From assembly GCA_900095095.1 (NCBI GenBank), contig FMBT01000314.1, positions 372,001 through 436,000 on the forward strand: a stretch of DNA of 64,000 bases, written 5' to 3'. The DNA is from Fragilariopsis cylindrus CCMP1102 (taxonomy: Eukaryota > Bacillariophyta > Bacillariophyceae > Bacillariales > Bacillariaceae). Every line of letters starts with the position of its first letter. Position 1 is the stretch's first letter. Shown here in pieces: positions 1-64,000 of the stretch. Position numbers and translations under genes: made by a program. Under the pieces are notes generated by a model that saw only the letters and a list, made by a program, of their open reading frames with translations, ran no database searches and had not been told where the DNA came from.

Positions 1-730
1 TATATATATAGCATTCATCATCTCTGTACAGTCAGAAAAGTGCAGAGGGCAGAGGGCAGAAGGCAATATTGTGCTGGACGATCCTTAGGAACTGCAATGC
101 AGGAGGAGGCGCTTTTGCATATCACATACATTATTTTATATGTATGCTGGGGTTATCAAGTCAACCTAGAAAAGTATGCTAAAAATGTCCACTCATTTCT
201 TGTTTTGATTTCTAGCATGTTTGAAGTTTCAGGAAAAAGTTCCTTCATTATATAGCAATGGCAATGTTCTTAAAAATCGCAGGGAAGAATCTTCCTAAAA
301 TTTTTGTGGTTAGCACACCTTAGTGAGCAAGCAATGAATTAATTGTCCTATATACTTCCCATTTCTTTGTTGGTTAAGCTGTTAACCAGCATGGCAATCG
401 CTGATGATAGTGCACCTTCCTTGTGAGTTGCTGAATAAAATTCCCCAAGACCTGCATCAGATTGTTCATCACATAATAATCAGTTCTGCAGGCATATGTT
501 CTATCTTGAACTGTAAAAGAAAGACAACCCGCGCAATACCTTGTATTAGAAAAATTAATTCATGTGCATTAGAATTCTTAAAAGAAGAAACTATCGCATC
601 AACCTGACAGTGGGAATTTTCTTGACCATACCTCCATTGATATTAATCTGTTTTATACAAACTTATCAGACAAGTTATTAAAGATATCTGTAGTATAGTA
701 GGCTAAATAGAAGGAAGAAGAATTTCAGTG
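1..730. other. Intergenic, no feature recognised
   Basis: AT-rich sequence with a short TA repeat at the very start. Open frames here are short and have no recognisable domain or repeat relation. The last bases form the left flank of the Copia insertion. Confidence 0.5.
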
Positions 731-735
731 TTAGT

Positions 736-1011
736 TGATGAGATACTCAAGTCACTAGCAAGTGGGGCGCGCAAACCCGTTACTAGAGAGTATTCAAATA
801 CAACAGCCCAGCCAGCCAGTTGCCACCAGGCGAGCTTGACCCATTCAAACCAACTGAATATCAACCACTCATTAGCTAGAATCGCGTACGAGTGAGTGAA
901 CCAGTTGTAATAGGATGGATCCAACACCCAGTTGGATGCTAAGATAGATAGCTCATAATAACTTTAGATATTAGTTAATAACCAAAGTATACGCTATATC
1001 GTAGCTCAACA
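736..1011 (+). repeat. 5' LTR of the Copia element
   Basis: 276-bp terminal repeat beginning TGATGAGATACTC and ending GCTCAACA. It matches 6479-6754 at all but one position by eye. The target duplication TTAGT lies immediately to its left. Confidence 0.93.
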
Positions 1012-1163
1012 GTCTAAAGTTATATTGTCGCTTAAGCAACAACACTGAGAGACACTAAACAAGACAAAGACAAATCGGTAGGCAAACAGCCAAACAACAC
1101 CGAATAGACAAAGACAACGGTAGGCAAACAGCCAAACAGCACCGTAAACAGACAACAAGCAAG

Positions 1164-2405
1164 ATGAAGGAAACAGAAGAAGCAATCGACTTAACTGCCA
1201 TCACCCGCAATGCCATTCAACCAACACTACTCAGCATCAACAGAGCAAAAAGAGAAATCAGTCGACAGTTACAAACACGGGTTTGTGCTGATCCAGCAAC
1301 ACATGATCATGGTCACTCCTATATTGTGTGTGACGCTACTGAATGGAGCAAGAAAAGACTGGTGACGTCGCAAATCACCCCACCAACCAACCCTGGAGAA
1401 TATGGTGGTACAACACACAACGCACATGAAATCCACAAAACTAAGCTACTAGCGTGGAAGCGATACAAAGAAGCACAAGCAGCAACAAAGAAAATGATCA
1501 TGCACGCTTTCAAGGACTATCACTTTTTGGAACTCCAAGATAACAATGGCGACATTGTCGGCTACACAGCCATTGAACTATTCCAACACCTCATGGACCA
1601 GTACGTCCGACCGGAGGATGTTGCGGATCAAGTAACAGCCCTACACAAGGTACTGGAACAACAATATGATCCAACTGAAGAACCTCAAGTTTATTACAAG
1701 TTAGTACAAGATGCAAGGAACACTCTGGAATCATTGAATGAATCAATCGATGAAGCAACACTCATCCGCCATGGACTCAATCAGTTCAAAGAGCACATCG
1801 ATTTGAAATTAGATATCAAGGAGTGGAAGAAACAGGATACAGTCAACAAAACATGGAAGAAGTTCAAATCTCACTTCACTAAGGCCATCAATGACAACAA
1901 GAATGATACTGGAACACTCAAAGCGCTTGGAATGGCCAATGCTGTCAAGGAGGAGATCAACAAAAACAAAGAAAACATGAAGGTATTCGCCCAAGCATCA
2001 ATGGAGGCCAACCAGAAGATCAACCTGCTGGAACAACACTGCGCAGCCCTAATGGCAGAAAGACAACCACCACCAAAACAAGCAACTGCTGTGGACGCCA
2101 AATCACAACAAATCCAAGTGTTAACTGACCGACTCAACCAACTTGAGCTCAACAAAGGAGGAGGTGGAGGCGGAGGCTATCGCGCTCTCGGAAGCAATGC
2201 ATTCCCCAAGAATGGAAAGGACGGCACTAGGACATGCAGAAGATGGTCCAACGATGAATACTGTTGGACATGTGGCTTCGATATCAAACACAACAGCATG
2301 ACTTGCAAGTACATCAAGGATGAAGCAGCCCACAAGAAAGAGGCAACAGCGACCAATACCATGGGAGGATCCACTCGAAACTTGCATTTACGATCTAACT
2401 TGTGA
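1164..2405 (+). CDS. Copia Gag-like part
   Basis: Frame of 413 residues just inside the 5' LTR. It is a hydrophilic, helix-rich Gag-like protein with a glycine run near residue 335 and, near the C-terminus, a zinc-knuckle-like C-x2-C-x5-H-x4-C (CWTCGFDIKHNSMTC). The knuckle would bind nucleic acid in the particle. It is part of the element at 736-6754. Confidence 0.75.
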   Translation: MKETEEAIDLTAITRNAIQPTLLSINRAKREISRQLQTRVCADPATHDHGHSYIVCDATEWSKKRLVTSQITPPTNPGEYGGTTHNAHEIHKTKLLAWKRYKEAQAATKKMIMHAFKDYHFLELQDNNGDIVGYTAIELFQHLMDQYVRPEDVADQVTALHKVLEQQYDPTEEPQVYYKLVQDARNTLESLNESIDEATLIRHGLNQFKEHIDLKLDIKEWKKQDTVNKTWKKFKSHFTKAINDNKNDTGTLKALGMANAVKEEINKNKENMKVFAQASMEANQKINLLEQHCAALMAERQPPPKQATAVDAKSQQIQVLTDRLNQLELNKGGGGGGGYRALGSNAFPKNGKDGTRTCRRWSNDEYCWTCGFDIKHNSMTCKYIKDEAAHKKEATATNTMGGSTRNLHLRSNL

Positions 2406-3083
2406 TGTGGTTGGAGGAATAACAGTATAAATGAAATAGAACCAAATAAAAATATAAATGAACCTATTAACCCAATTTCATACTGTTATTCTTCGAGCAA
2501 AACCTATACCAAACTAGCAGCAATTGTAGAAGATGAAGAGTACACCAATGCAGTAGCAGATTCTGGAGCCACAGGACATTTCTTTCCAAATGAAGATGAC
2601 AAGAAGAACACCCATGAAGAAATAAAAGTGATTTGCGCCAACAAGCAAACAATGAATTCAGTTGCAACAACAAAATTAGATATTCCGGAATTATCTGACA
2701 AGGCAAAAACAGCCTTCCACTTTAATGAAATGGATACACCACTGCTCTCTATTCCAGTATTGGCAGACGATGGTTGTAAAATTGAATTAACAGAAGACAA
2801 CATTGTGGTAACAAAAAATAATAAGATAATATTAAAAGGAATTAGAGATAAAACATCAACACTGTGGATGATACCAATCAAACATTGTGAGAAAGCAAGA
2901 ATATTAGCACAACAACTTCCACCACTACCAAGCCATGCAGCGAACAGCGCGTATCATCAACCAACCATAGCAAAATTAATGGCATATCACAATGCATAGA
3001 TTGGATCACTACCAGTCAAAACACTATGCAATGCCATTGATAATGATTGGTTAACATCATTTCCAGGATTAACTAGCGCAGCA

Positions 3084-6000
3084 GTGAGGAGACACCTACC
3101 AAAATCAATATCAACAACAATGGGCCATCTGCGCATGATTAGAAAAGGAATTAGGTCCACCACAAAGCCAACAATTAGTGAAATAATGAATGAAGAATTA
3201 GATCCAGAACCAGTGTTACCACCACCCATACGCATCACCAACAGACAGCATACTGTGGCAGTGGATACAATACCATTTGAAGATTTGAAAGGGATAATAG
3301 CAACAGATCTCCCTGGAAGATTTCCAACGACCTCAGCTCAAGGAAATGCCTATGTCCTAGTTATGTATGATTATGATTCAAATACAATCAATGCAGTAGC
3401 AATCAAGAACAGAACAACAGCATCGTTAGTCAAAGGTTACAACGAATTGTTTGAAGACCTGAAGAAAGCTGGAATCAATCCAGTACTCCACCGGTTAGAT
3501 AATGAAACTTCAAAGGAATTGATATTAGAGATAGAGAAGAAAGGATTAGACTACCAAATCGCATCCCCAGGTGATCATCGTCTTAATCATGCTGAAAGAG
3601 CCATCCAAACATTCAAAAACCATTTCATTGCAGTGCTATATGGATGTGACAGTACGTTCCCAGCAAAGCAATGGGATCGTATCATTAAGCAAGCAGTTAT
3701 GACATTGAATATGTGCAGGCCTTCCCGAATCAATCCAAAATTATCTGCATACCAACAAGTATGGGGAAACTTTGACTTCAACAAGACACCACTGGCTCCA
3801 CCTGGATGCAAAGTAGTGGTACATGAAAGAGCAATGGAAAGGGGAGCATGGGCATGTCATGGAGTAGTAGGTTACTACATAGGACCAGCAATGAAGCACT
3901 ACAGGAACTACATCAGTTACATCCCTGAAACAAAAGGAATTCGAACAACCAACACGATTGAATTCTTTCCAGAAAAAGTAGACATGCCAACAACAGCAAC
4001 AACAGACCGCTTAGCAAGAGCTGCTGAAGACCTGGCTGAGATACTACAAGCACCACACCCAGCAACTCCATTCCTACAACAAGGCACAGTCATCAACGAC
4101 GCAATGGAGCAATTAAAGAAAATATTTACACCACCAACTAGAATGGAAACAGCAATGGCTGCACCAATTCCAAGGGTGTTAGAAACTGCTGTAGCAGCTC
4201 CAAGGGTGGGTGTAAACAACAACAACAACAGTAATCATTCTCCAAGGGTGCCAGTAACAACAACAACAACAACAGATCGGTTACAACGAGTACTAAACAG
4301 ATTAGAAGCTAAAACTGTGCCAAATAGTGAACGGTCCAGTAGCAAAAGAACTAAATCAGTACGATTTCCAGATAACTGCGAAGGACCCAGTGCATTAAGG
4401 ACTAAATTATCGCGAATTGCAGAAGAAATATTACCACATCCAATCGGTACTAAGATTAGAAGATCATTCAAAAATAACAATCATATCTCCAAAAAGAACA
4501 AGCTAAATGGTACTATTACATCGTACGACAATGACAGAGAGTACTACATGATAGAATATGATGATGGTGATTCGGAGGAGCTAAGGCACAAGACAGTCGA
4601 AAAGTATATCATTACAGCCAATACAGAAATGGACCAAATGAAAAGATTAACACGATCAAGCCTACAAGCCAAGTCTGCGAATCACAAAAGAGAAGCAATG
4701 AAGATGGCATTCGACGCGTTCACTGATTCAAACCTACCACTACACCATGCAATGCCAGTATTCGATGAAGTAACAAAAAAGATGCTGGAATATCGACACC
4801 TAATCAATCACCCAGATCCGGAAATAAGAAAACAGTGGCAATTATCTGGTGCTAATGAATTTGGAAGGACCATGCAAGGAGTAGGTAAGACAAGAAAAGA
4901 AGAAGATCGAATAGAAGGAACCGATACAATGCACTTGATTCACAAGAAAGACATCCCAAAGAACAAGAAGATCACCTATGCCAGATTTGTCAGTGAAATC
5001 AGACTACAGAAAGCAGAGATCCATCGAACAAGAATGACAGCAGGAGGTGACCGACTAGACGACTATGAAGGCAAGACAAGCACTGAAACTGCAGGATTAG
5101 AAACAATCAAGATTCACATCAACAGCACCATCTCAAGAGCGAAACTAGGAGCAAGATACTTAGGTATTGATATTGGAAATATGTACTTGAACACCAAGCT
5201 ACTATCACCAGAGTATATGAGAATCCACAGTGACCTAATTCCAGATGAGATCAAGCAGGAGTACAACACTGAAGCCTACACTGACGAAAATGGATACGTC
5301 TACATGGAAATAACAGGTGCAATATATGGACTAGCACAATCAGGATACCTAGCAAACCAAGATCTAATCAAGAACCTCGCACCATACGGATACCATCCAG
5401 TGAAAAGAACTCCAGGTTTGTGGGAACATGAAACAAGAAAGACGACATTCACACTAGTAGTGGATGATTTTGGTGTACAATACTTCAACAAAGATGATGC
5501 AGATCACTTAATCAATGCAATCAAAGCCAATTATCCAGTCAAAGTTGATTGGACCGGATCCAAATATATTGGAATTGATCTGGATTGGAATTATGAAAAA
5601 GGAGAGGTAATATTATCAATGAAAGGTTATGTGATCAAAGCACTAAAAGAATTCCAACATAAGAAACCAACCAAACCATTTGATGCACCAGCCAAATTTC
5701 ACCAACCAGAATTTGGACAAAAAGTACAGTATGAAAGACAAGATATATCAGAAAAACTATCACCAAAGCAAATAGAGACAATACAGAAAGTATGTGGAAA
5801 ATTTCTATATACATGTCGAGGAATTGATGGGACCATGCATCATACACTAAATGAATTATGCATTGCAGCAACAAAAGGAACACAAGAAACACAAGATGCA
5901 CTAGAATACTTCCTAAACTACTGTGCCACTCATCCAGAAGCAAAGATTATCTACAGAGCAAGTGACATGATATTAACAGTCGACAGCGATGCAGCCTACC

Positions 6001-6638
6001 AAGTAGCACCAAAATCAAGAAGCAGAGCATCAGGATACCACTATCTAGGAGACATGGATGGATTACTGTTCAATGGAGCAATTTTCATCTTAGCAAAGGT
6101 CATCAAAGCAGTAATGCAATCAGCAGCTGAAGCAGAATGTGGCGCCTTGTACATGAATGCAAAAGAAGTGATGCCAATGAGGACAACATTAGAAGAATTA
6201 AAACATCCACAACCACCAACACCAATGCGAACAGACAACAGCACAGCAGATGGGATAATGAACAAAACAGTTAAACAGAAAGCATCAAAATCAATGGACA
6301 TGCGATTTTACTTTGTACAAGACAGAGTAGAACAGAAACAACTGAAAGTTTTTTGGGCGCCAGGAGAAATAAATCTAGCAGACTACCAATCAAAAGTACA
6401 ACCAACATCAGTACACAGAGCACTAAGACCAATATATCTATATGAAGAAGGCAAAAGCCCAGCTACACTGCAAGGGTGTGATGAGATACTCAAGTCACTA
6501 GCAAGTGGGGCGCGCAAACCCGTTACTAGAGAGTATTCAAATACAACAGCCCAGCCAGCCAGTTGCCACCAGGCGAGCTTGACCCATTCAAACCAACTGA
6601 ATATCAACCACTCATTAGCTAGAATCGCGTACGAGTGA
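3084..6638 (+). CDS. Copia polyprotein part: integrase, reverse transcriptase, RNase H
   Basis: Long frame holding the DDE integrase core (about 3250-3900), a proline-, asparagine- and threonine-rich linker, reverse transcriptase (about 4900-5650, with VVDDFG at its catalytic centre) and RNase H (about 5950-6400, with TVDSDAAY). The protease signature AVADSGATGHF lies just upstream at about 2550. The end of the frame runs into the 3' LTR. It is part of the element at 736-6754. Confidence 0.85.
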   Translation: MRRHLPKSISTTMGHLRMIRKGIRSTTKPTISEIMNEELDPEPVLPPPIRITNRQHTVAVDTIPFEDLKGIIATDLPGRFPTTSAQGNAYVLVMYDYDSNTINAVAIKNRTTASLVKGYNELFEDLKKAGINPVLHRLDNETSKELILEIEKKGLDYQIASPGDHRLNHAERAIQTFKNHFIAVLYGCDSTFPAKQWDRIIKQAVMTLNMCRPSRINPKLSAYQQVWGNFDFNKTPLAPPGCKVVVHERAMERGAWACHGVVGYYIGPAMKHYRNYISYIPETKGIRTTNTIEFFPEKVDMPTTATTDRLARAAEDLAEILQAPHPATPFLQQGTVINDAMEQLKKIFTPPTRMETAMAAPIPRVLETAVAAPRVGVNNNNNSNHSPRVPVTTTTTTDRLQRVLNRLEAKTVPNSERSSSKRTKSVRFPDNCEGPSALRTKLSRIAEEILPHPIGTKIRRSFKNNNHISKKNKLNGTITSYDNDREYYMIEYDDGDSEELRHKTVEKYIITANTEMDQMKRLTRSSLQAKSANHKREAMKMAFDAFTDSNLPLHHAMPVFDEVTKKMLEYRHLINHPDPEIRKQWQLSGANEFGRTMQGVGKTRKEEDRIEGTDTMHLIHKKDIPKNKKITYARFVSEIRLQKAEIHRTRMTAGGDRLDDYEGKTSTETAGLETIKIHINSTISRAKLGARYLGIDIGNMYLNTKLLSPEYMRIHSDLIPDEIKQEYNTEAYTDENGYVYMEITGAIYGLAQSGYLANQDLIKNLAPYGYHPVKRTPGLWEHETRKTTFTLVVDDFGVQYFNKDDADHLINAIKANYPVKVDWTGSKYIGIDLDWNYEKGEVILSMKGYVIKALKEFQHKKPTKPFDAPAKFHQPEFGQKVQYERQDISEKLSPKQIETIQKVCGKFLYTCRGIDGTMHHTLNELCIAATKGTQETQDALEYFLNYCATHPEAKIIYRASDMILTVDSDAAYQVAPKSRSRASGYHYLGDMDGLLFNGAIFILAKVIKAVMQSAAEAECGALYMNAKEVMPMRTTLEELKHPQPPTPMRTDNSTADGIMNKTVKQKASKSMDMRFYFVQDRVEQKQLKVFWAPGEINLADYQSKVQPTSVHRALRPIYLYEEGKSPATLQGCDEILKSLASGARKPVTREYSNTTAQPASCHQASLTHSNQLNINHSLARIAYE

Positions 6639-6754
6639 GTGAACCAGTTGTAATAGGATGGATCCAACACCCAGTTGGATGCTAAGATAGATAGCTCATA
6701 ATAACTTTAGACATTAGTTAATAACCAAAGTATACGCTATATCGTAGCTCAACA
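6479..6754 (+). repeat. 3' LTR of the Copia element
   Basis: 276-bp copy of 736-1011 with one visible difference (C for T near position 6713). It is followed at once by the second TTAGT target copy. The near identity implies very little time since insertion. Confidence 0.93.
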
Positions 6755-7007
6755 TTAGTTGGTCATTTGGGGAAAATTCTGTGAGGTTGTATAGGGATGG
6801 GAGGCAAATTTTTGAATTGCTACAAGAGGTGCATAAAAGAGAGGAGAACTACGAATTGAATAATAGAGTATGAGCTACTACTATTATAATATTAATAAAA
6901 CATCCTTCAAAGGGGATCCATTATCTCAACTGGTATGGTAGACATGAACTTTTGGAAAAGTATATCATGTGTCTCTTTTTGTAGGCCAGTTTTAAAATGG
7001 GTTGGTA

Positions 7008-7690
7008 AGATACTTGAATCACTAGCAACCAGGACTAGAGTCCCCGTTACTAGACAGTACTTTTTTAAATAAAAGTTACAGCCCAGTTAAGCAGATGGAA
7101 CAAGATGAGCCATACCAACTCACACCTCATTTACTCAGTGCAGAATATTGCGTAACCTGTTGTTGTAATATGGAACACCCAAGTTGAGTAGACAATCAAA
7201 TATATAGCTCATAAATAACATTTCAGATACTACTTTGATGGTACAAAAGGACAATCTATTATACTGTAACAGCCTGAACAGTCTTAAGCTATATTGTCAG
7301 CAATAAACCAACAATTGAAGAAACTAAACAACATACTGTAAGTTCAAAACAGAAGGGAAAATATTAAAGTTAAGGAACAAGAACATAATACCAGGAACCA
7401 TGTCGTCAAATCAACAGAGGAAAGGATCAACCTAACAGATGTTACCCAGAACAACAACATACCACCAACTCTAATTTATATCACTAAAGCAAGGGGATAA
7501 ATCAGCAGGCAATTGCAAACAAGGATACGTGTCAATCCCCATACATATGACAATGGTCATTCATGATACATTTCTGGATCAAGACTAAGTGGCTCAAAAA
7601 GAGACAAGTGGCATAGCATCACCACCAATCACTCCACCAACCAATCCAGGAGAATATGATGGGACAGCGCACTTAACAGCTAACAGCTGT
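7008..7690 (+). mobile_element. Decayed Copia relative: LTR plus leader and gag start
   Basis: From about 7008 the sequence follows the plan of the neighbouring LTR (GATACTTGAATCACTAGCAA, CCCGTTACTAGA, ATAGCTCATAA) but with many substitutions and small indels. It continues into a leader and the first part of a gag-like region, then fades at about 7690. It is a clearly older, truncated member of the same or a sister family, with many breaks. The young element sits about 250 bp upstream in the same orientation. Confidence 0.75.
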
Positions 7691-8398
7691 TAATATCACA
7701 AGAGATGCCGTGTGTGCACCAGTTAAGCATGAAAAAAGCATATGGCATAAGCGCTTTCTCCATCCTCGAGCGGGATGCAAGGAAGAAGTTTGGATTGCGA
7801 TAAGTGTCGTTTGGTCCCTATAATTATTGTTTTCAATTCTACGCGCGTGGAAAACTGGGACGTCCCATTCTGATATTCTATTTTTTTGATTACTATCAGG
7901 CAGGAATGACAGAATAATGTATTAACGGATGTCCGTAAGATTTAATCTACAGGAAAGCTGTTAATTGTTTTCAATTCTGATATTCGTATTTTTTATGATT
8001 TACTCGCGGGCACAGATAAATGTTACGTAATGTATACGTGGATCTTGATGTCGGGAAGATTATTGCGGACTTTTTGTTAAAGTTTTATTCTTATTCAAGA
8101 TTCACGAACAAGACATGTAATTATTAATTGATGAGTTTATGAAAAGAATGTTAAACAAGAGAAGTACAGAACACAGCCCTGTTCTTTTTGCTATCTGTGT
8201 AAACACCCAAGTCGACATCAAAAGTTTCGCGATTCCTTTATTTTAGAAACAATACCACAATATACATATTGAAATTGGATGTTTTTGTTTTCTTACCAGA
8301 TTTACATTTGTTACATAAGTCGAAAGATTAGCGCTTTAATAATGATCACACTTCAATAATAGGTCCCCATGATAATATTAGAAAGGATCGTATATGTA
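7691..8398. other. Intergenic, no feature recognised
   Basis: AT-rich, no convincing coding frame, no terminal repeats seen. It separates the decayed Copia fragment from the repeat upstream of the HSF gene. Confidence 0.4.
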
Positions 8399-8650
8399 CA
8401 ATTTCAATTGATATTTTTTGAAATGATGTGGCGAACTGTCGTTATCCTCATCTTTTGCAAAGAACATGAGGTAAATGACAATTTAATACGGATCACTTAT
8501 TGAATCAGTCAACAAATAAATTAGTATAATTACAATTAAAATTGATATTTTATGAAATGATGTGGCGAACTGTGTAAATCCTCATCTACCGGTAGTGTAA
8601 AGAACATGGGATGATTGACACTTTGATACGGATCACTTATTGCATCAGTC
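8399..8650 (+). repeat. Two-copy direct repeat upstream of the HSF gene
   Basis: Copies at about 8399-8510 and 8532-8650 share GAAATGATGTGGCGAACTGT near the start, AAGAACATG in the middle and CGGATCACTTATTG.ATCAGTC at the end. Divergence is moderate with small indels. The repeat ends about 190 bp before the chosen HSF start, so it lies in the likely promoter or 5' UTR. Confidence 0.8.
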
Positions 8651-8837
8651 ATCTGGTTCGCAGATTTCTAATACCGTGTCATTACAAATAAATAATATTA
8701 CAATCAAGAACAAACGCAAGGTTAATTTTGCAATACGTCGCGTTTCCTCACATGATAATTGTCACATAAATTCTAATTCGCAAAATAATATTATACACTC
8801 ACTCGTAACTCACGCCACTACTTTTACTAATAACATC

Positions 8838-10081
8838 ATGATTTTGAGTCGTCCTCCTCCTCCTTCCGATAATAATAGTAGTACTGGCACGGCAACAACA
8901 AGGCCAAGAGATATGACACTATGTTCATCATACTATTATGAAAATGAAAATGAAGATATTGTGTTCGAAGGAAAGCTAGGAGATACCCTTGCTGCACACT
9001 TCCTTCCTTCACCAACACCAACGCCGACGCTATCATCATCATCATCAATGGAATGGAACAAAAACAAGAACAGCTCTGGTGTATCTAATGTTTTATCAAC
9101 TCGAACATCAAAGGTAAGTGGAAGAGAAAAGAGAGAGAGAGAGAGACATATAATGCGTGTGTGTATTTTCCGCCGTTCTCTTACCGTTCCTATTCCTCAT
9201 GTTAATTTCACATTCCACATCTCACTTTTCAGAAACTATCATTTCCAGAAACATTACATCGTATTCTTGACGATGTTGCCGATGGTAACGTGTGCATGAC
9301 GTCATCTTCAGCAGCTAGTGAAATGATTTCATGGGAAGAAATGGGTAAAGGATTTAGGATATATCAACCAAAACCATTTAATGAAATGATACTATCAAAA
9401 TACGCTAGACGTAAAACAAAATATCGATCCTTTCAACGTCAATTGAATATATATGGATTTAAATTGAATAGAAGATCTGGTATATATCATCATGAAAACT
9501 TCACAAGAGGTGATATCCGTTCATTGAAAAAGATTCGTCCAGCACCCAATAAGAATTATATCAACAATAGTCTTAGAAAAACTAGTAAGAATACCTACAA
9601 GAGCAGCTCCTCAAGATACTCTGCCGTTGCTGTTGAACAACGACGAGTACGAGAAAGAAGCATCGTTAGCAGCGAAGAAGATGGTGACTCAGCATCGTCC
9701 TCCTCATCAGCATCCTTTCCGTCAGTCGTATCATCAAACAACAAGGTCAACAAAACTACCTCCATCAGGAATAAATCCATCAAGAACATGCCGATCGGTT
9801 GCTTTTTTCCTCTCCCTTTGATGCGCAAATTGTCACGCAGTATAATCTCGTCGTCGCCATCACCTGAAGAAGCTTTTTCTGGTGGTATTGATTATAATAT
9901 CATGCCTATCGTTGCCGGTATCTATGATGATTGTCTCGAGGATATTGATGTTACGAATATCAGCAATATTATTGATATCGATACTACTACAAGTAATGCG
10001 AATGCAAAGAATACAGCAGTATACACAGTATTTGATGATCGTGATTTTTTATCAGATATAAGTGATATTCCAGTACTATAA
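8838..10081 (+). CDS. HSF-type DNA-binding protein
   Basis: Heat-shock-factor family regulator, expected in the nucleus and bound to DNA through a winged helix. Two exons, 8838-9113 and 9233-10081, are joined by a phase-0 intron (AAG|GTAAGT...TTTTCAG). The product is about 374 residues. The HSF domain covers about residues 95-185: FPETLHRILDDV, then ISWEEMGKGFRIYQP, then the recognition-helix region SFQRQLNIYGFKLNR. It starts almost exactly at exon 2. The rest is Ser/Asn-rich, with an acidic hydrophobic C-terminus that could activate transcription. No heptad oligomerisation domain is obvious. HSF genes are greatly expanded in diatoms, so a heat role should not be assumed. The start is the first in-frame ATG. 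Open sequence continues upstream to 8640 without an ATG, so the 5' end is uncertain. Confidence 0.88.
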
Positions 10082-11176
10082 TAGAGATTGTACTAATTGT
10101 ACCGTTGTGCATGTTATACAAGCCTTATTACTACCTCCATGATGGGATTGTGAAGGATAATGAAGGACTGGGATGGGATGAAGGTGCACCATCGAAAAGC
10201 TGGTATTATATACTATACCGGTATTACTATTTGTATATATGTTTCATACAACCAAAAACAAGAAGAGAAAAAAGAACTCAGAACAAGAACTAAAACCATG
10301 TTGAACACACACACACACACACACAACTAACAACAAGCGTGCACATGCACGTATACGTACACCTATATCAATAGTTTGTCTAATTAAGAATGAAATAATA
10401 GTTACTATAATAGTTCAAATACAATACTAATTACAGCTAGCAACCACCATTCAGATGTACTTTTTATTTCGCTAGTAGTAGAACAACACACCTAGCTAGC
10501 TAGTAGTATAGGTCCTAGTAGACATACAACCTATTGCATGTACACAAATTTTTTTCTACCTTTTGTTTCATCATGAGAGTGGACCATTGAGATTGGACAA
10601 GACAAGACGTAGCAAATTTCCACATCTTACGAAAAAAAAATCGGAACATCAACAAAAGTTAGTCCGACATCTAAACATTGTAAAAACACTACTGTAGTTA
10701 AGGAAATTGCTCAGTTATTCCGTCTTCGTCATATTCGTTTACTTAATCCGCTTCTCGTATTATTCTTCAAAAAATGAGAGTCAGTCTACTCTCCAGGAAA
10801 ATGTTTTTGTTTTGCGACTTCTTTTTCTTTTTCTTCGTTTGTGTACATTGCCATATTTGTATTCGGTAACTTATGTACCTCTCCTTGCTCTCAAAAACCT
10901 CGAATTGGTGCTCCCACGATGATCGTGCGTGTTGTTCTTCTTCTTTGACGCCAAAGAAGAAGAATGATCGTCGATTTGAAAAAAAACGAAAATCAGCGAA
11001 AATTCGCATCCTCCAGCGTGCGCGCGCTTGAGTCAATGGTTCGACTCATGACTCGAATGGTTCCTTTCATGAGTTGAATGGTTAGCGCCCTTTGGGGATG
11101 CGAATTTTCACTTATTTTTGATTTTTTTCAAAGCGAGGATCATTTCAGCATGCAGGGGTGGGTGGGGGGGGGGGGA
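10082..11176. other. Intergenic with simple repeats
   Basis: Holds a CA run (about 10307-10324), GCTAGC-rich sequence near 10490, and a G run (about 11165-11175). No coding frame with recognisable features was found. Confidence 0.5.
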
Positions 11177-11589
11177 CTAAGTTGAAAGTCTTGTTTTGTT
11201 TGGATTATTTTTCTTAGACTCACTCCAATCGCTGCGCCCCCAGAAACAAAGAGAAGCATAGGATGCTGCAACTAACAAACCAAATCCAGTCAATAATACC
11301 ACAACGACAGCCGTCGTCGAAGTTGCGCAGTTAATAGCAGACAAAATGAGGAATGAAAAACGGAGAATATAAAAAAGTAATGTCTCGGCTTGCAGCTGTT
11401 GAAAAAGCAAGCTCTTGCTGCTGGAAATTTTGGTGGTTGTGGCGACGCAACGTCGACGTCGACGTCGATGTCGATGTCGAATGCTGACGGTGTTATCAAC
11501 AGCAAAAGCAGCAACAGCAACAACATGATTAGAGCAATTGTGTTATCAGCAGCCATTTTGCGGGATATACCATTTTGTATAGACGACAT
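11177..11589 (-). CDS. Possible small membrane protein, low support
   Basis: Two overlapping reverse-strand frames suggest one short gene. The N-terminal part (from 11589) has a leucine-rich hydrophobic segment ending in ITPSAFD and a DIDIDVDVDV stretch written by a GTCGAC repeat. The other frame (to 11177) carries a second hydrophobic segment (VVVVLLTGFGLLVAASYASL) followed by FWGRSDW and a lysine/asparagine tail. The SAF after a hydrophobic leader recalls the ASAF motif of diatom plastid presequences, which is inference only. An intron or a single-base loss would be needed to connect the frames. Family not recognised. Confidence 0.25.
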
Positions 11590-11602
11590 CCGAATAAGTT
11601 GA

Positions 11603-12187
11603 CGAGTGAGTAAGCAGGTTAAGTTTTGAGTTGAGATGAGTTAGGTGGATTGCATTACATTGCATTGCATTGCGTTGCATTGCTCAAAAGAACAAAAGCA
11701 AAAACAAAGACAGAAAAAAACGCATGCATTTCTAATGTTGTGCATAGTACAGTAGTAGTATTAAACTAAATATACTGCAGATCCTATACACGTGTATGTA
11801 GTTCCTACTGAACTACTTTTATGACAAGACATTTTTATTTTATTTTTTATTTTGTTTTTTATTAAAGTTACTGTGCTGTACTCGTACTTGTAATGTGCGA
11901 ACGTACACATTTTATGTATTACAAATATTTCTTTTGGTGTGTTATATAATGCAATGATGGCATATCATATCATATCATATTCATTTTCCCTCTTTCCTTC
12001 TCTAAAAAGTCTGGTTTGCGGTAGGGTAGGCTATTTAGCGTTTTACTCCATTCCCTTCCAACTCTAACCTCACGTACTGTACTGGTACGCAAAATCAAAT
12101 CAAATCAAATCAAATCAAACAATTCCTTTTCCTTATATAACCCACTGTACTGTACTCTCCCCCTTTCTCTCGTCTCTTATATATATT
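11603..12187. other. Intergenic with short tandem motifs
   Basis: Contains runs of TGCATTGCAT (about 11650-11685), ATCATATCAT (about 11965-11980) and AAATCAAATC (about 12092-12119). It probably includes the 3' region of the reverse-strand gene that ends at 12188. Nothing else seen. Confidence 0.4.
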
Positions 12188-14032
12188 TTAAATAATATCA
12201 ACTTGATCCTCATCTTCTTTATCACAATATGGATCATTTGGAATGGCATTCAATTTAGGACCATCAGAAAAACCACCACCAATACCATCACTAAATCCTG
12301 TACTACCTTTACTACTATTATCTTTATATCCTCCTCCTAAATCATGACCTGTCATTTCTGTGACATAATTCCGTCCATCATTGGTCATTTCTGTCACATA
12401 ATTCCGTCCATGATTTGCATATCGTCGACCATCATTAATTGTACCATTAAGACCATGTTTTTTAATATAAAAACCTAATACCACACCACCCATAATTAAT
12501 AAAAACCAAACAAAACCATGGTGTTTTTTCTTCTTGGAAGATTTGTTTCTATTATTACGAGGATTTGCTTGCATTTCTTGAATATATTGTCCATTTAAGA
12601 CGTTTTCAATCGATACTTGAATCTCACCTTTTTTCTTTTTGTTTTCGGCACTACCACCATTGTTACAATTCACTTGACTTAGTAATGCATCAAATAATAA
12701 TTGATTACCATCTTCCACCGTACCAAAAATATCTGCAATATTACCGTTATTAGCAATATTTGTGTAATCCATAGTGTCATCATATCTGGTAATACCATTA
12801 GTACCAGTTTTTAATGATTGATAGACATTCCGCATTGTGTGTGCACTAATATTATTTGTAATTGTATTATCATCCACATCATTACTACAGGAATTCCAGA
12901 TAGTATTCCTCATCACAATATCAAATTTCGGATTTGTTTCTAACTCTGTTTCATAGGCACAATCTCGATATAAAAATATTTTTTCAGCATTATCAATTAA
13001 TTTACGTTCAATGGCACCTTGTCCTTTTTTAATATCAAAGACATGATTCGTGATCGTTTCATCGACATGTCCTTTCACCCATCCTGATTCTTCACATTTT
13101 CCACCTAATATATTACATCCAATCGTATGTGAAATATCGGTACCATGATCGGAAATACCAGACATATCAATCATTTTGACATTGTATCCTTGTTCTAAAA
13201 ATTTAGTACTTAAATACATGGGATTCATGGTAGTACCTAATTCACGGATCCGATTTTTTTTATCACTCGATGTTTCACTACACATATGGTCTTCATAGGA
13301 ACGGATAGTTTCATCTTCTTCATTTTCTTCATCTCCTCCACTTGAACTTGAACGGCGTGCATTAAAGTCATTATAAATACTCATCCAATGTTCAAATCGT
13401 GATAAACGATAATTGACAATAATTGTCACACAATCTTTCGATGGAATATCAAGATGATTGACAATATCTGATATGGCATTCATCGAATCATACCCACCAC
13501 CATTATTAGCACCACCGATGTTTTCACCATTAGATTTCAAAAATGGTTTCAATTGATCATATTCTTCACCACCAAATAGAATTGAATTTACATCATTGGG
13601 TAATTCCCAATCTCTTTTAATACTGTCAAAAATTTCAGTCCGTATATTTAAATTTGTACTATCGGAAATAATAGAATTATAGCGACGATAGGGTTCTTCC
13701 ACATATGTATCATTCGTATATTCACCATAAACCAGTGGCCAACGAATGTTTTTTAAGGCATGATAGGTCTTACCATGACTTCCACCAGGTTGACGACCTC
13801 TTGCATATTTATAAAAAAAATCTTCCACACTAGTCGATGCAGAGCGATGTGGACCAATAAAGACATATAATTGTTTCGATGTTTTTGGACAGACATCTAA
13901 TCCACGTTCTTGTGCTGTTACTGCTGAAACTTGCCCTGATGACGATGTTGTTGTCAATAAGAGTAGTGACAATAATACTAATACTACTATTGGTACTGCC
14001 GAAAAAGTAGAGAACTTTGAAAGAAATCTCAT
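12188..14032 (-). CDS. Secreted/membrane protein with sulfotransferase-like P-loop
   Basis: Single-exon protein of 614 residues. A strongly hydrophobic N-terminus (about residues 12-27, VPIVVLVLLSLLLL) is a signal peptide or anchor. After it comes LYVFIGPHRSASTSVEDFF (about residues 54-72), which resembles the PAPS-binding loop of sulfotransferases (GxxRSGST-like). Later segments such as VTIIVNYRLSRFEHWMSIYN could form the second, R-x-S-x3 part of that fold. Near residue 510 is a second membrane segment (FVWFLLIMGGVVLGFYI) after a lysine-rich stretch. The tail carries a near repeat of GRNYVTEMT and glycine-rich sequence. A Golgi- or surface-associated enzyme is possible; substrate unknown. 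The frame stays open upstream to an ATG at 14194, but the downstream ATG is chosen because it directly precedes the signal sequence. Confidence 0.8.
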   Translation of the reverse strand: MRFLSKFSTFSAVPIVVLVLLSLLLLTTTSSSGQVSAVTAQERGLDVCPKTSKQLYVFIGPHRSASTSVEDFFYKYARGRQPGGSHGKTYHALKNIRWPLVYGEYTNDTYVEEPYRRYNSIISDSTNLNIRTEIFDSIKRDWELPNDVNSILFGGEEYDQLKPFLKSNGENIGGANNGGGYDSMNAISDIVNHLDIPSKDCVTIIVNYRLSRFEHWMSIYNDFNARRSSSSGGDEENEEDETIRSYEDHMCSETSSDKKNRIRELGTTMNPMYLSTKFLEQGYNVKMIDMSGISDHGTDISHTIGCNILGGKCEESGWVKGHVDETITNHVFDIKKGQGAIERKLIDNAEKIFLYRDCAYETELETNPKFDIVMRNTIWNSCSNDVDDNTITNNISAHTMRNVYQSLKTGTNGITRYDDTMDYTNIANNGNIADIFGTVEDGNQLLFDALLSQVNCNNGGSAENKKKKGEIQVSIENVLNGQYIQEMQANPRNNRNKSSKKKKHHGFVWFLLIMGGVVLGFYIKKHGLNGTINDGRRYANHGRNYVTEMTNDGRNYVTEMTGHDLGGGYKDNSSKGSTGFSDGIGGGFSDGPKLNAIPNDPYCDKEDEDQVDII

Positions 14033-14060
14033 CGTAATACGTTTGATTTGTTGTGTTATT

Positions 14061-14259
14061 GCTTGTTGCTTGTGTTTGCCGTTCGTTAACGTTACGTATT
14101 CTTTTTTCGTCGTTAGTATTAATGACTTGATAAGCGATATGAACGAATCAAATCTGTTGCGTATTGCTTGTTGATATTGCTTGTTGCCGTTCATTAACGT
14201 TACGTCTCTTCCTTTTCGTCGTTAGTATGATGTCTTGATACTGTGTATGCGATATGATA
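14061..14259. repeat. Tandem duplication in the 5' region of the 12-14 kb gene
   Basis: Two diverged copies at about 14061-14149 and 14165-14259 share GCTTGTTGC, TTAACGTTACGT, TTTTCGTCGTTAGTAT and GCGATATGA in the same order. They lie just upstream of the chosen start of the reverse-strand gene, in its 5' UTR or promoter. Confidence 0.7.
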
Positions 14260-15145
14260 CAGTACTGTATATGCGGTTGGTTAGTTTTGTGTTCACTCTA
14301 CTCTATTCGATTCGATTCATTCAGCACTCCTCAGTACGTATTTATCATCAATAATAATCATGTTGGTAGCGGTATGAAACAGTTTTGTTCATTAAAATAT
14401 TTCGAGTCATAGTCTAATGCCTGCCTAATGTAAGAATGACTTTGAAAACGTTTTACAGTGCGATGTAGTACGTTGTAGTGAATGGGTGTGTGTACGTACG
14501 TGCGTGCGTTCGTGATTCGTTACTGTACTTCACTACTTATTTGTTGGATTGTGATGAGAGTAATACAGTAGTAAAATGCTTGACTGATTTTGTGATTAGA
14601 GAGCGAATAATAGACACAAAAAATACTGTATGCGTTTTGTTTGAAAAAAATATACTTGTACAAGTACAAGTATAAAGAAAAAACATATTCAGATATGAAG
14701 CGTGACTGAAATAGAAATAAAGGAAAACTGACTCAACTCGACTAAACTCGACTAGACTCGACTAGACTCGACTCACTCGACTCGATTGAATCTTTATTTT
14801 ATTCGACCAATTCGTCTTCTTTTTATCGTGTCAACAGGCAAACTCAAGCAAAGAACAAATCACGATTTTCCAAATTTCAAACAAAAATCGACATACAAGT
14901 ATCCTTTGTCCACACCGTACGACACTAGTACCGGTAGTACATATATCACATATCAAAAACAAAAATAGAGAGAGAGAGAGAGAGAGAGAAGAGAGTAAGA
15001 GAGAGAAAGAGTAAGAGCAAGAGAGAGAAAGAGAAACAAAGAGAGAGAAAGAGAAAGGAAACAAGTGACATTAGTCAGCTATAAAGTAAAAGCAAATACA
15101 CATCAAAACGTTACGTTACGAAACAGCCAAATAAAATAAATTAAA
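14260..15145. other. Intergenic with microsatellites
   Basis: Holds a CTCGACTAGA-type tandem repeat (about 14730-14785) and a 90-bp purine-only GA tract (about 14966-15060) just before the next gene. No supported gene. Confidence 0.5.
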
Positions 15146-17032
15146 ATGAATAATAGTAAAATAGAAGGACAATGTGATTTTTCCGAAACCAACGATTCCA
15201 TTGAAGAATACCACGGCAACATTAACGACAACAACGACGACAACAACGACGACGACGACGACCACTCTCCTTTTGGTGGTGGTGGTGGTGGAAACAAAAC
15301 TAGGACTATAAAGATGATCTATTATCTGCTACTAAAAGCAATGTTGAAGACGAAGATGATGATGATGATGATGACGATAGTTTCTACGATGATTGGGTAA
15401 CGGGTAGTTGGGGATGGATAAATAATCATAATGATCACAAGAACCATGACGATCACAATCACAATAGTGGCGTTGTCAATAATAACTATGATGATGAAGC
15501 TGGTATACTGCATAATAGTACTACTACTACTCGTCAACAAAAACGAAAACGGCATCATCATCATCATCGGAATGTGGATGATTTAATTCAGAAAGAAGAC
15601 AAAACTAACGACGACATGAATAATAAACCTTCCATCAAAAAAGAGGATCCTACAGTAGCTACTGACACTTCTGCTGCAGCTACTGCTGTTGATGATATTA
15701 TTATTATGAACGATTGGAAGAAATTAATTGCTGATATTGCTGTTGATTCTATTCGATCGCCATTGGATGAAGAAGAACAAGAAGAAGAAAATGGTCGTAT
15801 TATTATAAGTGCGAACAATAAAGATCAGCATCAGCATCAGCATCAGCATCAGCATCAGCATCAGCAAAATCAGCGCAGCAGCAGTACCACCACCAACAAC
15901 AACAACAACGAGGAGGAGGAGGAGGAGGAATCCTACGATTCTAGTGATGATGAGGCAGTCATACGAAGGATGCATAAAAGATTGAGAATAATAGTAGCAG
16001 CAAGTGGAGGAGAAAAAGAGAAAGAAGGACTGTTGAAGCAAAATAATAATGAGGAAAAGAAGAAGAATATAAGTATGAAACATCAGCAACATCAGCAGGA
16101 GGAGGAGGAGGAGGAGAGTACCATCGAAGACAATGAAAGAATAATGACAGTAGTAAGAAGATGAAACAACAAGAGCAACAACAACAACAACAAGATCAGC
16201 AACAAGATCAGCAACAACAGCAGCAACAACAGCACCACATCGCTGATCCAAATGAGAATGATGTTCTCTGTGGTCCTGGTGGACGCATCAACAGCCACGC
16301 TGGAAATGTGCAATTTAGAGATACCATTCACTCAAAGAAGAAAGAATATACAGCTCCATCCACAAAGAAACTAGAAAAAGCTCATATGCACTGGCATGTC
16401 AATGATATTCGTACTATGGACCCACCTGGACGATTCTTGAAGGAAGACAAAGGTACCGGATTATGGTTTGATATTGGTGACGTGAAGGCTATCAGGAAGA
16501 CTGGTCAAGCACTCCAGGAGGATGCTCCAGATATTAGTAATAACAACCACGAAGAATTGAATATGGTAGTATCACCAGAGACCAACTGATACTACAACAA
16601 CAGTTGCAGCAGTATCACCAGCAGTTCACAGCTATCAGCTACACAACGACATCAACAGCAATACCCGCAACATCAATACCAGCAACAACAATATCAATAT
16701 CAACATCAATATCTGCAACAAGTCAACAACTGCATGAATTACAATTATATGTCACTCCTCAACAGCAACAGCAGCAATTGAATCGTCTCCACAAGAATTA
16801 CAACTTCGTCACAGATTACAATTCGTCAATACAATTGCACAGCAGAACAGCAGCATCTTTTGGGAACAACAACAACACACAAAGCAATAGCTATGATTTT
16901 TTCGCCCCAACACAACAACAACAACAACGGGCATCGATTCAACTGCAGAAGCAACAGCTACAACAGCAGCAGCAGTTACAGCAGAATGCTTCATCATCAG
17001 TTGCAGCTATACCGTACCGCTACCTCTTTTAA
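15146..17032 (+). CDS. DUF6824-type diatom protein, frame-broken
   Basis: Coding sequence is clear but spread over three frames. It starts at ATG 15146 with an acidic, Asp/Asn-rich N-terminus. It continues through a His-rich and acidic region (about 15320-16150) with a (CAT CAG)n His-Gln run near 15830-15870. It then reaches the conserved domain at about 16240-16540: NDVLCGPGGRINSHAGNVQF, then DPPGRFLKEDKGTGLW, then IGDVKAIRKTGQALQEDAP. This matches the family I know as DUF6824, common in diatoms and of unknown function. A Gln/Tyr-rich tail continues to about 17032. The frame changes near 15300, 16150 and 16590 each equal one missing base. An 80-bp intron (16153-16232) would also bridge the second, but its acceptor side is CAG repeat with no pyrimidine tract. 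Confidence 0.6.
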
Positions 17033-17381
17033 AAAAAACACCACAACAATAAGGCTACTATGACAAAGTAATAGATAGACTTGATAAATTTTATAGTATA
17101 CTGATTCGATTCACGATACACATATGTACTAACTATTCGTTTTCCTTTTCATTTGGATCCGACAGACCCATTTCAATGATAGTATGCTCTCTATTATTAT
17201 ACACACTCTCTGCAAACGTAGTCTTTTTATCACTTCCCTTTTTTATCTTTTGCGGTGCCTATATAGTAGGCTATTCAATGTATTTCAACAGAAAGTTCAC
17301 TCTCAGCAATGTCGCCGTCCATTCCAGAACTTGTTAACATCTCGATGTCCTCTATAGGTAATGTGTGCTGTTTAGTACTGT
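17033..17381. other. Intergenic between convergent genes
   Basis: Short AT-rich spacer between the ends of two convergent genes. It should hold both 3' ends. No other feature seen. Confidence 0.4.
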
Positions 17382-18390
17382 TTACTTTCCAAGCGTTGTT
17401 ATTAGCATGTTGATCTTTTCTTTTATTGCAAGCCTTACAGTTCCTACACCAATTACAGCACCTATAACAACAGCAACAACGGCAACAATTGCTACTAAAG
17501 CACCTCTGAAGACCACCACCACCACCACCATTCTTGTTCGACGACGATACAAGAATAGGATTCCATCTTCATCGAAAACTGCAAACCTGATGTAGGAACT
17601 GCCAACATGGGTGATTCTGTAGGAGGAGGAGGAGGAGGTGGTGGTGATTCTGTAGGTGGTGTAGGTAAACTTGATAGGAAACAATTAGCACCAATCTTAT
17701 CTTTCACTTCTTGATGGGTCATATATGGTTCATCTGGAAGATTTAGTTGTGTACAACTTGCCTTCGAAACTGAACAAAATGCATGTCCAGCAAAGCATGC
17801 CCCGATTTGTACTTTATCAGCCGTACATGTTTCATCATTTTGAATATATACTTCACCTTCAAGACAATCGTCTTTGGACCATACGCAACGACTTCCACAT
17901 TTACCATATGTTACATATTCGTCATTTAATAAATCTTGTGTTGTGGTACAGGTTGGATCGTATTCAATAAATGGTAGCAAAATCTATTACAATCATCGTC
18001 TTCGCACTGCAGCTTATCATCACAACGGGATTGTATGTTAGTGCACTTGCCACTACCACAACGACCAATAATAACATCTTCTAAATCCCCAGCACAATAT
18101 CGTAATGGATGACCAGAGTTCGATCTCAAAAAGTGAGCTGGTAGATATGTCCCTTCATCACAATAATCTTGAGGCTGAGTGACACAAGTCAATGTCCCAT
18201 TTACGGTACATCCACCAGCAAATCCATCTCTAAATTCAAGCCTTTTAAAAGCTGACACCATTCTGCTGGTAGCTACAGTAACTAACTTATTAGGTACAAG
18301 AGGATTGAAATGAAAAATAAAAAATATACAACTATTTATTCTTTGCTGAAAGGATGCGATTCTGATCTCCTCGCGTGTCAATAAGTGCAT
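17382..18390 (-). CDS. Cys-rich extracellular membrane protein, frame-broken
   Basis: Not a named family to me. The reverse strand encodes a Cys-rich ectodomain with repeated motifs: GGCTVNGTLTC, DYCDEGTYLPAHF, GRCGSGKCTNIQSRCDD, then a second similar set (YGKCGSRCVWSKDDC, IGACFAGHAFCSVSKASC). Next come a Pro/Thr stalk (PTPPTESPPPPPPPPTESP) and, at the end, a membrane segment (GALVAIVAVVAVVIGAVIGV) with a short basic tail. This is the layout of a type I surface protein. Two changes of frame (near 17980 and 17550) each equal one missing base; the first sits at a T run. The second might instead be a small intron. The true N-terminus and signal peptide are unclear and may lie in an upstream exon, so the start at 18390 is tentative. 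Confidence 0.55.
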
Positions 18391-18661
18391 ATCATACTGT
18401 ACTGCCTTCCTCTCATGTCACACTCTTTCGAAGTATATAATCAATACCGAGATTTTTGCTGAAAATTTAATTAGGGTACTTCTGAGAAGTAATTGAAGGA
18501 AAATTTGTTCCCTGCGAAGCACACTTTTATTGCGTGTTCTGTTGCGTGCTCTCTCGTCGTCGCGTTCACACTTCAACTTAATTCACGAAGAAGAATTTAA
18601 TAACCATTTATTTTATTTATGTACTTTTACCAACCAAACAAAAAATCTGCGACGGAATTAT
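18391..18661. promoter_or_regulatory. Divergent intergenic region, Cys-rich gene and tyrosinase
   Basis: The two genes are head to head with about 140-270 bp between their likely starts, so they probably share a bidirectional promoter. No specific box could be assigned. Confidence 0.35.
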
Positions 18662-20453
18662 ATGCGTAATAATATATATCACAAAACGACAATCATAAGA
18701 ATGAACGGGAATCGGACGAATGTACTACTAGATCAAGTTGAGGGTGGAGGCAAGGCGGCATATGATTCGTCCTCGTCGTTACATCCTGCTGGATCCAACT
18801 TTGCATGTAATGATGAAAGCACCGCCGACTTATTGGTAGACGACGATACCAGACAACAACGAGCGGGAGTAGTCAGAGTTAGACGTGAATGGGATCATCT
18901 TAGTAATTATGACAGAGAATTATATTTAGATGCAATAGAAACAGCAATCGAACGTGGAATACATCATCAATTTGCTCGGTTCCATCATGATTCCATATCT
19001 GAAATACAAGCACATGATACATGTTTGTTCATGATTTGGCATAGAGTATATTTATTAGCATATGAAAATATGTTACGATCATTAGAACCAAGATTTGCAT
19101 GCTTAACGATGCCATTTTGGGATATTTATCGTGATTATTCAAAACAAGTCTCAACCACCAATGTATGTCGATCCTATGCAACATGCGCTAAAATTATTAA
19201 TGACTTGGGTGGAATTGTACAAAATGATGACTTTAATGAATTAACATACTTTGGTACAAAAGTGGATGGATTATGGCATTTCAAATCACCAGTACAAAAT
19301 TTACGTGATGATCGTAATAATATTGGTTGATCCGATATGATATGTGGTTTGATCCGATACCACATGAAGTGACTATTTTAAATACAACTAATATTGTCGA
19401 TCTTTTTGAAAGTAGTATAGAGTCGAATTTTGGGAAAAATTGCATCACGGAATTCACGATGCTATTCATGATACGATTGGTGGATTTATGAGGACCAATG
19501 CTAGTCCAATAGATCCAATTTTTATGCCTTGGCATAGTACTATGGATTTATTTGACTATATATGGGAAACCTGTTACTATAATAGTAATGATATTGATAA
19601 TGATAATATTGAGATAGCTACTAACGAGAACGAGAACGGAGTAATACGTGCACTTATACAAAGGAAGCTAGAAATTCTTTCCCAGTATTTCTGTTCTTGA
19701 TAAAGATGACGAAATCTATATGAAACTTAATAACAAACTGATATTCGTGACGATCCACTTATTGGTCGATACTTTTCTTTTCAAGCTGACGACATGAAGT
19801 TTATTAATTTTTTGAATATTCAAAATTTGAATCAACATCAACGATTCCGATATGCAGACATTCCCAAACAATTTATTGACGTGCTCGCGAACAATACACA
19901 ACTTTGTCCGAAGGGTCTGAGTTCAATAGTAAATAATGACGGCAACAAAAAAGAAGAAAATGCTATTCCAGTGAGAGGACCAACAACTTTCTCCAGCTCA
20001 CAGCTAGAATCTTTCAAAATCGATTGGATCGAACAAGCTCAAGTCTATTATAATTCAAAAGCAGCAGCAAATAATGATACTTCTTCTACTTCGACCACCA
20101 TTCAGCAGCAAATTGACATCGACAATAATAATATCACATTCCTTCAATGCCTTCTTGATGCAATGGATTACGATACTATAGAGCGCTGGGCAATAGATAG
20201 TGATACATTTTTGATACAGGTCGTAAAGAACAAGCGTTACAATAAACATCCATCTTGTCGTGATTTTCTTTCTACGGCTCGAGGAGCAACTCCTGTAGTA
20301 GATCTAAATCAGAACAACACATCGGCAAATACGCTAAATTCCAACATGACGATTAGCAGCAGTAGCGCTATTCTCCAAGGAGCACCACAGCCTTCGTTTT
20401 GGTTTGCTATTCTGCTGATACAGGTTACAATTAAGCTTATATGCCATGATTGA
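18662..20453 (+). CDS. Tyrosinase-like copper enzyme, frame-broken
   Basis: Common central domain of tyrosinases, the type-3 copper enzymes that oxidise phenols. The CuA side is visible as IHHQFARFHHD and then FMIWHRVYLLAYENML, followed by LTMPFWD (about 18955-19125). The CuB side is HHGIHDAIHDTIGGFM, then SPIDPIFMPWHSTMDLFDY (about 19440-19570). The usual second-shell HH before the last helix reads WH here. The C-terminus ends in a hydrophobic segment (FWFAILLIQVTIKLI), so the enzyme may be membrane-anchored. Frame changes near 19320, 19440, 19690 and 19735 interrupt it; three equal one lost base (for example in AAAAA at 19435). The region is open upstream to 18530 without an ATG; 18662 is the first in-frame ATG and the true N-terminus is uncertain. 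Confidence 0.7.
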
Positions 20454-21291
20454 GATGGCTATAACAACATAGTACACACAACTACAGTAATTTCGCAAAA
20501 TAAATATAGTAACGCCTTAAATAATAGACTGTACGTGTAATTTCACTATGTCCACCTTGTAGCTTTTTCTTCGTCTACTTTTCTGCTACTGTACACGTTT
20601 TTTGTGTTTTGGTTCGAAGTGTGATTGAATGACACGTGGAGGTGACAGGTGGAGGTACAGTGGAGGTACGTACGACTCCGTTCCAATTTACAGCTGGATT
20701 CGACTGGTGCACCATTGAAATCCACTCACCTCCATTAAAAAAAGACATCATGCCTGTAAAATAGTTAGCATAAACATTCGATGTTGATGCGTGTGAATTG
20801 CGTCTCATTTGATGTTCGAAGGACGAGTACACGAACAAGCATGGAATGGGGCATAGATTAATGGGCTTCTCTTTTGGGCTGAAAATTCAAAGAATGATTT
20901 TGAATCACAGATGCTGCTTATACAATCTTTATCTGGCATAAGAAACAGCACCATATGGATGAGACATGAATGAGACGCTGCTAGACACGGTGACAGGTGT
21001 TCCACTGAACTTATAAATAAGAAACTGCAACCTACGTCGACCATGCGATGCATGCTAGACATGGCCTAGCTCGTGCCAAAGAGAAATCGCGTAGAATCCT
21101 ATCGAAATTTACGTATCTTTCAAAAACAAAAACAAATCTAGTAAATTTCACAGCAATCTACGGTTGATTGGGAATACTTGAAGTAGTGTTCTAAAATTAG
21201 CACAAATCAAATAGAGGTACAAATCGTCTCATAAAATTCCTTTCCCTACCTTTTTTTATCAAAACAAGTAACAGGAATAACATTTGCCAAT
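20454..21291. other. Intergenic, no feature recognised
   Basis: Likely 3' end of the tyrosinase gene and promoter of the next gene. Short reverse-strand open frames (20575-21062) have no recognisable features. Confidence 0.4.
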
Positions 21292-23407
21292 ATGAATCTC
21301 ATTTTTGCTATTGCTAGTCTTTCCCTCCTTGCGTCTGGAACGATCGGTAAGAAAAGAATGCGTTGTGTATCTTCGTATACTTAAGTCTTCACATCATTGT
21401 TGTATTGATTTATCGTTACATCCATATCTAAACTGTGTCTTCTTCTACTTCTTCTGTATACTACCTGTACATATATTCATAGCTCAAGGAGATGTTGAAA
21501 CTAACTCCATTAGAAGTCCGACTCGCCGTCGTCATCCTCATATGTGGATGTTCGGTGAGAATGGTGTCTCCATCTACACAGCCGATGGTTCCGAAGAGGT
21601 TAAGAACATCGCACCTGTAGACGTATGTAAGAATGTTACATCCGATGATGGTTCGAGCCGTGTACGATGTGATTTCAATGATGTTGTTAGTGATGGGAAC
21701 AAATTCGTTTGGGCATCTGTTGCACGGGGTGTACCAGAGATTGATGTATTCCGTATCGATACTGGCGACCTTGTCGGATCTTTTCCAACATGTGGCAGTC
21801 CCGGAGACATGGACGTACATCCTATGCGTGAAGAAATCTGGGTACATTGTCAGGGATTTTCAAATAATTCCGACAGTCATATTGATGTATTTTCTACCGT
21901 CAGTCCGACAACACCTATCTCCACTTCCATTGTAATGCATGATAATACAAACCTCCGCGCATCTGGAAAATTAGCAGTCCATGCCGGCCTTGGTGATGTT
22001 GGGTACAGTACCGTATCTGGACAACCGTACCTGTACAAGCTTGACTTGGCCGATCGATCGGTGATTGAACAATATTCTTTTGAAGAAGGTAACCCCAGTA
22101 AGTTTTCTTTTGAGATGACCGTCCGTCAGCACGATATATTATATTATCGTCGATTCGTTCGAGCTGCCGCCTTCCGTTTTACTCACACTGTGTATTCATT
22201 GTATCTTTAAACTAATACAATTACAATCGGCAACATCATATAGAGTTTTATGGTCTAATGCTATGGTCTACTCCCCCAACAACGGACACTTATTTGCCCG
22301 TTCTGAGGTGTGTTGTACTTGTGGATCTGAGGGTGCCGATACTCTTGAATGTGGCCGATACGGATCTAAGAATATCACCATCAGTGGTGAAACAGTTGAA
22401 GGTCAATGCGGAAGACATTGTCAAGGTGGGCCCGTCGACAATATTGGTATCATCGAATTCGATACGAAGACCGATACCGTTGTGGGTAGACACGAGTTCG
22501 TTGGTTCTGCACCAGTGTACGAACCATTCATCTCTGAAGATGGAAAATACATTATCTTAGCTGGTTTAGATGGCGGCCAAACGGTTCAGATGCTCGAGGT
22601 CGGTGAAAATGGAGCAAAGTCGGTACGTACTGCTATATAATCACAGAAAGGATACTCTGTATAGAAATCAACATTTCACGCCTACTTCGTTGTTTACTAA
22701 CATTTTTTTTTTTTTTCGTTTTCCAACCCCCAACACAGAAAGTCGCACGTACCCTCAGTCTGAACTTCAATACGTCGAATGTAGAAGAATCGAATGTTTA
22801 CAGAGACTTTACCTATATTAAGAACGATCAAATGAATCTATTTGTTCTGGCTTCATGCAACGATTATCAAGTTGCTATTGTTGATATGGATAATGACTTC
22901 GACGTATCGTATGTTAGTCTTAAAGATATCCCATACGAAGGTCGTTGTTACAGTCGTCAAGTTGAATGGGTCGAAAATTCCAATTATGTATGGGTTGCTG
23001 GCCGACAACAGGATGAAACTTACGTCATTGATCTTTCTACGAAAAAATTGGTCAAGACTTTTACTGAGTCCGATGCACGTAAGCTTTTATCGGTCGCACC
23101 TCATCATTTCATGGGTATGGCCGATGAGTACAACAATTACTTTCAAGCAAACGGTGCATTACAAGGTAGTAGCAATGCCATGAGTAATGGGTCAAGTGGT
23201 GATGAAGGTAGCAACAATGCTTTGAGTATTACTGCCTTAGCAATTTCTATTGTAGCAATCGCAGCTGTGGTTGCTAGTTTCTTCGCTGCGAAACAGTCAC
23301 CGCAATCATCAGGTGGTGTTGCGAAGCCAGAATCTGCAGTTGCGAATAGTGTCACTGGTAGCAGATTCGATGATCCATCTCTTGCTGTTGCTCCAAGTGT
23401 TGCCTAA
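21292..23407 (+). CDS. Secreted beta-propeller-like membrane protein
   Basis: Four exons fit one frame: 21292-21346, 21483-22097, 22246-22622 and 22739-23407, with GTAAGA, GTAAGT and GTACGT donors and AG acceptors. The product is about 571 residues. Residues 1-19 are a signal peptide (MNLIFAIASLSLLASGTIA). The body has blades reminiscent of YVTN/NHL-type propellers, for example NKFVWASVARGVPEIDVFRI, GDMDVHPMREEIWVHCQ, ISEDGKYIILAGLD and NSNYVWVAGRQQDETYVIDL. The sequence GGSEVCCTCGS-like Cys cluster sits near the third exon start. Close to the C-terminus is one membrane helix (ALSITALAISIVAIAAVVAS) and a short cytosolic tail. It is probably a surface or endomembrane protein; ligand unknown. 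All frames are intact, in contrast to its upstream neighbours. Confidence 0.85.
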
Positions 23408-24989
23408 ACAAATTTAGGAATGGTAGACATACTTTACGTACGTTTTATACTACTTGTTCTTGCTCTAATAGGGCGAAAGTGGATTATGGTCGGATCCATC
23501 CATCCCCCTCGTCTCCCGAGATGTATGTGTTGAAATTTTATATTGTGTTAACTTCCTGTAGAAGTTATTTATTTGAGATAAATTTAAAAAAAGATATTAT
23601 TATATACTACTTGTACACGTCTACCAAATATTGCTCCGCCATAGTTTGTTGTTGTGTTACAGTAGTTTGTGTTTCGTTAGTCATACCATTTTACCGATGG
23701 TATGATACTTCAGTTTTTGTGTACAAGATGGCGTGGTAGTAGATGCTGCGCCTCCCCTATTGGTACCAACCCCCGGTACGTTCTATTTTCCTGCGGTATT
23801 ACGGTGCTCATCATACCAGCAGCCCTATTAAAATTTTGGCTACAGAGTTTAAAAGTCAGTAGTGAAATCTTAACTACTTAAACTCTCTTTTAGAAAAAGA
23901 CACACATGATCGGATTTTTTGAAAAAAGCACGTCCAACATACCCGTTGACAATGTGTCCTCCTTAGTATAACAATAACAATAAAAATTATCGAATTACTA
24001 ATATAACGATAATAGAGACACCTGTATTAGTAGTTTATCTATTACTCTATTATTTAGTTTTTAATGCTCCTCTCTTATGCACCTCTTCCTGGCGCTTTGA
24101 AATTTGCCTGCCACCCATATACGTCCCCATAGAATTTCCCCAAATGACAAATTCAACCCAAACTTTTTGTCTTTATTAACCGTATAGATATCTATATTTC
24201 GTCGGTAAGTTTGTACTAAAAAACTGATATCCATGGAGGTTCGATTCAATACATTCCCATTATCATGATGATGTGAATAATTTTCCATTTCAATTCTTAA
24301 TAAATTTAAAAGAATTTTTTCGGAATATTATTTGAATCAAAAAATAAGTCCCGCGTGGTCAAAAAAGTCCACACGTCCAACCGGAACACGCCCAAAACAC
24401 TAGTATTTATCATTTTGTACATTATCTCTCTCTCTCTCTTTATCTCTCTCTCTTTGTGTTGGTATGAACAAATACTGCTAATTACATTGAGAGAGACTTT
24501 TTAAATCTGATAATTAAGAAGAAATAACAATGTTTTAATAGTAATAATAACATTGGAAATTGATAATGTGAATTATTAAACATTGTTGTGTGTAGAAGAA
24601 TGATTTGAAGAAAAATGCCATTCTCCCAAAAAAGGGTCTAAAGGGACCATGATATGTATGAGATATAATTTCTTTGTGGTAGCTAGCTAGGTGGTTAGTG
24701 ATGATATGGGGTGTATTTCTTTTCACCTGGCTCTAAGATACCACAAGTAAAAGATAGCAGTATTGATCCAACTCAAGAGGAGAGTATCTTGCATTGCATA
24801 CCTGTACAACACTGTATAGAATATCACTGGTGGATCCTGCGTTTTTTAGAACATTGGACTGGAAATATATGTCAGAATTTGGCTGATGAGTAAGTTGGAG
24901 GGATTTTGTTGAGTGTTTCATCCTGATGCTACTCCAGTTCTTCTTCTTCTTCTGGAAAATTTGTACTCAAGGTCAAGGAAAAAGTAATA
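23408..24989. other. Intergenic, simple repeats
   Basis: AT-rich with a TC run (about 24424-24455). A 40-bp stretch near 24276-24315 resembles 61958-61997. No supported gene. Confidence 0.4.
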
Positions 24990-27356
24990 GGTACTTGCTT
25001 CCTGTACCACTCCACTTTCTGGCATTCTAACCCATCCTAGCATGTATAAAGTCCAAATCAGATGGTATAATCTGAGCTTAATCTACATAGGGTGGATAGC
25101 TGGACCGGATTTTGGGGCGCTAGGTATGTGCTCTTTGCACTGGAAGGTGGTAAAGGATGTGATACATCCTAGGACATGGGAAAATGGCCCATTTGGGGGG
25201 GGGGGAGGGGGGTATGTGACCTAGTATACACTCAAAGGGACAAATAGTCCCAAAGTAAGCACATGGGGCTGACCATATACACCAAAGGGAATATAAACTT
25301 GGCAAGCTATGGGCAGGACCATGCTGATGTGGGCGCTAAAGGGGGAAAACCTGTTTTTGGGCCTAAATGACTTTTGGGGGGGCTTAGCACACCCTGATAC
25401 CTTCCTAACCTCCCTAGAGCCCTAAGCAATAGTTGGGCCTTGTACACATAGGTATAATGTTGAGCTCCATATAATCTTTCAAGGTTATTAGGTCTGTATT
25501 GATGGTGCATCACAGCCTTGATTACTACACGCGCGCGCACAAGTTTGGCTCTTGGAGAAATTGTGTGTTTTAATAGCGGTGGGTTTTGACCCATGACACC
25601 CCAAATATATGTATGACTACCTAAAACAATGATATGATCCAATACCTTTATGAGTTTAGGTTGATGCCTAGCTATTCTATTTGGGACTCAGTATACCTGG
25701 TATGGGTGCGGTAATAACTCAAATATTTTTGCAATGTGTGCATTTTGGGCTATTTTATGTCGTCTATTCTATTGTTCCCCACCCCACCCCACCTTCTTGG
25801 TGTATTTTGACCATATACATATATGGAAGGTATTTGGGTGTTGAAACCATGGTCTGATTCCGTTTTTTGATGTTGTGGCAGCCTATTTCTTAATGGTACT
25901 TTTGGGCATGGAAATATGACATGTTGGCCAAAATGCAATGTTTGTGTTCTGGAGGCAAGCATAAGGTAAGTATGAGGGACTATGACCCTTGGTTCATCCT
26001 CTATGGGTATAGGATGGATGACTGGGTTGTATTTTGGTGCACCATGCTGGTTCTAGAACCTAAGGAGAAGTTATTCATCTTACCATTCAAAAAGTTGTTT
26101 AATATTTCAATAACCAAACCAAACTCCACTGGAGAATTTGTGAGATAAAAATGATACCAATCAGGATCACTTCAGTCAAGTGATGATGAACCACCAGGAA
26201 TGGTAGGAGGGAAGCACAATGTTCTAGTACTGCACTATGTGGATGTTTGTGCACCTATGCTACCCATCTGATGTTGTCCTCTGTAACTAATTGTTTCAAA
26301 TGAGATATTTTGTTGTTCATTATTTCTGATCCAAAATCATGTTGTTTGTGTGCCTGCCATAATAGCAAAATAAATTTAATTCCACAACCATAAGGAGATA
26401 AAAGCAGTAGGAGGCACAGTAGTAGGAGGCACACACAATGTTCCAGTACACTATGTGGATGTTTGTGCACCCGGCCCATCTGGTATTGTTGTCTGCAATC
26501 CTTTCAAATGAGCTATTTTGTGTTCATTTCTTATCCAAAATCTCATTATTTGTGTGCCTGCCATAAAAGCAAAATAAATTTAATTCCACAACCATAGGAA
26601 CAAAAAACTTGTAGGAGGCAGACACAATGTTCTAGTACACTATGTTGATGCAAGTGCACCTGACTCATCTTGTGTTGTCCTATGGAACCCTTTCAAATGA
26701 GATATTTTGTGGTTCATTTCTTATCCAAAATCTCATTATTTGGGTGCCTACCACATTAGCAGAACGAATTTGTTTCTGCAACCACAGAAACAAAAAACTT
26801 GTAGGAGGTAGACACAATGTTCTAGTACATTATGCAGAGGCTAGTGCACCTGACTCATCTTGTGTTATCCTTTGCAACCCTTTCAAATGAGATATTTTGT
26901 GGTTCATTTTGATCCAAAATCTCATTATTTGGGTGCCTACCACATTAGCAGAACGAATTTGTTTCTGCAACCACAGGAACAAAAAATTTCAAGGAGGTAA
27001 ACATAATGTTCTAGTACATTATGCAGAGGCTAGTGCACCCGCCCCAGTAGGTGTTATCCTTTGCAACCCTTTCAAATGAGATATTTTGTGGATCATTTTG
27101 ATCAAAAATCTCATTATCTGGGTGCCTACCACATTAGCAAAACGAATTTTTTTTCTGCAGCCACAGGAACAAAAAATTTCAAGGAGGTAAACATAATGTT
27201 CTAGTACACTATGCAGAGGCTAGTGCACCCGCCCCAGTAGGTGTTATCCTTTGCAACACTTTCAAATGAGATTTGTTGTTGTGTGGTGTACGTGTACATA
27301 CATTTTAAATCCTTAAAATGTGTGCTGTGTGTGAGCCTACATTGTGAGATACCAGT
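24990..27356 (+). repeat. 2.35-kb dispersed repeat, copy 1
   Basis: Direct copy of 39149-41499, with about 85-90 percent identity by eye. Both start GGTACTTGCT and end GTGAGATACCAGT. The first half is single-copy sequence. The second half (from about 26200) is a tandem array of roughly 190-bp units containing AATGTTCTAGTACA and CCTTTCAAATGAGATATTTT. Near the end is a near-perfect hairpin (ACATTTTAA ATCC TTAAAATGT). No convincing coding capacity. No target duplication or long terminal inverted repeat found. A non-autonomous transposon, possibly Helitron-like because of the internal tandem array and 3' hairpin, is an inference only. Confidence 0.75.
26200..27290 (+). repeat. Tandem array inside repeat copy 1
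   Basis: About five to six units of roughly 190 bp. Each carries GGAACAAAAAA.TT..AGGAGG, AATGTTCTAGTACA, GTGCACC and ATCTCATTAT.TGGGTGCC. The last units are most alike, which suggests recent unit turnover at that end. Confidence 0.75.
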
Positions 27357-27500
27357 AGGCTTACAAGACTAAGGAATATAACAGTCCTCCATCCAATAGG
27401 TCAATTGTAATTTTCATAGTTTAGGTGTATATACTTGATGCTAAAGTTGTTATTATATACTACACTAACAAATACTAGTAAAAGGACAGGCTGAAAAAAA

Positions 27501-27632
27501 ATTGCGCGCCATTTTAAAAATAATGTTTGTTTAAGCATTGCATTGGTCAGGACCATGTTCTGATTGCGCGAAAATAAAAGAATTTATCGCACAATCAACA
27601 ATAAGAGATGCAAAATATTTTATTATTGCGCG
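27501..27632. promoter_or_regulatory. Three ATTGCGCG boxes at exact 62-bp spacing
   Basis: ATTGCGCG occurs at 27501, 27563 and 27625, 62 bp apart each time, while the sequence between is not repeated. The middle copy extends to GCGCGAAAA, the reverse of an E2F-type TTTTCGCGC site. They lie 290-420 bp upstream of the DNA-repair helicase start. A regulatory role, perhaps for S-phase expression, is inference. Confidence 0.4.
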
Positions 27633-27918
27633 ATCGTAAGATGGTCCAGTTCTTGACGCTGCTTTCTTCCTTAGTCGTTTTGTGTTGATGATGTGTTGCT
27701 TTTTTTGTGTGGATGATTCTTGGCTACTGTAACGACAAAAACCCAACCAAAAGGAGAAGTGAAGTGAAAAGAGAAGGGAACCCTAACATTAGAGTTCATC
27801 GTACATATCTTCCATCTTCCATCTCAAGTCAAATACGGTAGTGAAAGTGAAAAAGCAAAGCATAGTGAAAGAAAGGAATTGAGCAGAAGTTGTGCAAAAG
27901 CAAAGTAAAAGTAAAAGC

Positions 27919-30900
27919 ATGACGACAACAAGAACAAGATCGGCATCGAAACCCAGCGACAAGGCGAATAATAATGAACAGCAACATCAGCAACACGCAT
28001 CATCATCATCAACGTCCTTACCATCATCATCACGTAAAAGACAATTGGAAGAAGATAATCAAGGAGATCAAGATAATAATGGCAGTAGCACTGCTGCTGC
28101 TGCTGCTGCTAACATTGGTACTAAAACCGATTGGAATGCTATGTCTATGTACAAGAAGGTGGCTTTAGAAAGAAATTCCGATTCAAGAATAATTGATAAA
28201 GAAAATAATGTCAATAATGCTGTTGCTGCTACTAAAGAGATAATAATAATAAATACTACTACTACTACTGCTGTTGCTGCTACTGCTGTGGGTATTGCAA
28301 ATGTCGAAAACGACGACGACGACAACAACAACAATGACATCAGCGATGATATTGTTGATGATGATTCGATTTATTCATTCGATTCATTGCCATCATCACC
28401 TCCTCCTCGTAAAAAGGCGGCTGTCACCAATGATGAAGAATTTATCACATCATCTTCTTCTTCTACTCCTCTTCCATCAGCACCATTGCCAGAAATGATA
28501 ACACGACATATAACAACTCCCGCCATAATCACCACAACAACGGCGTTAACACCTTCTATCGCAACTCCTACCCCTCCTGCTGCTACTGCGGATGGGACTA
28601 TTGCTGCTGTTGCTGCCGTTGCTACTGTTACAACAACACCTGCAGCGGCTGCTACTACTAATCTTGCTGCTGCTGTTTCTGCAGTCAATACATCATCTCC
28701 TACTACGAATCATAATAATCATAATCATCCTACTTCTTCCTGTATGATCGATTTAACGTCACCTGAAACTGTTTCCAATAATATTCACTACCTGAGGATC
28801 CAGAAGTTTCTATAGTTGATCCCACCTCCCACCGCCACTACCATCCAACGACAATAATATGGACATTGACAATAATAACCATGATGGCAGTAATAAAAAC
28901 AAGGCAGAGGACGATGACGACGATGATATTAAAGTTATGTCATCCACAACAATTAATCCGAATATAGCATATCCACATATACGTCCATTATGTGGTGTTT
29001 ATAGCTTTGATGGCGGCAGCGGTGATGATAAAGGAACAGAAGATAGTAATAAAGTAAAGTTTTGTGAAAATGTTATTGTGTTGTTTGTGATATACCTGCA
29101 AAGGATTGTACACAATGGAATGATCATTCTATAATAGAAACGAGGAGTAAATCGGCTGATGGTGGGGGAAGAAGATGAAATTTTATTAGAATCACCAACA
29201 ACAACAAGAAGAAATTCTACTCTTCGTAGTAGTAGTAGTAGCCATCATGGTCGTGATTTATTCCCTAATGTACAAGATCCTATTGAATTTAGAAGGAGTT
29301 AGAATCTATGTTTGGTGCAGGTCATGATGATGCATTTTTTGAAAACATAATTAGTGGACGACAGCGACGAATACATGAAGGATTAGAACGTGACAATAGC
29401 AACAGAAGAATAATAGTGGCAATAATGGTAACAGTGATCCTAATAATAGATATATAGAAGCATCTAAATTGCGTATAGTAGACGTTCTGGCAAAAAAATT
29501 ACATACAGTTCTACATTTTTCGGAAGGTGGTCGAATACCATCAGAAGAAGATAACGATGCTGATATTATTCAAGCTAAGAGCGAACAACAAAAGATAATA
29601 AGAAACAATCTGTAACGACGATAATAAAAAAGAATAGAATGGAAGGTGATATAGCACAATTAGGATTGCATTCGTCGTTTTTTGTGGAAGGTGTAAAAAT
29701 TGGTTGGCCATTCCCTGCAATTATGTTACCTCAAAGACAAATGGCAATACATATCATTAAGGGATTGAAAAGGAAATTACATGTTGTATTAGAATCACCA
29801 ACAGGTACAGGGAAATCGGTTGCTATTTTATGTAGTGTATTAGCTTGGCAACGATATCATGCACAAAATTTCCGAATGGTGATCACGATGACTATGATGC
29901 TATTGATGTTGACAATGAAAACGGTGATGAAAGCAGTAGGACGAGAGCAGGTCCTAAGATTATCTATTGTTCTCGTACACATTCACAAGTAACACAAATG
30001 GTTGCAAGTTTAAAAAAGACACCGTATCGTCCTAAAATGACTGTTTTAGGTAGTAGAGATAGAATGTGTATACATAAACAACTTACTGGTAAAAATAAGA
30101 AGAAGAATAAAACACCGATTAATATTGCATGTCAAAGCCGTAAAAGTAATACAGAGTCAGAACGTAAACGCCGATTACAAGATAAAATTGCAATCCCGCC
30201 ATACGATGATGATTCACCTACAGCACCAGAGGAGAATCGGAATGGTGATGATCGTGGTGAAAGCAGTATATACGTCCCTGGCGATGGAAATGGCGATGGT
30301 GATGAAAATGAAGATGGTCAACGGGCACCAAGGCAACCACCAGCAACGTGCCCACATTATCGTCAACTACATCGGAACGGACGACTAGAATGATAGCTAA
30401 ACAATTTGTTGGTGCTAATCCTCTTGAGAGAAATTCGTCATCATGTGGATGCGGTTCCGCTGACGGAGCTGGTATTGGAGGAGAAGAATCTGCATTCGGT
30501 GTACACGATTTGGAAGACTTGGTACGGTTTGGAAAAAATCCACACAAAGAACATAATATTGCTATATATCGTGGTGAGGATGGTAAATTTGGATTTACGG
30601 TTAGCGACAACACTACCATCACCAATGATGGTAATACTTCTCCAAATATTATTGCAAAAGGTTGTCATGTTGGTTCATTGAAAGAAGGTGGTGCAGCTAC
30701 ATATGAGTCAAGATTACAAATTGGTGATAAATTACTACAAATCAATGGGAAGGATGCCCGATCATGGAACAAAGAACGTGTATTCGAAACATTGAAGTAT
30801 ATGCCAAAAGATGACCCTGCTCGATTAACTGTACTCCGTGCCAATGCCGATACAAGTCCCGAGGATGAATTACTTGATTCGTTGATGATGACGAACGATG

Positions 30901-33598
30901 AGGATGGTGATGGACCGGAAGAACCCTACTCGGAACATTCCGTCTGTCCGTATTATCTTTCTCGTGCCATCCAACAACATGCCGAGTTAACTTTTGCTCC
31001 CTATAATTATATTTTAGATCCAAACATACGCAAGGCTATGAATATAAGCTTAAAAAATGCCGTTGTCATCCTTGATGAGGCACACAATGTCGAATCGACA
31101 TTATGTGAAAGTGGTTCCGGCAAATATGGCGAATTTGATCTATATTCTTTATCAATTGCGTTAACGAGTTATTCACGTCGTAGTGAAAAGACGGGAAATG
31201 TCACTTTGATAACAAGAGGAATAGATGTCGATACAGCCAAGGTTGCACACGATTTGTTACTGTTTGTGGAAAGGATAATTTTTCATTTACAAAAAGAAAA
31301 GACAAGATTCGAAAACGGTTCAGGACGGCAAAAATTGGAAAGAGACTACAGGAAATTTCATAACACCCCAGACGATCATGGAGAAGAAATTTCCTACGAT
31401 GGTCCAACGGGGTGGGGTCTTAGAGGCAAACCTGTTGGATGCAGTACATTTCTTGAAAGACTGGGTATTACGAAGGATGAATGCGCGAATCTACTCGAAC
31501 TTGCACAAAGTATGGAACAGGAGATGTTTGGTGGTAAACAAGATGGTCAAGTTGAAGTAACTGGACAAGGTGATTCCTCCAACGTTTTGACAATATTGAC
31601 TGAGCTGTTGTCGAAATTGATGACTGGTAGTTTTTAAGACTATTTGCACTTTTCACACTCTTCGACGTGGATACGACGTGCCATCAAATTGTCCCTAATT
31701 AAAATATGAAATGATTTTTATTTTATTGTACGCAATCTTTTATTTCGCCTCTTTTTTCTTCTTCTTTCCTTTTCCCACAGCGGTCGAACATCCGGAACAT
31801 TTTTACATTGCTTGCGTCGCACAAGGTAGGACTAAGAACGTGTGCTGTCTACTGCCGTCAAAGTCTGTTATTTTTTCTCAAGCTCTTCATCACCGCGTAT
31901 CACAACTAACATGAATCGTTTTTCATTTTTCGTCTTGTTTCCTCACCATCCTCTTCGATACAATTTTCTCTATCAGCCAATGGGAATTTAGACCATGCAT
32001 TTAATATTGGCGAGGAAGACAATGGTGCAAGATCTAGACGTTGGAAGAAAAAACCTCGTAAACTTCCATTGATAAGTCCCCGAACTCCCAACTCACCGAA
32101 TGCTTTTCTTCCTGCTTGCCAACACGTTGGGTGTCTCTCTGCCGGAATGATCGAGCTTGGTGATGGAGTCAGCCACGGGGACTACTGCAACGGAGATACA
32201 CCACCATGGGAATGCCATTTGGTGCTAAAGCTGCTATCACCGGGCCTCTTACTGAGAGAAATTTCAGATGAGTGTCGTACTGTTATATTGGCTAGTGGCT
32301 CTCTTGCTCCTATACCAAGTCTATGTGCCGAGTTGAATCTATTTGGAAAAGAGTCATCATCGTCATCGTCACAGGCGTCGTCTCAATGCCCCAAAAGCAG
32401 TACTTGTAGTGGCAAAAAACTCTCATATTCTTCGTCACAGCCAGCATCCTTGTCTCAAACTCCGGTGAATGCCAACAGCAAAATAGAGAAGAAGTTTGTT
32501 GATAGACTTCAAACAACACCTAAACCATTAGAAGCCAATCACGTTGTGAACCTACAAAAGCAACTACTTGCTGTAAGTATTGGCAATTTTCCGGATGGAG
32601 AGAAATTGACAGTGAAGTATGATAATTACAAGAACCCTTCTTTCTTTCCAAAGTTGGGATATGCTATTTCTTCTGTTATTGAAAGCATACCTCAAGGTGG
32701 TTGTTTAATATTCTTTCCATCCTATTCATTTCTTAATAAGTGTATTACGTGTTGGAATCCTATCGGTCCGGAACGATATTCAAGATTTACTGAAACCGCT
32801 CCCGACGTTTGGACTCGATTGCTTCGAAGCAAAGGAAAGCTGATCGTTGAACCAACAAAGAGCCAAGAAGAATTCGAATTGGCACGAGATGAATACAAGA
32901 ATACAATTAAAGAGACTGGAAGTTGTATTTTGCTTGCGGTATTTCGTGGGAAAATGTCCGAGGGGATAAGTTTTAATGACGACAATGCTCGGGCTGTGTT
33001 GTGTATCGGCATGCCGTATCCTAACTGGCACGACCGTGGCGTCAAAGCCAAACAGGCTTACAATGACGAACAACGGAAATTACGAAAGAAAACTTGTCTT
33101 CTTCCTGGATCGGAATTTTACTCGCAACAAGCCCACCGAGCGATAGCCCAAGCGCTTGGACGGTGTATCCGACACGGTGCTGATTACGGAACGGTCGTGT
33201 TGATGGATTCTCGTCATTGTGATGATGGATCACCTATTTTGAATCAAGATGGTATTTGTAGTGCTCATAGGAATCTTCCAAAATGGATGCGAGGTTCTGT
33301 GCGGACATTATCAATGCGTCCCAATTTCGGTGTTGGTAATGCACCAATTTTAGGTGCCTACGGTGGTCTACGAAGAGAAATGAGCCAATTTTTTGTCCAA
33401 GCTCCGGTTGCTGCACAAGCGGTTTTAGATAAATGGAAGATCGATTTGAAAAACATAAAAGAAAAGTCAACGGCATCACAAGGACAACACGTCTTTAATA
33501 GAAAAACAGGTGCATGGACTACCTCAACGCCGAACACACAAAATTCTAACGATGAGGACAAGAAACCAGTTTTAAAAAAGGGGGAGATACAGATATGA
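27919..33598 (+). CDS. FANCJ: FANCJ/BRIP1-type DNA helicase with inserted PDZ domain
   Basis: XPD-like superfamily 2 Fe-S helicase, a nuclear DNA-repair enzyme that unwinds 5'->3'. After a long low-complexity Ser/Asn/Ala N-terminus come Walker A (ESPTGTGKS, 29790), motif Ia ([11 protein letters not shown]), Fe-S cysteines (MCIHKQL, ATCPHY, VCPYY), [17 protein letters not shown] ([11 protein letters not shown], 31060), [31 protein letters not shown] and motif VI ([14 protein letters not shown]). The last motifs match FANCJ better than RTEL1. A PDZ domain (30555-30845: [22 protein letters not shown]) lies between VRFGK and CPYY. Introns 31627-31780 and 31826-31976 are well supported and leave a 45-bp exon. 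About nine frame changes occur between 28790 and 30400, nearly all equal to one lost base; the catalytic motifs are intact. ATG 27919 is the first in frame. Confidence 0.85.
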
Positions 33599-33695
33599 GA
33601 ATTTTTATCTTATTTTGAATAGTATAATCATTGTTAATTATCACCATTGTTATCTTTATATATACACTTGTACTATATGGCATTCACCCTCAATT

Positions 33696-35067
33696 TTAAG
33701 TACCGCCGCCGCCGCCGTCCTTCTTATCCTTTCTTTTTCGCTTTTTCGGATTTGTAATTTTTGTCACAATTGTCTCGGTGCTGCCTACATCATTGTTATT
33801 GGTGCTGTCATCATCATTGTTATCGAATGCAACCACAGCCACCGTTGGAGATAGTAGTCTTTGTAAAACATTAGGTTCTCTCCGTATCAAATAATATACA
33901 CAGTCTAAATGAATATCTTCGTCCATAGCTGCCGTTATTAATGCCTCCACAATATGTAATGGTGTACAGTCTGAATAACGTGTTAGAGTATCTTCTATGC
34001 CCATCATCACTTGTTCGTGTCCAAATTGTTTACAAGCACGTTGGAATGATGTATTCATATAGGAAAAATGCTTTATTTGGAATAGAAGATTGATTCCTTT
34101 CTTATGAGGAAAGTATTTAATTCCAGCATCAAATACCGATAGGAACGCTTGAAATGATTTGTAAAACGATACGGAATGGAGTGGAACGGAATCATTTTTA
34201 CATGGCATTAATGCGGTCGGATCCCAATCGACTAAAAATCGAAATCGCCTTTCTGCAAAACAAAAAGAATTATGTTGCGCACATAATTGGTTCAATAGAC
34301 GATACTTGTGAATGTCTTCTTTCTTTAGAAGACCCATTTTTCTTAATCGTATCAAAACCTGTAAAAATATATTCTCATTATATTCGTGTTCTTCCCGATC
34401 ACCTACTTTGATTGTGTCAGTACACATGAGGTCCTGCAGAACATTTCCATTGCACGAATCTTGACATAACAATCCTCCACGATATTGTTCCTCAAACAGC
34501 CCAGTTCTATTGCTACTTTAGCAAAGACAGGGATGAATGATACAGCCTTCGCGTTGCACCTAGAAAAATTATTAGATCGTACGCATGCGATTAGTTGGAA
34601 TGGATAGAAACCTTCGACGACATCCTCCTCAAGTTCGCCGTGTTCGTTGTAGCAATCCCATACAATTTCTTTTCTTCTTGTTAGAACTTCCGGAAAGAAC
34701 CTAACAGTAGTTTCAACTTCAGCTTCTGTATCACGATTACTATCTAAACCTTTATAATCCTCGGTACCAACCTTGAGGTCACAAATCATAGCATGAATAT
34801 CATTTACAATTTTATCTAGGAATTCTTCTGTTAATATATCAATTTTATTTCTGGTACGGAACGAATATGTTTCTTGCCGTTCAAGGACCGACATTAATCT
34901 TAGTCGTCTCGTCGTCCTCCGTGCATTATTGCCATCATCATCCTCATTCTCATATCCTCATCAACGGCTTGTACGTGCTGATGTACTTGTTGTTCTCACT
35001 GGCGCTTGCTGCTGCTGCTGCTGCTGCTCTCATCATCATCTTCGTTCACAATATTGTTGTCATCCAT
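33696..35067 (-). CDS. Ankyrin-like diatom multigene-family protein, frame-broken
   Basis: Reverse-strand gene resembling a large family of repeat proteins I associate with pennate diatoms. Typical pieces are FYPFQLIACVRSNNFSRCN, VSFIPVFAKVAIELG, GLLCQDSCNGNVLQDLM, LQVLIRLRKMGLLKKEDI, RRFRFLVDWDPTALM, CTPLHIVEALITAA and HLDCVYYLIRREPNVLQ. The TPLH and PLHSVS pieces suggest degenerate ankyrin-like helices. The C-terminus is basic (KKRKRKDKKD), possibly a nuclear signal. One frame change near 34480 equals one missing base. The N-terminus (acidic, serine run, putative ATG 35067) is also in another frame, so the start is uncertain. Function unknown. Its 3' end lies about 100 bp from the convergent helicase gene. 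Confidence 0.6.
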
Positions 35068-35439
35068 GATGGCTGCTGCTTTCTGATATCTTCGACGTCG
35101 TTGTCTGCTTTCTTCTTCTTTCTTTTGTGTGTGTGTTGTCCTTTAAAACTCTGTTGCGGTAGATTTCCAAATTTTGGTAAATACTATTCTGTGTGACCGC
35201 AATACTCGGCCATTTTGAAGATTTTGGAAGTTCTTTTTTCTATTTTTGGTTACTTTTGGAGGGTGGCTACTATTCGCATAGGAGGTTGGAAGCAGCCCTT
35301 TTTGTGATTGAAATTATTGTCATCGCGTTTGACACGTGACGTCACAAACATACGAACTGTTCTCGTCTGTAACAAAACGAAACTACAGTAGAATCACAGT
35401 AACAAAATGGACTAGTTTGATTCAAACATGATGGGGGTT
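35068..35439. other. Intergenic, no feature recognised
   Basis: Probable promoter side of the ankyrin-like gene, ending at the hAT-type insertion. It includes TGACACGTGACGTCAC-like sequence near 35330-35345 that could bind bZIP proteins, but this is speculative. Confidence 0.3.
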
Positions 35440-35447
35440 GGTTTCGC

Positions 35448-36350
35448 CAGGGGTAATAATATACGGGGTGCGTCACTGCGCGATTTCGATTGAAGCTACC
35501 TCATTTATGTTTGACTTCCTGTACAGCTCTGACCCCCTAAACTTGATTGGTGCACTTACCTCGGGTGACGGTACCAAACATTGGTCTCCATTCACGTCTA
35601 TCTTGACGGCTCGTTTTGGGTGGATTAAAACACGGGCAGGATATTTTTTATAATAATTTTGTTACGACATTATTTAGTTTTTTCAGGACATGATTTAGTT
35701 TTCCCCGTTATTTTTTAACAAAAAACATACTTTAAGAGCATATATTTTCCCTTATTTGGTTGCATTTGCCATGTCCCAGGGTTCGAATTCGTCGCGGTTC
35801 TACTAGTAATAATTTCATCGATGATTACAAAGCCCACAAAATTCAGAATCATGCCTATATGTATAGGGTAGGGGGTTGCCGAACAAAACTGAAATTTTGA
35901 TTACTTTTATACAGTACAAACTCAGAATGTACAAACTCAGAATGTGTTGCCTGCAAAAATTGAAACTTTGATTTCTTTACTAGTATATCATATTTAAAAC
36001 AGATCTATATGTATTATTGTTATTATTTTTATAGTAGATAAATTAGTGTTTTTGAGGTGTAATATTTTTCTAAATTTATGATAGTTAGCCATGAATGGAG
36101 GATTTTTTCAGAACCGGCATAGGAATACGGTCTAGAAAAGTGTTTTGAATTTTTTTATTTTATATTTTTTTTGTATGTTATATGTGGTCCAAAATGGTAT
36201 AGTTAACTAGTGTTATCTAGTTAAAAAAATTCTTAAAATATGGATTTTGGGAAAATTTCCTTATTTGGGTACAGGGTAGTGATTTTGTTTGGTGCGACGA
36301 ATTTAACGCGTCGCGCGGATCGTGACGCACCCCGTATATTATTACCCCTG
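35448..36350. mobile_element. hAT-type MITE
   Basis: A 903-bp element with perfect 29-bp terminal inverted repeats (35448-35476 and 36322-36350) beginning CAGGGGTAATAATATACGGG. It is flanked by an exact 8-bp target duplication, GGTTTCGC (35440-35447 and 36351-36358). CAGGG-type ends with 8-bp duplications are the hallmark of hAT transposons. The interior is AT-rich with no transposase, so the copy is non-autonomous and needs an enzyme supplied elsewhere. The intact target duplication and inverted repeats point to a fairly recent insertion. Confidence 0.92.
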
Positions 36351-36358
36351 GGTTTCGC

Positions 36359-36885
36359 GATGTGTATTTTTTTTGTTTTTTGAATTGAAACGGGATTGAT
36401 TTATAAATTTTTCTGCATTGTTTTTAACGCTCGCTCGTTTCATCGCTAATTACTCATTCCCGCGCTACATGGGGCTTAATGAAACATTTAACAGTCAATT
36501 AACATCATCGCGGGAATCTTGAAACTGGCAAGGCAGGATGTGCACACACGTGCATGTGCAAATGACAATTTCATTATTAGTTTCCCTTTCATTCTCGTCG
36601 CCTTGTGTTTGTCGTTCCAATGGATAAACCAATAAAATCAATTTAAAAAAAGAAGAAGATTAGTTCTTTCTACCTGGTACAACAACAAACTCTGCTAAAG
36701 CTACTGTAAAGCTATCAGAAAAGGCAACAGCAGATCCTTATTACAGGCCGCATACAACAGCTTTATTTGTGTGTCTCGACTCGACTTGACTTGATTTACC
36801 CCCCCCCCCCCCCCCTCAAAAAAGTTTTGTCTCTTTCCGACGACGACGACGACGACGACAATAAATAAATATATAATATACCATA
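36359..36885. other. Intergenic, promoter side of the four-TM gene
   Basis: Contains a C run (about 36799-36814) and a CGA repeat (about 36838-36858) just before the next start codon. No other feature. Confidence 0.4.
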
Positions 36886-37954
36886 ATGGCTGATCATGAT
36901 GAGGGATTAATGGGAGCAGTAGGCGGTGGTATCGATGGTGGTGGTGTTTCTAATAGTGCTAGTGCTAGTAATAGTCCAATGATTGTTGTGAAAAAGAATA
37001 ATATCTTAACTAAATTATTTTCATCCTGTTCACCAGATCCAAGAGGATCTGTTCATCGAGCATGGGGGATTAGTTTATTATTTGTGGTGATGTATTTTGC
37101 ATTATCAATATTTGAAAGTAAGTTTAAATGTTACGTTTGCGTTACTGTTACTGTACCGGATGGATGGATGGTTCGGACGGAACGGAAAGGAAAGGAAAGG
37201 AACGGGAATGCCATTACATTACAAAATAACGAACAGAACAGGGCGGGGTAGCGACAAAGTCGTGTGGGCATTATGATCCTTCAAAACGAAAAAAGTCCGT
37301 TCCATCACCATCAACACAAAACCCCGTCGTCGTCCTTTCTTCCAAAAAAGAAATAAATCGCATTTTTAATCAATGACCCTCGACCTCATCATCATTATCA
37401 TTCATCGATCGTGACTAACTTTAGATTTTTCTTTTTCCAATTCTTTTCTTTCTCGGTCTTCATATGATTTGAATATATATATAATAATAACAATAGTGGT
37501 TAGTTTACAACAATCTGGTGATGGATCCGTGGCATTAATTGTGGCAGCAATCTGGACCGGAATCATACATTTAGCATTAGGTGTCTTAGGTACCTTCGTC
37601 CTCAAGAGATTTCCAACATCTTTTAGTGTTGGGTTCTTTCTAGGTGTCTTAGTGGTATTAGCCAATCAAAATATTATTTTATATGCCTCCTTTCATAAAT
37701 ATACACAAGGATCACAACGTGCGAATCAAGTCTTTGCATCCTTAGGATTTGTGTTATTTGTCGTCTTATCATTTATGTCATTGCTTTTAGTACATTTTAA
37801 AGAAGAGGTGGTGGTTTCACCATTAGATGAGGATGGTATGGATGATGATAATAATGACAACAATAATGAGAATGTCGTAGTGCAGAATAATAATACCGGT
37901 ACCGTTAGTGGTGGAGTAGTAATGGCAACAATGCAACAAATGCACATTGCATAA
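36886..37954 (+). CDS. Four-transmembrane protein of unknown family
   Basis: Two exons, 36886-37117 and 37497-37954, joined by a GTAAGT...ATAG intron in phase 1, give 229 residues. A Gly/Ser/Asn-rich N-terminus precedes SPDPRGSVHRAWG. Four hydrophobic helices follow: GISLLFVVMYFALSIFE, ALIVAAIWTGIIHLALGVLG, VGFFLGVLVVLANQNIILYA and FASLGFVLFVVLSFMSLLLV. The tail is acidic and Asn-rich. The first helix is split from the others by the intron. Topology predicts both ends on the same side. I do not recognise the family; it is not a clear tetraspanin because no CCG motif is seen. Confidence 0.8.
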
Positions 37955-39148
37955 AATCAAGCTTATCAGAGAGAGAGAAAGAGAGAGAGAATACGTATAT
38001 CAAAAAGAAATATATATACATATAGTTAATAGCTTGGGGTATTAAAGAAGGAAGGAAAGAAAGAAGAAAGAAAAAACTTGAAACACTTTTGCTTTCTTTA
38101 TATATGTAATTTTACGATTGGACGAAGTTGTGAGTGAAACCCTTTTTCTTTATCTTTCATTCCAACGTTTCAAACTACTAGTAGAAAGAAGAAAAAAAAT
38201 ATGAAAAATCAAAAACAAAACAAAACAAACAACGTGAGAGAGGTAAGGAGGAAATGATGGGAAGGAGGAAGTTATATAAGCAAAGAAAAAAACAAAACAA
38301 AACAAAAAATGGTATATACCGGTAGTAATAGTCATCAATCGTCGTAGTAGTATTGTATGTTGAAAATGTCTTTTTTGTATACATGCTATCTTTCTTCATC
38401 TTTCTTTCCGTCCTTCACTTTCATTTCCATTTAAAGATTGAAACTCTTCTTTCCAATCAAATCGAGAGCTAGCTAGCTAGCTACAGTAGGAGCGTGCCAC
38501 ATCGATTTGATTTGATTTGATGTTGAGAGGGAGATCAAGATATTATGTAAAATAAATAATAAAGAATTAATAATACAAAAATAACACGATACTATACCAT
38601 ACTGTTACTTACTGCCACTACATTGCATCGAATAAAATTTCGGCCCTGCATTCCCTTCCTTCTCGCTTTTACTGTATCTCTCGTTTTTACACCATTTAGT
38701 GCTGAGTGCTGAGTCGAGTGCCACCTGGTACAGTATGCTCAACCTGCTGCTGGTATGGTATGGCACTCATAAAAGAATACTACAAACAGATCAGAGTGAG
38801 TCATAGAATAATAATACATCATCAATCTTCTATCTGCGCACCCCCTGCATCTCCCCCTTAGCATGCTATGGTGCAAAGGAACAGGAAAAGAAAAGCAGCA
38901 ACAGAGAAAACCAAGAGGAAGAACAAAACAGAAGCCTTTCATGCCTTCTTTCAAGCTATCATTCCCATAGTACAAGAGATAAGTACAGACAGATGCATAG
39001 ACCGGAACAAGCCTGTATTAGGGGGACATATATTGTATGCAAAAAAAAGGAATTATTTATGAACACTTTAACTTGTCTTCAAAGGACAGACCTGTACTAA
39101 ATTTAGTTTTTATTTTAAATAATGCGAAAAAACTAAATCATGTCCTGT
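37955..39148. other. Intergenic with simple repeats
   Basis: GA-rich tract (about 37968-37990), AAACA runs, a CTAGCTAGCTAG stretch (about 38467-38482) and GATTT repeats. A Lys/Arg-rich forward frame at 38868-39062 has no family resemblance and is not called. Confidence 0.4.
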
Positions 39149-41499
39149 GGTACTTGCTACCTACCTGTACCACTCCACTTTCTGGTATTCTAACCCATCC
39201 TAGCATGTATGTATAAAGTCCCAATCAGATGGTATGATCTGAGCTTAATATGATAGGGTGGATACCTGGACCGGACTTTGGGGTGCTAGGTATGTTTTCT
39301 TCACACTGGAAGGTAGTAAAGGGTGTGATGCAGCCTAGGACATGGGAAAATGGCCCATTGGGAGGGGGGGGGGGGGGGGGGTATGTGACCTAGCACAAAC
39401 TCAAAAAGGTAAAATGTCCCAAACTAAGCACATGGGGTTGACCATATACACCAAAAGGAATATAAACTTGGCAAGCTATGGGCAGGACCATGCTTATGTG
39501 GGCGCTAAAGGGGGAAACCTGTTTTGGGGCCTGAATGACCATTTCTGGGGCTTAGCACACCCTGACACCTTCCTAACCTCCCTACAGCCCTAAGCAATAG
39601 TTGTATCTTGTACCCATAGGAGGTATAATGTTGTTCTCCATACAATCTTTCAAGGTTATTAGGTCTGTATTGATGGTGCATCAGGGCCTTGATTACATGC
39701 GCACTTGGTACTTAGAGAAATTGACTGTTTTAATAGCGGTTGATTTTGACCAGTAACACCCCAAATGAATGTATGGTTACCTAGAACAATGATAGAATCC
39801 AGAACCTTATGAATTATATTGATGCCTAGCTATTTTATTTGGGACTCAGCATATCTGGTATGGACGCAGTAGCATCTCAAATATTATTGCAATGTGTGCA
39901 TTTTGGGCCATTTTATATCTATTCTATTGTTCCCGGCCCTGCCACACCATCAATATGGCAGATGTTCCAGATTTTGTTGGTGTATTTTTGACTATATACA
40001 TATATGGAAGGTATCTGGATGTTCAAACCATGGTCCAAATCCTTTTTTTTGATGTTTTGGCAGCCTATTTCTGAATGGTACTTTTGGGCATGGAAATATG
40101 ACATGTTGGCCAAAATGCAATGTTTGTGTTCTGGAGGCAAGCATAAGGTAAGTATGAGGGACTATGACCCTTGGTTCATCCTCTATGAATATAGGACGAA
40201 TGACTGTGTGGTATTTTGGTGCACCATGCTAGTTCTAGAATTTAAGAAGAAGTTATTAAACTCCACTGGAGAATTTGTGAGATAAAAATGATACCAATCA
40301 GAATTACTTTAGTCAAGTGATGAAGAACCACCAGGGATGGTAGGAGGGAAACACAATGTTCTAGTACACTATATGTGGATGTTGGTGCACCCGACCCATC
40401 TGGTGTTGTCCTCTGTAACCATTTCAAATGAGATATTTTGTGGTTCATTTTGATCAACAATCTCTTTTTTGTGTGCCTACCACATTAGCAAAACGATTTT
40501 CTTCCCCCCCAACCACATGAACAAAAAACTTGTAGGAGGCTAAAGCAATGTTCTAATACACTATGGGGATAGTTGTGTACCTGACCCATCTGGTGTTGTC
40601 CTATGGAACCCTTTCAAATGAGATATTTTGTGGTTCATTTTGATCAAAAATCTCTTTTTTGTGTGCCTACATTAGCAAAACAAATCCCCCCCCCCCCCCA
40701 CATTAGCAAAACAAATTTTATTCCACAACCACATGAACAAAAAACTTGGAGGAGGCAAATATAATGTTCTAATACATTATGAGGATGTTTGTGCACCTGA
40801 CCCATCTGGTGTTGTCCTATTGAACCCTTTCAATTGAGATTTTGTGTGGTTTATTTTGATCAAAAACTTGTTATTTGTGTGCCTACCACATTAGCAAAAT
40901 GAATTTTATTCCGCAACCAGAGGAACAAAAAAGTTGTGGGAGGCAAACACAATGTTCTAGTACACCATATGGATGCTAGTTCACCTGACTCATCTGGTGT
41001 TGTACTCTGCAACCCTTTCAAATGAGATATGTTGTGGTTCATTTTGATCAAAAATCTTGTTGTTTTTGTGCCTACTACTTTAGCAAAACAAATCTCCCCC
41101 CCCCCCCCCCCCACATTAGCAAAACAAATTTTATTCCGCAACCACATGAACAAAAAACTTGGAGGAGGCAAATATAATGTTCTAATACATTATGTGGATG
41201 TTTGTGCACCTGACCCATCTGTTGAGATTTTTTGTGGTTCATTCTGATCAACAATCTCTTTTTTGTGTGCCTACCACATTAGCAAAACGATTTTCTTCCC
41301 CCCCAACCACATGAACAAAAAACTTGTAGGAGGCTAAAGCAATGTTCTAATACACTATGGGGATAGTTGTGTACCTGACCCATCTGGTGTTGTCCTATGG
41401 AACCCTTTCAAATGAGATATTTTGTTGTGTGTACGCATACATTTTAAATCCTTAAAATGTGTGCTGTGTGTAAGCCTACGTATATTGTGAGATACCAGT
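39149..41499 (+). repeat. 2.35-kb dispersed repeat, copy 2
   Basis: Same orientation and plan as 24990-27356: unique first half, then a tandem array from about 40290, then the same terminal hairpin (ACATTTTAA ATCC TTAAAATGT) and GAGATACCAGT end. Array units here carry poly-C interruptions (about 40687-40699 and 41096-41112) not present in copy 1. A block near 40440-40620 is repeated almost exactly at 41230-41410, showing recent turnover inside the array. Confidence 0.75.
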
Positions 41500-41670
41500 C
41501 TTCGGGGGACGGAAGGGGGGAGAAAATGGATATATATAAAATGCCCTTAAAGGTTACTAAAGAACTGATCATTAAATTTAAACGACACAAGCAACGATGG
41601 AGACACTTGCTTGTGCACTAGTACTGTAACACAGCAGAAAGCAAGTAAAAATAATACAGAACGTAGAGAG

Positions 41671-42421
41671 ATGGAACCCCAAAAGATCCAAACAACGGTG
41701 GAGAGGAAAACGAAAGTACGATATGTGAAGCAGAAGCACTCACGGAAGGGAAGTTGGCGTTGAAACTGAAACAATTCAAGCTGAATATTGGAGGTACGAG
41801 GTATGAAGTTTCGAACTCACTCTTGGATCAATTCCCAGGTTCAATGTTGCGTCGAATTACTTCAGATACATGGAATAACGAGAGCAATGATCCATTATTG
41901 GATCCGGACCTGACGAAGAAAGAAGAAATTTTTATCGAAAGGGATGGCGGAAGATTCAAGTTTGTCTTAGATTATATGAGAGATGGAGAAGTTTCCCTTC
42001 CGTTGTCTATTCCTCGTCAACAACTTGTGAGTGATATGGAATATTACGGCATCGACTTCGATGAGACGCGAATCACTCTGGGTGTGGCAAACCCAAATGA
42101 TGCATTCCATAAATTATCAGAATATTACTATGAAAAAGAGAGATTCAAAAAGATTTTTCAAGTCAAACAAAAAGACATCGAGATTAGCTATTGTAAGTTA
42201 GCGAACCAAAAAAGATAGTTCGACAATTGGGAGAAAAAGAAAGGTTTTATTACACATTTAAAGAATTGCAACCTCATCTAAATTCGTATGGGTTGAAGGG
42301 GTTTGATATAATACAAGGGGAAAAGAAGGTTGTACCGCGTGGCTACTACCACGATGAATCTGTAACATACAAACAAAAAGAAGCGCCATATTCCATAGAA
42401 TTACAGGTGAAAATGCTCTAA
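41671..42421 (+). CDS. KCTD-like BTB/POZ (T1-type) protein, frame-broken
   Basis: The T1/BTB_2 fold of potassium-channel tetramerisation domains is clear: FKLNIGGTRYEVSNSLLDQF, FIERDGGRFKFVLDYMRDGE and VSDMEYYGID (about 41775-42060). No channel helices follow, so this is a soluble KCTD-like oligomeriser, usually a Cullin-3 adaptor or scaffold. The start is ATG 41671 (MEPQK). One base appears missing in AAAAG at 41682, after which DPNNGGEENE leads into the domain. A second single-base loss near 42215 joins to a C-terminus ending SIELQVKML. The C-terminal region is not recognised. Confidence 0.75.
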
Positions 42422-43998
42422 TCGGTTATAACAATAACACAAACGGATGCATACAGGCTGACGGAATAACAAATTTTCAGGCAATCTTTGTCTCTATCTT
42501 ATCACGCTGAAATCATATTATATAAAAACTAAATAATTGTATTCTGCTCTATTGGAATTCTTGCCTCACCCTACCATACTGTACAAGTAGTTAACCTAGA
42601 ATTCTCACGAATGAAAAGATATATTTCTATCACGACCACAACAAATTGGGGACTGCTATTCAGATACCAATATATTATTACAATGTTGTATTCGCCACTG
42701 TAACAATCAACAATCAATAATCAACAATCAACAATCAACAACCACCACAACCACCACCTCCATCACCATCACCATCGCACCCACCATCACCATCACGACA
42801 ACCACCACCACATCCGAACCCTCCTCCCCAACCCACAATTCCAGCACCACTGCGTTCAAGTTAAGTGCAGGTAAGATCTGGGAAAATGTCAAATTTTCCA
42901 CACAAGCGCAGCACAGTACCATTTCATTGTGGAATTATGTAGCTCACAAGACATGGTCACTCATCCACACAAACATGTATCAACAGAGACGACAGGAAAG
43001 AATAATGGTTGGACAAAAGATAATATAATAAGTTCCAGGACCAAGCGAGACTCTAATTCTCACTCACAATAATTTTACTATGCAGGAAATTTGGCAGGAA
43101 ATTTGTCATTGCATACCACTTATCAGAAAGTATATACGCAACACCATCTACCCACACCATTCACTGGATCCCAATCCCTTTGAATGTCAGCAAATCCTTT
43201 GAAAGAAGATCAGTACTGGAAATTCCCTTGTAAAATCAACAGGGGTAGGAAGGACCATCATCTGGCACACAAAACATGCGTGTATGGTCTCTCTCTCTCT
43301 CTCCCTCACTATGCTATGCTTTTTTCTCATTCATACCTGTGTTTTAACTTATGGTAAAATGTTTGGTCTTTCTCTTTCTCTTGCTATCTACCTAAATTTC
43401 ACCTTCCTCTTTGACTTGCTGGTATAGATTCAATATTAGTGCTAAATTCTCCCTACATCTTGTGCAATTATTGCAGCAGGCTTACCTCCATGTTGAGAGG
43501 CAATCTTGATAAAGAAAGAGAAAAACTTAACTGTCTGCTGCTGGTAATTATCATAGTAAGGGCTATGAGTGAACTCAATGAATAGTTCTACAAAAGATGC
43601 CTTTAATACTAATAGCTATCCAGTACACTAAGCAAAGTTGTGACCAGGTGCTTGTTACCGCTATTCCACATTACAAATCGAATAGATATATCTAAAATCC
43701 TACTGTTTGCAGCAGCTATGTTTGTCGGAACAAGTAGTGATTCATTCGAGATACCAACTACTGTTTAAAAAGAAAAGAACTCAACCACAGTTACGATTAT
43801 AGTATTATCTTAAAAAAGGAGACTAGATTTTAATTTGTCTACTACAAGCGAAGTTACACACACTCGAAACGCATACCATCAATCTTCTTTATCTTACGTA
43901 CAGTACATAGAATGTAAAGTAACGATTTTTTCTAAACTTTCCTTTTTTCATCTTCATTTCTAAATCAATCATTCATTCTCTCTTTTTTCTTTCTTGCT
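42422..43998. other. Intergenic, microsatellites only
   Basis: CAATCAA-type repeat (about 42705-42740) followed by CCACCATCAC-rich sequence to about 42815, and a TC run near 43290. No supported gene in about 1.5 kb. Confidence 0.45.
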
Positions 43999-44779
43999 TT
44001 ATTCAAATTTTCCCAAAATATCGGATTCACGGAATAAAAATACTTCCTCCTTCTCATCACCAATTTTAATTTTCATACCACCATATTCTGGTAATAATAC
44101 TTTATCACCCACACTTAATGTGGTGGGATGTAAGTTCCCGGTGACATCACGATCACCAGGACCCACTGCAACAATTTCACCTTCATTCGGATCTTTGGTA
44201 GTATCCGTTGGTAAAAATAAACCAGAGGATAATTGTGTTTCTTTTGGTGCACGTTTTACTAAGACACGATCAGCAAGTGGTTGTAATTTACGAAATAATG
44301 TCTGTTGTTACGTTACGTTATGTTATGTTTTGTGTGCACGTGATGTGTATTTTTGTGTTGTTTGTAGAAAATATTCCATTTTTCAGTCAGCCAGTTCAAG
44401 CGAATTGTTTTATTTTATTTTAATTTAATTTAATTTTTGGTGGAATGATTTCGTATCGATAGATGGATTGATTGACGAAGAGAAAAGTTCAGAGATGTGA
44501 ATGAAACAAGCGAAAGGAAAATATGTTGTTAGATAAAACAGATAAAAAAGGAAGAACGAGAATAATTGGGTCAACACAAACAACACGAAAGATATTATTC
44601 AATTGGAACACTACCGGTACAGTAACAATCGATCGTCGTTTCACGAATGAATCAAACCAACCCATACGAAACAGAACTCGATAACTAACAGCTCAAGACG
44701 ATCCGATGATTGCTTCAAACTTTTATCTTCTTTATCTCTCTTTCTCTCTGATGATCATACTTACGCGTGTTCGGAACAT
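43999..44779 (-). CDS. CPN10: Chaperonin 10 (Hsp10), mitochondrial type
   Basis: Co-chaperonin that caps the Cpn60 ring during protein folding, here most like the mitochondrial form. Exon 2 (43999-44301) encodes nearly the whole protein: LFRKLQPLADRVLVKRAP, then LFLPTDTTKDPNEGEIVAVG, then VGDKVLLPEYGGMKIKIGD, then FRESDILGKFE. Exon 1 (44765-44779) is only 15 bp and codes MFRTR. It is joined in phase 0 through a 463-bp intron (CGC|GTAAGT...AACAG). The total of 105 residues is the usual length. The positively charged MFRTR start fits a short uncleaved mitochondrial signal. The mobile loop region lies between residues 20 and 40. The next gene starts divergently about 850 bp away. Confidence 0.88.
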
Positions 44780-45629
44780 GATGATGGATTGTCTTTTTTT
44801 TTGGATTAGGTTAATGTAATGTTGTTGTGAATGGCTCAAGCATGAGTGAATCAAGATGAGAAAGGAGAGAGCGAATGCAAAATCTTCACATCATCTTTTC
44901 TTGCTTTTCAAAACATACAATTCACGTGACTCGCTGTGCGGCTGTGACTGCATTTTGTGTGCTGTCACGAATGGAACAGAAGATGGCGATGATGCGAAGG
45001 AAATTATTATTCATCGATTTTCTTCTTTTTTGTTCGGGCGGGTGCAGCGGACAGACTTGCATGTTACTTTGAGAGGTATGTACATACCCTTGTATTCAAA
45101 TCTTTGAGCATAAGTACTGTAGACTACTATCATACCTATCATACTCGCAATCATTAATGTACGTAAGGTATGATGATACTGATAATGCTAACGGTATGTG
45201 GCGTGACATCGAGCTCGGCGATCACTTCGCGCACCTCGTGCTTCATATTTTGTTTTTCAAAATTAAATTTCAATAAAACGCTTCGGTTAGAACAAAATAT
45301 TTCATTTCGTGACTCTTTACCAGACTCAAATCAAATCCACCAGCCATACTTCACCTAGTTGTAGAGCTACCGTACGTGTACAAGGCGTACCGTAGTATTC
45401 TACTAGTACTTTTGTTCCTACCAGAGACAAGATCTGAAACGGAAACAAAAAGATTGGACCGGTAGCCGAAAAAAGAAACGCACAATCGAGATAGAGTTCA
45501 TTCTATTGTAAGGTGGAACATTACAACCCCCGTGAACGACACAAATACTGGCTCTCTGATAAAATATATTACACCAACAAATACTAGCAGTAACAACAAC
45601 ACCAACAGCAGCAAATACAAGCAATAACT
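44780..45629. other. Divergent intergenic region
   Basis: Between the Cpn10 start and the NPF-protein start. Several short frames but none with recognisable features. It must contain both promoters. Confidence 0.35.
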
Positions 45630-47591
45630 ATGAACGACTTTGCAAACATTCGAGTATGGGAAGGAGCGGATGCTACCAGTAACAACCCGATCTTGATCAT
45701 TGAAGATGACAATGATGTGGACAATAATAATATCTATCATCAGACAGAAGAAAAGAAGAAAAGTAGTAGTAGCAGTAAGAAAAAGAAAAGAAGACGCCGT
45801 AAGAAGAAGGTATCAGAAGAAGAATCGTCCATTGCAGATTCTATGTTAAGTTCAATTTTAAGTGAAAGTGAACTTAGTAGTGATGATGATAGTAATATGA
45901 ATAATCATGGAGCTGGTTATGGAGATAATAGTAGGTTAACAACTTTATCTGAGGAAACGACAACGAACAATGATTATTATCATAACAACAACATTAACAA
46001 TGATTTTTATGGTAACCGTAACACTAGTAATAATAATTACAATGTCAGTCCCTCCTCCTTTTCCCCATCGAAGATGATGAGCAAGCAGCAAGAAAGATTT
46101 CCTCGTTTGGCCGAGAAGAATCGTCATATCGCTGCCACTCCCACCATCCTCCCCGCTGCTGCATCCGGTAACAAAAGTCGCTTGTCGGCTCGGCAACAGA
46201 AACGACAACAGGAATTGAAGGCATTATATCCCTCTTCCGAAGATGAAGCTGAAGATAAAGCTGCCGTCGATAATGATAATGATAATGATAATGATGATGA
46301 TGATGGTAGTAAGAATCCATTCAGTGCTAAAAATGAAGGAAAACAACAACAAGTTGTTGATACTGCCGATGATGACGGTAGTAGGAATCCATTTGGTAGT
46401 AACGATAATGATTACTCTTCATCTGATAATGAACAGTATGAACAAAGGAATCCATTTAAGGAAACAGCCAAAAACTCTGCATTGAATCCATTTGATGATA
46501 ATAATGATGATAGTGATGCATCTTCTGCTGTAATTCCTCCTCCACGATCGACGTATCGTAATGAAGAAGTAGCAGCGGTAGCAGCAGCGAATCAAAAAGA
46601 AGTAGTTGTTGATGATGCCGACGATGATGGTAGCAAGAATCCATTCAGTAGTGGTTGTGTTAGTGGAAAACAACAACAACGAGAGGCCGTTGTTGATGAT
46701 GCCGACGATGATGGTAGCAAGAATCCATTCAGTGGTGGTGGTGGTAGTGGAAATCAACAACAACGAGAGGCCGCTGTTTCTGCCAATACAAATCCATTTG
46801 CAGAAGCTAATGATGATATTGAAGAACACGACGAAGTTGATACTGATGAAGATGAAATGAGGACAGTTGTTTCCGAAGATTGTATCGAAACGACCCTTCA
46901 AGAAGACAGAGGAGTAGTGGAGATCCGTTCCTTAGTCAAGTCCAGGAGTGATGTAGAGGAGGAAGAGAATGAAGAGGATGAAGAAGAAGAAGAAGAGGAG
47001 GAGGAAGAGGACGATGAAGAGGACATTATCGAGTCATCCAAACGTCTACTACGTTGTGTCGATCAACGTATGCAGTATCAGCAAAAGAAGGATGGTGTCC
47101 AATCACTCAAAGCAACGATTCAGCAAATGAAAACACAGGCTGAAGCTATGGCGGAACAATTGCGACGTGCAGTTGAAACTAAGTGTGATTTAGTTCTAGC
47201 ACAAAATGAGATGGAACGCCGTCACGAGCAAGATCAGATTGCCAAAGAAGGTGAAGTTAAGGACTTACGTATGTACATCCAAGAAATATTAGAAACACAG
47301 GCAAAATCTGAATTAAATTTCATGAATGAGATTTCATCTTTGGCCAACAAATTAGATGGTAATCAACGGAAACATAAAAAGTTAACCCAAGAAAGAGATA
47401 ATGAAATTTCTAAACTAGAATCGAAGATCGATTCAATGAAAGTTGGTTCAGTCCGAGATAACTCATCTCGTAGGGCTTTCCGGAATAGATTCAGTGACGG
47501 TGGTTCTACCTCTTCAAGTGTGGGAGGTTGCAGTTATTCTTCAGGCCGATCTGGTCGATCCCGTAGTAGGAATATCCATCCAGCTGAGTAG
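45630..47591 (+). CDS. Coiled-coil protein with seven NPF motifs
   Basis: Intact single-exon protein of 653 residues. The N-terminus (MNDFANIRVWEGADATSNNP) is followed by a Ser/Lys/Arg-rich basic block. A low-complexity middle holds seven Asn-Pro-Phe motifs between about residues 228 and 390. Four are in near-identical repeats of DDDGSKNPFS. After a long Glu/Asp run (about 46960-47020) comes a coiled coil (about residues 475-610, QSLKATIQQMKTQAEAMAEQ onward). The tail is Ser/Gly/Arg-rich. NPF is the classical ligand of EH domains in endocytic adaptors, so an endocytosis or vesicle-scaffold role is a reasonable inference. No ENTH, ANTH or other membrane-binding domain is visible. Confidence 0.8.
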   Translation: MNDFANIRVWEGADATSNNPILIIEDDNDVDNNNIYHQTEEKKKSSSSSKKKKRRRRKKKVSEEESSIADSMLSSILSESELSSDDDSNMNNHGAGYGDNSRLTTLSEETTTNNDYYHNNNINNDFYGNRNTSNNNYNVSPSSFSPSKMMSKQQERFPRLAEKNRHIAATPTILPAAASGNKSRLSARQQKRQQELKALYPSSEDEAEDKAAVDNDNDNDNDDDDGSKNPFSAKNEGKQQQVVDTADDDGSRNPFGSNDNDYSSSDNEQYEQRNPFKETAKNSALNPFDDNNDDSDASSAVIPPPRSTYRNEEVAAVAAANQKEVVVDDADDDGSKNPFSSGCVSGKQQQREAVVDDADDDGSKNPFSGGGGSGNQQQREAAVSANTNPFAEANDDIEEHDEVDTDEDEMRTVVSEDCIETTLQEDRGVVEIRSLVKSRSDVEEEENEEDEEEEEEEEEEDDEEDIIESSKRLLRCVDQRMQYQQKKDGVQSLKATIQQMKTQAEAMAEQLRRAVETKCDLVLAQNEMERRHEQDQIAKEGEVKDLRMYIQEILETQAKSELNFMNEISSLANKLDGNQRKHKKLTQERDNEISKLESKIDSMKVGSVRDNSSRRAFRNRFSDGGSTSSSVGGCSYSSGRSGRSRSRNIHPAE

Positions 47592-47810
47592 TAAATAAGG
47601 CAGTCAAGATAAAAAATTAAAAATAAATTATGGGGTACCCCAGTTACCGTGTGATTCACAACGTAATATTGGCGATAAAACATACTATGAGACTCTTAGA
47701 ATGATAAGTAGCTGTTGACAACAGCCTCAAAAGTTATCTTTATACGTAATATTGAACTACATTTATATATTAATATCCCTTCTTTCTCTTTTTGACCTAC
47801 TAGTACCTTT

Positions 47811-48167
47811 AATCGAATCTCATTCACATTCACATACGGTACGAAGACGACGTGTCGTGTACTGTATATCTATGCACCACGAACGAACGAACGACGTACA
47901 TTTTCCCCATCGCATCGCTTCGCCTCTCCTCAACTCGATCAATTGTTTCGTCAATCACTTCTTGTTTTTCCGATTGCGTACCGTATACAGGGTATGTTGT
48001 TGTTTTAGGATACTTTACGTAATGATGGTATACATACACGTGCACGTGCTATACTGTACTGTACTGCATACCAACCAACGTATACTCGTCGCATCTCTCG
48101 ATCCGTTCATTATTTTCACCACATCTATTTCTTTCTTTCTTTCTTACTTTATATATTTGTCTTTGTG
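47811..48167 (+). repeat. 0.4-kb dispersed repeat, copy 1
   Basis: Shares with 50618-51037 the blocks CACATACGGTACGA, GACGTGTCGTGTACTGTA, CGAACGACGTACATTTTCCC, TGTTGTTTTAGGATACTTTA, GCATACCAACCAACGT and TTTGTCTTTGTG. It ends with a TTTC run and stops at the 3' end of the reverse-strand gene at 48168. No open frame of note. Family unclassified. Confidence 0.75.
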
Positions 48168-48869
48168 CTAGCATGTCTTGGAATTTGCTTCATCGTTGAT
48201 CAGGCCTTCCACTCTGCTATCGAAATACTTTGAATTGCGTCGTTGATAGACAGTGACCGCAACCACAACAAGTGCAACAGCAGCGGCCAATATGACAAAA
48301 TTCATCGGCGAAGACGCCACTTGCAATTCATTGTTTCCGTTTGCTGCCGTGGAAAGGCTGCTAAAGTAATTGCTGCTTCCTTGAACTCCACACTTTTGCA
48401 TCAGACAGTCCAATGCATCCTGATACTTTTGACTTCCCGATGCTTGTTGCTTGTACGCAATCAAAGCCTGGGCATTGATTGCATCACATACTACATCTTG
48501 AATGGCATCGCAACCTCCTGCACTTTCAATGTAGCTTGCAAACGCCCACTGGCATACGCACCAGTTTTGAATCTGACAGTTTAGACTCTGATCTTCGTGG
48601 CATGGCATTTCCGAGCTGCACCAGTTGCTTTGACCTGTCACTGAACAAAAGTCTCCGCCAGTAGTACTCGCCATGTCAATGCAAATGTGATGCGAGCCTT
48701 CATCATCGTTTTGATCGACACAATATCCATTGCGCGTGTATCCTGTCAAGGCCGTACCATCCGAACTGCACGACGAAAGCTGACTGCCGAAGATGTTCTT
48801 GTAATCTGCAGCATTGCCAGCCGGCAAAGCGACCAATGCCAAAGCAGATAAAATCGTAACAGATTTCAT
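48168..48869 (-). CDS. DUF2237-like secreted membrane protein
   Basis: Intact 233-residue protein. It has a signal peptide (MKSVTILSALALVALPAGNA), then a Cys-rich domain with LTGYTRNGYC, GSHHICIDM, NWCVCQWAFASYIESAGGC and VVCDAINAQALIAYKQQ. The TGxxRxGxC ... GxHxxC ... WCxCxxxW order matches the DUF2237 family known from bacteria and algae, function unknown. A membrane helix follows near residue 195 (FVILAAAVALVVVAVTVY), with a short basic and acidic tail. The likely topology is a lumenal or extracellular domain with a cytosolic tail. The coding sequence looks richer in G+C than neighbouring genes. Confidence 0.7.
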   Translation of the reverse strand: MKSVTILSALALVALPAGNAADYKNIFGSQLSSCSSDGTALTGYTRNGYCVDQNDDEGSHHICIDMASTTGGDFCSVTGQSNWCSSEMPCHEDQSLNCQIQNWCVCQWAFASYIESAGGCDAIQDVVCDAINAQALIAYKQQASGSQKYQDALDCLMQKCGVQGSSNYFSSLSTAANGNNELQVASSPMNFVILAAAVALVVVAVTVYQRRNSKYFDSRVEGLINDEANSKTC

Positions 48870-49722
48870 CTTGAGTACTAGAGTTATTAATGATACTACT
48901 GTTCCGTCTGAAGTTTTTGTTTCGGCATTAGTGTACCCTGCAGCAACTTAGGATCCTAGTCTTCAAAATAAGAGTATTGTGAATTCTGGATGACGTGTCA
49001 ATCAATCATCTCATTATTCTTTTCTCCACATCCACGCAAGAAGCCATCAACATCAGCCGCGGTAATAATCAAACGATTCGTGACTCAAGGAAACGAGAAA
49101 GTGACTATTGAAGTCTTTATCAGCTCATCATGATTGTATCGCACTTACATTTTCTACCAGAAAGTAGACCACATTTGTTCTTTTTGCTAACGTAGACATG
49201 TTCATTTTCAAGATGAGGAGGTCCGTCGGTATCCTTTCGTATCAAAAACAGCATTCAAGTTTAATAGCCAAGTCCTTTTAGAAGTTGGCAGAGGCCAGAG
49301 GCATAGATGATGAACCGTTATTTTTTACAGTGAGTCTTCTGGGATTGACCATTGAACGTGTTAATACACGCGCTAAATTTTTAACCGATAGCGCGCGGTC
49401 AACAAGCGTTGCACGGAGGAAGTAGTACAGTGCTGTAATATGTTCGATTCAGTCGTGTGATTTTTTGTTGTTGTGCGTGTGTGAAACGATGTGCTGGTGG
49501 TGAAGAAAGAATATATCATCGTCGCAATATTTTTTATTTTTTGTCGTACAAGTTGAAATACATGGTGTATCGATGGGAACAGTGATAGATTCTCGCAACG
49601 AATAAAAAAGAAGGAGAACGGTATCCGAAACGAAAAAAGGGCAATCCCACATTCCCATCGATGCTTTCGGTCGTAGCAAAGACAATATTAGCGTCGATTT
49701 TGAATAATACTTTTCGCGTGGA
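48870..49722. other. Divergent intergenic region
   Basis: Between two divergent genes. Includes TAGCGCGCGG near 49388. No coding feature supported. Confidence 0.35.
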
Positions 49723-50295
49723 ATGAACCTGCCGTCTACTGTGTCCACTCTACTCGTGTCGATCTCGTTCTGGAAGACGATTGGCAAGAATCCAAAGTTT
49801 ATGGTTCCAATGACTACCGCGGCATTTTCGACTGCTACTGCTACGACGACAGCTAATAGTACCGTTCGAGTGAAGGGATCGGGAGTGGAGAGTGTGAACA
49901 CACACTATGAATGGACTCCCGCCACTGTCATTCCTCCTGGATTTGAAACCGTCTGCGTACAGAACCGTTGGGGAGTCGAGAGTACTTGGAAAATGCTCAA
50001 TAATGGAAAACCGTGGTTGCGAGCCTCGAACGATGCCTACATCTATTTAAATTCCGCCGATGGCCAGTGGTGGATCGACAAGCCCGACGGAGACGGAGTA
50101 TACGTTGCTCCGAAGGAGGATCAAGCAGCACCACAACAAGGGGATGCTACTAGTAGTAGTAGTAGCTGCGGCGGTACTGGAGAGGCCTCTCACGCTGTAC
50201 CTCCTGCGACAGGATGGAGAGCGTTGTCACCATTGTATGATCCAGCACCTTTGGTCGAGCTTATCGAGAACAGCAATATAAATAATGATATATAG
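49723..50295 (+). CDS. Conserved-looking diatom protein of unknown function
   Basis: Intact 190-residue frame. The N-terminus (MNLPSTVSTLLVSISFWKTI) is weakly hydrophobic and Ser/Thr-rich and could be a targeting sequence. The central part is well ordered: YEWTPATVIPPGFETVCVQN, RWGVESTWKMLNNGKPWLRA, NDAYIYLNSADGQWWIDKPD and GDGVYVAPKEDQAA. It resembles small Trp/Tyr-rich proteins I associate with diatom genomes, seemingly an all-beta fold. Then come a serine run and PPATGWRALSPLYDPAP. I do not recognise a named domain and assign no function. Confidence 0.7.
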   Translation: MNLPSTVSTLLVSISFWKTIGKNPKFMVPMTTAAFSTATATTTANSTVRVKGSGVESVNTHYEWTPATVIPPGFETVCVQNRWGVESTWKMLNNGKPWLRASNDAYIYLNSADGQWWIDKPDGDGVYVAPKEDQAAPQQGDATSSSSSCGGTGEASHAVPPATGWRALSPLYDPAPLVELIENSNINNDI

Positions 50296-50617
50296 AGTTG
50301 ATACTAAATTCATTTCCGAAGTCATGCTCTAGGCCGTCATACTCTGTCTCCGTGAATAATGCATTTCGCTCTAAAGTATGAATGTTGATTTTTGTGCCAT
50401 ATTTCGGAAATCGTCTTGTTTCATTTGTGATACCTAGTTTTAAGAAGCTGATTAGTGTCTAAGTTCGAACACAGTTTTGTTTCAGACAATATAGAGACGC
50501 AGCAAACCAATAATTGAATAAATCATAAATGTGAATGCTCTCTATGCTACAAGTTATTTATATCGAATTTTTTAGAATCGAGTTTTATCTCGCAATCTTC
50601 CTATGACTTCTTTAACT

Positions 50618-51037
50618 GAGCTATCGAATCACATCCACATCCACATTCACATACGGTACGACGACGACGTGTCGTGTACTGTACATCTATCTATGCACCA
50701 GGAACAAACGAACGACGTACATTTTCCCCATGGCTTTTCCCCATCGCTTCGTTTCTCCTCTCCTCAACTCGATCAACTAATTGTTCGTCCATCACATCTT
50801 GTTTTTTTCCGATTGCGTACTATATACAGGTATGTTGTTGTTTTAGGATACTTTATGTAATGATGGTATACACGTGCACATGCACGTACTATATTGTACT
50901 GTACTGTACTGTACTGCATACCAACCAACGTGTACTCGTCGCATCTTGATCCGTTCATTGTTTTCACGTTTGTTTGTTTGTTTGTTTGTTTGTTTGTTTG
51001 TTTGTTTGTTTCTTACTCTATCTATCTGTCTTTGTGC
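50618..51037 (+). repeat. 0.4-kb dispersed repeat, copy 2
   Basis: Same orientation as copy 1 and the closest match to it. It differs mainly by a GTTT run (about 50970-51010) in place of the TTTC run and by longer CACATCCACATC at the left end. The right end merges into GCGTGCGTGCATGCATG microsatellite. Confidence 0.75.
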
Positions 51038-51592
51038 GTGCGTGCGTGCATGCATGCATGCATTTATACATTATCAATTCAATATTTATTTTTCTTCAAG
51101 AATGATTATTATCTCACTCTGTCATTTCCGCAATTAATAAATACATTCTATATATTAAATCATATTATATCATCATGCTAAATATTGATCGATCGATCAT
51201 GGGTAGTTTCTTTCTTCTTATATTCAATTATACTGCATCTTACGATAAAGGGGGGAAGAGGGGTGGTACTAGCAACAAGTACAGTGGTAGTGGGATTGAT
51301 TGATTCGAGTTATAATGTACTGCAATGGTGTAAACCCGGACCGTTACTGTTGCTGCTGCTGCTCCTGCTGCTGATATTACCTGTGATCGACTTCTATCTT
51401 CAATTCAATTCAATTCAATTCAATTCAATTCAACTCAACTCAACTCAAATCGTTTCAACTCAGCAAGCGACAGCACAATAACTCAATCGCCTTCCATGTC
51501 ATTAGTTTATATCAGCAAACCGCAAACACAACAACAAAAGCTTTTCCCATCCCACTCCACTCCCATCCCCTCTAGCACATTTGATTTTATTA
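51038..51592. other. Intergenic, microsatellites
   Basis: TGCATGCATG run (about 51035-51062), TGCTGCTGC (about 51348-51373) and CAATT/CAACT pentamers (about 51400-51445). No supported gene. Confidence 0.45.
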
Positions 51593-51784
51593 TCATGATT
51601 TTTTACATGTTTTACTGTAGGCCAATTTTTCTTTTTCAATTTCTTCACCTTCATTGGCGGTTAATAAAATGTACCCAATGATTAGTATCGGTGATGTTGC
51701 CATTAGTATACGTGATAATGCATATCCATATTCATATATTGTATCAAAATCGATATCGATATCGATACCAAAAACAACAACCAT
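51593..51784 (-). CDS. Possible small single-TM protein
   Basis: 63-residue frame with ATG at 51784: MVVVFGIDIDIDFDTIYEYG, one hydrophobic helix (RILMATSPILIIGYILLTA), then a charged tail EGEEIEKEKLAYSKTCKK. The C-terminal end may continue past an intron, because GTAAAA occurs near 51615. The composition is unlike the surrounding low-complexity DNA, which favours a real small membrane protein. No family recognised. Confidence 0.35.
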   Translation of the reverse strand: MVVVFGIDIDIDFDTIYEYGYALSRILMATSPILIIGYILLTANEGEEIEKEKLAYSKTCKKS

Positions 51785-52105
51785 CGTACTACCGTAACTT
51801 CACTTAATTTAAATTGTGTCTGCCCGATGCCGATGAACATCATCTGAACATCCGTCAATCCATCATGTCGTCTGTTCTCAGTTGGGTGTTGCGCGAGAAT
51901 ATAAAATAAATATGCGTGTTTTCGTGAATTTTTCGTGCGGGATTAAAATCGTAGATCTTCTACGACTTAGGGTCAAAATTTCCCTTTCAGATCGATCGAT
52001 CGATTGATTCGAACGAGTCTAAGAACGAGTTTGTCAGATTTTCCAAGACCTCAGCCTTTTTTCATAGTCATACGGTACTGTAGGTCATTATTTTACATTG
52101 CCATA

Positions 52106-52347
52106 CAAGACACGTGATATGCCCTTACCCATATTATTATGTATAAATTCCTACTAAAAAGGAGAATTTCCTTATACCGCATGCAATCCAGCGCGATGAA
52201 ACACAGCACCACTGCCTGTTCAAACAAAAAGCAACACAAGACACGTGATATGCCCTTACCCTTAAATCCCTAAAAATGAGAATTTCCCTTACCAGAACAT
52301 TTTTTAATTCTAAGATTAGACACCGCATGCAATCCAGCGCGATGAAA
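52106..52347 (+). repeat. Two-copy direct repeat with two conserved blocks
   Basis: CAAGACACGTGATATGCCCT continuing TACCC occurs at 52106-52130 and 52237-52261. ACCGCATGCAATCCAGCGCG continuing ATGAAA occurs at 52176-52201 and 52322-52347. AGAATTTCC lies between in both copies. The spacer sequences differ. It lies 250-490 bp upstream of the MORN gene. Confidence 0.75.
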
Positions 52348-52594
52348 AACCTGGTAATGGATCTTTTTTTTAACATATATGATCACATCACAACAACTGT
52401 TACAGCCTACAACAAACACATCTTTGCTACTTTATCACAAACTAATCAAACAAAAAGCGAATATTGATTAAAACAATCGTGTTTATGTGTGACGAACATT
52501 TTATTACCGGCATGGACAAGAAGAAGAAATCGAAGAGAACTACAAATACACACATAAAAAAATACACAGTGTTCGTAAAAGAGAAAGCAACAAA

Positions 52595-53997
52595 ATGAAT
52601 AGCACCAAACAACAACAGCAACAACAACTCGTCCATCACTCCTTATTCCGGTAATCCAACAACAGAATGAGGATGATGATATCAAAGCAGCAAAAGCTGC
52701 TAGAATCGAATTATTCGGATTATTAAAATCTGGTGATATTAAACTTGTCACCGTTTCGGAGAATGATAAGAAGAAGAACAGGAAGAAGACGAATAGTAAG
52801 ATGAAATCTTATAAACCACCACCACCACCACCACCATGCTCACCATCACCGAGAAGAACGAGAAGAAAATCATGTATGTTAGTAGGATCAACACCACGAA
52901 TATCACCATGCTCCTCACCATCACCGAGAAGAAAATCGGTTTTAGTAGGATCAACTGCGCCACACACACCATGCTCCTCACTATCACCGAGAAGAAAATC
53001 ATTTTTAGTAGGATCAACACAGCCACACACACCATGCTCACTATCACTGAGAAGAAAATCTACTATTACTGGTAGTAGCAAGAATAAAAATAAGATGACG
53101 ACAAAGACGACGATAACGACGACAACGACGACACCGAAACGACGAGAAAATAGTAGGAAGAAAGTAGTAGTAGATAAAGATCAAAGTAATAACCCATCTC
53201 TATCATCACTACTAACGTCTTTAGAATCAAAGAACCCTGCTGCTGCTGCTGCTGCTGACGGTAATAACGAGAACAATGAGGATGATAATAATACATTCTT
53301 TCAGGATGCGCATAGTTCAATGGGTGATTTCTATGCTGTTAGTGGTAAGGATTTTGATGATCAAAGTACAATTGGTTGGATTCATGGTCCACAAAGTAAA
53401 AGCCACGAAGAAGAAGAAGATCATACTATTAGTACTGCTACTGCTGGATCATCAAAGTCTGGTAGTTCTAGTAGTAATAGAAGGTCATTGAATAATTCCA
53501 GTCCAAAAGCATTAAGTAAACGAAGCGGAAATAATGGAACACTACCATCGTCGTCGTTGTATTTGAATTACAATCATGAAGAATCATTTGGAATGTCAGG
53601 GTTGTCTGTTTTGAATGGCAATTCCTCCGCTGAATGTAGTGGTAGAAATCAAAAACTGAGTAAAGTAGGTGGAGACAAGAAGAGAAACATCACGCCACCA
53701 AGAACTACACCCACACAACGAGATAAAACTCGTGTCAAACTCATTCCAACAAATTCAGGTGATGATTCATTCTTCTTAACAACAACACCCATACGAGAAA
53801 GAAGAGGTAGATTAGTCTCAACACCCTCATCATCGAGTAAAAACTCCAATAACTCATCATCAAGTAAAAATAGTAGTAGTAGTAGTAGTGAACAAAAAAT
53901 GATGATGAAAATCAAAACATCCCCTCAAATACTAGCACCTACCTTAACAACAACAACAACCGCATCATCTTCTACTGATGTTATACCATCATCATCG

Positions 53998-54030
<33 letters not shown>

Positions 54031-55284
54031 AGACATCAAAACAACTCAAGTAGTAGTAGAAGAGCAAAAAAACTTTTGGCGATGAAGACAATGATACTAC
54101 GATCATCAAATTCAAGTTCAAAATCAAAATCAAAATCAAAGTCAACAAAAGCTGAATCAATGGCAGCAAAAAGACCACCATCCTCGTCATTATCCTCAAA
54201 GAAGTCTCGTTCAAAGTCTTGTTCAGAATTGGCAGTACACTTACCATCACCTAGTAGTGGGAATAGAATGAACAAAAATATCAACAGTAGTAGTTTCAGT
54301 AATGATATGGTATCGTCAATGAGAAATTTTGTTAATCTAAGAGAAGATGATGATACTACCGAAGAATTTTTGTTTGACAATATTGCTACTGATGATAATG
54401 ATATTGACGAAGATGATATTGAGGAAGATGATATTTACGAAGACGATTATAATGACGATTACTCAACAGAATTAGAGGATAATACTAGTACCATCACAGT
54501 GGCTGATCGAAATAAGAACGGCTGCGGCGGTAGCGACTTGTCCGTGGGGGACAATCATGATCATGAGAATAATAATCATCACTCCTTCTCCTCGAATAAG
54601 GACAAGGAAGAGCGAGATCAACAACAACAACAACAACAACAACACATTAATGCCACACAATCAAGTAAAAGAAAACACAGAAAAACTGGTGCCGGTAAAG
54701 TTCTGGATGTTCGTACACAAGAAGAATATACTGGATTCTTCTTAGCAGGTTCTACTAGTGATAGTAACGGTATTCCTGAAAATACAACGATTAAACATGG
54801 ATATGGTACAACAAAGTATACAGATGGACGGACATTTGAAGGTTTATACAATGAAGGTATAATGATGGAAGGTAAAATGACCTATATTCATCCTAATAAT
54901 GGTCATAATAAAAAAGACTCAGATAATTTAAAATCAAAAACATCAACATATATTGGTAAATTTGATAAATATGGTTTAAAATATGGTCGTGGAATATATA
55001 CAGAAGTTTCAAATTCGAATCCTAATAATTCGAATGATAATGATGTTACGACAACAACAACAACAACAACAACGTATTGTTGTAATTTCTTAGATGATGA
55101 ATTGGATGGTTCAGGTGTTGTTATGTATTCAATTGTTAATAATGATAATAATGCATTTTGCTGTAGTAGCCAATTTTTTGGACATTGGAAGAATGGTGTA
55201 CGACACGGACCCGGTAAAGAAATTACACAAGATGGTAAAATCCGTAGAGAAGGGGTATGGAAGGATGGTCAATTTGTTGTTTAG
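52595..55284 (+). CDS. MORN-repeat protein with Ser-rich N-terminus
   Basis: The long frame from 52801 (827 residues) is open further upstream through QQQNEDDDIKAAKAARIELF, reaching ATG 52595 (MNSTKQQQ) if one base is missing near 52635. An N-terminal array of about four units (SPSPRRKS.LVGST..PHTPCS, 52840-53060) looks like kinase-target repeats. Most of the middle is Ser/Lys/Asn-rich and disordered, with acidic stretches. The C-terminus has MORN repeats: HGYGTTKYTDGRTFEGLYNE, IGKFDKYGLKYGRGIYTE and GHWKNGVRHGPGKEITQDGK (about 54790-55260). MORN units bind membranes or form scaffolds. A role in membrane-cytoskeleton linkage is possible but unproven. Confidence 0.8.
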
Positions 55285-55669
55285 AATAAAGTGGGGGGGG
55301 GGGGGAGAGACAGATCAAGTAATGTAAGAGTCAAGCAAGCACGAGGCAGGCATGCACGCAGCAAGGCAGCAACAGTTTATTCAAGAGGAAACTTTGTATT
55401 CTATAGCAATACTACTGTAGCGTTATTTTTCATTATATTATATATATTTAAGTTAGTCTTCTTTTTTTAATCTTATAATCCAAATTTTCTTTTTCATTCT
55501 TATATGCAACGTTACTTTTGTGCCGTACAATACTTATGTGTTCATCACCCACCACCACGACCATTCGATCAATCGCGATTCGTCCGTCTACCTCATTTAC
55601 CAATCTCACAATATTGATCGTTACCAATGATTTACAACTAAGCATTTCTTTACTTTACATTTTATAGCA
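55285..55669. other. Spacer between convergent genes
   Basis: Starts with a G run (about 55292-55305). Holds both 3' ends; no other feature seen. Confidence 0.4.
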
Positions 55670-56841
55670 TTATAACTCGTCTGCCATTTTTGTTGCTGCA
55701 TTTGATAAAAATTGATTCAAGATATGTTTACGTCGTTTTGCCCAATTACGTAACGAATCCTTCATTTTACCATCTTTTAATATACTTTCAATACGTTTTA
55801 GATTCTTTTTAATTGTAGCCCTTTTATCATCATCATCATACCGGTAATAACCTTTTACTAAACTTGAACTAATTTTTTTAATATATTCTAATTCACGTCC
55901 AGTACATGATGTTTGTTCATCTTCGATATCATATGTAGATTTAGTATCAATACCATTCACTCTATCAGATAATGTAGTACCACCACCAGCAGAATTAGTA
56001 ATAATAGTATCAATATTACATTTTAATGCTGCTGTTGTTTCACCATCAATCGATAAAATTTCCATTATAAATATTAAGACATCCCCACCACCAATTTTTG
56101 GTGGTGAACCACGATCACCATAGGCTAATTCACTTGGTATATACATTTCCCACTAGTAATATTGAGAAGGAAGAATTATAAAAAAACAGAGAAACGTCGT
56201 TTAGAAAGGAGTGAATTCCTGACGTTCTTCCTACTATCTATCAACACATTCACACAAACACACACACACATCCCTCTTCAAAAAAAATGTCGACGACGAC
56301 TGATGCCTTTTTCTTTTTCGCTTCGCTTCCTCTTTCCCTTTCTTTGGGTTAAACACACACACACACACACATAACAACACACAAAAAACGTGCTAACCAA
56401 ACAACAGAACCTTTTAAACTCATTATCTTCTGTCTTCTTCTTCTTAAAGGTTAACAAAACTATAGAAACGTAGACGTAGAAACATACCTTATCACCAGCT
56501 ACCATCAGTTGCATCGCTTCTGTCCAACCTTTAATCACTTGATTTGGTGCAAAGGATGTTGGTGAATTACGTTCATAACTGGAATCAAATATTGTACCAT
56601 CGAGTAGCTTGCCTTCATAATGACAACTACAGGAGGAATCAATAGTTGGATGAAATTTACCATCCCCCTTTTTTAATATTTTATATTGTAAACCACTGTC
56701 AAGAGTAATAATACCGTCTTTAGGTTTATTTTCTGCTAGAAATTGAATACCAGCTTCATTGGATGCATTTACAACAAATAATAATTTTGATGACGATGAC
56801 CAAACACCAAGAACGGCCAATAGAAATAAAGAGATATTCAT
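55670..56841 (-). CDS. Secretory FKBP-type peptidyl-prolyl isomerase
   Basis: Two exons, 56488-56841 and 55670-56152, with a phase-0 intron of 335 bp (AAG|GTATGT...ACTAG), give 278 residues. It has a signal peptide (MNISLFLLAVLGVW... to about residue 27), so it likely acts in the ER or outside. The FKBP domain (about 46-153) keeps the usual pocket residues: YEGKLLDGTIFDSS (Tyr, Phe-Asp), VIKGWTEAM (Val, Trp), SELAYGDRG (Tyr) and FIMEIL. An unusual C-terminal extension of about 125 residues is charged and helical, ending KRRKHILNQFLSNAATKMAD. It recalls the helical tail of some diatom secretory proteins but is not assigned. It lies divergently beside a paralogue. Confidence 0.88.
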
Positions 56842-57440
56842 TTTTGTTGTTGTTGTTTAGTATGAGATATATTGTCCTGCTTGCTTGCTTGCTGCTGATG
56901 GTAATTTGTCGCTTCTGGATTACTATTGACTGTGGATTGTGGGAAGACCTCCCTCTGCTTAAACTTCGGATACTGTAGTAGGATGATGTACACCAAGTAC
57001 AGTAACGACATTACAAGTCGGTCCTTTCCTTTCAAATTTTTTTATGTAACGTGTCGTTAAAAAGATACGTTCGTGAGTGAATCGAATCGATTCAATCATG
57101 AATGAGTGAGTCACGAGTAATTATATACTTTTGTGGCCGGCCCTGTGTAGGAGTAACGTTAAATAAATAAAATTCGATATATCAAAGCAAAGGATATCAC
57201 TGGTCATTATTATTTGTATTTAGATTTCGTCATTTTCGTCGAACAATTACAACAACACATCAATCATACTTGACTTTTACCGTAAGTTAGTGCATCAAAC
57301 GCAGTGGACAATATAAAAATAAAAGCAAAAGCAGCATAACGCCATAGAAACATACAATTAGCATAACAACAGTTGTCATAAACACACTAATACTAATACT
57401 CATACAACAAACAAACAACAATCAACAACGAAATAGAATC
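56842..57440. promoter_or_regulatory. Shared intergenic region of the FKBP pair
   Basis: 600 bp between two head-to-head FKBP paralogues, so the genes may be co-regulated from a bidirectional promoter. No specific element identified. AACAACAA-rich leaders precede both starts. Confidence 0.35.
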
Positions 57441-58323
57441 ATGAATATCTCTATATTTCTACTTTTAACCGTAGTTCTTGGTGTTGTTGTGAATGTGAAT
57501 GTGGTAACTGCCACGAATCAAGTGGGTAGTATAATGTTAAAAGGTAATAAATATAATCCTGCTATCACTACATTGGAGAGTGGTTTGCAATATAAAATAG
57601 TACGATCAGGAGGATCTACCGGTACAGGCGAAGAACATCCAACATTGTATAGTCCCTGTAAAATAAATTATATTGGTAAAACATTAAATTCAAAAATATT
57701 TGATTCTAGTTCCAGTAATTTTGTCTATAATGAAGATATGTATCATCTGGAGGAAGAAAAAGAAATTGCTAGTAGTAAAAGTAGTAGTGGTAAAATACTA
57801 GCACCCTATCAAGTAATAGTCTGTTTACAAGAAGCGATGCAACTGATGGTGGTTGGTGATAAGGTAAGCGTAACAGTATAAGGAATTGAATTTTCAGTTC
57901 AGTTCAGTTCAGTTCAGTTCATTTTTTGTGCGTGTCTAAAAAACGTCGTCGTCGTCGTCTTGTTTTTTTTTTCTTACCTAATTGTTTTGTTTCGTTTCGT
58001 TTCCATTTCCATTTCCTTATTAGTGGTCATTATATTGTCCAAGTGAATTAGCCTATGGTGACATAGGATCCAATGAGAAAAATATTTATCCAGGTGATAT
58101 GTTAATGTATGATCTAGAATTATTAGAAATTTTTGCGGCACCTGTCCTCGGTGAAGATGGTAGTAATACTAATGAGATATTAGAAATTTTACCACCCGTA
58201 CCTATGGAAGAACCACCACCACCACCAGTCACATCCACTACAGATACAGTCGTGGAGGTTGAAAGTGAAGGAGTTGAAGATAGAGATGCTCCTGATTCTT
58301 CTTCTTTTGATTCAGAACTGTAA
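57441..58323 (+). CDS. Secretory FKBP-like protein, diverged active site
   Basis: Two exons, 57441-57863 and 58024-58323, with the intron at the same place as in the neighbour (GDK|W, phase 0), give 240 residues. The signal peptide begins MNISIFLLL, nearly the same as MNISLFLL in the paralogue. The FKBP fold is visible (LESGLQYKIVRSGG, INYIGKTLNSKIFDSS, APYQVIVCLQEAMQLM, CPSELAYGDIG). The pocket Trp is Leu here (VIVCL for VIKGW), and an insert of about 25 residues lies before APYQV. Isomerase activity may be reduced or altered. The C-terminal tail is Pro- and acid-rich (PPPPPVTSTTDTVVEVESE). The pair arose by inverted duplication followed by divergence. Confidence 0.85.
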
Positions 58324-58387
58324 AAAATTGGAATAGTAATGAACGTTAGCGTAGTTAGTGGAAACAACTTGATAAGAAATACTACTT

Positions 58388-58770
58388 ACTGCATGTACAA
58401 AGACAGACAAAAAAAGAAAGAAAGAAATGAAAGGAAGAAATAGATGCAGAGACAATCAATGCACGGATCGAGAAGGCAGTGACGAGAGTGCAGTACTGTA
58501 CACGTTGGGTTGGTATACAGATCAGTGCAGTACAAGTGCAAGTACAAGTACAGCATATATAGTGCGTGTACTTGTACGTGTATGTCATCATCACTACGTC
58601 GTAAAAGTAAAAACAACAATAAATAACATACCGTACTGTACTGTATACGGGCGGTACTGTACGCAATGAAAAAAACCCAAGAAGTGAATATTGACGAACG
58701 AACGGACGAACGGGTTTGCGGAAAAGATGTACGTTCGTTCGTGGTGCATATATATATAGATTCATACCTT
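58388..58770 (-). repeat. 0.4-kb dispersed repeat, copy 3, inverted
   Basis: Reverse-strand copy, more diverged than copies 1 and 2. On the reverse strand it reads GCACCACGAACGAACG, GTACATCTTTTCC, GTATACCAACCCAACGT, CTCGATCCGTGCATTG, a TTTC run and TTTGTCTGTCTTTGTAC. It lies just downstream of the second FKBP gene. Confidence 0.7.
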
Positions 58771-59272
58771 GTGATTGGGATTCAAACCGACAAATGCATA
58801 TCAATGAAGAGATATCAATAGAGAGACATCGATATCGGTATCGATATCGATTTGTAGTATATAATTTAATTTAGTACTATTAGAACGTGTTAACTCTACT
58901 CTACGTATAAATCCATAAAAACAATATATCTATTCGTACCACTGTAGTGGTTGTGAAACTAGAATCTATATATATATATATATATATATTGTCAATAGTA
59001 TAATCTGCTATATCACATTTAACACTTTAGGACTATTATTTATTAGATATATATATATTGTATTGTACTGCTTTTTCATTTCTTCTTGATACATTTTTAA
59101 TAATTGACACATATTTTATATTATAATTCCACTACCAGTAGTATTGAAAGGGAAAACAAGCAGTTGTTGTTGCAGTTGCAGTTGTCGTTGGAGTTGCAAT
59201 ACCCAGTAGCAGTAGCAGTAGCAGTTGTCATGGTAGTTGTAGTTCCAGTTCCAGATCTAAACGGTAATTCAT
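58771..59272. other. Intergenic, TA microsatellite
   Basis: Palindromic ATCGATATCGGTATCGATAT near 58828-58850 and a TA run (about 58967-58990). No gene. Confidence 0.45.
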
Positions 59273-61795
59273 TCACTCGCAAGTTTCACAAAATCTCTTC
59301 GATTCAGCGAAGGGAGATGTTGGAGTTTTTTTATTAACGCATCCACTGTTTTTAAACATACTGTTTACCGAGGCTGTATTCCGCATTCTCTTCCCCCATG
59401 TACAAAGATTTTGTTGGAATTTTTTTGCGGATAGAAACATGTTTTTAAAAGTAGTCCCAGATTTCACGTTCCATCTACTGATATCTCGATTGAAGACACT
59501 TAACTCAAACATGCTTTGAAAACTAGTCCCAGATTTCACGTTCCATTTACTGATATCTCGATTGAAGGCAAGATTCTCTTGAAACATGCCTTCAAAACTA
59601 GTCGCAGAACTAACGTCCCAGTCATTAATATCTCGATTGAAGGCACTTCTAATAGCCATGAATTTAAAACTGGTCGCAGAACTCACGTCCCAATCACTGA
59701 TGTCATTATTGAAGACACTTGCCCCAAACATGCCTTCAAAACTAGTTGCAGAACTAACGTCCCAGTCATTAATATCTCGATTGAAGGCACTATTTTCTGC
59801 AAACATGCCTCCAAAATTGGTCGCAGAACTCACGTCCCAATCACTAATAACTCGATTGAAGACACTGTCCCCAAACATGCCTTCAAAACTAGTTGCAGAA
59901 CTCACGTTCCAATCACTGATATTTCCATTGAAGATTCTATTTAGTAAAAACATGTTTTCAAAACTAGTTGCAGAACTCACGTTCCAATCTCCAATAACTC
60001 CATTGAAGACACTTTGAAGAAACATGCCTTCAAAACTGGTCGCAGAACTCACATCCCACTCACTGATATCTCCATCGAAGACACTTGACTCAAACATGCT
60101 TTCAAAACTGGTCGCAGAACGCACGTTCCAATCACTGATATCTCGTTCGAAGGCACTTGAATCAAACATGCTTTGAAAACTAGTCCCAGATTTCACGTTC
60201 CATTTACTGATATCTCGATCGAAGACACTTGCCTCAAACATGCTTTCAAAACTGATCGCAGAACTAACGTCCCAATCATTAATATCTCGATCGAAGAAGC
60301 TTAACTCAAACATTCCTTCAAAACTGGTCGTAGAGCTAACATCCCAATCATTAATATCTCGATCGAAGACACTTTGTTTAAACATGCTTTCAAAAGTAAC
60401 AGCAGAACTCACGTCCCAATTACTAATAACTCGATCAAAGTTACTAAGAAGGAACATTCCTGCAAAACTAGTCGCAGAACCCACGTTCCAATCACTAATA
60501 ACTCCATTGAAGATACTTGCCTCAAACATGCTTTCAAAAGTTCTTGCAGAACTCACGTCCCAACCACTAATAACTCCATTGAAGGCTAAATTTTCTTCAA
60601 ACATGCTTTCAAAAGTAATCACAGAACTCACGTCCCAACAGTCAATACGATTTTCGAAACTCCTGTTGTCAGAATTACCATTATTACTATACGCAAATTG
60701 CATATTTTGTACCGCTGATACGTCCCAACAATTGATATCGTTTCCGAAGTTTCTTCCACTTGTACTACCAGCTTCACCGTTAACATTAAAATCATTGATA
60801 TATTTAGCAAACTCAATGTCGGTTGTTCTTGCAGGAAGTCGAGTTCCACGTGCACCTTCTGCTTCGCATAATGATGCGCACCGAGAAAGAGATGGTCTTA
60901 ATGATGGACGTTGTGATTCTGTTGGTGGTCTATTTGTTGGTGGTCTATTTGTTGGTGGTCTATTTGTTGGTTTATTTGTTGGAATATTATTAAACTGACT
61001 TGGTCTAATAAAATTATCTATTCCATATATATACCCATTGAACCTCCTGATTACAGAACTATCAATAAATTGTGGTCGATCAGCGTTTACATTTCCTTCA
61101 CCAACTTGATAGATAGGTAGACCATTTGCACCACAGATTGTTCTTGTTGTTTCACCATTGAATCTTGTTGGTATACTAGTACCACAATTCCGACTTAATT
61201 CAAATGGCGAAAGAGAACGTTGCACGACGTGTGTTGATAGAAAATCATCAATAGATAAACCTGGTGGAAGCAAAACGTCTAATGATTGTCCATTAAATGC
61301 AGTATTTACTGGTGCAAATAATGTAAACTGTTCATTGGAATTAATTTTCCAATCAATTTCAGCAGAACTACCAACAGAAAGTCTTGATGAAAAGATACCG
61401 TCGTTGCTGTTAACTGTTTTTTTCCTTAAATCAGTAGTTTCGTTGAAGAGGTTACACAAACTTGAAAATTGATCACTCATAGAAGGTGAACAAACAATAT
61501 CTTTTAATGTTGTGCTTGTAACTACTTCATCAAGATCTTCCTTCGCCGTCGTTGATAACGTCGTTGCCGATGCCGGTGCCGTTACTACTGCCGTAGTGTT
61601 GTCAACCGAAACCCCAAGAAGAAACGTCTTGTTCATGTTGTTGTTACTGATGATAGAACTGCTACTGGCTACTTCATCGTCCGCCGATGATGTCGTCGAT
61701 GATGTCGTTGCCGTAACTACTCCTGTTGCCAAAAGCAGTAACGACAAGAGTACAAAAACTCCCTGCCGAGAAAAGGAGAACATGCAAGGTGCCAT
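59273..61795 (-). CDS. FAS1-DUF285 (BspA-like) surface protein
   Basis: Intact 840-residue secreted protein. It has a signal peptide (FSRQGVFVLLSLLLLATGVV), a Ser/Thr/Ala-rich segment, then a fasciclin-like FAS1 domain (about residues 95-270: FTLFAPVNTAFNGQSLDVLL, DDFLSTHVVQRSL, NGYIYGIDNFI). A repeated NRPPT linker follows, then about eighteen DUF285 repeats of 24-25 residues with the pattern WDVSSATSFEGMF...FNRDIS. It closes with a Cys-containing cap (LCTWGKRMRNTASVNSMFKN). DUF285 repeats form BspA-like leucine-rich surfaces, known from bacterial and protist surface proteins. FAS1 domains mediate cell adhesion. An adhesive or cell-wall-associated role is likely but inferred. The repeat block at DNA level (59330-60700) should promote unequal recombination. 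Confidence 0.9.
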   Translation of the reverse strand: MAPCMFSFSRQGVFVLLSLLLLATGVVTATTSSTTSSADDEVASSSSIISNNNMNKTFLLGVSVDNTTAVVTAPASATTLSTTAKEDLDEVVTSTTLKDIVCSPSMSDQFSSLCNLFNETTDLRKKTVNSNDGIFSSRLSVGSSAEIDWKINSNEQFTLFAPVNTAFNGQSLDVLLPPGLSIDDFLSTHVVQRSLSPFELSRNCGTSIPTRFNGETTRTICGANGLPIYQVGEGNVNADRPQFIDSSVIRRFNGYIYGIDNFIRPSQFNNIPTNKPTNRPPTNRPPTNRPPTESQRPSLRPSLSRCASLCEAEGARGTRLPARTTDIEFAKYINDFNVNGEAGSTSGRNFGNDINCWDVSAVQNMQFAYSNNGNSDNRSFENRIDCWDVSSVITFESMFEENLAFNGVISGWDVSSARTFESMFEASIFNGVISDWNVGSATSFAGMFLLSNFDRVISNWDVSSAVTFESMFKQSVFDRDINDWDVSSTTSFEGMFELSFFDRDINDWDVSSAISFESMFEASVFDRDISKWNVKSGTSFQSMFDSSAFERDISDWNVRSATSFESMFESSVFDGDISEWDVSSATSFEGMFLQSVFNGVIGDWNVSSATSFENMFLLNRIFNGNISDWNVSSATSFEGMFGDSVFNRVISDWDVSSATNFGGMFAENSAFNRDINDWDVSSATSFEGMFGASVFNNDISDWDVSSATSFKFMAIRSAFNRDINDWDVSSATSFEGMFQENLAFNRDISKWNVKSGTSFQSMFELSVFNRDISRWNVKSGTTFKNMFLSAKKFQQNLCTWGKRMRNTASVNSMFKNSGCVNKKTPTSPFAESKRFCETCE

Positions 61796-63283
61796 TTTGT
61801 TCTATGTTGATGTAATTAAATTCGATTTTAGAAAGTCTTCTCTATCTTACACACTCTTATTTTGATATGATAATTTAGATTGTTGTGAGTGAATAACTTT
61901 AGAATTGTTTGCATAATATTATATAGCACTGCTGCCCGGCGGTACCGTATGGTACGATAATTTTCCATTCAATTCTTAATAATTTCAAAAGAGTTTTCCT
62001 TGAACGTCGTGCGTTATTGTTGTAGTAATAGAAGATACATGACATTGCACAAAGATACACTTTGACAAAGATACACCGATGCAGATACACTTTTGACAAC
62101 GATACAACGACATTGACGTTAGAATTAAATACTTAGGTATCAAACGGTTAGACCAATCGCCACTTACTGCATACTGGTAGTATGGTAGTATCACAATATA
62201 TATCTAACGGTCAATTAAATCGCCAGTTTAGATATTTCGAAAATTTCATATTCCATACCGTGACATCATAAGATCACAAGATATATATTAGGATACTTAA
62301 TTTGGCTAAGTATTCTTATTCTCTGCGTTAGGATTGACGTTGGAAGTAAGAAGTAATAAAAAACGGTCACCAATCGCCAGAGTTGTTTGGGAACATTGAT
62401 TGATTTGATTTGATTTGATTTGATTTGATTGATTCATTCGATTCAATTCTAGATTCAATTCATAACAATTCAATTCAATTCATTAGAATGAATCCCTTTC
62501 CGACAAAACACGCAATGTAGAACATCCAATCACTAGTAGCTTGAAACGTTCCTCCTCGATCATCAAAAGTTCATTCTGATTTCTTGATTGACTGTGTTCA
62601 TCTGCACAAGATCATTTATCACGAGTGCCTTATGTCGTATTTTCTACTATACGCACTTGTTGTAACCCCAAATAGTCCGTCCGTTTTACCGTTTAGATAA
62701 TTTTTGAAACAATAGAAATCTTTATTTACATAGTATGCACGACGTTTTTGTTTTCCTCGCCAATTGTTTGTAAACCGGACTATTTTGCACGCAGCAAATG
62801 ATACACGATGAGTATGAATTCATTAATTAAATTTTAAGTCTTGGCAAAGCGAATAGCATGCGTCGACAAAATTGAAGAATATCTTCTCATTCACACATCA
62901 AACAATTTATTCGTTCACATTTTATTGATATAAAAATAATAACTTACTCATCCAAATAATATTTCAACCGATGAATCAACAAAAACATACTCATCAATCT
63001 TATATTTCCACCGACGAATCAACAAAAACAAAACGGAACTCACCAAAATAAATTACGAAGTGCGCTGTTACGTTATTTTACACCATCATCATTGTGCAAA
63101 ATTATCTACTAATTCTTGTTTTATTGGTCCATCCTTGTGTTCTCACACAATTCTATACTACCATAACTTTAGAAAAATTATTTTATTAAAGAAGCAGTAA
63201 TCATTCCTCATAAAAACAAATCGAAGCAAATCGAATCGAATCGAATCTAACACTTTACTTCTCTCATCATCATCATCATCATC
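61796..63283. other. Divergent intergenic region with microsatellites
   Basis: GATTT pentamer run (about 62399-62432), CAATTC repeats (about 62440-62485), TCGAA repeats (about 63223-63247) and CATCAT just before the next start. A repeat of CACCGATGAATC/CACCGACGAATC with AACAAAAAC occurs near 62970 and 63010. No supported gene. Confidence 0.4.
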
Positions 63284-64000
63284 ATGAAGTATTCTATTGC
63301 AACCATTTTAACTGTTATTGCCGTCGTGGCTGTGCCTTCTGTTGATGCTGTTGTCGGGGATATTACGGGAGGAAATGAGATATCGTCAGTATCGTCATCA
63401 GAACCACTGCATGTTTCAAGGAATGCAGCAACATCAAGAAATGGTGGTACGGGGAGGCATAAGAAAAAAGTAAGTAGATGACGATGGAAATACAATGTAA
63501 TATGATGAATATTCCAATTTATAATAACTAACATCAATTTGTTTGTTTTTGCTTTCCAATTATATCTTTTTCTTTTCACCTTCTACTACTACATCATCAT
63601 TTTACTTGAAAATTAGGGGAAATCGGATAAATCGCCGAAAGCGAAAAACTTCATTGGCGACTGTTCCGTCTTGTCGGGCGCGGAATTTGAAATCACTACA
63701 GGGTGGGAAGTTGATTCAGAACTTCTGTACACGTACCCATGTTCAGGTGGTTACGCCCCAAACTTTGCAGCAAATGATCAATTACTAAAGGATGTCCGTG
63801 GAGCAATCAATAATTCAGGACGGAGCTTAGGTATCGATGCTGATTGTGCCAATCTATGTGATGTTGATAACGGATCCTACGAACTTGTCGGTGGTGATGC
63901 TATAACCGGCAGAGTATCTGTTGCAGATGTATACCCACGTAAAATTGCGAATATCTTTTGTGACGAAGAGTTTGGAGTTTTGAATAATGACAATCCGGTC
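63284..64000 (+). CDS. Secreted protein, partial at window end
   Basis: Exon 1 (63284-63469) encodes a signal peptide (MKYSIATILTVIAVVAVPSV, cleaved after about DA) and a Ser/Arg/Lys-rich stretch ending GRHKKK. A phase-0 intron (63470-63616, GTAAGT...ATTAG) leads to exon 2, which stays open to the end of the window: KSPKAKNFIGDCSVLSGAEF, TGWEVDSELLYTYPCSGGY and LGIDADCANLCDVDNG. Cysteines are regularly spaced, as in an extracellular domain. The gene is cut by the window edge. Family not recognised. Confidence 0.75.

Follow-up and report, generated by a model that had tools for sequence, protein, structure and literature searches.

Layout of the helicase gene

The window analysed here, a 64,000-nucleotide stretch of Fragilariopsis cylindrus DNA, carries on its + strand a gene whose sequence matches support its identification as a FANCJ/BRIP1-type Fe-S DNA helicase (Table 1). 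When four pieces of the core were searched against solved structures, FANCJ came out on top each time, and over motifs IV-VI it scored 4.6e-38 against 7.4e-20 for Rad3. Among the solved-structure matches, in which the RTEL1 helicase did not appear, the gene product is closer to FANCJ than to XPD or CHL1. A first-pass annotation of the sequence had proposed a FANCJ-type helicase with intact DEAH and motif VI, and these matches agree with it: the core comprises DEAD_2 and Helicase_C_2 domains, with both the DEAH box (31074) and motif VI (33149) intact.

Table 1. Features of the helicase gene, in window coordinates
Feature	Positions	Strand	Basis
Probable disordered N-terminal extension	27883..28784	+	Coding-frame path; low complexity; without Pfam match
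N-terminal stretch, six short abutting frame segments	28785..29586	+	Coding-frame path
Start of helicase core with Walker A (29804), frame +2	29587..29874	+	FANCJ match E 1.9e-11
Motif Ia (SRTHSQ, 29971) and Fe-S cysteine candidates 1-3, frame +1	29875..30354	+	DEAD_2 E 1.2e-13; FANCJ match E 1.1e-6, aligned as far as Cys1 only
Rest of Fe-S region, up to insert, frame 0	30355..30548	+	Frame path; joined-flank alignment
131-residue insertion without counterpart in FANCJ, CHL1 or XPD	30549..30941	+	Joined-flank alignment
Core of the PDZ domain, with GKFGF (30582) as the carboxylate-binding loop	30558..30827	+	PF00595; solved PDZ matches
Acidic linker, PDZ to Fe-S cysteine	30843..30941	+	Sequence, composition
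Fe-S Cys4 (VCPYY) and DEAH box, on to exon end	30942..31626	+	DEAD_2 E 3.6e-23; FANCJ match E 1.4e-14
Intron 1, GTAGTT...CCCACAG, phases agree	31627..31780	+	
Small exon	31781..31825	+	
Intron 2, GTAGGA...TATCAG, with consistent phases (donor phase derived manually)	31826..31976	+	
C-terminal exon with motifs III (ASGSLAP, 32291), V (GKMSEG, 32948) and VI, ending ...KKGEIQI (I-x-I tail)	31977..33598	+	Helicase_C_2 E 4.2e-41; FANCJ match E 8.7e-40

Four candidate Fe-S cysteines were located (codons 30067, 30130, 30349 and 30945), with Cys1-3 and Cys4 in different frames. Cys1 and Cys4 align with FANCJ; the Cys2 and Cys3 candidates were picked by eye and lie 73 codons apart, across a low-complexity, acidic stretch. 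Upstream of the core, we infer that the N-terminal extension belongs to the same gene, a link that bridges several frame changes. A motif scan found a SIM-like IDLTSPE within this extension at 28747. The Cys-rich stretch at 29068-29175 was considered as a zinc finger or UBZ and this idea was set aside, as Pfam yields only CitX there (E 0.0056), below its cut-off. On the minus strand, an ORF of 148 codons (30218-30664) overlaps the insert.

The PDZ insert and its site

Between the VRFGKNPHK motif (ending at 30548) and VCPYY (starting at 30942) lies a PDZ domain, and all three are read in a single unbroken frame within one + strand ORF of 441 codons (30312-31637). The Pfam PDZ profile PF00595 matches with an E-value of 4e-11 and 43.6 bits, against a gathering cut-off of 23.2 bits, and is covered from position 2 to 78 of its 81. 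This near full-length match within one ORF upholds the earlier proposal of a complete PDZ domain in frame between the two motifs. The match was the only one to a PDZ among the 24 window translations scanned with Pfam. The domain shares PF00595, a GxGF-type loop and a GDKLLQING signature with the PDZ domains of InaD-like protein, PSD-95 and Dishevelled, and the FGF of its GKFGF loop lines up with LGF in the equivalent loop of a PSD-95 (Disks large homolog 4) PDZ. It differs from canonical PDZ domains in being embedded in a DNA helicase and in having, by alignment with solved PDZ structures, a Lys at the helix-B position where class I domains have His. Single-sequence AlphaFold prediction (without an alignment) gave only low-confidence models, with a pLDDT of 40.5 for the PDZ and 34.5 in a second job.

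The insertion site was defined by removing the insert and joining its flanks. The joined sequence aligns to FANCJ residues 335-399 at E 2e-18, needing a gap of a single residue, and also to CHL1 172-239 and XPD 173-240; matched lengths differ by at most three residues in all 14 solved sequences matched. The insert is therefore ∼131 residues long, with edges uncertain by a few residues, and sits directly before Fe-S Cys4. These alignments place the insertion where the first-pass annotation had put it, before the CPYY cysteine; the insert that it described stands, and its length is revised from about 125 residues to 131 as cut here.

The insert is probably translated as part of the helicase, because its codons are coding-like and none of the six acceptors tested looks real. 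In-frame codon scores across 30489-30803 range from 0.25 to 0.39 bits per codon, compared with -0.09 to 0.31 in the rest of the exon, and are negative in both other + frames; the genes used to train this score excluded the helicase gene itself. The six acceptor AGs in 30780-30945 have pyrimidine fractions of 0.25-0.55, whereas the gene's own two acceptors reach 0.95 and 0.70. It is thus very unlikely that the PDZ segment is an in-frame intron or is confined to some isoforms, even though 18 GT/AG pairs (donors 30490-30620, acceptors 30780-30945) would preserve the frame: none of the six acceptors has a pyrimidine-rich tract, and the segment scores as coding. An assembly chimera, in which PDZ-encoding DNA of another gene was joined in, might be suspected from the doubtful consensus quality immediately upstream. 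Such an origin is extremely improbable for a segment that is in frame, has linkers on both sides within the 441-codon ORF, and has no second copy within the 64-kb window.

Upstream frame changes

Frame continuity does not extend to the whole protein. The coding-frame path changes frame nine times between 28785 and 30355 (at 28785, 28829, 29090, 29170, 29293, 29400, 29587, 29875 and 30355), so that the full protein cannot be read here unless errors are assumed. The last of these changes falls between the Cys3 candidate and the PDZ. Introns were considered at two of the positions and rejected. At 29875, a GT-AG pair can be drawn by eye that would delete FANCJ-matching residues just 5′ of motif Ia; at 30355, the candidates seen by eye are very short or delete the Cys3 candidate.

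The frame changes look like assembly indels. If they were instead real mutations, the gene would be a decaying pseudogene whose PDZ architecture no longer yields a working protein, as might be suspected from nine changes in 1.6 kb, two of which (29875 and 30355) sit inside the conserved helicase/Fe-S part. We consider decay quite unlikely. Motifs that fall within the frame-shifted stretch are preserved, and the next 3.2 kb downstream of 30355 has no frame change other than the two canonical introns. The path segments also lack stop codons, although the path penalties favour this and the path's training set included the helicase gene. Finally, 20 of the window's 29 frame changes lie outside the helicase gene, and while some of these are introns, the distribution fits uneven consensus quality.

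Possible functions and known systems

We regard as probable a FANCJ/BRIP1-type Fe-S helicase with a translated PDZ domain and its linkers placed before Cys4, where the PDZ would dock a partner protein by its C-terminal tail. Tail docking is the most likely role for the domain. The PDZ would fold independently of the helicase and bind the tail of a putative partner, thereby either holding it close to where the strands are split or delivering the helicase to the place where it acts. More speculatively, ligand binding could tune the coupling of translocation to unwinding. This possibility is raised because, as described in PMC4204437, the A349P change in human FANCJ, at the residue preceding the fourth Fe-S cysteine, uncouples translocation from unwinding; the same account places a human FANCJ mutation adjoining the Cys4 loop in Fanconi anaemia. 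PDZ control of unwinding is speculative and proceeds by analogy with the human enzyme. If a whole binding domain does reside at the Cys4 hinge, then this hinge can accept, and perhaps be controlled by, a docking module, and the diatom helicase would offer a direct test of whether a ligand can regulate the Fe-S domain.

The PDZ might also be real and translated yet a tolerated passenger, fixed by drift and of little effect on the helicase. A second long low-complexity expansion is apparent in the Fe-S region, namely the 73 codons between the Cys2 and Cys3 candidates, and suggests that the region tolerates changes in length. Nonetheless, a passenger is unlikely given that the domain retains near full-length Pfam coverage and its carboxylate-binding loop. 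The loop preceding Cys4 is also short and near-constant in length among the 14 solved XPD-family sequences matched, and the adjoining point change reported in PMC4204437 is disabling in human FANCJ.

An extension of the docking model, which we consider unlikely, is a peptide-gated helicase. Here, the tail of a partner or the protein's own C-terminus (...EIQI) would toggle the enzyme between a translocase and an unwinding mode, since the PDZ lies next to the two residues that link stepping with strand separation in human FANCJ. Such gating could serve these algae as a substitute for the CIP-box docking of vertebrates to the replisome. The EIQI tail was discounted as evidence because class II PDZ ligands of this kind are expected in ∼7% of tails by chance and because a AAAAAAGGGGG run directly precedes it.

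Searches for relatives used short exact peptide patterns, which reach close relatives only, and found no usable homologue, with or without a PDZ, among viral and genome contigs; tblastn against plasmids and phages gave no match. Two viral-contig matches (L001 and L002) were set aside as apparent PhoH-type phage ATPases, judged by eye from their ORF lists. The match to a third viral contig (L003) spans 15 residues around Walker A. The literature searches, which covered papers rather than eukaryotic protein databases, listed no FANCJ-type helicase with a PDZ, consistent with the first-pass remark that none was known.

Compared with FANCJ/BRIP1 (Fanconi anemia group J protein, PDB 9ej9), the diatom protein shares the helicase motifs and a contiguous junction alignment, and of its candidate Fe-S cysteines Cys1 and Cys4 align. 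It differs in its PDZ before Cys4 and its long stretch between the Cys2 and Cys3 candidates. The CIP-box leucines are not kept, in a region of weak alignment, and the short C-terminal tail appears to have no evident BRCA1-binding region. DDX11/Chl1 and XPD/Rad3 belong to the same fold family and share the junction before the CPYF/CPYY cysteine, but they score more weakly than FANCJ and do not match the piece that carries motif Ia and Cys1-3. Chl1 has an insert of its own, which PMC8109800 places after Walker A and before the Fe-S domain, a different site from that of the diatom PDZ. Recruitment through the PDZ would have a parallel in RTEL1, another XPD-family helicase, which uses an added harmonin homology fold for recruitment (PMC10853778). 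The RTEL1 modules appear to lie C-terminal to the helicase domain, whereas the diatom PDZ is inside the Fe-S domain.

The inserted PDZ domain and its insertion point

The helicase gene contains a 441-codon ORF (30312-31637, + strand) whose single frame runs through a PDZ domain and then an acidic linker into VCPYY, with a DEAH box after it. A Pfam search found PF00595 (PDZ) in its translation at 43.6 bits (cut-off 23.2 bits; E 4e-11; profile positions 2-78 of 81) together with DEAD_2 (E 3.6e-23), upholding the first-pass annotation's claim of an in-frame PDZ domain between VRFGKNPHK and CPYY. This ORF alone gave a PDZ match among the 24 window translations scanned. Searched by itself against solved structures, the PDZ part matched 67 distinct sequences at E <= 0.001. 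Among the best 60 of these, InaD-like protein (3.1e-11) and PSD-95 (3.4e-11) ranked highest, with E values that sum over several PDZ copies; synaptojanin-2-binding protein was the best single-PDZ chain (4.4e-6).

With the insert (PDZ domain plus linkers) removed, the joined flanks align with FANCJ 335-399 at E 2e-18 and a one-residue gap, with CHL1 172-239 (2.8e-10) and with XPD (8ebt) 173-240 (4.2e-9). In none of the 14 matched sequences (4 printed as alignments) was the matched stretch more than 3 residues longer or shorter than the joined query; those with 3 extra residues were archaeal XPDs. The insertion stands, while its first estimated size of about 125 residues gives way to 131 as cut (30549-30941), ending one residue ahead of the VCPYY cysteine, the fourth of the Fe-S cysteines (Cys4; codon 30945, FANCJ chain position 350). 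Chain numbering agrees with that of human FANCJ: Pro47 (Walker A) and Ala349 (preceding Cys4) are both positions named in PMC4204437, which describes human A349P as disturbing the Fe-S cluster and uncoupling ATP-driven translocation from unwinding.

Helicase identity, probable translation and frame changes

By sequence comparison with XPD/Rad3 and CHL1, the gene is FANCJ-type; the helicase of RTEL1 was absent from the solved-structure matches. Fanconi anemia group J protein (9ej9_A) was the top solved-structure match for all four core pieces searched: Walker A (E 1.9e-11), motif Ia/Fe-S (1.1e-6, the sole match), CPYY-DEAH (1.4e-14) and C-terminal (8.7e-40). Motifs IV-VI scored 4.6e-38 against FANCJ versus 7.4e-20 against Rad3 and 9.8e-20 against CHL1. 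In NCBIfam, all four pieces matched the rad3 family (TIGR00604), each under the whole-protein cut-off.

The PDZ-containing helicase is probably translated. Codon scores, trained on seven other window stretches and computed for + strand frames, were positive across the PDZ only in the helicase frame (0.25-0.39 bits per codon in three segments over 30489-30803), both other frames being negative; the remainder of the exon scored -0.09 to 0.31. Third-position GC was 0.24 in the PDZ and just upstream, 0.44 in the downstream linker and 0.33 in the CPYY part. Eighteen frame-keeping donor-acceptor pairs surround the PDZ, and the six AGs in 30780-30945 able to end a PDZ-spanning intron have 25-55% pyrimidine, compared with 95% and 70% ahead of the acceptors of the gene's two introns. 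No second copy of the PDZ segment occurs within the 64-kb window.

When a coding-frame path was traced through all 64 kb, with a training set that took in parts of the helicase gene, it placed nine direct frame changes in that gene at 28785-30355 and none at 30355-31576 or 31961-33582. One falls between the candidates for Fe-S cysteines Cys1-3 (codons 30067, 30130 and 30349) and the PDZ with Cys4; Cys1 and Cys4 align with FANCJ, and Cys2 and Cys3 were picked by eye. DEAD_2 profile positions 69-100, between two matched pieces, had no Pfam match. Another 20 frame changes lie elsewhere in the window, some probably introns or stop bypass; 15.3-22.7 kb holds 14 of them and 34.5-35.1 kb another 3, and the stretch of 35.1-64 kb is free of them. 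We read this pattern as uneven consensus quality of the assembly. Recent decay of the helicase gene is a less likely reading; motifs inside its frame-broken part are intact. The domain architecture, as judged here, is real and unusual, and rests on a single sequence of uneven quality.

A putative docking site and its precedents

The inserted PDZ is most likely a docking site for another protein's C-terminal tail: it would fold independently and hold the partner's tail at the Fe-S domain. Class I PDZ domains have His at a helix-B position where alignment with solved PDZ domains places Lys in this protein; the GKFGF loop is kept. The helicase itself ends in I-Q-I, a class II-like ending expected in ~7% of tails by chance.

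Docking through inserts and boxes is known in the XPD family. PMC8109800 describes a Timeless-binding motif in the DDX11 insert and MLH1 binding via the FANCJ insert. According to PMC10897178, FANCJ reaches the replisome by way of a CIP box that lies between its motifs IV and V. This last route is not evidently kept in the PDZ-bearing helicase, since Ala and Arg face human Leu738 and Leu739, in a weak alignment where a one-residue shift gives Leu at 738.

Length change in the Fe-S domain has a precedent in DinG, which carries extra insertions relative to YoaA (PMC9826845). A whole PDZ there is without precedent in the literature searched, where none of the titles listed pointed to a PDZ in FANCJ or in another XPD-family helicase. 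The only paper found to co-mention DEAD_2, PDZ and Helicase_C_2 does so in separate contexts (PMC9479744), and a term search found neither FANCJ nor BRIP1 in the text of a diatom meiosis-gene inventory (PMC4647503).

Genomic surroundings

The window is from a eukaryote with introns. Pfam places DUF6824, HSF and Copia-like genes in it, a combination of families that suggests a diatom.

Helicase introns and other features of the window
Feature	Position	Strand	Remarks
Intron 1	31627-31780	+	GT-AG, phases agree, 95% pyrimidine ahead of acceptor
Intron 2	31826-31976	+	GT-AG, phases agree, 70% pyrimidine ahead of acceptor
IDLTSPE	28747	+	SUMO-interacting-motif-like, in low-complexity N-terminal stretch of helicase
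Convergent neighbour of helicase gene	33696-34957	-	Frame change at 34513; no Pfam family over cut-off
HSF DNA-binding gene	9206-10078	+	Pfam
DUF6824 gene	16137-16586	+	Pfam; within 15.3-22.7 kb region of 14 frame changes
Tyrosinase gene	18497-19327	+	Pfam; within 15.3-22.7 kb region of 14 frame changes
Two arrays, ~13 kb apart	26422-27279; 40340-41093		Units ~190 bp; common stretch CACCCGACCCATCTGGTGTT
Fasciclin domain, then six DUF285 stretches	59276-61801	-	E 4.7e-103; DUF285 described by Pfam from Mycoplasma
Copia-like retrotransposon	1059-6638	+	RVT_2, SH3_retrovirus and rve matches, all under Pfam cut-offs
PTM/DIR17-like Tudor domain (PF21743)	3000-6635 (pol ORF)	+	E 3.6e-9, over cut-off

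The retrotransposon frame is open over 5.5 kb save for two in-frame stops (TGA 2403-2405 and TAG 2997-2999), and the Tudor domain inside its pol ORF is possibly a chromatin-reading module of the element.
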